IMG/VR virus record: IMGVR_UViG_3300027824_000005
Location: 1-42,863 of that record
From: a virus
DNA: 42,863 nucleotides
Reading direction: 5' to 3' (one strand)
Part shown: in pieces, positions 1-42,863 of the stretch
Layout: each line of letters opens with the position of its first letter
How positions within the stretch are numbered: the first letter of the stretch is position 1
Made by a program: the position numbers and the translations under genes
The notes under the pieces: model-generated
Told to the model about the DNA's origin: nothing
The model's input: only the letters and a program-made list of their open reading frames with translations
Database searches by the model: none

Positions 1-21
1 AGTGTCAGGAAGAATGCGCAG

Positions 22-228
22 ATGATATTTGACATAGCAGACATGACGGGACACAACCCGGACAAGACTGGCAACCGTGGCATAAGGGCAGTTAGCGAGG
101 GTAAAGTGACCTGGGATGAGGACCAAAAGGCCATGTGCAGCGCCCATAGAGCGATGCTGTGTGTTAGTGAGGACCGAAAACTGTGGCGCTGTATAGCCTG
201 CGGAAACGGATGCTACCGTGAATTTTAG
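22..228 (+). CDS. small putative zinc-binding protein (68 aa)
   Basis: No known function recognised. Seen: four possible zinc ligands in the second half (C39, H42, C57, C60, with another Cys at 64) in a C-x2-H / C-x2-C arrangement, and a short aromatic stretch (KLWRC) just before the last pair. The ATG overlaps the TGA of an upstream reading frame (stop at 23-25) by four bases, the coupling used throughout this operon, so a further gene lies off the left edge. It is followed by a GTG start inside its own 3' end. It may be a distant member of the CxxC-tail group that follows, but it lacks the hydrophobic C-terminal helix. Confidence 0.6.
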   Translation: MIFDIADMTGHNPDKTGNRGIRAVSEGKVTWDEDQKAMCSAHRAMLCVSEDRKLWRCIACGNGCYREF

Positions 229-457
229 CAGATTCGACCATAGCGGCATCACAGGGACAGTCTACATCGAGGGCGAATGGGCTGCCTTTGAGTATGACAG
301 CGACCACGCAGTAGAGCTGTGGCACTGGGAAGGCTGCCTAGATTCTGGACTGACTGAGCACCCGACGGACAATCCGGTCACGGCTAAGAAGTGCCGACGG
401 TGCAAGAAGCCGATACCTGATAAGGTGCAGCAGATGACAGGACTGGCAAGGCTATGA
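218..457 (+). CDS. CxxC-tail family protein (79 aa)
   Basis: Hypothetical protein starting at a GTG that overlaps the previous stop. The middle carries an aromatic WHW motif followed by Cys. The last 21 residues (59-79) form a C-x2-C knuckle, then IPD, then a short amphipathic segment with Met. The same layout ends the next gene and at least five other proteins in the window, although the rest of each protein differs, so this looks like a diverged paralogue group. Zinc binding is inferred from Cys spacing only. Role unknown. Confidence 0.6.
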   Translation: MNFSRFDHSGITGTVYIEGEWAAFEYDSDHAVELWHWEGCLDSGLTEHPTDNPVTAKKCRRCKKPIPDKVQQMTGLARL

Positions 458-708
458 ACATATCAGCCTGGATCTACAAGAAACGCTTGGCAGGATGGCG
501 CGTGGGTACGACCTGGGCCGTCAATCAGGAGATTTCCCCTGCGCCTAGGCTGGAGATCTGGCATCGGCATCGTGGTACAGGCTGGGAGGCAGCCAACAAT
601 AGTCGCTGGAAGGATGGGGACTGGTCCTGTGCGCGGTGCCACAAAGACGCACCGGATAGGATGCAGCAGGTTATTGAGTTTCTAATGCTGGGGCACTCAA
701 AGAAATGA
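454..708 (+). CDS. CxxC-tail family protein (84 aa)
   Basis: Hypothetical protein. The ATG overlaps the previous stop (ATGA). It has an IWHRHRG segment in the middle, matching the WH motif of the preceding protein, and a tail from residue 59: C-x2-C, APD, then [10 protein letters not shown]. Its tail is closest to that of the upstream neighbour (PDKVQQM versus PDRMQQV), which suggests tandem duplication followed by divergence. Function unknown. Confidence 0.6.
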
Positions 709-1043
709 GCAAGAAAAAACTGCTATTCAGCGTGACCAAAAAGGATCTACGGATCGACACGTTCCGGTGCGGCGGTCCGGGCGGGCAGAACCAGAACAAG
801 CGGGATACCGGGGTGAGGATTACCCATGAGCCGTCGGGGGCCGTGGGCGAATCGCGGGAGGAGCGTACGCAGGAGCGTAACAAAGCCCTGGCGTTCCGCA
901 AGCTAGTCCACTCGCGCAAGTTTCAAACGTGGCTGCGAGTCAATGCAGCCGCGGTGATGCAAGGATACGCGGACCTTGAGGCTATGGTGGATCGTGCGAT
1001 GGACCCGAAGAACCTCAAGGTAGAGTATGGCGATAAACACTAG
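705..1043 (+). CDS. release-factor-like GGQ-domain protein (peptidyl-tRNA hydrolase type)
   Basis: The protein carries the class I peptide-chain release factor catalytic domain: [20 protein letters not shown] spans residues 21-40, with GGQ at 26-28. The rest of the RF-1 signature (PSGAVGE, then [13 protein letters not shown]) follows. In known relatives (RF1/RF2, ArfB, RfH) the GGQ loop enters the ribosomal peptidyl-transferase centre and hydrolyses peptidyl-tRNA. At 112 residues it lacks the stop-codon-recognition domains of RF1/RF2 and resembles stand-alone ArfB-like proteins in size; the C-terminal tail is only moderately basic. Inferred role: rescue of stalled ribosomes or peptide release during infection. 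The ATG overlaps the upstream stop, and the 3' end overlaps the next gene by 17 bases. Confidence 0.88.
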
Positions 1044-1356
1044 CACGCTGGGCGACCTACTGAAGCACCGATACAGTGCAGACTTCATACGCGAGATGCA
1101 GGGGACTTTCTGTCAGTACGCAGACCTGGGAGACTGGGTGGTGCAAGTCTACGTGCCTGAGATGAGAACAGGGTCAATCTTGCACAGATGCCGAGGCGAA
1201 GAGTACGAGCATGTGAAAAACCCCGTCGGACGGATACCGAAAACGGGGGTTGAACGGTGCGAAAGCTGTGGTATCTTGTGCCCCGATGGCGCGAAACTAA
1301 TGGCGATGCTTCTGGTGGCACCGCTTGGAGGCTTCGATGGCAGCCCGAAGGAATAG
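1027..1356 (+). CDS. CxxC-tail family protein (109 aa)
   Basis: Hypothetical protein starting within the last codons of the GGQ gene. Residues 78-109 form the tail: C-x2-C, CPDG, then a hydrophobic [11 protein letters not shown] segment and a short polar end. The PDG-x3-MAML core is almost the same as in the two CxxC-tail proteins that follow (1370-1999 and 1996-2493). An ILHRC motif before a charged linker recalls the WH segment of the other members. No enzymatic motif seen. Confidence 0.65.
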
Positions 1357-1369
1357 TAAGGGATGGGCG

Positions 1370-1999
1370 ATGGAGAAGTTCCTCGCCGAGCTTGAGAAGA
1401 TTGGCGCAAACTCGGTACTCAAGCAGCTATGGTCAAACTGTGGCATGAGAGAAGAGATTGGGCACAGTGGACGGCGCGTCAAGCGGCATGAGGTCGATGG
1501 CAAGCTGATAGGGTTCCGCGTCGAGACGAAACCAAGCTACAAGAAGAAGTACTCACGCTGCGCCTACGTGACAGTGCCAGAGGGCGATGTTGAGCCTGAC
1601 GATCATACGACAGCAACGCGACGGGACCATATTCGCACGGGCTCTGCCACATACATTGGCAATTACGAGGAGTGGCTTATCTTCAATCCGAATAAGCATT
1701 TCTATCGGCACGGTGCGTCTGTCAAGCACAAATGCTTTGAGCAGAGGCACATCATGAGAGGCGCGCAGTACCACGATACAATCCACATGTGCCGACTATG
1801 CTGGCGTCGGTGCGACCCTGTGATACCCAAGCAGACGGAGAAGACTCTAGCCTTAGGGCATCACCAGTACTGCCACTTCGAGCTAGAGCGCATGCAGATC
1901 CCGGAGATCGAGTGGTATATCCAGCACTGTGAGCACTGCGGCACAGCAGTAGAGGGTGGCCTACAAATGATGGCCATGCTGCACTTCGCAGAGCTATGA
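1370..1999 (+). CDS. CxxC-tail family protein, long member (209 aa)
   Basis: Hypothetical, rich in His, Cys and aromatic residues. Several potential metal ligands lie in the middle (HKC, then CRLCWRRC around residues 138-148). The last 23 residues (187-209) form the family tail: C-x2-CG, then GGLQMMAML. ATG 1370 is chosen because AAGGG lies 7 bases upstream; in-frame starts at 1325 (TTG) and 1337 (ATG) overlap the previous gene and lack a comparable ribosome site. Two Cys clusters plus the tail suggest a small zinc-dependent fold, but no family could be named. Confidence 0.65.
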   Translation: MEKFLAELEKIGANSVLKQLWSNCGMREEIGHSGRRVKRHEVDGKLIGFRVETKPSYKKKYSRCAYVTVPEGDVEPDDHTTATRRDHIRTGSATYIGNYEEWLIFNPNKHFYRHGASVKHKCFEQRHIMRGAQYHDTIHMCRLCWRRCDPVIPKQTEKTLALGHHQYCHFELERMQIPEIEWYIQHCEHCGTAVEGGLQMMAMLHFAEL

Positions 2000-2493
2000 C
2001 GAAGAGAGAAGCGCAGAAGGCGCGAGACTTCGCAATCATGTATGGAGGCAATCCAAGGCACTTGAAAGTGCCCCACGTTGTCTTGGCAGACTACGCTAAG
2101 GCCGAAGCTAGGATAATGTGGCACATAGTTCACGGTACCAAAACAGGGAGATTGAGTATGAACGGCGGCGCTATGATGGCATCCCACAAGGTCAAGATCG
2201 GCCTGTGGGAGTATCAGGTGATCTACCCGCCCGAGGTGGTCAACGTGTGGCACTACCACGTCAAGGATAAAAGCATTCCCGCGGTGATCCAGCAAAATGC
2301 CCGATCCTTGCCGAGAGCCCTGAGGCGTGCTAACGTCGGTGCAGCAGTAAGGGAGCTTGAGGCTAGCTCACCGACTGGTCATTCCATTGCCCCCAACCCG
2401 TGGCGATGCCCCAAGTGTGGGGCCAAGCCGCCCGACGGAGGTTTGATGATGGCGATGCTGGATGCAGCACCGTTGTCTGGTCCGAGTCCATAA
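1996..2493 (+). CDS. CxxC-tail family protein (165 aa)
   Basis: Hypothetical. The ATG overlaps the previous stop. A VWHYH segment sits in the middle, and residues 138-165 hold the tail: C-x2-CG, PPDG, LMMAML. The MMAML block is identical to the one in the gene immediately upstream, the clearest evidence of relatedness within the group. A linker rich in Pro, Ser and Asn precedes the Cys pair, suggesting that the tail is a separately folding appendage. Function unknown. Confidence 0.65.
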   Translation: MTKREAQKARDFAIMYGGNPRHLKVPHVVLADYAKAEARIMWHIVHGTKTGRLSMNGGAMMASHKVKIGLWEYQVIYPPEVVNVWHYHVKDKSIPAVIQQNARSLPRALRRANVGAAVRELEASSPTGHSIAPNPWRCPKCGAKPPDGGLMMAMLDAAPLSGPSP

Positions 2494-2513
2494 ACAACAA
2501 CAAAGGAGCTACT

Positions 2514-2987
2514 GTGAAGGTTTCTCGTTCTCTGTATCACATTCTGACTCTGTTCTGGCTTGTGGCGATCGTGCTGACTGTGGACCTTCCTGGCAACACG
2601 GTGAATACCGGGACGCTCTCGCAGGTCTACAATCTCAAGTTCATGTTCGATGCTTTGCTTGGTCTCTGGGTGGGTTATCTCCTGTACGCCGAGTGGGGTA
2701 CGACAACCTACCGCACGTCGCGTCCCGTAGCGAAGGGTGACGAAAGTATCGCCAACTTCGACGTGTTCGGGGCGAAGGAGCACATTAGCTGCGCGCTGCT
2801 GGTTCTCTACGGCCTTGGCAACGGCTACCTCCACTTCGTGGAGAACAGCGGTTCGACGGGCATCGAGAGCCTTTTCAGCCTGTTCTTCCAGCTCTTCGAC
2901 GTGGTGATCGTGGTCCTGTCCGCCGTTCAGTTCAGCCACCTGAAGGCGGGCCTGATCCAGCAGATCAAGCAGAACGTCACGGCCTAG
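2514..2987 (+). CDS. multi-pass membrane protein (157 aa)
   Basis: Start GTG 2514 is chosen because AAAGGAG precedes it at proper spacing and the N-terminus then begins just before the first hydrophobic helix; the longer frame from 2400 runs into the upstream gene. Four hydrophobic segments are visible at about residues 7-23, 45-61, 92-109 and 120-139, with short charged loops and a soluble C-terminus, indicating an inner-membrane protein. Together with the small membrane protein that follows it could be a holin-type pair, but nothing diagnostic is present and no endolysin was recognised nearby. Confidence 0.75.
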   Translation: MKVSRSLYHILTLFWLVAIVLTVDLPGNTVNTGTLSQVYNLKFMFDALLGLWVGYLLYAEWGTTTYRTSRPVAKGDESIANFDVFGAKEHISCALLVLYGLGNGYLHFVENSGSTGIESLFSLFFQLFDVVIVVLSAVQFSHLKAGLIQQIKQNVTA

Positions 2988-2991
2988 TGGC

Positions 2992-3171
2992 ATGTGGCGT
3001 AAGTTCCTGGTTCGACGGCACATATCGGCCATGCTAATGGTCGGTATCTGGGGCGTGGCAGCCACGATGATGCACCCTACTGGCGCTAGCTTGCTGGCCC
3101 TTGGGTTTATCACCGTGGGGCTGTTCACGCTTAGAGCCGTGGCACACGTAGAGGGCTCAACCCCCAAGTGA
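2992..3171 (+). CDS. small membrane protein (59 aa)
   Basis: A short gene beginning four bases after the preceding membrane-protein stop. The N-terminus is positively charged (WRKFLVRRH), followed by two hydrophobic stretches at about residues 12-26 and 31-47 separated by HPTG, so it is probably a two-helix hairpin in the inner membrane with both ends in the cytoplasm. No dedicated ribosome site is evident; translational coupling is likely. Holin or superinfection functions are possible but unsupported by motif. Confidence 0.6.
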   Translation: MWRKFLVRRHISAMLMVGIWGVAATMMHPTGASLLALGFITVGLFTLRAVAHVEGSTPK

Positions 3172-3179
3172 CAACATGT

Positions 3180-3205
3180 CTACCCCCAGGGGAACCTGGG
3201 GGTAG
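3180..3205 (+). other. perfect 10-bp inverted repeat (terminator-like or 5'-leader hairpin)
   Basis: CTACCCCCAG (3180-3189) and CTGGGGGTAG (3196-3205) are exact reverse complements around a 6-base loop. The stem follows the end of the membrane-protein pair and lies 23 bases before the next start codon. No U-tract follows, so an intrinsic terminator is not proven; it could instead stabilise the 3' end of the upstream mRNA or shape the leader of the downstream gene. Confidence 0.6.
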
Positions 3206-3228
3206 CAATGTTAGCACATGGAGACAAC

Positions 3229-3495
3229 ATGGGTAATAAAGTCACACCGATCAAGGGCATCTACCAAGATGCGGCTGTGGTGATCGCCAACCTAGCAGAC
3301 GAGAGAGACAACATTGCCTACATGATCGTCGTCTGGGTGGACAACGCTGGAGGGTATCACCTGGATCGCACCCCTTTGACCTGGGGCAACTGTGCGGCCC
3401 TAGAAGCCTTCGTACGGCAGGAGACATTCGACCTGTACGGGGATTGGCCCGATGCGGACGATGAAACCCCCCCGGGGGAAGGAGAACCAGCATGA
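3229..3495 (+). CDS. hypothetical protein (88 aa)
   Basis: No family recognised. ATG 3229 is preferred over in-frame ATG 3208 because GGAG lies five bases upstream of it and the earlier ATG is only two bases after the hairpin. The protein is soluble and acidic at its C-terminus, with a hydrophobic beta-like core (AYMIVVWVDNAGG). The stop overlaps the next ATG. Confidence 0.6.
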   Translation: MGNKVTPIKGIYQDAAVVIANLADERDNIAYMIVVWVDNAGGYHLDRTPLTWGNCAALEAFVRQETFDLYGDWPDADDETPPGEGEPA

Positions 3496-3833
3496 AGCGA
3501 GTAGGCTGCAAGGAGAAGGTGTGTTGGTGCCACGACCAGACCATGAAGCAGGTACCCGAGTTCTGCTCCCACTGTGGCTGCACTGTGGTGAAGCCTGAGA
3601 GTCCCCTGGGGGACGCTACGATGGAGCAGGGACGCTTTTGGAGCCATGGCAGGCTGGTCTACAAGCACGGCGAGATGGTTACCGGCTTTGAGACTGAAAG
3701 CGCAGCGTCCGAAGCAGCGCAGCAGCTTAACAAGCTGGACGAGATTGCCGAGGCCGCATACACTGACAGGGTGCTGTGGGACATTCTGCGGTACCACTTC
3801 AAGCGGGAAGAGGCCAACAGGAAGAGTAAATGA
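3492..3833 (+). CDS. hypothetical protein with N-terminal Cys cluster (113 aa)
   Basis: The first 35 residues contain six Cys and one His (CKEKVCWCH, then CSHCGC), likely binding zinc. The remainder is a helical, charged domain rich in Ala and Glu. The Cys cluster is at the N-terminus, unlike the C-terminal tails of the 5' operon. The TGA is followed at once by the first strong promoter of the window (3835-3863), so this is probably the last gene of the left-hand transcription unit. Function unknown. Confidence 0.6.
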   Translation: MKRVGCKEKVCWCHDQTMKQVPEFCSHCGCTVVKPESPLGDATMEQGRFWSHGRLVYKHGEMVTGFETESAASEAAQQLNKLDEIAEAAYTDRVLWDILRYHFKREEANRKSK

Positions 3834-3834
3834 C

Positions 3835-3863
3835 TTGCGGACTCCTGCAAAAAAGGCTATAAT
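3835..3863 (+). promoter_or_regulatory. sigma-70-type promoter P1 (AAAAGGCTATAAT family)
   Basis: -35 TTGCGG at 3835-3840, 17-base spacer, -10 TATAAT at 3858-3863, preceded by the block AAAAGGC shared with three other promoters here. Expected transcription start is about 3870. The Shine-Dalgarno GGAGG (3870-3874) would be at the very 5' end of the mRNA, and the leader before ATG 3883 only about 13 nt. It should drive the small acidic gene and the phage sigma factor. Confidence 0.85.
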
Positions 3864-3882
3864 ATGGTAGGAGGTCCACGTC

Positions 3883-4113
3883 ATGGACGAGTTCGAGGTC
3901 AGCCTCACCCAAGAAGAGATCAACGCGATCATCGGTATGATGGACGTTGTGGGTGAGGAAGAGGAAGCGCTCCTGGAGCGCGTAGCTAATGAGATCGGGG
4001 TGGGACCGAGCGAGTCGGCCGAGGTAATCAATGCCCTGCACGAAAAACTGTACGAGTTCTACGTGCACCCGGACGCACTCCGGGCGGAAGCTGAAGACCG
4101 CTACGAAGGTTAG
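3883..4113 (+). CDS. small acidic protein (76 aa)
   Basis: First gene after promoter P1, with GGAGG eight bases before the ATG. Strongly acidic and probably all-helical (MDVVGEEEEALLERV near residue 20). No family recognised. Its position directly after a consensus promoter and before the sigma factor suggests an early-expressed regulator or host-takeover protein; the acidity would fit a protein that binds a basic partner, but that is speculation. Confidence 0.65.
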   Translation: MDEFEVSLTQEEINAIIGMMDVVGEEEEALLERVANEIGVGPSESAEVINALHEKLYEFYVHPDALRAEAEDRYEG

Positions 4114-4222
4114 GCTCTCACCCGAGCGCATTGAGTCAATAGGGCGCGGCGGTAGGCACCGCAGCGCTAAGGCGTACTCACGGAAGCCGAAACACAGGGG
4201 GCGGGATGAAAACTCTAGGTAG
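4031..4222 (+). CDS. possible small basic protein (63 aa), doubtful
   Basis: An open frame whose second half, after the preceding stop, encodes a Lys/Arg-rich peptide (RSAKAYSRKPKHRGRDENSR) ending just inside the sigma-factor gene. The only start in frame is ATG 4031, which would overlap the acidic gene by 83 bases, and no ribosome site precedes it. It would fill the 92-base gap before the sigma gene. It may be real with an unrecognised start, or a chance frame. Confidence 0.25.
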   Translation: MPCTKNCTSSTCTRTHSGRKLKTATKVRLSPERIESIGRGGRHRSAKAYSRKPKHRGRDENSR

Positions 4223-5603
4223 GCAATTCAACACCAAGCCTGCACACCTTCCCAGCCAAATCAGCATTGTTCAAACCTACTACGATGACGTGGCCAAGCA
4301 CCAGCTTGACCTGACTCCGAAGGAAGAGACTAACCTGTACCGAGCCCTAGCCAAGAACCGCAACGACGTGCGGCTGGCCATCATAGGCTGCCCTGGCATC
4401 GACCACGCCTTTCACACTATCTGGATGACGCACAAGGCTCGCCAGAAGTCCACGGCTAAGCTGGGCGAAGACTTCAACTCCGGCAGCATGGGACGCAACG
4501 CGGAGATCGCTACCCGTATTGACGTGGCCATGCACAAGCTCGTCGGAGGGCACAAAGGCGACGGCGCGAAGCTGGTTAAGGACGCCGGGTTCAGCATGAA
4601 CGTCTACATCGAGGCATTCAACACCTGGCTAGCGATCACCAGCCTAGGCGCGGATATAGGCAAACCGCATCCGACGCGCGATAAGAAGCGCAAGGAAATC
4701 ACCCGGCTGATTGAGGCTGGACGCGCTATCGAGGACAAGCTAATCTGCTCCTGCCTCAAGATGGCCCACGAAGTAGCCAACCGCTATAGCGGGGTGTTCG
4801 GCGTGGACAAGGCCGATATGATCCAAGAGTCCAACCGCGCCCTAGTAGTGGCAGCCCGTCTCTACGACCCGAGCCGGCGTGTCAACGGCAAGCGGGTTAA
4901 GTTCGACACCTATGCTCACTGGTGCTGCGAGCTAATCGTCAAGCAATGGATCATGGAAAAGAGCCGTACTGTGCGGATTCCCAAGGGGAAGCTGCGCAAG
5001 ATCCTGGTGGTACTCAAAGCCACGAACCTGATGGAAGGCAACAAGTACGACACCGAGGCCCTGACGCTAATTTGCAACCGCATCCTGGCCAAGCGCCGGG
5101 GTCGCGTAGAAGGAAAACTACAGACCATAACGGAAGCCGAGGTGGCGGACTTGCAAAAACTGCTGTACGGTAATACAATCCCGTTGGACGTGCTGGTCGA
5201 GAGCGACGGCGCTGATGGGGAGAGAACCTTGGCTGACGTGTACCCCGACGAAGGCATGAGCGTGGAAGATGAGGTCGCCCACAAGATGGGAGCCGAGACG
5301 CTGAAGGCTGCCGTTGAGAAGTACCTGACCCCGCTACAGGCAGCCGTGGTCGCCCGCCGCTACCTATGGCACCTGTACGATCCGAACCAGCGGCAACAGA
5401 TTCGGTCCTACGACATCGTACGGTCGGAGATCGAGACGATGGGCATACTTCCCCCTAAGAAAGACGGCGGCGCTGGCCGCTCGCGGGAGTGGATGCGAAT
5501 GACCGAGCAAGAGGCCCTAGAGGTACTGGCGGAAAAGTGCCCTAACCTTCGAGAGCTGCTGACACATGACGTGTTCGCGGAGGCATCGCATGTCCCTAAC
5601 TAA
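4206..5603 (+). CDS. phage RNA polymerase sigma factor (sigma-70 family)
   Basis: A 465-residue relative of primary-type sigma factors. A region 1.2-like helix lies near residues 18-48 (YYDDVAKHQLDLTPKEE). Region 2 spans about 175-262: helix pair with DMIQESNRALVVAARLYDP, FDTYAHWC, and the closing RTVRIPKG of region 2.4/3.0. Region 3-like helices follow, then region 4 near 370-445 (LTPLQAAVVARRYLWH and a C-terminal helix-turn-helix). Known role of the family: directing host core RNA polymerase to promoters. Insertions near residues 70-165 and 275-330 make it longer than minimal phage sigmas. ATG 4206 is preceded by GGGCGGG. It lies in the unit driven by P1, so it is probably made early and used for a later gene class; which promoters it reads is not visible. 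Confidence 0.85.
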   Translation: MKTLGRQFNTKPAHLPSQISIVQTYYDDVAKHQLDLTPKEETNLYRALAKNRNDVRLAIIGCPGIDHAFHTIWMTHKARQKSTAKLGEDFNSGSMGRNAEIATRIDVAMHKLVGGHKGDGAKLVKDAGFSMNVYIEAFNTWLAITSLGADIGKPHPTRDKKRKEITRLIEAGRAIEDKLICSCLKMAHEVANRYSGVFGVDKADMIQESNRALVVAARLYDPSRRVNGKRVKFDTYAHWCCELIVKQWIMEKSRTVRIPKGKLRKILVVLKATNLMEGNKYDTEALTLICNRILAKRRGRVEGKLQTITEAEVADLQKLLYGNTIPLDVLVESDGADGERTLADVYPDEGMSVEDEVAHKMGAETLKAAVEKYLTPLQAAVVARRYLWHLYDPNQRQQIRSYDIVRSEIETMGILPPKKDGGAGRSREWMRMTEQEALEVLAEKCPNLRELLTHDVFAEASHVPN

Positions 5604-5883
5604 TTTCCTGCTCCTGGTTACTGCCCTTGGAGTCTGGGGTATCTCTGGGCCGCCTCTGTGGATGCTGTTCCGCATGTGGCTGATTCAGATGGCACACCCA
5701 CCCCACGACGAGCACGAGCACGAAAGGCATGCCCGACCGACTGAGCCGAACGAGAAGTTCTACCGCCTGGATATGACCCCGGACGTGTTCGCCAAGCACC
5801 TGCCCTACTTCCAGAAGTCTGGGCTGGTAAAGGGCGGGGACAAGAAGGCGGATACCAACGGTCATGGAGGCACGTACCTGTAA
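5590..5883 (+). CDS. small membrane-anchored protein (97 aa)
   Basis: Start ATG 5590 has GGAGG six bases upstream. One or two hydrophobic stretches occur at the N-terminus (about residues 2-17 and 20-33), then a His/Glu-rich linker (HPPHDEHEHERH) and a soluble C-terminal domain. The topology suggests a membrane anchor with a cytoplasmic or periplasmic tail. It overlaps the sigma-factor stop and shares one base with the next ATG. The His/Glu cluster could bind metal. No family recognised. Confidence 0.6.
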   Translation: MSLTNFLLLVTALGVWGISGPPLWMLFRMWLIQMAHPPHDEHEHERHARPTEPNEKFYRLDMTPDVFAKHLPYFQKSGLVKGGDKKADTNGHGGTYL

Positions 5884-6080
5884 TGCCCTGCCACGACTAC
5901 TACCCTGAGGAAGAGCGGGACGGCGTTGAGAAGAAGGCCCTGTGGGTCAAGATCGACGTGCTGACCGCGCTACTCTGCGAGAGCTATCAGGCTTGGAGAG
6001 GAGCCCCGATCAGTGACGACCTGTGGGAATGGTGGATGAAACACGCCGAAGAGGACGAAAAGAGGAAGCCCAATGAGTAG
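5883..6080 (+). CDS. small phage protein (65 aa, MPCHDY type)
   Basis: Short soluble protein starting MPCHDYYPEE, an opening that resembles a class of small phage proteins of unknown function beginning MPC-x-D. It is rich in Trp and charged residues; no catalytic motif. The ATG overlaps the previous stop and the 3' end overlaps the next gene by eight bases. Confidence 0.6.
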   Translation: MPCHDYYPEEERDGVEKKALWVKIDVLTALLCESYQAWRGAPISDDLWEWWMKHAEEDEKRKPNE

Positions 6081-6375
6081 CCGCACGTTCACTCTGGAAG
6101 CAACCATCGCTGGACATACGTTCGTGATCCTTGGCAAGGTGCTCAATGCAGCGGGCGGGGTTGACTCTTACTTCAAAGAGTACAAGATGCAAGACGAATC
6201 CCAAGAGGTATTCGTAGAGCGTGCCCGGAAGCGCGCTATCTCCGAGATTGCCCGGCTGGGCCAGCGCGAGGAAGACCTAGCTGCGCTCACCAACAGACTC
6301 ACCAGCCTACAGGAGGCAACAGCAGCGGCATGCCCTACGTCCAACAGTGCGTCCGAGAACAGTACGACGAGCTAA
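6073..6375 (+). CDS. hypothetical protein (100 aa)
   Basis: No family recognised. A short beta-rich N-terminus (FTLEATIAGHTFVI) is followed by a long helical region (residues 50-85, charged heptad-like) and a Ser/Thr/Ala-rich end. The last 46 bases overlap the next gene in another frame, so the low-complexity C-terminus may simply reflect that overlap. Confidence 0.55.
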   Translation: MSSRTFTLEATIAGHTFVILGKVLNAAGGVDSYFKEYKMQDESQEVFVERARKRAISEIARLGQREEDLAALTNRLTSLQEATAAACPTSNSASENSTTS

Positions 6376-6596
6376 TCGACAAGCTGACGCTCACCCTTAG
6401 CCACCTCAATTGGGAGCCCGGTGACGTTAACTACATCTTCACGCGAATCTTGCGCGCCTGGTTCAAGAGGCGACCCAAGTACGCGACAATTTGCTACATC
6501 ATGGGGACTTTGATCTGCGTAGCCTTCGAGTTCTACCGCCGAGTGGCGGCGGGGTACGAGGACACCAAGATCAAGGAAAACGGGGACGTGCAATGA
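6330..6596 (+). CDS. DUF6899-like phage protein (88 aa)
   Basis: Recognisable pattern of a widespread small phage family: MPYV at the start, DELIDKL, then PGDVNYIFTRIL, a central RPKYATI segment, and the ending FYRRVAAGYEDTKIKENGDV. The family is, to my recollection, DUF6899, with no established function. Its short length and conserved ends fit a complete protein. The start lies inside the previous gene, and the stop overlaps the next ATG. Confidence 0.75.
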   Translation: MPYVQQCVREQYDELIDKLTLTLSHLNWEPGDVNYIFTRILRAWFKRRPKYATICYIMGTLICVAFEFYRRVAAGYEDTKIKENGDVQ

Positions 6597-6892
6597 GCGA
6601 AGCAGAGCAGGTTGAGCAGCCCAAGAGGGCGTCCGACTACCTGCATGAGGAGTCGGATAACTACAAGCAGTTCTTGAGCACGCGGCTCAAGGCTGGTGAC
6701 GAAGGCGGGGCCGATGGGCTAGCAGTCGCGGCTGCGCTCCTGCGCGGCTTCGCTGTACTGGCCCGGTTCCAAGAGCGAGCACTGGAGCTAGCCGTAGCGG
6801 CAGCGTCCGCCCGGCAGCTTACCGCGGAGGATCTTGAGAAGATCCTCAAGGCGGCCGAGCAGGCTGAGTCCAAGGATCTTGCAGCGATCTGA
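6593..6892 (+). CDS. hypothetical helical protein (99 aa)
   Basis: Soluble, Ala- and Glu-rich, almost certainly helical (AAALLRGFAVLARFQERALE, then EDLEKILKAAEQAE). No catalytic motif. The ATG overlaps the previous stop. The last codons (Leu-Ala, CTT GCA G) double as the -35 element of promoter P2, so the promoter is embedded in the coding end. Confidence 0.6.
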   Translation: MSEAEQVEQPKRASDYLHEESDNYKQFLSTRLKAGDEGGADGLAVAAALLRGFAVLARFQERALELAVAAASARQLTAEDLEKILKAAEQAESKDLAAI

Positions 6893-6907
6893 GAAAAAGG
6901 CTATAAT
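6879..6907 (+). promoter_or_regulatory. sigma-70-type promoter P2 (AAAAGGCTATAAT family)
   Basis: -35 TTGCAG at 6879-6884 (inside the upstream gene), 17-base spacer, -10 TATAAT at 6902-6907 preceded by AAAAAGGC. The predicted start near 6914 lies within the GGGGGAGAG ribosome site (6912-6920), giving a leader of about 11 nt before ATG 6925. It likely drives the gene group containing the patatin-like lipase. Confidence 0.85.
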
Positions 6908-6924
6908 CATAGGGGGAGAGCGTG

Positions 6925-7239
6925 ATGGATCAACGTGAAATCATCGAGTACTTGCAGAAGGTGGCTAAGGGGCAGGTTCCCATGGAGGAAGCCCTTCCTC
7001 TTCTGGAGCTACTTGGGATCAAGGTTGAGACATTCCATGCTCTCCCCCGATTCCCCGGCTACTCCGTGTCCGACCAGCGGCGCGTGCTAGAGGACTACAA
7101 GTCCGAGCTAGTCCCGGAGTCGCCCCCAGGATTTGTCACCTTAAAGGACAAGGATGGTACCCATCAGGTGATCGAGGTTGAGAAGCTGTACGAGGAAGCC
7201 TTTAAGGTAACAGAGGAGCAAAGCAATGTCCAAGGTTAA
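6925..7239 (+). CDS. hypothetical protein (104 aa)
   Basis: First gene after promoter P2. ATG 6925 is preferred over GTG 6922 by spacing from GGGGAG. Helical N-terminus (REIIEYLQKVAKGQVPMEEA), then a loop-rich middle with GYSV and a C-terminal strand-helix segment. No family recognised. It overlaps the next ATG by 14 bases. Confidence 0.6.
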   Translation: MDQREIIEYLQKVAKGQVPMEEALPLLELLGIKVETFHALPRFPGYSVSDQRRVLEDYKSELVPESPPGFVTLKDKDGTHQVIEVEKLYEEAFKVTEEQSNVQG

Positions 7240-7756
7240 CAAACTAGAGATGGTCTTCTCACAAACTGAGTACGCAAAGATCAAAGACCTTAGCCAATTC
7301 CGGCAGGTACTAATTGCCTTTGCGATCAACAACGGGGTATTGACTTCCAAGCGGCTTCGCCGAGCTATGGGATGGAAAGAGCGTAGCCGAAAGCTGGATG
7401 AACCTGACCAACAAACTGCTGCCACCGCTTGCACAGATTTGGTTATCCGTGGCTTCGCAACCAAAGCCCCTGTGAAAGTGGTTGAGCGCGGCTTCAAAGT
7501 CAGCCAGTATATCCTGAACGAGGATGGCTGGGCATCCGCCCGAGAGCTTTTCTCGCCTACGCAAACGCCGGCCACACCTGTAACGCCATCCACGCTGGAT
7601 ACTTCGACTAAGGAGCCGCAGCCCGACCCGCCTTTCGCTGTAACCTTTATCATCCAAGCAAAGGACATGGATCACGCAACAGCTTTTGCTAACGGCTTCG
7701 TGGGTGAGTTCCGGCGAGCGCTACGTTGGGAAGCTATCAAAGAGGTGGCCGTGTGA
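7226..7756 (+). CDS. putative winged-helix DNA-binding protein (176 aa)
   Basis: Residues 20-105 have the look of a winged helix-turn-helix: helix (FRQVLIAFAINNG), turn, recognition-like helix (TSKRLRRAMGW), a further helix (ATACTDLVIRGF) and a beta wing ending VSQYILNEDGWA. A Pro/Thr-rich linker (about 112-133) joins a second small domain (about 137-176). Inferred role: transcriptional regulator of the neighbouring lipase/deacetylase genes or a replication accessory. The fold assignment rests on pattern only. Confidence 0.6.
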   Translation: MSKVNKLEMVFSQTEYAKIKDLSQFRQVLIAFAINNGVLTSKRLRRAMGWKERSRKLDEPDQQTAATACTDLVIRGFATKAPVKVVERGFKVSQYILNEDGWASARELFSPTQTPATPVTPSTLDTSTKEPQPDPPFAVTFIIQAKDMDHATAFANGFVGEFRRALRWEAIKEVAV

Positions 7757-8706
7757 AGTACGACGCTGTACTCGAAGGCGGTGGAGTCAAGGGCACCGCG
7801 CACGTAGGCGCTCTGGCAGCCATTGAGGCCAAGGGCTTTGAGCCTAGCCATCTAGCTGGAGCCTCGGCAGGGTCCATTGTGGCGGCGCTGCGCGCCGCCG
7901 GATACACCCCGGCTGAGATGAAAAGCCTCCTGGCTGAGCTAGACTACCACCAGTTCTTGGATGGGCGAAGCTGGCAGATCAGCCGAGTCTACGACTTCTG
8001 GAAAAACTACGGCTACTACAAGGGTGACGTATTCTATGAGTGGATTCGCGGCCTGCTCGCACAGAAGGGAGTCCGCACTTTTGGAGATATTGCTATCGCC
8101 GGACAGTCCGATCTCCGGTATCGTTGGCCTCTCAAGGTCACGGTATCCGATCTTACGAAACAGTCTCTACGGGTCATGCCGGATGACGCCGGCCCTACCA
8201 CCGCCCCAGATCAACTGGAAGTGGCTCTGGCCATACGAATGTCCATGTCAATCCCGTATTTCTTCCGCCCTGTCCAGTACGGCGGTAACTACATCGTAGA
8301 CGGAGGGACGCTTAGTAACTTCCCGCTGTGGATCTTCGATGCTGAGGGTGTGCCGGACCATCCGACCTTCGGGCTGCTGCTGGAGGACTCCGCGGAGATC
8401 GCGCAGGAGCAGACCATCGGGGGGCCGGTCGAGTTCTTCCAAGCGCTCCTCAACACGATGCTTCGGTCTCACGACAAGCAGTTCATTCGACCTGGTGACT
8501 TCCTCTACCGAACGATCAAGATCCCCACGGGGGCGGTTGGGACCATCGACTTTGGCATCACCAGCCTGAAGAAGGACTGGCTCTACCACTCTGGGCAGCT
8601 TGCCGCGAACACATTCCTGGCAAACTGGAAGTTCGAGGACTACAAGGCGTGGGCTGTGAAGACACGCGGAGGCATCCAAGAAGATGGCACAGGTACTAAT
8701 CCCTAA
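7753..8706 (+). CDS. patatin-like phospholipase / acyl hydrolase
   Basis: All three signatures of the patatin family are present: the oxyanion-hole glycine loop GGGVKG (residues 9-14), the nucleophile elbow GASAG with Ser38, and the catalytic DGG with Asp183. Family members use a Ser-Asp dyad to cleave acyl chains from membrane lipids. At 317 residues it is typical for bacterial patatin-like proteins. No signal peptide is seen, so it should act from the cytoplasm, perhaps on the inner membrane. GTG 7753 is chosen because it overlaps the upstream TGA and has AGAGG at good spacing; an upstream in-frame ATG at 7726 lies inside the previous gene. Expression is likely from P2. A role in membrane damage or lipid remodelling is inference. 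Confidence 0.9.
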   Translation: MKYDAVLEGGGVKGTAHVGALAAIEAKGFEPSHLAGASAGSIVAALRAAGYTPAEMKSLLAELDYHQFLDGRSWQISRVYDFWKNYGYYKGDVFYEWIRGLLAQKGVRTFGDIAIAGQSDLRYRWPLKVTVSDLTKQSLRVMPDDAGPTTAPDQLEVALAIRMSMSIPYFFRPVQYGGNYIVDGGTLSNFPLWIFDAEGVPDHPTFGLLLEDSAEIAQEQTIGGPVEFFQALLNTMLRSHDKQFIRPGDFLYRTIKIPTGAVGTIDFGITSLKKDWLYHSGQLAANTFLANWKFEDYKAWAVKTRGGIQEDGTGTNP

Positions 8707-8908
8707 GGGGTTCCGGCGCTGCGCTGAGACGTTCAATCAGTACAAGAATTGCACGGTGAAGGTCTACCACAACGCCGAGCGCGGGCTGTGCTTCATCGTG
8801 GTGGATGACGACGTGATCGGGCCGTTCAAGGCTGGGCAGCTTGAGACGCTGTACCAGACGCTCACCGACGTGATCCACATGAAGGCCAACATCCGCTATC
8901 TGGAGTAG
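8684..8908 (+). CDS. hypothetical protein (74 aa)
   Basis: Small compact protein with alternating beta strands (CTVKVYHN, GLCFIVVDDDVIGP) and a C-terminal helix. No family recognised. It starts 23 bases before the lipase stop. Being the immediate neighbour of the lipase, it could be an accessory or inhibitor, but nothing in the sequence shows this. Confidence 0.55.
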   Translation: MAQVLIPKGFRRCAETFNQYKNCTVKVYHNAERGLCFIVVDDDVIGPFKAGQLETLYQTLTDVIHMKANIRYLE

Positions 8909-8910
8909 AC

Positions 8911-9018
8911 ATGAAGGGAATGACCATGAAGTGGCCCGAAGCGTGCGTGCGAATGGTGGGGTTCATAGGGCTGGTATTGATAGTCCAAGCCTTGGCTGCA
9001 ACCTGTCACCGAGGATAG
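8911..9018 (+). CDS. single-span membrane peptide (35 aa)
   Basis: A very short gene with a clear ribosome site (GGAG at 8902-8905, five bases before the ATG). The peptide has a short polar start with two Lys and a hydrophobic segment (residues 15-31, MVGFIGLVLIVQALAAT), with Cys32 near the end. It fits exactly between the flanking genes. Possible holin-like or regulatory membrane peptide. Length is the main reason for doubt. Confidence 0.5.
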   Translation: MKGMTMKWPEACVRMVGFIGLVLIVQALAATCHRG

Positions 9019-9019
9019 C

Positions 9020-9610
9020 GTGATCCGAGTTCGTAGCGACGACATTATGGTGCACAGTAAGGACTTCCCCGAGGGAGGCGATGGGCGTTTCCGCGCCATT
9101 GTCAAGTGGCTGGCTGAGGCACCCGAAACCATCGAGCATGTGCCCATGATTCTCGTCACGGAGATCAAAGAGTTCCCCGCGACCATTGAGTTCCTGAAGG
9201 AACAGGTGAAGGAAGGCGTCCTCTACCCGCAGATCCACGGGTACGAGCACGTTGACTACGCCAAGAAGCGGAAGGACGTGATCGAGTACGAGCTTAAAAA
9301 GTGCATTGAGTGGTTCGAGCATACCTTCAATTACACGCCGACCGTTTTCGCCACCCCCTGGGGGGCGTCCGCGCCCCATATAAGAGAGGCGGCGGCGGCC
9401 GTCGGCATCGAGGTCGAAACGACCGCCGGAACAATTGACGTGCCGGGCATCACAAGGGCCTTGCGGGAGGGCGAACCTCTTGCTACCTTCGACGGGCGGA
9501 CGGTGCTTTCCCACTGGTGGGAGCGCGGCGGACGACTACAACGCCTGGGACTGGCGGCAAAGCACGGTTCCTGGGTCAAAGCGGCTCTTGCAGAGCCGGG
9601 GGCATTCTGA
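9020..9610 (+). CDS. polysaccharide deacetylase-like protein (NodB fold)
   Basis: A 196-residue protein with the landmarks of carbohydrate esterase family 4: an SDD near residue 7 in place of the usual TFDD, the metal-binding HGYEH (H-x3-H) near residues 74-78, and FATPWG near 113 corresponding to the R-x-P-x-G motif, followed by a helix and the GIEVET strand. Known members remove acetyl groups from peptidoglycan, chitin or capsule. No export signal is visible, so the substrate may be cytoplasmic or the protein may leave with the virion or at lysis. GTG start preceded by GAGGA. Motif deviations (no Thr-Phe before DD, Thr for Arg in motif 3) leave enzymatic activity uncertain. Confidence 0.7.
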   Translation: MIRVRSDDIMVHSKDFPEGGDGRFRAIVKWLAEAPETIEHVPMILVTEIKEFPATIEFLKEQVKEGVLYPQIHGYEHVDYAKKRKDVIEYELKKCIEWFEHTFNYTPTVFATPWGASAPHIREAAAAVGIEVETTAGTIDVPGITRALREGEPLATFDGRTVLSHWWERGGRLQRLGLAAKHGSWVKAALAEPGAF

Positions 9611-9837
9611 TGAAGAAAGTAGTAGTCATAGTGGACGGCAAGCGTGAGTTCATTGATGACGAACGGAAGGAAGAACACCGAAGCGGGACTGACCGTCGGA
9701 AGACGCAGATGCCAAGCCGGGCCAGAGAACGGTACAGTGACCATCACCAATACTCCGCGGTCAACTTCCCCCGCTACAAGGATTGGGTAAAAATTTGCGA
9801 CCGCCGTAAAGTCGAAGATCGAAGGGTGAAGTCGTGA
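9610..9837 (+). CDS. small highly charged protein (75 aa)
   Basis: Begins with a beta strand (KKVVVIVDGK) and continues as a Lys/Arg/Asp/Glu-rich chain containing two DRRK repeats (TDRRK and CDRRK). It could bind nucleic acid; no family recognised. ATG 9610 overlaps the deacetylase stop, and its own stop overlaps the GTG of the RtcB gene. Confidence 0.55.
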   Translation: MKKVVVIVDGKREFIDDERKEEHRSGTDRRKTQMPSRARERYSDHHQYSAVNFPRYKDWVKICDRRKVEDRRVKS

Positions 9838-11042
9838 GCTACGAGCGATTCCAGCAGGACGGAGCACCGATCTACGCCTGGACCGAGGGCGTGCCCATTG
9901 AACAGATGGCGAAGGAACAGCTTGTTCGCACATCGCAGATGCCGTTCATCTACCACCACTTGGCCGTGATGCCCGACGTGCATTATGGCAAAGGAGCCAC
10001 CGTTGGGTCTGTCGTGGTCACAAAGGGTGCGATTATCCCTGCTGCCGTGGGGGTTGATATTGGGTGTGGAATGGTTGCGGCTCGCACTAATCTTACTGCT
10101 TCTCAGCTACCGGACAATCTTGCGCTCGTCCGAGCGTACATCGAAGAGGTAATCCCCCATGGCAAAACGAAAGGCATCGACAAGGGCGCGTGGACGGACC
10201 CGGCGAAGTGGATCAAGAAAGCCTGGAACATCCAGCTTGCCGCCGACTATGACTCTCTCTGTCTCCGTCATCCTGGCGTGCTCCACGACCGGGCTCTCGC
10301 ACACCTGGGGACCTTGGGTGGGGGAAACCACTTTGTCGAAGTCTGCCTGGACGAAACTGATGCGGTCTGGGTCATGCTCCACTCAGGTTCGCGTGGGCCG
10401 GGTAACCGAATCGGCACCTACTTCATAGAGGCTGCCCAGGAGGAGATGGACAAGCTGGGACTAAAGCTGGAGGACAAGGATCTGGCCTATCTGGTGGAAG
10501 GGCAGCAGAGTTTCATCGACTATTGGGATGGGGTCTTTTGGGCACAGAAGTTCGCTGAGGTAAGCCGCCAGCTAATGCTGAGCCACGCTGTCCTGGCGGT
10601 ATCGAACGCCCTGGGGATTCCGATCACGATGGACGAGGAGGCTGTCAACTGCCACCACAACTACGCAGTCATCGAGCCCCACTATGGCGAGAACGTAATG
10701 GTGACCCGGAAGGGCGCGGTGCGCGCGGGCCTCGGGGAGATGGGTATCATCCCGGGTTCCATGGGCACCAAGAGCTACATCGTGATGGGGAAGGGAAACC
10801 CGGAGAGCTTCGAGTCTTGCTCCCACGGCGCTGGTCGGGTAATGTCCCGCGGTGCAGCAAAGCGGGGGATCACGCTTGAAGAGTTCCAAGAGTCCGTCAA
10901 GGGAGTCGAATGCCGGAAGACCGCGGACCTGATCGACGAGGCACCCGCTGCCTACAAGGACATTGACGCGGTGATGAAGGCGCAGGAAGATCTGGTCGAG
11001 ATCGTGCACACCCTCCGAGCGGTGGTGTGCGTAAAGGGGTAA
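9834..11042 (+). CDS. rtcB: RtcB RNA-splicing ligase
   Basis: A full-length RtcB (402 residues). Visible landmarks: PDVHYGKG, the metal-binding VDIGCGM with Cys78 (the position of the essential Cys in E. coli RtcB), GGGNHFVEV, SGSRGPGN, HNYAVIEPHYGE, IPGSMGTKSYI, and SHGAGR with His331, the expected guanylylated His. Known reaction: Mn/GTP-dependent joining of 2',3'-cyclic-phosphate or 3'-phosphate RNA ends to 5'-OH ends. In a phage the likely job is repair of tRNAs or other RNAs cut by host anticodon nucleases or toxins during infection, an inference. No archease partner is seen beside it. The GTG start overlaps the preceding stop. Confidence 0.93.
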   Translation: MSYERFQQDGAPIYAWTEGVPIEQMAKEQLVRTSQMPFIYHHLAVMPDVHYGKGATVGSVVVTKGAIIPAAVGVDIGCGMVAARTNLTASQLPDNLALVRAYIEEVIPHGKTKGIDKGAWTDPAKWIKKAWNIQLAADYDSLCLRHPGVLHDRALAHLGTLGGGNHFVEVCLDETDAVWVMLHSGSRGPGNRIGTYFIEAAQEEMDKLGLKLEDKDLAYLVEGQQSFIDYWDGVFWAQKFAEVSRQLMLSHAVLAVSNALGIPITMDEEAVNCHHNYAVIEPHYGENVMVTRKGAVRAGLGEMGIIPGSMGTKSYIVMGKGNPESFESCSHGAGRVMSRGAAKRGITLEEFQESVKGVECRKTADLIDEAPAAYKDIDAVMKAQEDLVEIVHTLRAVVCVKG

Positions 11043-11043
11043 C

Positions 11044-11238
11044 ATGAGCACCAGAGAAGAGCTGATGGACGAGAACCGCAAGCTGAAGCTACTGCTGGGT
11101 GAGCAGCTAAACATGGTCTTTTGGCTTCGGGACATGCTGTTTAGATTTCAGTTTGTGGCTATGACCGTAGGCTCTGCTCCATTTGGTAGTCTAGTAGCCG
11201 AGGTCGAGACACTACGGGCTGGGGACGACATATCGTGA
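11044..11238 (+). CDS. hypothetical protein (64 aa)
   Basis: Small helical protein: a coiled-coil-like start (REELMDENRKLKLLLGEQ), then a more hydrophobic middle (FWLRDMLFRFQFVAM). No family recognised. It sits between the RNA ligase and the SF2 helicase, and its stop overlaps the helicase GTG. Confidence 0.55.
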   Translation: MSTREELMDENRKLKLLLGEQLNMVFWLRDMLFRFQFVAMTVGSAPFGSLVAEVETLRAGDDIS

Positions 11239-12860
11239 AAATCCGGTTCAACAATGTGGACGCCTTCGCTGAGCAGTTCGACCGCGGGGAGATCGAAGCC
11301 CTGAAGGCGGTGGATGAAGATCTGCGCCCGTTCATCCCTGGCTTCAACTACTTCCCCCACGTACGCAACAGCCTGAAGTCCATGTACGAGGACAAGACGA
11401 CGGTAGACGGCATGGAGGTCTACCCGCGAAGGCCACTGCACAACCGCATTCGGGCCGTCATGGGCGAGATGAAGGATGGGGACGCGCTCGCCTGGAAGAC
11501 AAGCCCCTACTCCAACGACGAGGTTCGGCAGTGGTTCGACCGCTGGCGGGCTCCGATCGTCCACTGGCATACGAGTGCCTGGTTTGCAACCGGGCTCCTG
11601 CCGCTGATCGTCAAGAATCTACAGGACAAGTTCGTCCGCCCTGCCCTAGTGGACGAGCGGACCATGCGGACTTTCCGCTCGCACCCGACCACATCGGTCC
11701 AGCTACGGGACTACCAGTTTGAGGGCCTGAAGGTGGCATTCACCAATCAGGTCTATGGCAATGTGTGGTGGCCGCGAGGCATCCTCTACCACGCGACCGG
11801 GGCGGGTAAGACGGAGACGGCAGCGGCCATGATTCAGATGGCCCAAGTGCCAACCGTGTTCCTGGTGCACCGACGCGACCTTCTCCACCAGACGGCCGAG
11901 CGCTTCCGTAAGTATGGGATCGACACCGGGATCGTCGGCGATGGCGAGTACGACCCGCGGCCGAATGGGGTGACCGTTGCCACCGTCCAAACCATCAAGA
12001 AGCGTGTTGGGAGCGATCCGAACAACCTGAATCTGGGTCCTCTCGCGCTGACGGAACAAATCTTCTTCGATGAAGCGCACTTGCTGGCCGCCAAGTTCGA
12101 CAAGGCCAACATGTTCGTCGCGGTGGCTGACTCCTTCAAGCACGCCTACATGCGATGGGGCCTGACCGCCACCCCTGGCATGCGGGACCAGTACTCCAAC
12201 TGGCTTCTGGAAGGGGCCACCGGGTCGGTGCTGCATACAGTCCGGTCTGCCGAGCTAATCGAGCAGAATTGGCTGACCCCGCCCAAGGTGTACTTCGTAA
12301 CCGCCCACGGGTCGGGGATACCTAATCGGTCTAGCGGGGCTACGGAGTTCGACAAGCCGACCTGGATCGACAAGTACGACAACGAGATCGTCAACAACGC
12401 AGCTAGGCACGATCAGGTGGCCCACTACGCCAAGACTGTCGGCCAGCCCTGCCTAGTCCTGGTTTCGCGGGTAGACCATGGGAAGCTGCTCCAGCGCCGC
12501 ATTCCTGGGGCCGTGTTCCTCCACGGCGGGATCGAGTCCGCTGACCGCCGGGCCGTTATCCAGCAGGCTCGCCGCGGTGAGGTCGGGGTCATAATCGCCA
12601 CCACCATCTTTGACGAGGGGGTGGACATTCCCGAGCTACGGTCTATCATCCTGGCTGGGGCCGGCAGGTCGCAGATCAAGATGCTCCAGCGGATCGGCCG
12701 CGGGCTGCGGCGGGCTGAGCAGAAGAACAGCGTGACGATCGTGGACTTCATGGACGAGTCCTCCGCTACGCTGCGGCAGCACTCCGAGGAGCGCATGCGC
12801 GTGTGCCGGGAAGAGGGGTTCCAGGTCTTCACGCAGACCAAGACAGGGGAGTGGTACTGA
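11235..12860 (+). CDS. SF2 DNA/RNA helicase (UvsW-like)
   Basis: A 541-residue superfamily 2 helicase. After an N-terminal domain of about 150 residues come RDYQ (Q-motif-like), Walker A ATGAGKT near residue 187, motif Ia FLVHRRDLL, motif II DEAH near 278, motif III GLTATP near 308, then the second RecA-like lobe with IIATTIFDEGVDIPEL and motif VI QRIGRGLRR near 485. The order and the N-terminal extension match T4 UvsW, an ATPase that unwinds branched DNA in recombination-dependent replication. Its position ahead of the DnaB helicase, primase and polymerase supports a replication role. The GTG start overlaps the preceding stop. Confidence 0.88.
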   Translation: MKIRFNNVDAFAEQFDRGEIEALKAVDEDLRPFIPGFNYFPHVRNSLKSMYEDKTTVDGMEVYPRRPLHNRIRAVMGEMKDGDALAWKTSPYSNDEVRQWFDRWRAPIVHWHTSAWFATGLLPLIVKNLQDKFVRPALVDERTMRTFRSHPTTSVQLRDYQFEGLKVAFTNQVYGNVWWPRGILYHATGAGKTETAAAMIQMAQVPTVFLVHRRDLLHQTAERFRKYGIDTGIVGDGEYDPRPNGVTVATVQTIKKRVGSDPNNLNLGPLALTEQIFFDEAHLLAAKFDKANMFVAVADSFKHAYMRWGLTATPGMRDQYSNWLLEGATGSVLHTVRSAELIEQNWLTPPKVYFVTAHGSGIPNRSSGATEFDKPTWIDKYDNEIVNNAARHDQVAHYAKTVGQPCLVLVSRVDHGKLLQRRIPGAVFLHGGIESADRRAVIQQARRGEVGVIIATTIFDEGVDIPELRSIILAGAGRSQIKMLQRIGRGLRRAEQKNSVTIVDFMDESSATLRQHSEERMRVCREEGFQVFTQTKTGEWY

Positions 12861-13555
12861 TGGCGTCGCAAGATGAGATCGAAGACTACATGAACCGCTT
12901 TCGGAAGGCCATCGAAGACAAGATGGACGAGGAGGAGGCTAAGAAGAACGCTGAAGAGATGCGGTCCAAGATAGCAAGACTACAGCGGATGATGGCTAAG
13001 CCCCTGGTCATGCACATGGTCAAGCCTCCACCGGTCGAGCCGCACGACCCGTTCGACCTGAAGTTCGAAGTGCTTGAACGCTACCTGACAGGGGAAATCG
13101 TCATCAAGGTCACACACGGCTGCCAAGACCCTAGGGCAGCTTGGTTCAACCAGCAGCAGATTGGACAGATCTACCCAACGCCTCCTACTCCTCCGTTTCC
13201 TGCGGGCGGCACAGTGACGATAACATCAACTGGGGGGTCAACTGGCGGGACGCCGCCGGGCATGTCGCCAAATGGCGGCGGAATGTTCTCTCCGCCTATG
13301 GGCATCTCGCCGGCCGCTGTGAGCGCTGGCAATGCGCTGCAACAGCTAGGAGGCGGCCTGAACGGCGTGGCGGCATCGCAGTCACTACAACCACCGGAGC
13401 CCGCCAACATCCTGGGAGTCGTACGGCTGACCTTGCCAGACTGCCCCGAGTTTGAGAAGATCACTGAGGCGGCTGAGTGCAAGAATTGCCACGCCATCAT
13501 CACAGGTGACATCATGCGTATGTCCTACTTCAAACACCTAACGGAGAAGCTATGA
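12860..13555 (+). CDS. Pro/Gly-rich protein with CxxC tail (231 aa)
   Basis: Three regions: an N-terminal coiled coil (about residues 5-55, many Glu/Lys/Met), a middle domain, and a Gly/Pro/Ser/Thr-rich flexible stretch (about 105-195). The end (207-231) has a C-x2-C knuckle followed by a Met/Phe-rich amphipathic segment, the layout of the 5' operon tails. The enzyme it might tether is unknown; the long disordered linker before the tail suggests an adaptor. ATG overlaps the helicase stop and the next gene overlaps its end. Confidence 0.6.
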   Translation: MASQDEIEDYMNRFRKAIEDKMDEEEAKKNAEEMRSKIARLQRMMAKPLVMHMVKPPPVEPHDPFDLKFEVLERYLTGEIVIKVTHGCQDPRAAWFNQQQIGQIYPTPPTPPFPAGGTVTITSTGGSTGGTPPGMSPNGGGMFSPPMGISPAAVSAGNALQQLGGGLNGVAASQSLQPPEPANILGVVRLTLPDCPEFEKITEAAECKNCHAIITGDIMRMSYFKHLTEKL

Positions 13556-13899
13556 GCATTGATTGGGGCACTGTCCCCATCGCCCAGCGCCTTGAGCACG
13601 TCTACGATGCCCACAAGGTCATCCGGGAGAAGTGGTGCGAGCACACGGAGATCAAGAAAGGGGACTTCGACTCCTCGGACCTTCGTATCTCGACCTTCAC
13701 CGAGAAGCGGTTGGGTCGAAATAGTGTCTTCCGCCACGCCTGCGGCGGGTACTTGTGCATGAGCCACGAGTTCCCGGACAAGGTGATGCTCTGGTCTGTC
13801 CCCGAGGGGCAGGCCGTGGAGTGCAACGGATGCAAGAAGACGATCCCGTTCGACGTGCTGGCGTTTGCGTGGATGCACAGCAGGCTGGTCCGTCTCTAA
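13552..13899 (+). CDS. CxxC-tail family protein (115 aa)
   Basis: Starts over the previous stop. The middle holds more Cys and His (FRHACGGYLCMSHEF). The last 25 residues (91-115) form the C-x2-C-x3-IPFDV tail, ending in an aromatic/Leu helix. IPF after the knuckle is shared with the 16677-16949 protein. Located just before the replicative helicase. A 123-base gap with no convincing gene follows. Confidence 0.6.
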   Translation: MSIDWGTVPIAQRLEHVYDAHKVIREKWCEHTEIKKGDFDSSDLRISTFTEKRLGRNSVFRHACGGYLCMSHEFPDKVMLWSVPEGQAVECNGCKKTIPFDVLAFAWMHSRLVRL

Positions 13900-14022
13900 A
13901 GCTGTGGATGATCGAGTGCGCCCTGACGGTACTATACACGGGGCTACCAATAGGCTGGACTAACGAGCCCTTCCATTGGGGTGATCCGATGGGAATGTTG
14001 TGTGGAAGGAGTAGGCGGAAGT

Positions 14023-15444
14023 ATGGAGTTTCGAGAAGACGTATTCCTATACGCCCTTTCCTCTAGGCCGGTGGACGCAAAAAACTACATGGGATTTTTC
14101 CAGCCCGAGTGGTTGAACAATGCGGAATACGTCCCGATCCTACGGGAGATCTTCGCCTTCACCAAGCAGCACGGGACGCCACCGTCCTACCCTGCCCTCC
14201 ATGAGCGGTTCCAGGACTTGGACCCGGCCGCCTACCAAGCCAGGTATAAGGCGACTCTGGAAGGGCTAGGGGCAGCCAATCCTAGCCTCTCTGAGGTCGT
14301 CCAGACGCTCTACAAGGCCAAGGGCGTGGCGATCTGCCGGGGGTTGGACTCCTGGGTAGGGTCACAGGATTTTCTAGTCCAGAAAGCGCGTGGAGACGGT
14401 TATGAGCTACTACAGCAGATGGGTAAGCTGACCCGCCACTTCAAGCAGGCCGAGGACGCGGAGATCATGACCCTGGAGGAGAGCGTGGTAGAGCTACAGG
14501 GCAAGGTGGACATTATGAACCCCAACCGCAAAGTTCAATCTGGGATCTGGCCCATAGACAAGTGGACCGAGGGGGGGATCAAGCGCCGGAACCTGGGTAT
14601 CATCATGGCCCCCACGGGGCACGGGAAGTCGGTGAGCCTGGGGGTCATCGCCCACCATGTCGCGTCTGTCGAAGACCTCAACGTCATGTTCTTCACGAAC
14701 GAGCTGACGATCGACGAAGTTACCGAGCGCCTACTGGCCCGGCTGGCCGACAAGGGCATCGGTATGAAGGAGATCACGGAGGACGCCATCTACGCGCGCG
14801 GCCCCGAGCTAGCCCGCCGCTGGATCAGCGGGGTCCAGCACCGGATCGTCCTCGCCTATGTGAAGCACGGCCGGAACACGGACTACATCGAAGGGGTCAT
14901 GGAAGCCTATACGGCGGCCCACGGCTGGAAGCCTGACGTGGTGATCGTGGACCACATGGGCCGTATGAGCCCCAATGAGAAAGGGCACAACCCCGACGCC
15001 ACCTGGACCTACCAGACTGCCATCGCCCAGGACTTGACCTACTTCGCCAAGCGGCACAACGTGGTCCTCTGGACTGCCGCCCAGACGAACCGCGGTGGTC
15101 TCAGCGCAGAAGATCTGGTACCGTCTCACGTACAGGGGTCCATCGGCCCCATGCAGGAGGCGGCCTGTTTCGTGGGCATGCACCGGGAGAAGCGCCAGGA
15201 GCTAGAGAAGACGAAGTACGTGTCGTACCAGTTCTTCAACATGAAGCAGCGGCACGCCCACATGGATGAGCGGCCGGTTTCCGTGAAGGCTGACCTCAGC
15301 AAGATGACCATCTTGGATGAGGAGCTACCTCAGATACCCAAGACTAACACCGGTGGAAACGAGGGGGACGAGGACAACGACTCGATCGCGCCGACCAACA
15401 AGGCGAAGCGCGGGCAGAAGGTCCATGGAATGTATCAAGTCTGA
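14023..15444 (+). CDS. replicative DNA helicase, DnaB/gp41-type
   Basis: A 473-residue hexameric-helicase-type protein. The N-terminal helical domain covers about residues 1-150. The RecA-like motor contains Walker A APTGHGKS near 196, FFTNELTIDEV, Walker B VVIVDHMGRM near 306, and the H4 signature AAQTNR near 350. Known role: 5'-3' unwinding at the fork and recruitment of primase. ATG 14023 is chosen because GGCGGA lies just upstream and the conserved N-terminus starts here; the open frame upstream looks non-coding. The primase gene follows after one small gene and a structured gap. Confidence 0.92.
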   Translation: MEFREDVFLYALSSRPVDAKNYMGFFQPEWLNNAEYVPILREIFAFTKQHGTPPSYPALHERFQDLDPAAYQARYKATLEGLGAANPSLSEVVQTLYKAKGVAICRGLDSWVGSQDFLVQKARGDGYELLQQMGKLTRHFKQAEDAEIMTLEESVVELQGKVDIMNPNRKVQSGIWPIDKWTEGGIKRRNLGIIMAPTGHGKSVSLGVIAHHVASVEDLNVMFFTNELTIDEVTERLLARLADKGIGMKEITEDAIYARGPELARRWISGVQHRIVLAYVKHGRNTDYIEGVMEAYTAAHGWKPDVVIVDHMGRMSPNEKGHNPDATWTYQTAIAQDLTYFAKRHNVVLWTAAQTNRGGLSAEDLVPSHVQGSIGPMQEAACFVGMHREKRQELEKTKYVSYQFFNMKQRHAHMDERPVSVKADLSKMTILDEELPQIPKTNTGGNEGDEDNDSIAPTNKAKRGQKVHGMYQV

Positions 15445-15595
15445 CGACCTGAAGGGCTGGCTGGTTGAGTGTGGTATGCACTCTTGCCGCTTTGGAGGGA
15501 CTGGCTCACGGGTGAAGTGGTACGATACTTGGCTGTTCATAGGACTCAACGGTTTCTGGGAGAGCTGGAGTATTGCGTTGAGGAAAGGTGTGTAG
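15425..15595 (+). CDS. small protein (56 aa)
   Basis: A short gene starting 20 bases before the helicase stop, with AAGG upstream. The peptide has two Cys (VECGMHSCRFGG) and an aromatic, Trp-rich second half (VKWYDTWLFIGLNGFWESW). No family recognised. Moderate support comes from start placement, composition and the phage-style overlap. It is followed by 186 bases without a gene. Confidence 0.5.
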   Translation: MECIKSDDLKGWLVECGMHSCRFGGTGSRVKWYDTWLFIGLNGFWESWSIALRKGV

Positions 15596-15781
15596 CTTTA
15601 CCCCGCAGGGGGGACTCGCGGCACCTCATAATAGAAAGCGCGGGATGTCCAAGAAAGGACTGTCGGTAGCTAAACCGCCTTACGGCGGTGGCCGGTACGG
15701 GCTCCCCAAGGGGTTCCGAGAGGAACAAACCCCTGGATGTTCTACCGGAGTAGAAACTCGGTTTCAGTAGGATAGAGTACT
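15596..15781 (+). other. structured non-coding region between helicase and primase
   Basis: No credible reading frame. Three hairpins follow each other. (i) ACCGCC/GGCGGT, 15674-15679 with 15684-15689, 4-base loop. (ii) GTTCC/GGAAC, 15713-15717 with 15722-15726, capped by GAGA, a GNRA tetraloop, and extended by GGG/CCC across a three-A bulge. (iii) a 7-bp stem with one bulged G, 15744-15751 with 15756-15762. It could be a small RNA, a 5' leader controlling the primase, or a replication-origin element. No tRNA fold fits and no promoter matching the four listed was found inside. Confidence 0.55.
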
Positions 15782-16711
15782 GTGACCGAGCAAAGCGAGG
15801 GCACCAGTAGTATGAGAAGCATGAGCGCGTTTTCTTCCGACGTGCTCAGGTCGTGGCTGGAGAAGCATTTCGATGCTCATTCAGCAAGCCTGGGACAGGA
15901 GATGACTTTCCCCTGTCCCAGGTGCGACCATCCTAGTTTCTTTTTCAACCTTCGTAAGGGTGTGGGGTTCTGCCATCATGCCTCATGCCACTGGAAACCT
16001 ACGGTGGCAGCTCTTGTGGAGGTCTGTGGCGTAGAACCCGACCAGTTCTCTTATACAAAAGCGCAACCTACCTCAACGTCCAGTCATAGGGTCATCCTGC
16101 CCGAGCCTCATAAACCCATCCTGGTTAGAAGCGATGACGGCGAACTCTTGACATGGGACCAGCAGGCTCTCAGTTGGCTGCTGGGGCGCGGTCTGGCGCT
16201 AAAGGACGTAGAAAGGTTCGATCTCCAAAGCGACGCCGAGCGCATATACGTGCCCATCAAGGAAGATGGCAAGCTGGTCAATTGGGTTGGCCGCTTGAAG
16301 CCCGGAGTCGAACACCCCCGGCGTTACCTATACGCCCCAGGGGTTTCCACGACGCACTATCTCTTCGGCTGGGACGAGTGTAAGCATTGGCCTACGCTCG
16401 TCCTGGTCGAGAACACCTTCAATGCTATATGGTTGCGGAACGAGTTGCACTGTACCACGAACTTCGGCTCGTATCTGTCCGAGACGCAGGCCCGCAAGAT
16501 CAGCCAATCCAAGGTACGCAGCGTAGCGATCTTGTGGGATGAGGGGGCGGGGGTCAATGCCGAAAAGGCTGTACTGGCCCTCAGGAACCAAGGCGTCGCT
16601 GCCGCGTATTTGCGCTTGACCGGACAGCCCGACAACCATGATTTGCAATTCCTCAAGGAAAAGGCTATAATAGTACATGAGCACGCTCGATTGGGGCGGG
16701 TGGCAGCTTGA
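15782..16711 (+). CDS. DnaG-type DNA primase
   Basis: A 309-residue primase. The N-terminal CHC2-type zinc finger is at about residues 44-71 (CPRC, then GFCHHASC). A linker leads to a Toprim domain in the second half, with the conserved Glu in LVLVENTFNAIW near 206 and the acidic strand AILWDEGAGVNA near 255. The DxD of Toprim reads DEG, so the second Asp is replaced. It lacks the C-terminal helicase-binding domain of DnaG, as many phage primases do. Start is GTG 15782 with AGGATAGAG upstream; ATG 15812 is an alternative. Promoter P3 lies inside its 3' end. Confidence 0.85.
   Translation: MTEQSEGTSSMRSMSAFSSDVLRSWLEKHFDAHSASLGQEMTFPCPRCDHPSFFFNLRKGVGFCHHASCHWKPTVAALVEVCGVEPDQFSYTKAQPTSTSSHRVILPEPHKPILVRSDDGELLTWDQQALSWLLGRGLALKDVERFDLQSDAERIYVPIKEDGKLVNWVGRLKPGVEHPRRYLYAPGVSTTHYLFGWDECKHWPTLVLVENTFNAIWLRNELHCTTNFGSYLSETQARKISQSKVRSVAILWDEGAGVNAEKAVLALRNQGVAAAYLRLTGQPDNHDLQFLKEKAIIVHEHARLGRVAA
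16643..16671 (+). promoter_or_regulatory. sigma-70-type promoter P3 (AAAAGGCTATAAT family), leaderless arrangement
   Basis: -35 TTGCAA at 16643-16648, 17-base spacer, -10 TATAAT at 16666-16671 preceded by AAAAGGC, all inside the primase coding region. The usual distance places the transcription start at 16677-16679, where the ATG of the next gene begins (16677). The mRNA would therefore be leaderless. It should drive the CxxC-tail gene and the DNA polymerase. Confidence 0.82.
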
Positions 16712-16949
16712 AAGGATACCGCCCGACAGCCAAGCCTACTTCTTCCACTGCCCGCGGTGCGGGTGCAACTGGATTACCCCGCGCCCTAGGTGTGGGGGTA
16801 AGGTCATCAACGGTTGGAACGATGTCAACCAGGGCTGTGGAGAACGTATCCCGTTCCACGTCCAGTACTTAATGAGCGTTTTCAGCGCGTTGCCAGGCTC
16901 AATGAACGTACAGTCGATGGTTTCTACGGGGGGATCGGATGAAGGTTGA
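16677..16949 (+). CDS. Cys-rich protein of the CxxC-tail group (90 aa)
   Basis: Two Cys clusters (FHCPRCGC near residue 24, PRCGG then QGCGERIPF near 38-58), followed by a hydrophobic HVQYLMSVFSAL segment, so the knuckle-plus-helix layout is present with a loop inserted between Cys residues. A polar Ser/Gly end is extra. The start codon coincides with the expected start point of promoter P3; no Shine-Dalgarno is well placed. Function unknown. Confidence 0.6.
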   Translation: MSTLDWGGWQLERIPPDSQAYFFHCPRCGCNWITPRPRCGGKVINGWNDVNQGCGERIPFHVQYLMSVFSALPGSMNVQSMVSTGGSDEG

Positions 16950-17103
16950 CCCACTAAACTGCCCGAAGGCCATCTCAACTCTCCTGCTGCCAATGACCGT
17001 GTTCAAAGGTATGACCCCCAGCGAAGTGATCGAGTTCATCAAAGCCTGGGGGATACCGCTCAAGGAGGAGCCCAGTGAACGAGTGCGTAACGTGCAGGGT
17101 TGA
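16939..17103 (+). CDS. small protein (54 aa)
   Basis: Short gene between the Cys-rich protein and the polymerase, overlapping both (11 and 29 bases). The peptide starts MKVDPLNCPKAI and contains an amphipathic middle helix (TPSEVIEFIKAWG). No family recognised. Helix spacing and coupling to the polymerase suggest a small accessory protein, but this is weakly supported. Confidence 0.45.
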   Translation: MKVDPLNCPKAISTLLLPMTVFKGMTPSEVIEFIKAWGIPLKEEPSERVRNVQG

Positions 17104-19843
17104 TGACGGGGGCGCCCCCAAGTGCAAGCTAGGCACCTTCTCCCCGCCGCAGGGACCGCGGCAGGTCGAGATCAAGGGGCACTCCCTCCAGTGCATCATC
17201 ACCAGCCGCAAGACTGAGAAGCCCTTCTGCCGCGGTGACTGCTATCAGCGGACCTACGACATTGCCATCGTCGCGTCCAACCCGGGCCATGAGGACGACC
17301 GCGCCGGCTACCCCTTTGCAGGGCAGGTCGGCGACGTGCTCCTGGACTTCCTCTGGAACAGTAAGTTCGACCCGGACAAGACGTTCGTTACCTATGCCGT
17401 GAAGTGCAAGCCGCCCAAGGGGCGCAAGCCTGCTCTCGCGGAGATCGGCACCTGTCAGGCGGCCTACCTGAACGACGAGCTAGAGCGGGCCAAGCCGAAG
17501 GTGGTCATGCTCCTGGGAGCCATCCCCCTGCGGGTCTTCAACCTCCACCAGGAGGGCGGCATCACGTCCATCCGGGGGCAGGTCTTCGAGCGTAAGCTGC
17601 CCAGCGGGCATCCGGTCAAGGTCGTCCCGAGCCTGGACCCGTCACAGTTCCTCTACGCGCAGAACCCGCACTACCAGCGGCGCTGCCATGACGATTACCG
17701 CTTGGCCATGACGCAGATCCTTGGGATAGGGGCATTCGAGCCGTACCGGAAGACCCCGTATACGCTCGTCGAAACCGAGGCTGACGTTGACAAGCTGGTT
17801 GGGCTCCTTGAGCGGTTGCCTATCTTCGCGTTCGACACGGAGACTTGCGGGTTCCCCTGGACCAAGGAACCGATCCTGAACCTGTCCTTCTCCTGGGGTG
17901 AGACTGCGGACACCAACTGGATCGTCCCCATCAACCACCAGGACCCGGAGCTGTACGAGGACTGGAAGCAGAAGAAGGCCAGCCTGCACGGGCCGGCGCG
18001 CGACGAGCTAAAGAAGATGCGCCTCATCAAGAGCTACTGGGGCAGCATCGGGAAGACCTATGACGAGATGAACACTCTGGCCCGCATGATGGAGGCCAGT
18101 GAGGGGCACCGCATCTTCAGCAAGTTCAAGCCGGTGTTTGAGAGCCCGGACATTGCCAAGATCGCCCACAACCTCAAGTTCGACGCATGCGTGTTGTATG
18201 GCTGGGGGCACATGGGCCTCAAGGGGTTCCTCTGGGACACCATGCTCATGCACCATGTCCTGGACGAAGCGTACCCCCACGACCTGAAGTCCCTGGCCGA
18301 CATTGAGTTCCACGTCGGGCCGTACGCGGACCCGGTGCGGGAGATCACCGGCAAGGGCGACAAGCTAAAGGAGACGTACGACCGGGTGCCGGACGACATT
18401 CTGTGGCAGTATGGGGCCACCGACTCCGAGTGCGCGTGGCGCCTGTGGCAGCTATACCGCGACCGCCTCCAGGAGAAGCCGCACCTCTGGAAGCTGTACC
18501 ACGAGGAGACGGAGCCGGCGATCCGGTACTTTGTCAAGGCCGAGATCGGCGGGGGCTATATCTACAAGGACCGACTCCATGCGGTCAAAGGCAACTACGA
18601 AGAGGATCAGGAGACCCTGTTGGTGGAGCTACGCGGGCTCACCACGCCGGACTTCAACCCGTCCTCCAACGAGAACGTGCGCGACGCCCTCAAGCGGGAG
18701 GGCTTCACGAAGGAAGTGCTGGACGAGTTCGCGGCCAACGGCTACAACGTCTCGAAAGAGCGGCTAGCCGAGCTAGACCAGAAGACGCCCATCGCTGCCA
18801 AGGTCATGACCTACCGCAACAACCGCAAGATGATCTCCACCTACCTGGACCGAATGATCGAGGACTTGGACTACGATGGTAACCTACGGTACCAATGGAA
18901 ACTGCACGGAACTGAGACTGGCCGTACGTCGTGCACCCTATTGCAACAGGTGCCACGCTTCGACACGAAGATCAGGGACAAGGGTCGGTGGAACCTACGA
19001 GACATCTTCGGCATCGAACTCGAAGACGAGTGGTACGTCTACATGGACTACTCGCAGATCGAGCTACGCATCCTCGGAATCCTCGCGGAGGACACGGAGA
19101 TGCAGCGCCTCTTTGCGGAGGGCGCGAACATCCACCGCGAGACGGCGGCGACAGTCCTAGAGATCGCCCCCGACCAGGTGTCCGACTTCAACCGGCAGCT
19201 TGGCAAGAAGATCAATTTCGGCCTAGCCTACGGCTCCGAGGGCTACCGGCTCGCCAAGACCGGGGAGTGGGAGGACGCCCATGGAAATCGAAAACTCATT
19301 ACGCTGTCCGAAGTGCAATCGTTTATGGGTAGGTTTCGTGAGCGTTTCCGCGGTGTTGCTCACTACACTGCCGATCTACCGCTCCAAGTCCGAATTAACG
19401 GCGGGGTACTGCGCACCGTGTTTGGCCGCGAGCGCCACTTTGGTGCCCTCCTTAGTGCCGCTGACGAGCAAAGACGAAAGCACGCGGAACGCGCCGCAAT
19501 CAATGCGTCAATACAATCGCCTGCTGGCGGGATTACAGTACGTACCATTATCCAGATCGGGATGCTCCTGGACCATTTCGCCGGAGAGTTTCCAGGCATA
19601 TACAAGCACGCCCGGATGGTCAATACGGTGCATGACAGTATCGCCTTCGCCGTGCGCGCGGGACTTATCGACTGGTTTGTGCCAGCGATGCGGACTATTG
19701 CTCAGCGAGCTATCCCTGAGCTTGGAGGGGCGACCTTCCCCATCGACTTCGGGATAGGCAAGTCGTGGGCAGAAGCAGAAAACAACAAGATCAAGTGGGA
19801 GGCATGGGAACGTGGTGAAAGACGATTTCTGGAAACGGTTTAG
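17075..19843 (+). CDS. DNA polymerase family A with N-terminal uracil-DNA-glycosylase-like domain
   Basis: A 922-residue fusion. N-terminal part (about 1-235): Cys-rich start, then the family 4-like UDG core: VASNPGHEDDRAGYPFAG near 68, an NxxKCxPP-like AVKCKPPKGRKP, KPKVVMLLGAIPLRVF, and PSLDPSQFLY where active UDGs have HPS. The 3'-5' exonuclease follows: FAFDTET near 251, HNLKFD near 364, YGATDSE near 445. Polymerase: motif A DYSQIELR near 658, motif B KKINFGLAYG near 710, motif C NTVHDSIAF near 849 (HDS instead of HDE). Size and layout recall the SPO1-type phage polymerase. Function: processive genome replication with proofreading. Whether the UDG part acts or only recognises uracil is open, since the His of HPS is missing. 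Expected to be driven by P3. Confidence 0.93.
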   Translation: MNECVTCRVDDGGAPKCKLGTFSPPQGPRQVEIKGHSLQCIITSRKTEKPFCRGDCYQRTYDIAIVASNPGHEDDRAGYPFAGQVGDVLLDFLWNSKFDPDKTFVTYAVKCKPPKGRKPALAEIGTCQAAYLNDELERAKPKVVMLLGAIPLRVFNLHQEGGITSIRGQVFERKLPSGHPVKVVPSLDPSQFLYAQNPHYQRRCHDDYRLAMTQILGIGAFEPYRKTPYTLVETEADVDKLVGLLERLPIFAFDTETCGFPWTKEPILNLSFSWGETADTNWIVPINHQDPELYEDWKQKKASLHGPARDELKKMRLIKSYWGSIGKTYDEMNTLARMMEASEGHRIFSKFKPVFESPDIAKIAHNLKFDACVLYGWGHMGLKGFLWDTMLMHHVLDEAYPHDLKSLADIEFHVGPYADPVREITGKGDKLKETYDRVPDDILWQYGATDSECAWRLWQLYRDRLQEKPHLWKLYHEETEPAIRYFVKAEIGGGYIYKDRLHAVKGNYEEDQETLLVELRGLTTPDFNPSSNENVRDALKREGFTKEVLDEFAANGYNVSKERLAELDQKTPIAAKVMTYRNNRKMISTYLDRMIEDLDYDGNLRYQWKLHGTETGRTSCTLLQQVPRFDTKIRDKGRWNLRDIFGIELEDEWYVYMDYSQIELRILGILAEDTEMQRLFAEGANIHRETAATVLEIAPDQVSDFNRQLGKKINFGLAYGSEGYRLAKTGEWEDAHGNRKLITLSEVQSFMGRFRERFRGVAHYTADLPLQVRINGGVLRTVFGRERHFGALLSAADEQRRKHAERAAINASIQSPAGGITVRTIIQIGMLLDHFAGEFPGIYKHARMVNTVHDSIAFAVRAGLIDWFVPAMRTIAQRAIPELGGATFPIDFGIGKSWAEAENNKIKWEAWERGERRFLETV

Positions 19844-20114
19844 CGCTCTCGCACTGGTGTGCGGGATCTGGTTTGTCTTCGGCGTAGGCTGCGCTACGGT
19901 GGCCATCGACGGCAACAAGCAGTTCATCCACACGGTGGGTGACTCGCAGGCGCACACCCATCCCTGTGTGCCGCCGCCGGATAGCTGCCCTGTCACCCCG
20001 CAGCCCTTGTGCGCGGACGTGGTAGGCGGCACCATCTCAAACAACGCGGCGATGGTCATCCCCGCAGTGTTTGGGGCTATCGTGACGGCCGTCGTCCATG
20101 CGTTCGTCCCGTGA
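19812..20114 (+). CDS. putative membrane protein, lipobox-like N-terminus and C-terminal helix (100 aa)
   Basis: N-terminus: charged residues (KDDFWKR), hydrophobic core about 11-26, then GVGC, a weak lipobox with Cys27. Middle: Pro/Cys/His-rich, probably periplasmic. C-terminus: hydrophobic segment (MVIPAVFGAIVTAVVHAF). A lipoprotein-like start with a C-terminal transmembrane helix is the layout of unimolecular spanins, but the linker is short and the gene is far from any lysis cassette. GTG 19812 is chosen for spacing from GGGAGG. It overlaps the polymerase end by 32 bases. Confidence 0.6.
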   Translation: MVKDDFWKRFSALALVCGIWFVFGVGCATVAIDGNKQFIHTVGDSQAHTHPCVPPPDSCPVTPQPLCADVVGGTISNNAAMVIPAVFGAIVTAVVHAFVP

Positions 20115-20572
20115 GCGAAGTAACCTTCTACCTAGAGGAACTGTACGAGCCGGCTACTGGCCAGCTAGCCTACCGGTTCGTCCCGAAGACGCTGGACGTG
20201 GCAGGCGACTTCCAGATCGACGAGTCCAACATCGAGGGTGAGCTATGCCGTATGGGCCAGCTTATCGCCTGCTACGGGGAGATCCAGGCGAACCTGAAGG
20301 CCGCCCTCGCGCGCCGTGAGGACGCCGCTAAGAGAGAATGGGCGGCGGCCTTCCTGCGGTTCCAGCAGGCCGGCAAGACGACGGTGGACGCGCTGAAGGC
20401 CCAGGCCGAGACAGACCCGGCGGTCCAGGCAGCCAACGTCAACCGCAGGCAGTTCGAGGAACAATTTGCGAAGATCGACAACTACTTTAAGGCGCTTCTG
20501 CGCAAGTGTGACTGCCTTACTGCACTCACTTACAAGATCAAAGCGGAGTTCCAGCGTGGAGACCGAGGATAG
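20111..20572 (+). CDS. helical protein, possible UvsY-like recombination mediator (153 aa)
   Basis: After a short beta start the protein is helical and charged: ESNIEGELCRMGQLIACYGE, a Lys/Arg/Ala helix, then FEEQFAKIDNYFKALLRKCD and a closing IKAEF. The pattern and length resemble T4 UvsY-type mediators, which load the recombinase onto SSB-coated DNA. The neighbourhood (polymerase upstream; SSB and RecA downstream) fits. This is inference from pattern, not an identified motif. GTG 20111 overlaps the previous TGA. Confidence 0.6.
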   Translation: MSEVTFYLEELYEPATGQLAYRFVPKTLDVAGDFQIDESNIEGELCRMGQLIACYGEIQANLKAALARREDAAKREWAAAFLRFQQAGKTTVDALKAQAETDPAVQAANVNRRQFEEQFAKIDNYFKALLRKCDCLTALTYKIKAEFQRGDRG

Positions 20573-20957
20573 TCCTACCAAGCCCGACGACGCCCTAGAG
20601 ATCAACGAAGGCGACAAGATGGTCCAGATGATCTGGTGGGATCAAGTACTGGAGCTAACGAAGATCGCTAACAGCGTCTTGGTGGGGGTGAACAACCCTT
20701 CCCTTCTCAACAGGGTATACCTTCAGGTCTACCCGGTGGGTGGCGGCATCAACCTGTGGGACTGCCACGACGCGGCGCAGCCTATAGCCCGTTGGACGGG
20801 GGCCAAGGAAGCCATCAAGGGGTTGAAGAACGTCCTCAAGATATGGATCAACAAGGCGGCCAAGGACGCTATTTCCATGGCGACGGCCGCGTCGACACTG
20901 GAGCTATTCATCCGTGAGCAGATGAAGGAGCATAACGCAGGGGATCTCGATGAATAA
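20556..20957 (+). CDS. hypothetical protein (133 aa)
   Basis: GTG 20556 lies inside the previous gene with GGAG upstream; in-frame ATG 20466 would overlap far more. Predicted mixed fold with WDQVLELTKIANSVLVG, a beta middle (RVYLQVYPVGG) and a long C-terminal helix. No family recognised. Sits in the recombination block. Confidence 0.55.
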   Translation: METEDSPTKPDDALEINEGDKMVQMIWWDQVLELTKIANSVLVGVNNPSLLNRVYLQVYPVGGGINLWDCHDAAQPIARWTGAKEAIKGLKNVLKIWINKAAKDAISMATAASTLELFIREQMKEHNAGDLDE

Positions 20958-21126
20958 GAACGAAGTGGTCTTTTTCATAGGGCTCATTAAAGCGCAAGAG
21001 TTGATTGAAGGGTGCACCTATGACAGGGAGTACTTCAGGATAACGCGCAGGCGTCTCAAGGAAATGGAAAAGGCTTTGATGGCTCTTGTGGAGGATACTT
21101 GCAGTGACTCGGAAAAAAGGCTATAA
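20950..21126 (+). CDS. small charged protein (58 aa)
   Basis: A short helical protein (hydrophobic start VVFFIGLIKAQEL, then Arg/Lys-rich TRRRLKEMEKAL) ending Glu-Lys-Arg-Leu-stop. The last codons AAA AGG CTA TAA are also the invariant AAAAGGCTATAA of promoter P4, so the stop codon lies inside the -10 box. The ATG overlaps the end of the upstream gene. Function unknown. Confidence 0.5.
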   Translation: MNKNEVVFFIGLIKAQELIEGCTYDREYFRITRRRLKEMEKALMALVEDTCSDSEKRL

Positions 21127-21127
21127 T
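21099..21127 (+). promoter_or_regulatory. sigma-70-type promoter P4 (AAAAGGCTATAAT family)
   Basis: -35 TTGCAG at 21099-21104, 17-base spacer, -10 TATAAT at 21122-21127 preceded by AAAAAAGGC, overlapping the 3' end of the 58-residue gene. The predicted start is about 21134, within the ribosome site GGTGGAGGA (21131-21139), giving a leader of about 13 nt before ATG 21147. It drives the SSB/RecA group. Confidence 0.85.
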
Positions 21128-21146
21128 ATAGGTGGAGGATCGCACA

Positions 21147-21335
21147 ATGGCTGTTAAGTCCGTAGCTTTCCATTTGGAGTTTGACGTGACGGATCTTGTC
21201 CGTCTTCTACTGGCCGAGGTCGGCCGAACACTAGACCCCGTAACCGAGGTCGCCAACATCAACGTAGACGAGCAGGGCAAGGGTACACTTGTGGTGCTTC
21301 CCAAGGCCCAGGTCGATGCAGGAGAACCGCAGTAA
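21147..21335 (+). CDS. hypothetical protein (62 aa)
   Basis: First gene after promoter P4. ATG 21147 is chosen because GGTGGAGG precedes it; GTG 21132 in the same frame lies in the ribosome site itself. Compact beta-helix pattern (VAFHLEFDVTDLVRLLLAEV, then GTLVVLPKAQV). No family recognised. It shares one base with the SSB start. Confidence 0.6.
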   Translation: MAVKSVAFHLEFDVTDLVRLLLAEVGRTLDPVTEVANINVDEQGKGTLVVLPKAQVDAGEPQ

Positions 21336-22339
21336 TGGGTTTCACGTATTACCAGAACGACAACGAGTTCGTGCAGAAGGACGTTGCGAATGATCGTAGC
21401 GGCAAGTTCTACAACCTGAAGAAGGGTGTGACGGTTGTGCGCATCCTGCCGGCGTACTCCCCGCGGGGAAAGTGGTACGAAGAGATCGTCGAGCACATCT
21501 TCAATGTGAACGGCAAGCTGGGTAACTTCGTGTGTCCGGCATCCGTGACCGAGGGCGGCTTCGCCTGCCCGATCTGTGCCTACGGACAGGAGCTACGCAA
21601 GTCCCAAGGCGCCGAGGACCAGGAGCTTAGCAAGGCTCTTGGCCGCCGGTTCCATTGGCTGTTCAACGCAGTCATCCTGGCTGACCCGGAGAACAAGGCG
21701 TTCCCTGGCGTCACGGTACTCAAGACGCCGACTCAGGTGAAGCAGATCATCACCAAGTACGACGTGCACACGGAGTACGGGAACGTCACGGACTTGGAGA
21801 AGGGCTTCAATTTCGAGATCACCCGAGAGGGCTCGACGAAGACCGACACCAAGTACACCACGATGCCTTCCAGACATCAGACTAGTATTGTGGCGATCCT
21901 GGCTTCCAAGAGCATTGACATCAACAAGCTGGAGCTGGTTCAGCTAGACAAGGCAATCCAGACGAAGACTGAGGGCGAACTGATCGACGCTCTCAGGGGC
22001 GCGGGCGTGCAACGCGCGTTCGCAGGCGCCGGTTCCAGCCAATCTGCGCCGACCCCGGTGGCCCCGCCCGCCGTGCCCACGCCCGTGCCCGCCTCGGCGC
22101 CGGCTCCCGCGGCTGCCCCTGTGGCAGCATCGCAGAGTACGCCGGACCCGTTGCAGGGTACGGTGGTGGAGCGCCCGGGTGGACTCCCGACCATCCTGCC
22201 GCCGGCAGGAACGGAGTTCAAGGTCATTACGCAGGTCAACAACCCAGCCGGGACTGTGATCCCGATCGAGCAGCTAGTGACACCGACGCCGACGGCGCCG
22301 ATCCTTCCTAGCTCGCCGCCTCCGCTGCCCCGTGGCTAA
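21335..22339 (+). CDS. single-stranded DNA-binding protein (T4 gp32-like)
   Basis: A 334-residue SSB. The OB-fold region has VVRILPA near residue 35, then a zinc-site candidate FVCP and CPIC (Cys near 66, 78, 81), RFHWLFNAVIL, GVTVLKTPTQV and VTDLEKGFNFEI, the pattern of gp32-type proteins. From about residue 230 the protein is Ala/Pro-rich and probably disordered, ending PPPLPRG. The classic acidic C-terminal tail is missing. Role: coating ssDNA during replication and recombination. It overlaps the next gene by eight bases and is probably made from P4. Confidence 0.85.
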   Translation: MGFTYYQNDNEFVQKDVANDRSGKFYNLKKGVTVVRILPAYSPRGKWYEEIVEHIFNVNGKLGNFVCPASVTEGGFACPICAYGQELRKSQGAEDQELSKALGRRFHWLFNAVILADPENKAFPGVTVLKTPTQVKQIITKYDVHTEYGNVTDLEKGFNFEITREGSTKTDTKYTTMPSRHQTSIVAILASKSIDINKLELVQLDKAIQTKTEGELIDALRGAGVQRAFAGAGSSQSAPTPVAPPAVPTPVPASAPAPAAAPVAASQSTPDPLQGTVVERPGGLPTILPPAGTEFKVITQVNNPAGTVIPIEQLVTPTPTAPILPSSPPPLPRG

Positions 22340-22595
22340 GGCGAAGACGCGACTGACAGCCGCCCAATGGAAGGCGCTGGAGCTAAGGCATGCTGCCGGG
22401 GAATCCCTCGGCAGCATTGCCCGCTCCCTTGACGTAGACGTATCCTACTTCTGCAAGCTGTGGAAGCGACGTAACCTTCCCAAGCCTGACAGAGCTTTCA
22501 TCCCAGGGAACAAGACTGGAACAGTTTCACCGGCCCCGCCTCCTTCGGCACCGCCGGTTCCGAACACCAAACCGAAGATCTGGGAAGTGAGGTAG
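22332..22595 (+). CDS. helix-turn-helix protein (87 aa)
   Basis: Residues 8-45 read as a homeodomain-like HTH: TAAQWKALELRHAAGESLGS, then IARSLDVDVSYFCKLWKRR, the second and third helices of a transposase/resolvase-type DNA-binding fold. A Pro-rich tail follows. GTG start inside the SSB gene. It probably binds DNA as a regulator or recombination accessory; the target is unknown. Confidence 0.65.
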   Translation: MAKAKTRLTAAQWKALELRHAAGESLGSIARSLDVDVSYFCKLWKRRNLPKPDRAFIPGNKTGTVSPAPPPSAPPVPNTKPKIWEVR

Positions 22596-22596
22596 C

Positions 22597-23700
22597 ATGT
22601 CTCTTACCGCTCAGGCGCAGATGGAATCCGAAATCCTCAACGGCCTGTCCAAGTCCTTCAAGGACTCGAAGTCGGGCTCGGCTTTCCGCCCCGGCGACAT
22701 TCATCTCAACTCCTACGTGCCCTACGGGATCTCTCCCGGGATAGCCCAGTTTGACCTGGCCCTAGGGCGGCCTGGTGTTCCGGCAGGTAGGGTCATTGAG
22801 ATCTACGGGTTCGAAGGGTGCGGGAAGTCGAGCCTGGCTCTGACCCTGGCTGCCGGTGTGCAGCAGATGGGTGGCCTCGTCTTCTGGCAGGACACGGAGA
22901 GTTCGTGGGACAACGGGCTGGCTATCTCCCGTGGAGTGAACCCGGAGTCGGGGATCATCCTCACCCAGGTAGGCTCCATCGAGGGGATCTTCCGGCAGCA
23001 GGAAGCCATCCTGAAGGAACTGAGCGCGAAGGGCTGGAAGCGCCCTGTGCTGATCGTGACCGATTCCATTACCAGCAGTCTCCCGGAGCAGGAGCTAAAG
23101 GGGGAGATGGTCGGGGACATGCGCGTGGGAGGCGAGGCCAAGACCATCCGCCGCGGCATCCGCCGCGTCTGGTACAAGCTGGCCAAGCAGCGCATCCCGC
23201 TGGTCTACATCAACCACGCCGTAGCCACCAACATCACCGCTGCCTTTGGCAAGAAGAGCGGGGCGGCAGGAGGCCACGGTATCAAGTTTGCCTCGGCCCT
23301 GCGCATCGAGATGAAGCAGGTATCCCAGCTTCTCAAGGGCAAGGGCACGGAGCAGACACGCCAGGGCATTCGGGTCCTTATCAGCTTTGAGAAATGGAAG
23401 CTGGGGGTCAACGCCCAGCCGAAGTTTGAGATCGACCTCCTGGATGCCAGCGGATTCGACAAGGGTACCTCGCTCATGGAGGCGTACAAAGAGATCGGGG
23501 TAGCCATTGGGGTTAGTAAGGAAGACCTCAAGATGGCTGGACCGGACTACTTCCGTGAGCTATACCAGCACTGGTGGAACGAGGCTGGTCTGAAGGGGTT
23601 GGTCAAGCCATGGGGCGGACAGGACAACGTAGAGAACACGGGCGAGGACGAGGAAGATGCAGGGGACACCGACAGCGGAGAGTCAGAGGACGGGGCATAA
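22597..23700 (+). CDS. RecA/UvsX-family recombinase
   Basis: A 367-residue recombinase. An N-terminal segment leads to Walker A GFEGCGKSS near residue 71, FWQDTESSW near 96, the Walker B-type strand VLIVTDSITSSLPEQE near 150, and PLVYINHAVATNI near 205, followed by a central loop region rich in Gly and the C-terminal domain. The last 25 residues are highly acidic (GEDEEDAGDTDSGE), as in many RecA proteins. Function: ATP-dependent strand exchange, working with the SSB and SbcCD genes around it. Start ATG is one base after the preceding stop. Confidence 0.9.
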   Translation: MSLTAQAQMESEILNGLSKSFKDSKSGSAFRPGDIHLNSYVPYGISPGIAQFDLALGRPGVPAGRVIEIYGFEGCGKSSLALTLAAGVQQMGGLVFWQDTESSWDNGLAISRGVNPESGIILTQVGSIEGIFRQQEAILKELSAKGWKRPVLIVTDSITSSLPEQELKGEMVGDMRVGGEAKTIRRGIRRVWYKLAKQRIPLVYINHAVATNITAAFGKKSGAAGGHGIKFASALRIEMKQVSQLLKGKGTEQTRQGIRVLISFEKWKLGVNAQPKFEIDLLDASGFDKGTSLMEAYKEIGVAIGVSKEDLKMAGPDYFRELYQHWWNEAGLKGLVKPWGGQDNVENTGEDEEDAGDTDSGESEDGA

Positions 23701-24067
23701 GACTATCGCCATCGACTTCGATGGCGTGCTCCACCTCTACAACGACAAAAAGTGGACAGACGGAAAGCCTTCTGACGGCCCGGTTCCCGGAGCTGCTGAC
23801 TTTGTACGATTTGTTATCCGTAAGGGTTGGACCCCTGTGGTATTCTCCACTCGGGCGCGCGAGGCTCAGGGGGTCACTGAGATCCGTACTTTTCTCCGCA
23901 AGCACAACTTCCCGGGGATCAGGAAGATCACGAACCTCAAGATCGGCGCGGAGATCTACATCGACGACCGGGGCTGGCGCTTCTCCGGGGATTGGGAAGT
24001 CCTCAAGGAAATGCTCGTCCTCTTCGACGGCAGCCCGCCGGTCTGGCACAAGAAGGAGAAGCCATGA
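23657..24067 (+). CDS. HAD-superfamily phosphatase-like protein (136 aa)
   Basis: Motif I IAIDFDGVLH near residue 17, motif II VVFSTR near 62, and motif IV IYIDDRGWRF near 100 place it in the HAD superfamily, close to small phage phosphatases of the polynucleotide 3'-phosphatase kind. Substrate unknown: nucleotides or DNA/RNA 3' ends are plausible given the repair genes around it. It begins 44 bases before the recA stop in another frame, so the first 14 residues overlap the acidic RecA tail. Confidence 0.75.
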   Translation: MQGTPTAESQRTGHKTIAIDFDGVLHLYNDKKWTDGKPSDGPVPGAADFVRFVIRKGWTPVVFSTRAREAQGVTEIRTFLRKHNFPGIRKITNLKIGAEIYIDDRGWRFSGDWEVLKEMLVLFDGSPPVWHKKEKP

Positions 24068-24270
24068 AAGAAACTAAGAGTCACTACATCGAGTTCAACA
24101 AGGATGACATAATCGAGTTGCTGGTGGAGAATTGCAGCAGCATCCCTGCGGGGGCGGAGTTCTCCATCCTCGACTTTTCTTTTGAGCCCGAGGGTAACCA
24201 GCTAAAAGGCTACCTAGCCATCAGCATCCTGGAGCCGGCAGTCCGGCACCGAAAGGGGAAGGCGAAGTGA
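24064..24270 (+). CDS. hypothetical protein (68 aa)
   Basis: Small acidic protein with AAGGAG upstream of ATG 24064. Beta-rich (AEFSILDFSFEPEG, GYLAISILEP) with a basic end. No family recognised. It lies directly before the Acb2-like gene and overlaps it by four bases, so the two are probably co-translated. Confidence 0.55.
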   Translation: MKETKSHYIEFNKDDIIELLVENCSSIPAGAEFSILDFSFEPEGNQLKGYLAISILEPAVRHRKGKAK

Positions 24271-24503
24271 TTACGGAAGAGCAGCTTGCAAACTGGTTCA
24301 CGTACCATGCCCCGACAGATGGGGTACCAGGAAAGACACTACCGGACAACGAAGCCTATGAGATAATCCGTAAGGCTGGTAGGTCTCTGGCGTTGGCTAT
24401 TCGTGACTTCACCCCCGAGTCGGCAGATCAGACGGCGGCCATTCGCAAGGTGCGTGAGGCTGTCATGACTGCCAATGCCGCCATTGCTTGCAAGGGGAAG
24501 TAG
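24267..24503 (+). CDS. acb2: Acb2-family anti-CBASS protein (cyclic-nucleotide sponge)
   Basis: A 78-residue protein whose sequence follows the Acb2 pattern: FTYHAPTD near residue 12, a helix AYEIIRKAGRSLALAI, the CP/TPESAD-type turn, then KVREAVMTANAAIA at the end. In Pseudomonas phage PaMx33 and T4 (Vs.4), Acb2 forms hexamers that trap the cyclic di- and tri-nucleotide signals of CBASS immunity. The length and both helices of the hairpin are intact, so function is likely. GTG start overlaps the preceding stop. Assignment is from recall of the family pattern; a profile search would settle it. Confidence 0.78.
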   Translation: MITEEQLANWFTYHAPTDGVPGKTLPDNEAYEIIRKAGRSLALAIRDFTPESADQTAAIRKVREAVMTANAAIACKGK

Positions 24504-24665
24504 GTGATCGAGCTTTCGTTCGACTTCATGGTCGATCCGAGAGAAATGTTTGCAGCAATCGTAGTGCATGAGGAGGTACCCCGTGCTGACTACAACATGC
24601 GAATGTTTGGGATTCGTCTCTGGCTCTTTGAAGTTTCGGTCTGCTTCATGTGGAAGAACGACTGA
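24504..24665 (+). CDS. small protein (53 aa)
   Basis: GTG start directly after the Acb2-like stop, with AAGGGGAAG upstream, and a stop overlapping the ATG of the SbcD gene. The peptide is Met/Phe-rich with a hydrophobic end (FGIRLWLFEVSVCFMW) that could be a short membrane-associated helix. The tight fit between genes supports it. Function unknown; its neighbour suggests a possible defence-related role, but there is no motif. Confidence 0.5.
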   Translation: MIELSFDFMVDPREMFAAIVVHEEVPRADYNMRMFGIRLWLFEVSVCFMWKND

Positions 24666-25723
24666 TGCCCCCGTTCGTAGTATACAGCGATCTCCACCTA
24701 CACAACTGGCCCTACGGCAGTACTCTAGTTGATGGATATAACTCAAGACTCCTTCAACAGGTCGATGTCTTGAGGCAGATTGGTGACTTCTGTAAGCAAA
24801 CGAACACGCAACACCTGATCTTCTGTGGGGACTTCTTCCACACCCACAGCCAGATCGCAACGAGCGTCCTAAGCAAGGCATACGAGGCACTGGCAAACCT
24901 CCGCTCGGGCGGCCTGACCATGCACTTCCTCCGAGGGAACCATGATACAGCCGACCGGGCGGGGGCCATTCATTCCCTGGACTTCCTGCGGGAGTTCGGG
25001 CGCGTGACTCCGCTGGAGTCCCACCAGCGCTTCAGCGACGGAACCACCTGGAACTTCCTAGGCTACACAGAGGACGAGGAGAAGCTGTACGACTTCCTGG
25101 ATCGAGTGCCACACGGCGGCTTCGTCTTCCTGCACCAGGGCGTCGCTAACGTACCCATGGGCTCGGGCTTCGTCATCAACGAGATCCTGCGCCCTGACCG
25201 CATCCCGGACCACATCGGTCATATCTTCACCGGGCACTACCACAACCGCCGGCAGGTAGGGGAACGCATCACCATCATCGGGTCGCCCATGCAGCTAAAC
25301 TGGAGCGACGTGGGGGAGGAACGTGGCTGGCTTTACTACGACGGTAAGCAAGTCTACGGCATCGAGTCGAAAGCGCCGCAGTTCCAGACGATCGACTTCG
25401 GCGGCTGCACGACCGTGCAGGGAGCATCACTGTCCACTATGGCTTTCGTGTTCGGCAACTTCCTTCGTGTTCGGAACACAGGTGCAGGGGTATCACAAGA
25501 ATCCCTTCGACAAGAGCTGCGTACTTTGGGCGCGCTATCAGTTGAGTTTGAGGGACTTCCTGGAGAGCCAAAGACTATCTCAGAAGGAGACGAGGAAGCA
25601 GAGTTCGCAGTCGGACTCCCAGAACTCCTCGAAAGATTCCATCGTCGCTACAACGTGGCGCCTGTGCGGCGCAGGATCGGCGAGCGTCTGAGGGAAGGAC
25701 GGTATGAGGTTCCGCAAGTTTGA
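24665..25723 (+). CDS. SbcD/Mre11-like nuclease subunit (T4 gp47-like)
   Basis: A 352-residue metallophosphoesterase with the expected ligands in order: SDLHLH near residue 8, GDFFHTH near 50, RGNHD near 90, FLHQG near 155 and GHYHNRR near 190. Known role: the nuclease half of the SbcCD/Mre11-Rad50 complex, trimming DNA ends and opening hairpins. The ATPase partner follows with a 20-base overlap. ATG 24665 is taken; GTG 24650 is possible. Confidence 0.9.
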   Translation: MPPFVVYSDLHLHNWPYGSTLVDGYNSRLLQQVDVLRQIGDFCKQTNTQHLIFCGDFFHTHSQIATSVLSKAYEALANLRSGGLTMHFLRGNHDTADRAGAIHSLDFLREFGRVTPLESHQRFSDGTTWNFLGYTEDEEKLYDFLDRVPHGGFVFLHQGVANVPMGSGFVINEILRPDRIPDHIGHIFTGHYHNRRQVGERITIIGSPMQLNWSDVGEERGWLYYDGKQVYGIESKAPQFQTIDFGGCTTVQGASLSTMAFVFGNFLRVRNTGAGVSQESLRQELRTLGALSVEFEGLPGEPKTISEGDEEAEFAVGLPELLERFHRRYNVAPVRRRIGERLREGRYEVPQV

Positions 25724-27590
25724 GGCGATGAACCTGTTCTCCATTGGGTCTGCCGTCCTGGACTTAACCGGGCGCGGCGTGGTCCTGGTGACAGGGTACT
25801 CAGAGGATGAGCAGGGCGAGAACGGCTCTGGTAAGTCGAGCCTTACGTCGAAGGGGATCGTATGGACACTGTTCGGCCGGACTCCGAGGGGGAGCAAGGG
25901 CGACTCCGTAATCAACAACAAGAAGACTGGTTTCCAGGACTGTTTTGGGAGGATTGGATTCACGTCCCAAGATGGCCAGACGGACTATCTTGTTCACCGT
26001 TCCCGCGCCCCGAACAAGCTGCTCTTCTACGTCAATGGCAAAGACCTGACGCGGCGGCAGGAGTCGGAGACTCAGGAGCTAATCGACAAGGCCCTGGGTC
26101 TGGACTACAAGACGTTCCTTCAGACCGCGTTCTTTGGACAGGGCCGGAAAGACGGGTACGCCGAACTGACAGGCGCCGCCCAGAAGGAAGTGCTGGAGCA
26201 GATCCTACCACTGGAGAGTCTGGAGGGATGGTACGCGGGTGCCGAAGATGCGACCAAGAAGGTTCAACGCCTGGCCGATACCCTAGGTCTACGGCTGACG
26301 ACGGCCGAAGTTACCGTTCGAACGAGCAAGGCACAGTTCGACCAGGTGCAGACTAAGCAACAGAACTGGGACGCTGAGCAGAACAGCAAGATCGTTGCGG
26401 CTCAGGCCAGTCTGGAGAAGGCCCAGGTGGACACAGGCGTGAAGACTATGGAGCTAGTTAGACTGGAGCATGGGCTTGCGGCGCTACCCCAGCCGGAAGA
26501 GCTAAGTGAGAGCCTAGAGAACTGCGAGGAGCAACTACGCGATCACCGCGGCAAGGAGAAGCCCATCCTTAACAAGCTGGACGAGGCGATCCGCCGACAG
26601 CAGGAGTGGGATAAGCACCTTGCGCTCCTGGCCATCCAGCAGAGAGAGGTCAAGACCGAGTGCCCTATCTGCAAGCAGCCTCTACCGGCGGAGCGCATAG
26701 AGCAGCTTCAAGTTGAGCAGAACATCCTGTCTCAGCAGGTCCAGGAAGCGATGAAGGCCCTGGAGAACTGCAACGCTGTCCGCGTAAGCTGGGACGAAGA
26801 GCGGAGCCGCTGGGGTGTAGGGTTCCAGTCCCTTGACAACCGGCGTGAAGAGATCATGAAGACCATGGAGAAGCGGCTCAAGATCCAGTCCAGCATCGCG
26901 GAGACGGAGAGCGTCCTGTCCCACATGCCCAGCCCGTCCGGGATCGCTGAGTACATCCGTACCTTGGAGGCTGCGGTGAACCCTTTCACCCAGCTTTTGA
27001 ACGACAACAACGACGCCTACCAGACCGCCCTCGGGAACGAGACGGACGCTAGGGTCCAGAAGGCCAAGATCGACGAGGAGCTGGAGCACCTGAAGTGGTG
27101 GAAGGATGCGTTCAAGAACAGCCTGCGGACGTTCATTTTTGAAACTATCTGCCCGTGGCTGGAGGCGCGCACCCAGCACTACCTGAATGAACTGCGCAAC
27201 CCGCAGCTTCACGTAGCCTTCTCGACGATCAAGACTTTGAAATCAGGGGAGACGAAGGATGACTTCAACGTCACCGCAGTCTCCGACAGCGGGGGTGAGG
27301 AGTTCGATTTGTTGTCCGGGGGGGAACAGCAGATCACGAACTTCTCAATCGGGCTTGCCCTTGCCGAGCTTGCAGGGGCTCAAGTCGAGGGCAGGCCCGA
27401 TCTTCTCATCTGCGACGAGCCGTTCACCAACCTGGACCGGCGCAACGCGGAGGCAGTGACCGACTTCCTCAAGCGGTACACGACCGGCACAACTCTGCTA
27501 GTCTCGAACGAGGAATCGCTCAAGTCGCTGGTTCCCAACCGCGTCCACCTGGTGAAGAGGGCCGGCGTGTCAAACGTGGAGGACTACTAA
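25704..27590 (+). CDS. SbcC/Rad50-like ATPase subunit (T4 gp46-like)
   Basis: A 628-residue SMC-type ATPase. Walker A GENGSGKSS is near residue 38. Long coiled coils (about 175-320 and 325-480) flank the zinc-hook CPICKQPLP near 320. The signature LLSGGEQQI lies near 536 and Walker B LLICDEPFTNLD near 567. It is shorter than cellular SbcC, as usual in phages. Partner of the upstream SbcD-like nuclease; together with RecA and SSB it forms a recombination-dependent replication set. Confidence 0.92.
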   Translation: MRFRKFEAMNLFSIGSAVLDLTGRGVVLVTGYSEDEQGENGSGKSSLTSKGIVWTLFGRTPRGSKGDSVINNKKTGFQDCFGRIGFTSQDGQTDYLVHRSRAPNKLLFYVNGKDLTRRQESETQELIDKALGLDYKTFLQTAFFGQGRKDGYAELTGAAQKEVLEQILPLESLEGWYAGAEDATKKVQRLADTLGLRLTTAEVTVRTSKAQFDQVQTKQQNWDAEQNSKIVAAQASLEKAQVDTGVKTMELVRLEHGLAALPQPEELSESLENCEEQLRDHRGKEKPILNKLDEAIRRQQEWDKHLALLAIQQREVKTECPICKQPLPAERIEQLQVEQNILSQQVQEAMKALENCNAVRVSWDEERSRWGVGFQSLDNRREEIMKTMEKRLKIQSSIAETESVLSHMPSPSGIAEYIRTLEAAVNPFTQLLNDNNDAYQTALGNETDARVQKAKIDEELEHLKWWKDAFKNSLRTFIFETICPWLEARTQHYLNELRNPQLHVAFSTIKTLKSGETKDDFNVTAVSDSGGEEFDLLSGGEQQITNFSIGLALAELAGAQVEGRPDLLICDEPFTNLDRRNAEAVTDFLKRYTTGTTLLVSNEESLKSLVPNRVHLVKRAGVSNVEDY

Positions 27591-28378
27591 TGGGTACTGG
27601 ACAACCCACACCGTACCAGTATGAGACTACTGTCCCTATCCAGCCGAAGGGCTGGCCGGACCCGTTCATGCCGTCCAATACACCGGACCCGAACGCCATC
27701 TTCAATATCGGAGGCAGCTACATGTACACCCCGCAGCCTGATCCGCAGTACATACTGCACTGGATCGACGAGGGCAAGGTCAACGTCGCGCAGCGTGAGA
27801 TCTACATGTGCATCCCGATCGAGAGCCCTGGCGACGAGGAAGGCGGGGACTGGCGCGGCTGGACTAAGGCAGGCTTCCGCTATCTTGACCTTACGCCCGG
27901 CCCGATCACGCTCTACATCAACACGCCTGGCGGGGATGAAGCCGGCATGTTTATGCTCTACGACCTGATCCGCACCGCTAAGAACCTCGTTGTCACAGTA
28001 GGCATGGGCGAGGTTTGTAGCGCGGGCGTGCTCCTCCTGGCGGCAGGCGATCGGCGGCTAGTTACGGAGAACTGCGTGCTCATGAGTCATGAGGGACGCC
28101 ACTCCGCTGTGGACCTCAGCGCCAGCGAGGCCAAGGCTCGCATGAAGCTGGTGGAGTACAACGAGTGGCAGTGGTGTGAGCTAATGGCCCGCCACACTGG
28201 CAAGGCAGCTAAAGAGTGGGAGAAGATCACCAAGAAGGAAGCCGAACTGTGGCTACTGGGTGGTCAGGAGATCGTGGATAAGGGCATCGCAGACGTGGTG
28301 GTGCCCTCGGTTAAGGGTGGCCTACAGAAGGCCATCTATGATGCAATCGACTTCCTACAGGAGAAAGCAAATGCGTAA
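27590..28378 (+). CDS. ClpP-like serine protease
   Basis: A 262-residue protein with a ClpP/crotonase fold: ITLYINTPGGDEAG, the nucleophile in EVCSAGVLLLAAG (Ser144), His167 in MSHEG, and Asp235 near the end (GIADVVV), giving a plausible Ser-His-Asp triad. About 55 N-terminal residues precede the ClpP domain, Pro-rich and unlike cellular ClpP. Phage ClpP-like proteases often act in head maturation, but this gene lies among replication and nucleotide genes, so host protein turnover is another option. ATG overlaps the SbcC stop. Confidence 0.85.
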   Translation: MGTGQPTPYQYETTVPIQPKGWPDPFMPSNTPDPNAIFNIGGSYMYTPQPDPQYILHWIDEGKVNVAQREIYMCIPIESPGDEEGGDWRGWTKAGFRYLDLTPGPITLYINTPGGDEAGMFMLYDLIRTAKNLVVTVGMGEVCSAGVLLLAAGDRRLVTENCVLMSHEGRHSAVDLSASEAKARMKLVEYNEWQWCELMARHTGKAAKEWEKITKKEAELWLLGGQEIVDKGIADVVVPSVKGGLQKAIYDAIDFLQEKANA

Positions 28379-28787
28379 GCTAGGCTATTTCGTAGAGGTT
28401 CTTGCGTACGGACTGTTCGTGGGCGTTTTGGTGGCAGCGTTCTTCCAGTGTCAGGAGGCCAAGGCCGGCACGTTCTTCAGGTACCGTCAGCACGGCACCC
28501 AGTCCTTCACGGACGACGAGCGCCGGATTCCGAAGGCAGCCGAAGGGGTAGAACGGTTCATGCCGCGCGAGCTGCATCGAACCGTGGTCGAGCGGGTTAC
28601 GCCGGACTATCGTCAACAGCCGGTTGGCACGGTTGTGGTAGCTCCGGTGGGCCAGGTACTACGCGGAACGCCCGAGGAACCGAGCTACTACATTCAGCTT
28701 CCGCACTATCCGACGTGCCATCACGACTATGCAACCGAGATCAGGAACCCGTTGGAACAGCCGTGGCACACCTGCGACCCGGAGTAG
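28371..28787 (+). CDS. membrane-anchored or exported protein (138 aa)
   Basis: A hydrophobic N-terminal helix (residues 5-25, FVEVLAYGLFVGVLVAAFF) ending QCQEAKA, which could be a signal sequence, then a domain starting FRYRQHGTQSFTDDERRIP that recalls the DUF4124 opening. Pro-rich middle, Cys/His-rich end. Probably periplasmic. Start ATG 28371 follows AGGAGAAAG and overlaps the protease end. Confidence 0.6.
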   Translation: MRKLGYFVEVLAYGLFVGVLVAAFFQCQEAKAGTFFRYRQHGTQSFTDDERRIPKAAEGVERFMPRELHRTVVERVTPDYRQQPVGTVVVAPVGQVLRGTPEEPSYYIQLPHYPTCHHDYATEIRNPLEQPWHTCDPE

Positions 28788-29017
28788 CAGCTTTCGGTAT
28801 CTTCGCCGGCATGTTCACGTTGGACTTGCTGTGGACGACTTGCGTAGATCTGACTGCCGCCCACAAGGCTTTGCCGGCCGCCTCGGTGGGGGCAGTCATG
28901 CACGTTCTTCAGGCTTGCATCACTATTCAGTACGTGCGCAAGCCTTGGTACGTCATCCCCGCAGCCCTAGGAGGGTTCCTAGGTGTGTGGCTGGGAGTAA
29001 CGATGGGACCTAGATGA
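28763..29017 (+). CDS. small membrane protein (84 aa)
   Basis: Three hydrophobic stretches are visible (about 8-24, 38-54 and 63-80) with the motif LDLLWTTCVDLTAA in the first and GAVMHVLQACITIQYV in the second, a pattern seen in small DUF5698-like phage membrane proteins. GTG 28763 lies inside the previous gene; an in-frame ATG further on would cut the first helix. Function unknown. Confidence 0.6.
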   Translation: MAHLRPGVAAFGIFAGMFTLDLLWTTCVDLTAAHKALPAASVGAVMHVLQACITIQYVRKPWYVIPAALGGFLGVWLGVTMGPR

Positions 29018-29385
29018 AGACTTCAAGCGCAAAAGCCAAGGGTAGGGAGCTACAGAACTTTGTACGAGATGCGATACTTGCTACGTTCCCTAACGAACTC
29101 AAAGACGGAGACGTGGAGAGCCGTTCGATGGGTGCTGCTGGCGTGGATATTCTTCTTTCTCACGTTGCACGTTGGTACGTGCCTCTATCAATCGAGTGCA
29201 AAGCCACCGTCGGCACCCCAAGCCGAGCCGAGTTGGCGCAGTCGCGGGCTAACTCGCTCCCGGGCACGGTACCTTGTGTGGTCTGGAAGCCCAAGGGAGC
29301 AGGCCCCCACAAGTCCCTTATCATGTTCGAGTTCACAGAGTTCCTAGCTCTACTACAAGAGGTGAAAAGTGGCCAAGCCCGGTAG
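29014..29385 (+). CDS. PD-(D/E)XK-type endonuclease / resolvase-like protein
   Basis: A 123-residue protein with the nuclease core: Glu12 in KGRELQNFV, Asp45 in GVDILL and the ExK of IECK (Glu61, Lys63), followed by a helix and the strand CVVWKP. This E...D...ExK set is typical of small Holliday-junction resolvase or VRR-NUC-type enzymes. A role in resolving branched replication intermediates fits the adjacent recombination genes. ATG overlaps the previous stop. Confidence 0.75.
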   Translation: MKTSSAKAKGRELQNFVRDAILATFPNELKDGDVESRSMGAAGVDILLSHVARWYVPLSIECKATVGTPSRAELAQSRANSLPGTVPCVVWKPKGAGPHKSLIMFEFTEFLALLQEVKSGQAR

Positions 29386-30160
29386 CGTAACGTGGTTCAT
29401 CTTCCCCGATACCCACATACCCGAGCACGACGAGGCAGCCCTGGCCTGCGCCATGAAGGCCCACGCCTTCATCAAGCCGGACTTCTCGCTGCACCTAGGG
29501 GATCTCATGGACTGCGGGATGTTCTCTCAGCACAGCAAGCGGACCATCCCTGAGTCCCTGGCCTACGACTTCAAGGAACAGGAGGTAGACCCTACCAATG
29601 CGTTCTGGGACAAGGTACAGAAGAACACGAAACGCCACTCGTACTACCTACTCGGAAACCATGAAGAGCGGGTGGAGCGTTGGGCAGCCGGACAAGGCCA
29701 GACGGCCCTCTCGGTCTACTCAATACTCAGTCCCGTTAGCACGATTGCCAAAGGGCGGAAAAACTTCACGATGATCCCCTATTCTGTCCCCACGGGGGAC
29801 CGCATGGGCTATGTGGAGATCGTGAAGGACGAGCTAGTCGCCGTACACGGCTGGTCGTTCGCCAAGAACGCCGCCCAGATCCACTTGGCCAGGTCGCGGT
29901 CTCGGTCGATTGTGTACGGCCACACGCACCGCATGCAGATGGAGGGCGGCCGAGACACCTGGGACGGCACCCCGGTCAAGGCTTTCAGCCCTGGCTGCCT
30001 ATCCAAGCTACAGCCCCTCTACGCAGTGGGTGGGGCGCCTACGGATTGGGTGCACGGCTTCGCTATTGTCTACGTGGGCAAGCATTCCTGGACTGAGTAC
30101 ATCGTGCAGATCTACAACGGCAAGTGCGTCCTCCCGGACGGAACGGAGATCAAGGCTTGA
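29369..30160 (+). CDS. calcineurin-like metallophosphoesterase
   Basis: A 263-residue phosphoesterase separate from SbcD. Ligands: PDTHIPEH near residue 14, LGDLMDCG near 43, GNHEERVERW near 97, VHGWS near 157 and YGHTHR near 183. The spacing is that of small phage phosphoesterases of unknown substrate (nucleotides, DNA ends or cyclic nucleotides). No ATPase partner. Cleavage of signalling nucleotides is possible, as the Acb2-like protein is encoded 5 kb upstream, but that is only a suggestion. GTG start inside the nuclease gene. Confidence 0.8.
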   Translation: MAKPGSVTWFIFPDTHIPEHDEAALACAMKAHAFIKPDFSLHLGDLMDCGMFSQHSKRTIPESLAYDFKEQEVDPTNAFWDKVQKNTKRHSYYLLGNHEERVERWAAGQGQTALSVYSILSPVSTIAKGRKNFTMIPYSVPTGDRMGYVEIVKDELVAVHGWSFAKNAAQIHLARSRSRSIVYGHTHRMQMEGGRDTWDGTPVKAFSPGCLSKLQPLYAVGGAPTDWVHGFAIVYVGKHSWTEYIVQIYNGKCVLPDGTEIKA

Positions 30161-30645
30161 GTTTCAACCCCACGATCTATCTAGCAGGACCGATGACCGG
30201 ACTCACCTATGAGGAGATGACCGGATGGCGGAACAAGGCATCGAAGCGCCTCAAGAAGGCCGGCTGGAATGTTTTGAGTCCGGTGGTCGGACAGTTGACT
30301 GGGAAGAATGCGCAGCCCAAGGGTACGATCAACACCGATTCGGAGCGGGCTGGGCCGGGACAGGAGGAACGTCGGCCTATCGGAAGGGTATCAAGCGCCT
30401 TCGTGAGCCAGGACCACCTGTACGTTCAGAAGACCGACGCAGTGCTGGCGTACCTCCTGAATGCGCCCAAGGTGTCTATCGGCACGATATGGGAAATGGC
30501 CTGGGCGGATGCGGCCCGGAAGTTGCTTGTGACTGTCGTAGAGCCGGGGGGGGCTCATGACCATGCGTTCGTGCGGCGTCGCAGTAACGTCTTTGTGCCT
30601 ACGCTAGAGGAGGCCCTTGAGTATCTTGAGGGTTTGATCCCCTAA
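30157..30645 (+). CDS. nucleoside 2-deoxyribosyltransferase-like protein
   Basis: A 162-residue protein starting at TTG, which overlaps the previous TGA; GGAG lies eight bases upstream. The N-terminal IYLAGPMTG near residue 7, the helix EMTGWRNKASKRLKKAGW, VLSPV, then VQKTDAVLAYLL and IGTIWEMAWADAARK match the nucleoside 2-deoxyribosyltransferase/DUF4406 fold. Known enzymes swap bases between deoxynucleosides or hydrolyse N-glycosidic bonds of nucleotides. With the nearby dNMP kinase it suggests nucleotide-pool remodelling. Rare UUG start may lower expression. Confidence 0.7.
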   Translation: MSFNPTIYLAGPMTGLTYEEMTGWRNKASKRLKKAGWNVLSPVVGQLTGKNAQPKGTINTDSERAGPGQEERRPIGRVSSAFVSQDHLYVQKTDAVLAYLLNAPKVSIGTIWEMAWADAARKLLVTVVEPGGAHDHAFVRRRSNVFVPTLEEALEYLEGLIP

Positions 30646-30965
30646 TGGGGTACGGCTGGTTCGGGTACCCGGCTACTGAAGACCCGGACCTTCCGATACC
30701 GAAGACGCCGCTGCCCCAGGAAGAGCGATCTGGGACATGCAACCACTGCAAGAAGGACGTGGATCTCAAAGGGTTGTACGTGCTGTCACACTTGGGTATG
30801 CTGCACGTAGAGTGTTTGACAACGCTAGTCTCGAAGGATATCGTGCGTGTCCTCGGGGAGAAAAGAGGGATCAAAGATGGGAGTTCTGATCGGGCTAAGC
30901 GGGAAGAAGCAGAGCGGGAAATCGACGATAGCATCCTTCCTTCGGCAGGACAAGGGATTTTTTGA
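30645..30965 (+). CDS. small zinc-finger-type protein (106 aa)
   Basis: A Cys/His knuckle at about residues 32-57 (CNHC, then LHVEC) followed by a charged helix (residues 60-95). No family recognised. The last 89 bases overlap the kinase gene in another frame, so the C-terminus may be poorly constrained. Starts over the previous stop. Confidence 0.55.
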   Translation: MGYGWFGYPATEDPDLPIPKTPLPQEERSGTCNHCKKDVDLKGLYVLSHLGMLHVECLTTLVSKDIVRVLGEKRGIKDGSSDRAKREEAEREIDDSILPSAGQGIF

Positions 30966-31500
30966 GGTATCCTGGGCAGAGCCTCTGAAGACCCACATTG
31001 GCAAGGATCTCTTCGGCTTCACCGAAGAGCAGGTCAACGGCACCGAGGCTGAGAAGGAAGCGGTAGACCCGCGTTGGGGCAAGAGCCCGCGGTGGGTGCT
31101 TCAGCACTTTGGCACCGAGGTCTTCCGCTCCTTCGACCCGGACTTTTGGGTGAAGGTAGGTACTCGGGAGATTGCAGACCGACTTGACCAGGGGTACGAC
31201 GTGGTGGTCGCAGACTGCCGCTTCCCAAACGAGATGGAGGCCGTCCGGCGTTTGGGCGGGATCGCGGTGCGGGTGGTTAGAATGGGCCAAGTGTCGAAGG
31301 ACACCCATGTCAGTGAGACGGCCTTGGATACCTACGAGTTTGACAGAATCATCACTGCCCGGTCTGGTGATCTGACCGGGTTGCTCTATACTGCCGACCA
31401 GCTTGTCAAGGACATGCGCGATGGTTTGATGGCCACAAGAGATGAGATTCAACTACATCAGGCAGCTATAGACGAGGACGTACGGAATGGCGTTTACTAA
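30877..31500 (+). CDS. deoxynucleoside monophosphate kinase
   Basis: A 207-residue P-loop kinase. LIGLSGKKQSGKST (residues 4-17) is the phosphate-binding loop; further landmarks are WVLQHFGTEVFR near 67, the conserved DFWV, VVVADCRFPNEMEAVRR near 112, and VRVVRMG. This is the phage dNMP kinase pattern (T4 gene 1-like), which phosphorylates dNMPs for replication. ATG 30877 is taken for its AGAGGGA site; an upstream frame start is inside the zinc-finger gene. Confidence 0.85.
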   Translation: MGVLIGLSGKKQSGKSTIASFLRQDKGFFEVSWAEPLKTHIGKDLFGFTEEQVNGTEAEKEAVDPRWGKSPRWVLQHFGTEVFRSFDPDFWVKVGTREIADRLDQGYDVVVADCRFPNEMEAVRRLGGIAVRVVRMGQVSKDTHVSETALDTYEFDRIITARSGDLTGLLYTADQLVKDMRDGLMATRDEIQLHQAAIDEDVRNGVY

Positions 31501-34500
31501 GCACGGCGACGGCACGACTATCTGGGCGGACCCCACCGAAGAGGAGGTTGCCCGCAACCGGGACAAGATCATGAACCCGGAGGCGTACAACAACCCGGTG
31601 GCGGTTCCGGCCGCCGTCCAAGCGCAGCTTCAGCGCCTCATCTCTGAGCAGGCGTTCGGGCACCAGCGCTACGCAAACTCCAGCCGCCTACTCCTGAAGG
31701 CGGTGGACAGGTCCGTCCACGACCCAGGCGTCGTGGACATCATCGTGCCGGTCTACAACGCCCTGCGGATCGTCAAGCAGTGCTTGAACTCCGTGGTCGA
31801 GCGTACGGAGTGGCCGTACAGGCTAATCATCGTAGACGACTGCTCAGACAAGACGACCCACCGCTACCTCACCGAGTTTGCCGCAGAGCACCCTCAGGTC
31901 AACATGTACCGGAACAACAAGAACCGCGGCTTCGCGGCGACGGTCAACCGTGGCATCAAGGCTGGCAACGGCAAGTTCGTGTGTGTCCTGAACTCTGACG
32001 TACTGGTTACGCCGGGGTGGCTGACGAAGATGGTCTTCGCGCTCAACGCCGACCCACGCAACCAGATCTGCAACCCGTGCACCAACAACACTGCCGTCAT
32101 TGATGTTCCCTTTCAGCCTGGAGCGTCCTACATTGACATGAACAAGGCCCTGGAGTGCTCGTCCTTCCGGCGCTACCCGGAGATCATGCCCACCGGCTTC
32201 TGCTTCATGTTCAAGCGCCAACTCCTGGAGGACGTGGGCCTCTTCGACGAAGCGTATGTGAGCTACGGCGAGGAGACGGACTTCTGGATGAAGACCGTCT
32301 GGCGCGTGCGCAACGGCGAGTACCTTCAGTACCGGGCCGTGCTCGCGGACGACACCTACATTTTCCATGAGCGTGGTTCCAGCTTCACCCAGCTAGGGGA
32401 TACCGCCCACATGGAGCAGCGGAACACGTCCAGCGCTCGCTTCAAGCGCCTCTGGCCCAGCTACCAGACGTGGGCCAAGTCGTGGGATGCGAAGAAGACT
32501 CTGGGGGCGCTCCGCCAGCCGCTACCGGCGATGATCCTTAACCCCGCCAAACCGCTATACAACGTAGTATTCGTGGTCCACTCCGCAGCATACTGCGGCG
32601 GCATGCGTCTTATCGCGGACATTGTGAACGAGCTGAACGAGCGCGGAGCGCACGCGAAGGTGGCCCTTATCAAGCGGCCTGGCGTTGCGCCGGAGAAGAC
32701 CCTCTCGGAGCTGCGTACCGCTCCGCTAATGTACGAAGGAGACGAAGACTTCCTAGCCCGTGCGGCAGCCGACTTCGACCCGGACTCTCTGGTTATTGCA
32801 GCGACAGCCGAACTAACGCCCCAGGTGAAGGCCCTGTGCGACCGCGTGCGAACCTACACCCCGGTCCTCTTCTCCCAGTCCTACGATGCCGATCTGGCTA
32901 CGACCGAGGACGTGAAGGAGAAGATGTACGACAACATGAAACTGCTGCCCAACTGCATTGCAGCAGTGAACTGGCTGGGGGAGTTCTACAAGAGCGAGGG
33001 GATGAACGTGCTCGGCGTGTCCGGTGTGGGCATCGACCTGGATACCTTCTACCCGCGTGGACGCGATAATGGCGATGAGCGCCCTACGCTCATGCTGTCC
33101 ATGGACGGCCCTAATCTGCCGTGGCGTGGGTATTATCGCGGGGCTGCGCTGGCTAATGCGGTGAAGGCTGAGGCTGAGAAGCGTGGCGTGGACATTCGGA
33201 TCATGGCGTTTGGTATCGAAGTACTCCCGGAGGCTCCTCACGTTGTCTGCCTCGGGAAGCTAGGGCAGGGGCGTCTGGCAACGGTGCTTGGCACAGAGGT
33301 AGACGTGTTCTGCGATCCTAGTACCTTCCACAGCTATGGGCTTCCGGTAGTCGAGGCCATGGCGTCCGGTTGCGTGCCGGTGCTCTGGCAGTACAAGGGG
33401 CAGGAAGAGATCTTCCGGCTTCAGAGCAACGAAGAGGCCGCTCTGATCTGGCACCCGGCCTACCCCGTGGAACAGGCGGCCAACGACATTCTCAACCTCT
33501 TGGACAAGGACTTTCCTATTGCTAGGATGCAAGCGGCAGCTAGAACGCTAGCGCTCACGCAGGACCGGCAGAACGCGGTCGCTAAGTTCATCGAGACCCT
33601 GGAGCACAGCTTCGCGCTGCGGGCCAATCGCCGCAAGATCGTGATGGTCACCCCGCACTTGCGCAAGCACGGCGGCCCGACTACCATCGTCAACCTGGCG
33701 AACGAACTGGCCGAGAAGGGCCACGACGTGAAGCTGCTCACGATCTACTCGGACATCAACCCGGAGATCCTGGAAGGTGTCAAGGTACCCGTCCTGGTGG
33801 ACATCAATAACATCCCGGAGTGCGATGTACTAATCACGAACAGCGACAACCCTTACAACCCGCACTTCAACGCCCTGAAGCAGGCCAAGCACAAGATCCT
33901 CCTGAAGCTGTCTCACAACGCTCGCTTCATCGGGGAGGAGAACGGCAGCCTCAACCTCAAGTGGGACTACGTGGTCACCAGCACGAAGTGGCTTACGGAC
34001 GTGTGCCTCAACCCCACGAAGGAAGAGGGCTGGGACTATCTGCCGTGCAAGGCAGCGCGGGTGGGCTGGTTCCACTACGGGCATGAGGCATTCGCTTGCC
34101 GCCCGGAGAACCATCTGTATGGGGATGGGAAGACGCGCCCGATCGTCATCGCCAGCCTTGTCCACCACCACCCTCTCAAGGGGTCGGCGAACGCCTTCCA
34201 GGCGCTTGAGAAGATTAAGAGCATGTACGGCAATCAGGTGCACATCGTAGGGATTGGGGAGGTACCGGAGTTCAAGCCGCCCCCGTGGATTCAGTACATC
34301 AAGGACGCCAATCGAATGGCTCTGGCCGACCTATTCAAGCAGATCGACATCTGGGTAAGCGCGTCGGAGACGGAGGGCCTGGGGCGTATGGCGCTGGAGG
34401 CCATGTCCGCGGGGACCGTCTGCGTGCTCTCAGACACGAAGGCCGAGTTCGTGGCCCCGGGTAGCAACTGTCTGGTATACCCGATCGGCGATATTCAGGC

Positions 34501-34648
34501 TATGATGGATGCCATTAACAAGCTGCTGATGGACCACCCGCTGCGCACGTCCCTGGCTGAGGCCGGCTTCCACACGGCAGCCGCTCTCGCAGATCCGCGC
34601 CCTTGCATTAAGGCGTTGGATGCGGTAATTCAGGAGGTCTGTCAATGA
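31487..34648 (+). CDS. three-domain glycosyltransferase (GT2 + two GT4-like)
   Basis: A 1053-residue protein. Residues about 80-320 form a GT2 (GT-A) domain: VDIIVPVYNA, IIVDDCSDKTT, NRGFAATVNRGI, VCVLNSDVLVTPGW (acidic metal site) and YGEETDFW. About 355-700 is a GT-B domain of the GT4 kind: NVVFVVHSAAYCGGMRLIAD and DPSTFHSYGLPVVEAMASG near 609. About 715-1050 is a second GT4-like domain: VTPHLRKHGGPTTIVNLANE near 718 and SASETEGLGRMALEAMSAG near 957. Each domain has the acceptor/donor loops of an active enzyme. Likely role: building a multi-sugar chain on virion proteins, modified DNA bases or a host surface polymer; which of these is not visible. No signal peptide. Confidence 0.9.
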   Translation: MAFTKHGDGTTIWADPTEEEVARNRDKIMNPEAYNNPVAVPAAVQAQLQRLISEQAFGHQRYANSSRLLLKAVDRSVHDPGVVDIIVPVYNALRIVKQCLNSVVERTEWPYRLIIVDDCSDKTTHRYLTEFAAEHPQVNMYRNNKNRGFAATVNRGIKAGNGKFVCVLNSDVLVTPGWLTKMVFALNADPRNQICNPCTNNTAVIDVPFQPGASYIDMNKALECSSFRRYPEIMPTGFCFMFKRQLLEDVGLFDEAYVSYGEETDFWMKTVWRVRNGEYLQYRAVLADDTYIFHERGSSFTQLGDTAHMEQRNTSSARFKRLWPSYQTWAKSWDAKKTLGALRQPLPAMILNPAKPLYNVVFVVHSAAYCGGMRLIADIVNELNERGAHAKVALIKRPGVAPEKTLSELRTAPLMYEGDEDFLARAAADFDPDSLVIAATAELTPQVKALCDRVRTYTPVLFSQSYDADLATTEDVKEKMYDNMKLLPNCIAAVNWLGEFYKSEGMNVLGVSGVGIDLDTFYPRGRDNGDERPTLMLSMDGPNLPWRGYYRGAALANAVKAEAEKRGVDIRIMAFGIEVLPEAPHVVCLGKLGQGRLATVLGTEVDVFCDPSTFHSYGLPVVEAMASGCVPVLWQYKGQEEIFRLQSNEEAALIWHPAYPVEQAANDILNLLDKDFPIARMQAAARTLALTQDRQNAVAKFIETLEHSFALRANRRKIVMVTPHLRKHGGPTTIVNLANELAEKGHDVKLLTIYSDINPEILEGVKVPVLVDINNIPECDVLITNSDNPYNPHFNALKQAKHKILLKLSHNARFIGEENGSLNLKWDYVVTSTKWLTDVCLNPTKEEGWDYLPCKAARVGWFHYGHEAFACRPENHLYGDGKTRPIVIASLVHHHPLKGSANAFQALEKIKSMYGNQVHIVGIGEVPEFKPPPWIQYIKDANRMALADLFKQIDIWVSASETEGLGRMALEAMSAGTVCVLSDTKAEFVAPGSNCLVYPIGDIQAMMDAINKLLMDHPLRTSLAEAGFHTAAALADPRPCIKALDAVIQEVCQ

Positions 34649-35379
34649 GGGGTATCGCCATTGTCACCTACAACCGGGCAAACCAACTTGGGGATCAGAT
34701 CGAGGCTGTTATACGCACTGCTCCCAGCGACGCTCGCATTGTTGTCTGCGATGACGGCTCGAACGATGACACTCCGCTCGTTGCGACGCGGTACCCGGTG
34801 CTCTACTTGCGGGGGTCGAATCTGGGGGTTGGGGCGAACAAGAACCGGGCACTGTACGCACTACGGGATGCTAGTTTTTTTGCTATCCTCGAAGACGACC
34901 TGTTTCCAACTGAAGCTGGATGGTTTGAACTTTACGAAGAGGCCGCAATCGTTAGTGGTCTACATCATTTCTGCCGCGTCCAGGACAAGGAGATTCCTGA
35001 GGCGGTTCAGGCTTTTGCGGTCAGCATGGTCAAGAGGGGTTTCACCCCGATCTATGGATCTAGCCCTAGAGGCGACCTCACATTTGCAACTGGAGAGGTT
35101 ATTAGAAAGGTGGGCGGATTCAACCCTGCCTTTCGAGGGGCTGGTTTTGCCCATGGCGAATGGTCAAGTCGCGTGGATCGTGCCGGGTTGATTCCCCACC
35201 CGGCCAAGTGGGTTGACATCAAGGAAGCCCGCGACAAGTTTGCACAACGTGGGGACACAGAAGGTGGAAGATGGAATCTACTCAGGCCAGTCTTGAAGGA
35301 ACAGCTCAAGTCGAACAAGCGGGTGTTGAAGGCGCTGAACAAGAGGCCGTACACGTATCACCCGCTAGTCTTGAGCTAG
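34645..35379 (+). CDS. GT2-family glycosyltransferase (244 aa)
   Basis: Compact GT-A enzyme: GIAIVTYNRANQL near residue 3, VVCDDGSNDDT near 34, LGVGANKNRAL near 62, and the DxD-like FAILEDDLFPTEAGW near 80. Further on, GEVIRKVGGFNPAFRGAGFAHGEWS resembles the acceptor region of GT2 enzymes. ATG overlaps the stop of the three-domain glycosyltransferase, so it probably acts on the same product. The last 109 bases overlap the deformylase gene; codon choice here (mostly G/C at third positions) favours this frame. Confidence 0.85.
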   Translation: MRGIAIVTYNRANQLGDQIEAVIRTAPSDARIVVCDDGSNDDTPLVATRYPVLYLRGSNLGVGANKNRALYALRDASFFAILEDDLFPTEAGWFELYEEAAIVSGLHHFCRVQDKEIPEAVQAFAVSMVKRGFTPIYGSSPRGDLTFATGEVIRKVGGFNPAFRGAGFAHGEWSSRVDRAGLIPHPAKWVDIKEARDKFAQRGDTEGGRWNLLRPVLKEQLKSNKRVLKALNKRPYTYHPLVLS

Positions 35380-36023
35380 TTCTAGAGGTCATCAATGTCC
35401 CCGACAGACGGCTCACTCGACCCTCTGCCGCGTTTACTGCTGACGAAATCCGAGCACTCGATCGGGAGTATGTCGATGCTCTGGTGCGAACGATGTATGC
35501 GACCCATGGTGTGGGGATCGCCGGAGTACAGGTTGGCTGGATGCAGCAGGTGGTCGTTGTTGACCCATATATGCAGGCCGGAGGATCGAAGGACCCACTG
35601 GTTCTTTTTAATCCCCGCATCGTGGAAGCGTTCGGTAGCCAGGACAGTATCGAAGGGTGCCTATCAGTCTTTGGTTTCCAGGCTACCCTTCCGCGTGCGG
35701 AGCAGGTTGTGGTTCAAGGTCTTGATCTTGAAGGCGAGGAGCGCACCTTCTCGTTTGATGGATATGGCGCGACGATTTGGCAGCACGAAACCGACCACCT
35801 TCAAGGTAAAACGATCTTGTCTTACGCTTCCCGGCTCCGTCAAGATATTTATCTTCGAAAGCTGGCAAAGTTCATAAAGAGGAGAGAGCGTGCTGAGAAG
35901 AGACCAACTCGCCAAGCAGTCGTTTCACGACAGGCTAGCGGACGTATACAGTCGGGGTCGGTCAGTCCGGGAGCGAGTGTACCTGCTCATTCGAAGCAAG
36001 GGCCGCGCGGGGGCGACCGATAA
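35271..36023 (+). CDS. def: peptide deformylase with unusual terminal extensions
   Basis: All three deformylase motifs are present: GVGIAGVQVGW (motif 1, Gln87), EGCLSVFG (motif 2, Cys130, metal ligand) and QHETDHLQG (motif 3, His172, Glu173, His176). The enzyme removes formyl groups from nascent proteins. The core starts only near residue 40 (VINVPDRRL) and ends near 205. The N-terminal extension is encoded over the end of the upstream glycosyltransferase and the last 45 residues, basic and low-complexity, over the winged-helix gene. No later standard start exists before the core, so ATG 35271 is accepted. Low GC at third positions in both overlaps suggests that this gene was extended into its neighbours. 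Confidence 0.88.
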   Translation: MESTQASLEGTAQVEQAGVEGAEQEAVHVSPASLELVLEVINVPDRRLTRPSAAFTADEIRALDREYVDALVRTMYATHGVGIAGVQVGWMQQVVVVDPYMQAGGSKDPLVLFNPRIVEAFGSQDSIEGCLSVFGFQATLPRAEQVVVQGLDLEGEERTFSFDGYGATIWQHETDHLQGKTILSYASRLRQDIYLRKLAKFIKRRERAEKRPTRQAVVSRQASGRIQSGSVSPGASVPAHSKQGPRGGDR

Positions 36024-36147
36024 AGAGATCTCCGACACCCTGGGTATCCCGGAGAACACGACCCGGCCCCGGCGTGTGGAGCTGGTGGCAGATGGCCTAG
36101 TCAAGCCGCTCTACCAGACAGATCCTATCAAGTGGGTGGTGTCATGA
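35890..36147 (+). CDS. winged-helix DNA-binding protein (85 aa)
   Basis: Residues 20-75 read as a winged helix: a helix with RVYLLIRSKGRAGAT, then DKEISDTLGIPENTTRPRRV (recognition helix after the turn) and a wing (GLVKPLYQTDPIKWVV). This pattern is common in small phage regulators. GTG 35890, with GGAG upstream, lies inside the deformylase gene (134-base overlap). GC-rich third positions indicate that this frame is under stronger coding constraint there. Probably binds DNA; target unknown. Confidence 0.7.
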   Translation: MLRRDQLAKQSFHDRLADVYSRGRSVRERVYLLIRSKGRAGATDKEISDTLGIPENTTRPRRVELVADGLVKPLYQTDPIKWVVS

Positions 36148-36377
36148 AGGGTTTACCGAAGAAGAGTTCTGTCAAGGTTCGCCATCGGGCGACGACGAAG
36201 GATCTCCGACGGGAGATCCGGCGCCTACGTGGGGTGATCCGCAAGATGGCGGACGCTATGTCCCATGTCCAGGCTAGCGTTCTTTTGAGTGCGTGGGATC
36301 TTCAGAAGGAAGCCAAGGGCAAGGTGGAGCTAGCTTGCTCGGAACTCTACCGAGCGATCCCGCAGGATGAACTATGA
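36144..36377 (+). CDS. small basic helical protein (77 aa)
   Basis: Basic N-terminus (KGLPKKSSVKVRHRATTK) followed by a long helix (residues 20-70) that could coil. May bind nucleic acid; no family recognised. ATG 36144 overlaps the preceding TGA; a GTG at 36132 in frame is less likely. Ends over the next gene's start. Confidence 0.55.
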   Translation: MKGLPKKSSVKVRHRATTKDLRREIRRLRGVIRKMADAMSHVQASVLLSAWDLQKEAKGKVELACSELYRAIPQDEL

Positions 36378-37282
36378 ACTTCCTGGTCCACTACCGTGAA
36401 GACTTCGGCAAGGACGGGCGACCGATCGAGACGTACGCGCGCTCGTTCACGAAGTATCTGCGCCTGCGCCACCCGGTCTTTGCCTTCGGTGGTGGCCACG
36501 CTATCGAGACCATAGAGCAGCTACCCCTCGGGCTACAGTCTGACTTCCTCATTGACCTGGAGTGCAGCCGTGACCAATCAGGACGTTTTCACTGGCTTGC
36601 TGAGAAGTTTGATGGACGATGCCCTTCAGCGGCTTGGTTCATCGACTCCCATGGTCACCCGGACTTGCATGAGGCTATTGCACGGCAATACAACCACGTC
36701 TTTTTCGCTGTATGGGCCAAGAGGGATCTTTTTTCCAATCACTCTTCCGCCCACTGGCTCCCCAACGCCACCGATACCGAGTGGTTCCAAGGCTACAAGT
36801 ACCGAGCCCCAGAAGTCTACGACTTCGGATTCCACAGCAGCAAGGGGGGCCTAGACCGTGGGGAGATTCTGCGCCGGGTGTGCGAGCGTAACAACTGGAC
36901 CTTTGACATCCGCGAGGTATCCCGCGCTTATACTCACCGATGGCCCGCCTGTGCTCAGGCCATGGCTGCCTGCCGACAGCTCTTCAACCACGGGCAGAAG
37001 CATGACGGTCCTAATCAGCGTGTCATGGAGTCCATGGCAATGCGCAAGGTGCTATTTACCGATCTGGACCCCCGGGATGGAATGAGCAAGCTGTTCGAGG
37101 AAGGCAAGCACTTCCTCGGCTATGCCAGCGAAGATGAGCTAGAGGAGAAGGCCCGGTGGGCGCTACTCAACCCGAAGGAGGCTGACGAGATTGCCTTCAC
37201 CGCCTTCAAGGAAGTCTGCACGAAGCACCAGATCATAGCTCGGGTAGAGTCGGTGCTGGAGGTACTGAATGCCAAGCCCTAA
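36374..37282 (+). CDS. glycosyltransferase family 1/CgeB-like protein (302 aa)
   Basis: C-terminal half (about 190-300) has the Glyco_trans_1_2/CgeB pattern: QKHDGPNQRVMESMAMRKVL, then SKLFEEGKHFLGYASEDELE, and an ending helix after IAFTAFKEVCTKH. The N-terminal half is a Rossmann-like domain with GGGHAIET and AWFIDSHGHPDLH. Typical GT-B enzyme of unknown acceptor. It is part of the glycosyltransferase cluster and overlaps neighbours at both ends. Confidence 0.75.
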   Translation: MNFLVHYREDFGKDGRPIETYARSFTKYLRLRHPVFAFGGGHAIETIEQLPLGLQSDFLIDLECSRDQSGRFHWLAEKFDGRCPSAAWFIDSHGHPDLHEAIARQYNHVFFAVWAKRDLFSNHSSAHWLPNATDTEWFQGYKYRAPEVYDFGFHSSKGGLDRGEILRRVCERNNWTFDIREVSRAYTHRWPACAQAMAACRQLFNHGQKHDGPNQRVMESMAMRKVLFTDLDPRDGMSKLFEEGKHFLGYASEDELEEKARWALLNPKEADEIAFTAFKEVCTKHQIIARVESVLEVLNAKP

Positions 37283-38015
37283 GCCCGTTCCCATGGTGCT
37301 CGTCCAGAACGACGAGTACTGGCTGCCCTTCGCGCTCAACGCGATAGCCGGCAAGTTCGACCGCTATGTGATCTACGATGTAGGGTCCACGGACAAGACC
37401 CCGGAGATCATCGACTGGTTCATGGACCACGCCCGTGGCAACGCGGACATCTTCCACCGCAAGCTGCCGGACTGCCCTCCCATCGTCCAGGGGTGCTTCC
37501 GCAACTCAATGCTCGCGGAGACAAGGGCCGAGTGGGCGTTTATGGTGGACGCAGATGAGGTCTATGCTAGAGCCGATGTAGGATTTGTGGCTGGGTTGGG
37601 ATCAAAGCTGCATGAGGCAGCGGAGGATGGGAAGCTATATGGAGTGGTCAGACGTAGGGAATTTAGTCACGATCTTCGCTTCAGCTTTTCTGCTGAGCGC
37701 ACTCATCACCGGCTCTATCATCGGACTGCTATATTTCATGGTCACCATCCTGGAGAAGCGCCAGTCGTGGTTCAGAACCATCGGAACGAAGTCCACTTCC
37801 CCTACGTCACCTGCTTCCACTTCCACAACACAGAGCGTAGTTCTCTTGGCGACGACGCCACCCACGGGCGTTCAAGAAGAAAGTCCCAACATACCTACCG
37901 CCCTGGCGAGCAGCTTCCGGTCGATCTCCTCGCCTCGCTGCCCGACCTGCGGCACGAGCTTGGATGGGAGGTAGCCCCTGCCCTTGCTTCCCTGAGGGCA
38001 GAGTATGCTAACTAG
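37269..38015 (+). CDS. GT2-like glycosyltransferase (248 aa)
   Basis: GT-A signatures: VPMVLVQNDEYWLP near residue 7, YVIYDVGSTDKTPEII near 35 and FMVDADEVY near 91 (DxD). The second half, from about residue 125, is rich in His/Phe/Arg (FSFSAERTHHRLYHR, CFHFHNTERS), as in several GT2 acceptor domains. From about 37,639 to 37,790 third-position GC is lower in this frame and higher in the +1 frame, where a membrane protein could be encoded. Starts in the previous gene. Confidence 0.78.
   Translation: MPSPKPVPMVLVQNDEYWLPFALNAIAGKFDRYVIYDVGSTDKTPEIIDWFMDHARGNADIFHRKLPDCPPIVQGCFRNSMLAETRAEWAFMVDADEVYARADVGFVAGLGSKLHEAAEDGKLYGVVRRREFSHDLRFSFSAERTHHRLYHRTAIFHGHHPGEAPVVVQNHRNEVHFPYVTCFHFHNTERSSLGDDATHGRSRRKSQHTYRPGEQLPVDLLASLPDLRHELGWEVAPALASLRAEYAN
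37639..37974 (+). CDS. possible nested membrane protein in the +1 frame (111 aa)
   Basis: Inside the GT2-like gene, ATG 37639 opens a frame encoding a single long hydrophobic helix (about residues 9-37, TIFASAFLLSALITGSIIGL), then KRQSWFR, a Ser/Thr/Pro-rich linker and an end with CPTCGTS. A GGATGGGAAG sequence lies upstream. Codon third positions in the first part are mostly G/C, as in true genes of this window, while the host frame is not. It may be an overprinted gene or a composition accident; both readings are possible. Confidence 0.35.
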   Translation: MEWSDVGNLVTIFASAFLLSALITGSIIGLLYFMVTILEKRQSWFRTIGTKSTSPTSPASTSTTQSVVLLATTPPTGVQEESPNIPTALASSFRSISSPRCPTCGTSLDGR

Positions 38016-38244
38016 ATGCAAGTGCGGTAGGTACACGGATTACGGGTTGACATGCGTCTCCTGCCGGGTGGACACCACAGGCAGTGAGCAGAGGGAGTGG
38101 GAGCCGGAGGACGACCCGTACCGCCGCGGCGCCCGTTCTTCAGTTAAACGCCCTGGCCCTCGCAGACGCGGCCATCGAAAAACTCGCAGTGCAACTGGAA
38201 ATCGTCAATCGCGTCGCCGACCCCGCCGGGGGGCGCGTCCGTGA
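38005..38244 (+). CDS. small zinc-ribbon-like protein (79 aa), end overlaps opposite-strand gene
   Basis: The first 20 residues contain CKCGRYTDYGLTCVSC, a plausible four-Cys zinc site. The start overlaps the previous stop, with GAGGGCAGAG upstream. The later part is Arg-rich, and its last 101 bases are antisense to the lipoprotein gene, so the C-terminus may be uninformative. This is the last plus-strand gene before the strand switch. Confidence 0.45.
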   Translation: MLTRCKCGRYTDYGLTCVSCRVDTTGSEQREWEPEDDPYRRGARSSVKRPGPRRRGHRKTRSATGNRQSRRRPRRGARP

Positions 38245-38482
38245 TGACGGAGCAGGGGACCATCAGATAGAGCCATGCTCGTTGCTTCGGGTTGTTTAGC
38301 ATGAGATGGCTGTCTGGATGTTCGGTGCAGTACTTCCGGGCGACAGCCGCTATTGGCGTGTCCGTATTAGCGGCATTAGGCGGCAGGTCTGATTCTGGAA
38401 TTGAGGTAGCTGGCAATAGTGAGACACAGCTAAGGAAGAAAGCAGTCGCGCCTGCTATTAGTAGAATTTGCAACTTCTTCAT
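38144..38482 (-). CDS. putative lipoprotein (112 aa)
   Basis: On the minus strand, start ATG at 38480-38482. MKKLQILLIAGATAFFLSC has a positive N-terminus, a hydrophobic core and a lipobox-like FLSC with Cys19, so a lipid-anchored periplasmic or outer-membrane protein is likely. Four later Cys residues could form disulphides. The gene follows the 1358-residue protein with a three-base gap; GGAG (in TTTGGAGACT) is the ribosome site. Could be an outer spanin or a superinfection-exclusion protein; no inner partner is recognised next to it. Confidence 0.7.
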   Translation of the reverse strand: MKKLQILLIAGATAFFLSCVSLLPATSIPESDLPPNAANTDTPIAAVARKYCTEHPDSHLMLNNPKQRAWLYLMVPCSVITDAPPGGVGDAIDDFQLHCEFFDGRVCEGQGV

Positions 38483-38485
38483 GGT

Positions 38486-41400
38486 TTAGTCTCCAAAGAA
38501 CCCTCGTTCTGGTGTCTTCTTTTTGTCGTCCGTCAAGATCCCGAACCCACCGCCCTTAGGCTCACCCTTGGACGTGCTTCCTCCGAAGAAGGAAAGCCCC
38601 TCGGTTCCTCTGGCGCCCCCGGCCTTGGTGCCGAAGTAGCGACCCTGGGCCTCCTTGCGCAGCTCGTCAGTCTCCGCGTCGTAGTACTCCTGGCGGGTCT
38701 TGGCGGCAAAGTCGCCGGCCGTCTGGAGGAAGTATGTGAGATCCTGGGCCGAGTACCCCCGAAAGGCCGGTAGGCGCCCTAGGGTCTTCACCTGACCCTG
38801 GAGCCACTTCGTGTACGCCTTCTGGGCCTGTCCAGGCTCCCCGGCGTACTCCTCGATGTAGGTCTTCATCACCTCACCCAAGGCTTCCTTCACATCACCA
38901 TCAAGCCCATTCGTGACCCCGTTCTCAAGCTGGCGGGCCTTCACCTGGCGGACGGTCGCAAACTGGTCCCGCTGCATGGACATGTTCTTGTACATGTAGG
39001 CGGGGTCGATCGGGTGGTTGCGCCATAGGCCGATGCCGTTGTAGAGGAAGTCGAAGATCGGGGAGCCAGGAGGCTGCCCCGGATAGTCCATCCTGAGCCC
39101 CAAATCTCGCTGTAGGCGCGAGATATTGGTGGGGTCCCAGGCAGAGGTACCCCCTCCCCCTGTTAGGGCGTTCTTAGCGACACTGGTGAGGCCAACGTCT
39201 GGGGAGCCCATGTAGAAGCCGTACTCCTGGACCCAGGGCGGCGCGAGGTACCCAACCAGCCCGGCGAAAGCCTTGGCCGCCGTGTCGGTCATGCTGGAGG
39301 TACGGATCGGGTCCCCCCAGGGGGTCTGGCCGTAGATCACCGAGATGATCGGCTGCATGATAGCTGCTGGCTCTAGCTTTGTGTACGCCCAGATGGAGGA
39401 CAGGCCGTTCCACACGAAGTCTGGGGAGGTCGTCGCTGGGAGGAAGCTGCTTTGGGGGAGCCATTCCAGGAGGCTCGCGCGATAGCCGTCGCGGTCAGGC
39501 CGGTAGCCTGCCCAGCCCGCCAGGGCACCCGCTGCTGCGCCAAGACCCGCGCCAACGCCAACGCCAAGCGGGCTGCTAGTCAGCGCTCCGCCTGCCACGG
39601 CGCCTGCGCCTGCGGTATATGGAATGCTGCCGCTGAGGATGCCGCCTAGTCCCTTGGTTACGACCATGTTTGGCTTCTGAAAGTAGGTCGGCAGGCCGCG
39701 CTTGGCCTCGGCCGTCTCCTCCTGCGAAGCAGGCCCGGCCCCCACTTCAGCCATTAGGGTCTGTAGGATCTGCGGGGCGTGAAGCCAAGGGACCATGCGG
39801 AGCGGGTTGTCCATCAGGTTGTTCTTGATGATGCGGGACGCCTCGGTCGGGAAGGACACCCACGGAAGCCAGAACTTGCGTGCGCCTACGACTGCGGCAC
39901 CTGAGGTGTTGTACATCGGGAAGTGCCGCGCCACGTCAATCACGGCCTGCATCTGGGGTACGCCGCGGGCACGAAGCCAGGTGAAGTAGGCCATCTTTGG
40001 TACAGCCTCAGCGGCCATGTAGATGTTGGTCATCTTGTCCCACCAGGGCACTGCGCCGCCGAGCTGTAGCATGTTCTTCACGCCGAAGTAACTCTTGAAG
40101 ATCGCCTGGGTTATCGGCTGGTTGTTGGTGAGCGCGCGGTTGAGGTTGTCCAGGTGGCCTGCGCCCTCCACGTTGTGGAGGTTCACACTGAAGAGCTGCT
40201 GTACCGCGGGGTTCATGAACTCCTTGGTCATGTTGATAGTGATGCCATTGTCTGTGTGGGTGATCGGCGTGAGGCCCATCAGGTAGCCGTTCTTCGGGTC
40301 CAGGAAGGCCATCATGTCCTTCTCCTTGGACTGCTTGAACGCTGCGCTTAGCTGCTTCCACATCGAAGCGCTCTTCATGGTGAGGTCAATGCCCTTCGCC
40401 GAGAACGGGTTCATGCCGGCCATGAGCTGGAAGGCCACGTAGCCGATGGCGTTGTTCACCTGAGTTGCCGGGTTGAGGCCCGTCTTTGCCGTCTTGTACA
40501 TAGCGGTCAGGTAGTCGGTAGCGTGGACCGCAGCGGCAGTCTGGTTCACCATGCCCTGGCTGCCGAACAGCTCGTTGAATACCGCGCGGCGTACCCACGG
40601 CAGCTCGCCGTTTGGCCCTAGGACTTCGGAGCCAGGGACCATAGAGATCATGTTGGCAAGGCGCTGCTGAATGGACGTAGGGAGGTTTTGTCCAGAGCCG
40701 CTGAGGTTGCCGAGCCACACATAGTCCGGCGGTGGGCGGGCGCCGTAACGTGCCACTATGTCTGCGTGCGGAATGGCGTAGTCAGGGTTCACGGCGATGT
40801 CGCGGATGTACTTGAAGTTGTCGTGGAGCAGGGCGTCCATGAAGTACGAGCGGAAGGTCTGCTCCTTCGGGTCGGTGATGAGCTGACCGTTGAGCAGCTT
40901 TTGGTGGAGATCCGGTAGTTCGTTCATACGCGCAGCCAGGGTCTTGGAGTTGTCGAGGGCCGGCAGCTCGATCATGCGGATGCCGTCCTTGCCGATCATC
41001 ATCGGGACCTTGCGGGCGCCCATGTTGGGCATTGGGGTGCCCTTCGTCTGCATGGCAAAGTGGATGCCGCCCACCCGGTCGATCTCGTCCTGGGTGGTAA
41101 AGCCGCTGGCTAGTTGCTCCTGCTGGAGTTCTCGGGACACCTTCTCAATCTTGTCTGCCCACGACTGCGAGTCCGCGTCTAGGGTGACGGGGGCTTTGCC
41201 GACAGCCAGTTCTGGGTTGTACTTTCTGAGGAGGTAGTCTTCTACCGCCTGCCCTTGTCCTTCATCCAGTTTCGCTGCCTGCTGGAGCAGGGTGCCCATG
41301 TCCTTCGCGTTGAAGAGCTGGCCCATGCGGTCGCGGGCTCCGTTCGAAAGGCCGGCGCTCTGCTGCAACTCTTGCACGCGGGACATGTAGCCGTTGCCGA

Positions 41401-42562
41401 AGAAGTACGCGAAGGAGTAGCGCGCCTTCTCCCAGTTCGACAGCTTGTCCGTCGCCCAGAAGCCGCCCTGCTTTAGCATCTCGACCTTCTCCATGATCTG
41501 GCGTGTGCGGTCCTGGGATTCTACCGACAGGCGCCCCTTCTGGATCAGCCAGTCCATGAGTTCGTGGTCGTTCGGCATGTATTGGTCGATGTAGCCTAGC
41601 TGCTTGAGTAGGGAAATCTCCGAGTCACGGTCGGGCACCGCGTCGAAGTACTTGGAACCCGGCACGATTGGCAGGCCGTTCGATGCTGTGATGGGGGTGG
41701 GAGTTCGCGGGATGTCGGTGGCAATGTTCTGGCCCGGGGCGAGGCGTGCTGCCTCCTCGGCTGCCTTGGCTGCATCCACGGCACCGGTTGCCTCAGCGAT
41801 CTCTGGCGTGACGCGACCCGCCACTTCGGCTGTCTTGGCAGCGAGCGTCATAGGTACGCGGAGGGGGCCGAGGCCGAGGCCGGTCATCTTGTTGAGGATG
41901 CTGTTCTCGCCGATGCCTGGTAGTGCGCCGGCAACGTCAGCTAGGCCAGTGCTTGCGAGCATGCCCATCTTCAGCGACTTCTGCGCAGCGCGCCAGCCGG
42001 GGAGCATGATAGTGCCGACGAGGCTGGCCGTGTTGAGTGCGTTCACCCAGACCGGCTGCTCCGACCATTGCTGGTACATGTTCTCTAGGTTCCAGGAGAA
42101 GCTACCCTGGTCCCACTTCGCCCCCACGACGGCCATCTCTGGGCCGATGAGGAAGTTCGTCACGTCGCGGATGCCAATGCCCTGGTCCCGCGGCATGATG
42201 GACTCGGGGGTAATCAGTTTGTCGTATGGGCCTGCTGGGCGTGCCGCGGCCACACGCTGCCCTTGAGCTTCTAGCAAGGATGCGGACTTGTCTACCGTGG
42301 CGCTTTGTTGATCTGGGGATGGGGTGAGGAGTGATGGAGCACCGCCGCCTCCGCCTAGGAGGCCAGCGTTTGGATCTGGACTGCCGAGAAGGCTGGGTGC
42401 AGGTCCAGCGGCAGCGGGAGTTGGGCTACCAAGCAGCGACGGTGTTGACGCATCACGAGGCGGACCACCCCCCTGGTCTCCGAGCAGACTGGGGTTGGCC
42501 GGCCGCCCGGCGGGCAGCGGTGTTTGCAGCTCGTCGTTCGGCTGTGCCGCGTCATCTGCCAT
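38486..42562 (-). CDS. large virion/ejection-type protein (1358 aa)
   Basis: No enzymatic motif recognised. Regions: residues 1-105 are Pro/Gly/Ala-rich with repeated SLL motifs (PSLLG three times, plus GLLG, PSLL and ASLL); long helical middle; about 850-920 resembles the LPD38-type segment of large phage polyvalent proteins (GVPQMQAVIDVARHF, then FWLPWVSFPTEASRIIKNN); about 975-1022 is a Gly/Ala-rich hydrophobic stretch that could insert in a membrane; the C-terminus is charged, with a DDKKKTPERGFFGD end. Such proteins are carried in the virion and injected with DNA. The opposite strand from the replication genes fits a late/structural module. It starts five bases after the upstream stop. 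Confidence 0.7.
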   Translation of the reverse strand: MADDAAQPNDELQTPLPAGRPANPSLLGDQGGGPPRDASTPSLLGSPTPAAAGPAPSLLGSPDPNAGLLGGGGGAPSLLTPSPDQQSATVDKSASLLEAQGQRVAAARPAGPYDKLITPESIMPRDQGIGIRDVTNFLIGPEMAVVGAKWDQGSFSWNLENMYQQWSEQPVWVNALNTASLVGTIMLPGWRAAQKSLKMGMLASTGLADVAGALPGIGENSILNKMTGLGLGPLRVPMTLAAKTAEVAGRVTPEIAEATGAVDAAKAAEEAARLAPGQNIATDIPRTPTPITASNGLPIVPGSKYFDAVPDRDSEISLLKQLGYIDQYMPNDHELMDWLIQKGRLSVESQDRTRQIMEKVEMLKQGGFWATDKLSNWEKARYSFAYFFGNGYMSRVQELQQSAGLSNGARDRMGQLFNAKDMGTLLQQAAKLDEGQGQAVEDYLLRKYNPELAVGKAPVTLDADSQSWADKIEKVSRELQQEQLASGFTTQDEIDRVGGIHFAMQTKGTPMPNMGARKVPMMIGKDGIRMIELPALDNSKTLAARMNELPDLHQKLLNGQLITDPKEQTFRSYFMDALLHDNFKYIRDIAVNPDYAIPHADIVARYGARPPPDYVWLGNLSGSGQNLPTSIQQRLANMISMVPGSEVLGPNGELPWVRRAVFNELFGSQGMVNQTAAAVHATDYLTAMYKTAKTGLNPATQVNNAIGYVAFQLMAGMNPFSAKGIDLTMKSASMWKQLSAAFKQSKEKDMMAFLDPKNGYLMGLTPITHTDNGITINMTKEFMNPAVQQLFSVNLHNVEGAGHLDNLNRALTNNQPITQAIFKSYFGVKNMLQLGGAVPWWDKMTNIYMAAEAVPKMAYFTWLRARGVPQMQAVIDVARHFPMYNTSGAAVVGARKFWLPWVSFPTEASRIIKNNLMDNPLRMVPWLHAPQILQTLMAEVGAGPASQEETAEAKRGLPTYFQKPNMVVTKGLGGILSGSIPYTAGAGAVAGGALTSSPLGVGVGAGLGAAAGALAGWAGYRPDRDGYRASLLEWLPQSSFLPATTSPDFVWNGLSSIWAYTKLEPAAIMQPIISVIYGQTPWGDPIRTSSMTDTAAKAFAGLVGYLAPPWVQEYGFYMGSPDVGLTSVAKNALTGGGGTSAWDPTNISRLQRDLGLRMDYPGQPPGSPIFDFLYNGIGLWRNHPIDPAYMYKNMSMQRDQFATVRQVKARQLENGVTNGLDGDVKEALGEVMKTYIEEYAGEPGQAQKAYTKWLQGQVKTLGRLPAFRGYSAQDLTYFLQTAGDFAAKTRQEYYDAETDELRKEAQGRYFGTKAGGARGTEGLSFFGGSTSKGEPKGGGFGILTDDKKKTPERGFFGD

Positions 42563-42567
42563 TGATG

Positions 42568-42863
42568 CTACCTAAGGCCAACGGCCTCGTCTGCTTGACG
42601 TTCTATTTCGTTTGATGTCTCTTCGTTACCGGTGTTCTTGCGTCTAGCTTCGGCTGTTTTCTTCTCAGCTTTAGTTGGAGGGCTTCCCAGTGGAGCTGGT
42701 TCCTGCTTCTCTGGTGCCAGTGGAGGGAGATTACGGTTTGGCCGTGCCTTTACTAGCGAAGGAGGCGCGATGTTCTTCTGACCAGCCACGCCACCCGACA
42801 TGTATGGCGCTCCCTTCACAGCTCCTTCCACAAGGCCAGCCGTGGTGCGGCCTAGACCAAGAC
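42568..42863 (-). CDS. C-terminal part of a minus-strand protein, cut by the window edge
   Basis: The frame is open from the right edge to a stop at 42568-42570. The visible end starts LGLGRTTAGLVEGAV and becomes rich in Pro, Lys and Glu (KARPNRNLPPLAPEKQE, then KKTAEARRKNTGNEE). A GTG at 42829-42831 could start an 87-residue protein, but the frame continues upstream of it, so a longer gene is likely. It lies directly upstream of the large virion protein and is probably structural. No family recognised. Confidence 0.55.
   Translation of the reverse strand, partial: LGLGRTTAGLVEGAVKGAPYMSGGVAGQKNIAPPSLVKARPNRNLPPLAPEKQEPAPLGSPPTKAEKKTAEARRKNTGNEETSNEIERQADEAVGLR

Follow-up and report, generated by a model that had tools for sequence, protein, structure and literature searches.

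The window, by which we mean the whole stretch of DNA analysed, is a complete IMG/VR virus record of 42,863 bases (linear class), and the acb2-like gene considered here lies in it within a run of plus-strand genes encoding recombination-type proteins (Table 1), with a gp32-like SSB also nearby. The 78-residue gene proposed at this place by the first-pass annotation is present and is a real gene, as indicated by its start signals and conserved relatives: the reading frame of 78 codons ends with TAG at 24501–24503, its GTG start overlaps the stop of the preceding ORF by 4 nt (GTGA), and a further GTG at 24504 opens the next ORF directly 3' of its own stop. The GTG start at 24267 is supported by the N-termini of the relatives, which begin at the same residue as the window protein (e.g. 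MITDEQLQNWF). Nucleotide differences between the window gene and its relative L001 fall 14/14/46 over the three codon positions, and third positions also carry most of the differences from the relatives L004 and L007; this concentration indicates purifying selection on the gene. Its GC3 of 0.60 is low for the genome and mildly atypical, without being extreme (2.8% of 78-codon windows are as low), and codon usage was therefore set aside as proof of recent transfer.

Table 1. Coordinates of the acb2-like gene, its features and its neighbours in the window
Feature	Position	Strand	Remarks
UvsX/RecA-like recombinase	22597..23700	+	profile matches
HAD-like phosphatase	23657..24067	+	nearest phage relatives annotated polynucleotide kinase or HAD-like hydrolase
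Upstream small ORF, 68 aa	24064..24270	+	good codon usage; relatives not found
Purine-rich Shine-Dalgarno-like stretch, AAGGGGAAGG	24253..24262	+	5' of the acb2-like GTG; read from the sequence
acb2-like gene	24267..24503	+	78 aa, GTG start; Acb2/Tad1 hairpin protein by PF24729 and phrog_1454
Y13 codon	24303..24305	+	aligned with T4 Acb2 Y8 and PaMx33 Acb2 Y11
In-frame 7-residue insertion, about residues 19–25 (GVPGKTL)	24321..24341	+	between Y13 and R35; register uncertain by a few residues
R35 codon	24369..24371	+	aligned with T4 K23 and PaMx33 Acb2 K26
R60 codon	24444..24446	+	aligned with T4 Acb2 T68 and PaMx33 Acb2 T74
Downstream small ORF, 53 aa	24504..24665	+	relatives not found
SbcD-like (gp47-type) nuclease	24665..25723	+	ATG 24665 favoured over GTG 24650
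SbcC-like (gp46-type) ATPase	25704..27590	+	profile matches

The two small ORFs flanking the acb2-like gene are plausible genes by codon usage. They gave no family match and no relative in IMG/VR or among phages, leaving unsupported the earlier suggestion that they could be further anti-defence factors. NCBIfam and PADLOC searches of the window protein and these small neighbours returned nothing useful, while the Acb4 profile PF13876 found no match in the window, in a search whose control gave no match either.

Elsewhere in the window we identified a sigma factor, RtcB, a UvsW-type helicase, DnaB, a DNA polymerase, RusA and a dNMP kinase. Because no recognised head or tail gene was found among the window proteins scanned, the window would seem to be the early part of a larger, T4/SPO1-like phage genome. 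The RtcB gene (9834–11042) may form, alongside the HAD-like gene, an RNA or DNA end-repair set. The window also carries a phage-encoded ClpP protease (27590–28378), a peptide deformylase (35271–36023), a 1053-aa protein (31487–34648) in which two regions, separate from each other, resemble glycosyltransferases and, in the same run, a further glycosyltransferase-like gene (36374–37282). A 1358-aa ORF on the minus strand (38486–42562), with Gly/Pro-rich ends and no Pfam or PHROG match, may encode a large virion or ejected protein.

Family assignment and predicted fold

The window protein matched the Pfam Acb2/Tad1 hairpin profile PF24729 over residues 28–75 with 34.2 bits (E 2.8e-8; curated cut-off 27 bits) and phrog_1454 with an E value of 2.7e-15. 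Proven Acb2 proteins score higher on PF24729 (T4 Vs.4, 71.4 bits; PaMx33 Acb2, 66.1 bits), and the score of the window protein is lower partly because a loop insertion shortens the match, as it does in the relative L031. On a profile of 46 close relatives, from the build of which the window was left out, the window protein scored 114.5 bits, the best of 1000 shuffled sequences reached 17.8 bits, and the Gordonia and Paenibacillus homologues scored 75.8 and 67.5 bits, respectively; T4 Acb2 (7.6 bits) and PaMx33 Acb2 (3.7 bits) were not separable from shuffled controls. The bridging Gordonia and Paenibacillus phage homologues reached 73 and 88 bits on PF24729. Since the window protein is linked to the tested Acb2 proteins only through the broad PF24729 profile and these intermediates, the homology, although well supported, is transitive, and the relationship to Acb2 proteins with experimental proof is remote.

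The AlphaFold2 model of the window protein (48 sequences; mean pLDDT 88.8) has helices at residues 4–10, 28–48 and 53–75, with confidence dropping at residues 11–27, and a control relative lacking the insertion gave an identical helix layout. The Acb2 protomer consists of one short and two long antiparallel helices and assembles as a hexamer (PMC12043709, PMC10419184), and the predicted short-long-long arrangement is in agreement with it. The earlier assignment to the Acb2 hairpin family is thus upheld by two of the tests that the first-pass annotation had named, with PF24729 matched above its cut-off and a helix hairpin predicted. Foldseek searches against predicted viral proteins returned Acb2/Tad1 hairpin proteins as best matches (probability 1.00, TMq 0.60–0.64), albeit with E values of only 0.03–0.07. 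Solved Acb2 was absent from the PDB matches of both the window protein and L001; as L001 is free of the insertion, the insertion does not explain the missing match, and a small helical-hairpin monomer presumably holds little fold signal in Foldseek. A phmmer search of the window protein against the PDB gave noise only.

Acb2 (T4 Vs.4; Pseudomonas phage PaMx33/PaP2 gp24/p26) and the window protein are both small stand-alone proteins with the PF24729 hairpin, share the predicted layout of one short and two long helices, and have the pocket tyrosine and Lys/Arg aligned. They differ in that identity to T4 and PaMx33 Acb2 is about 20–27% in the alignment, and in that the window protein has a 7-residue loop insertion, R60 in place of T68 and a shorter hairpin turn. 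The hairpin proteins of Paenibacillus, Gordonia and Mycobacterium phages in phrog_1454 belong to the same family by sequence (about 37–41% identity to the window protein), but they lack the insertion and have other gene neighbours. Mycobacterium cluster E and Microbacterium phages have been annotated with putative Acb2 (PMC11953737, PMC13348362), and these genes may be members of phrog_1454. The entry 'Acb2 homolog 43' (PDB 9ptq, 76 aa, six chains), near the window protein in length, was the best PDB match of the family profile, although a weak one (E 1.2); it exceeds the PF24729 cut-off over the matched 60 residues and has Thr where the window protein has R60. The C-terminal hairpin of helices to which the name of PF24729 refers is common to Tad1 (Thoeris anti-defence 1) and the window protein. 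The N-terminal antiparallel β-sheet of Tad1 (PMC12043709) has no counterpart in the window protein, whose AlphaFold2 model contains no strands and has 27 residues preceding the first long helix.

Presumed pocket residues and a lengthened loop

The tyrosine at the Y13 position was found in 110 of 116 relatives, and arginine occupies the R35 position in 115 of 116, with lysine there in T4 and PaMx33 Acb2. Huiting et al. 2023 reportedly describe K26 of PaMx33 Acb2 as the basic partner of the pocket tyrosine. In T4 Acb2, the Y8A substitution abolishes dinucleotide-dependent function (PMC12657218, PMC12657230). The Thr found at T4 T68 and PaMx33 T74 is missing from the window protein; this is an affinity position rather than a defining criterion, and T68M reduces the ligand affinity of T4 Acb2 (PMC12657230). 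Arginine is present at the R60 position in 113 of 116 relatives, a frequency that is overstated because Arg was partly built into the search patterns, while the Gordonia and Paenibacillus proteins have Thr. T4 Acb2 F82, which stacks on the ligand base (PMC12657218, PMC12657230), is aligned with A74 of the window protein; according to an ungapped alignment of the two C-termini, PaMx33 Acb2 likewise has Ala at this position.

The spacing from the tyrosine to the Lys/Arg, counted from the alignment, is 15 in T4 and PaMx33 Acb2 and in 105 of 115 family members, the remainder comprising seven with 16, one with 14, L031 with 21 and the window protein, where the 7-residue insertion results in 22. The extra residues thus appear, on the alignment, to separate two presumed contact residues beside the presumed binding pocket. 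The relative L031 (5998–6225) is the second with an insertion in the same loop, and the two insertions look independent since their sequences differ.

Distribution and gene neighbourhoods of the relatives

In IMG/VR, at least 132 stretches encode relatives (identity up to 68%), a number raised to 258 when an alignment was used as the query. Matches were also obtained in 104 phage records, chiefly of Paenibacillus, Mycobacterium and Gordonia phages, and at 13 loci in bacterial genomes of several phyla, including Planctomycetota, Acidobacteriota and Myxococcales; PF24729 was present in 6 of 298 genomes of the Acidicapsa order. In Paenibacillus phage PBL1c (L089, 3998–4201), a 67-aa gene annotated as 'putative phosphomannomutase' encodes a PF24729 hairpin protein (88.4 bits), and this annotation, repeated in several Paenibacillus phage records, is very likely wrong. 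Mycobacterium phage Phabba (L087, 2992–3420) encodes a 142-aa hairpin protein with a long proline/alanine-rich extension C-terminal to the hairpin.

The first-pass annotation had placed the gene inside a recombination block, between recA/HAD and sbcCD; this is correct for the genome analysed, whereas the relatives do not keep that placement. The gene order of the window around the acb2-like gene was shared by none of the first 80 relatives, the recA or HAD gene of the window accompanied none of these 80 and a distant sbcCD only one, and across 116 relative loci no neighbour family recurred more than eight times. A pattern-based search of IMG/VR for relatives of the window RecA found none. In named phages, the gene is surrounded by small genes without known function, follows tRNA genes, lies in the gap between portal and RNA ligase genes, or stands beside a HicAB pair. 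In Gordonia phage ChisanaKitsune (L088, 4004–4219), it shares an overlap with the end of the portal gene, and an RNA ligase gene and one annotated as a VIP2-like ADP-ribosyltransferase come after it; this portal-side position is unusual for a counter-defence gene. As none of these 80 relatives shares its gene order, the acb2-like gene looks like a mobile accessory gene and appears to move on its own.

Probable function

We consider it likely that the gene product is a small nucleotide sponge resembling Acb2, early and hexameric, that binds cyclic di-/trinucleotides and blocks CBASS-type effectors, with cyclic-oligonucleotide binding and anti-CBASS activity being those that would be expected by analogy with Acb2. 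The protein would be made early, together with the recombination genes, would assemble as a hexamer as in its family, and would bind, but not degrade, cyclic di- and/or trinucleotides, the sequestered signals leaving the CBASS-type effectors of the host inactive. The 7-residue insertion and the Arg for Thr at R60 would probably tune the choice of bound signals. The gene itself would be an independently acquired accessory gene outside the recombination machinery, and the occurrence of relatives in unrelated phage contexts fits the expectation for a mobile counter-defence gene. Members of the clade with Arg at the T68 position, especially the long-loop window protein, might have a shifted ligand, either binding a signal outside the range of T4 and PaMx33 Acb2 or sparing the decoy nucleotides of Panoptes-type systems while still blocking CBASS, a suggestion that we regard as doubtful.

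It is improbable, to our reading, that the protein is a sponge whose main ligand is a non-CBASS signal, such as a cyclic ADP-ribose product of Thoeris or a cyclic oligoadenylate of type III CRISPR. The hairpin domain is common to Acb2 and Tad1, the latter of which binds gcADPR besides cyclic oligonucleotides (PMC12043709), and R60 and the loop insertion alter the presumed pocket or its vicinity; however, the window protein lacks the N-terminal β-sheet domain of Tad1 and retains Y13 and R35, which correspond to dinucleotide-pocket residues of Acb2. A disabled dinucleotide pocket, leaving either a protein that binds trinucleotides alone or a gene in decay, would be consistent with the position of the insertion exactly between the two presumed contact residues and with its near-uniqueness within the family, and natural loss-of-function acb2 alleles do exist, e.g. 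in T2 and PaMx41 (PMC12657218). Against this, the frame is open, the rest of the sequence shows strong conservation, most changes being in third codon positions, and L031 is also intact despite its different loop insertion, such that we hold this explanation to be quite unlikely. That the protein is an accessory factor of the RecA/SbcCD recombination module rather than of counter-defence is very improbable, for notwithstanding the operon-like run between recA/HAD and sbcCD, and Sak4-type-looking recombinases near relatives (at most 7–8 of 116 loci, from a reading of sequences by eye), the scattered neighbourhoods described above, where relatives adjoin portal, tRNA or toxin-antitoxin genes and where, among the first 80, none is accompanied by the recA or HAD gene of the window and one by a distant sbcCD, argue against it.

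Read as an Acb2-like sponge, the window protein is an ordinary member of a known sponge family, marked out mainly by its lengthened loop and contributed by an uncultivated phage. It belongs to a conserved clade of about 100 distinct putative sponges, most of which were found on uncultivated viral contigs, while some occur in phages of Acidobacteriota and mycobacteria and others in the genomes of several further phyla. Together, the lengthened loop and the Thr-to-Arg change provide a natural test of nucleotide choice by Acb2 and bear on the trade-off between CBASS and Panoptes.
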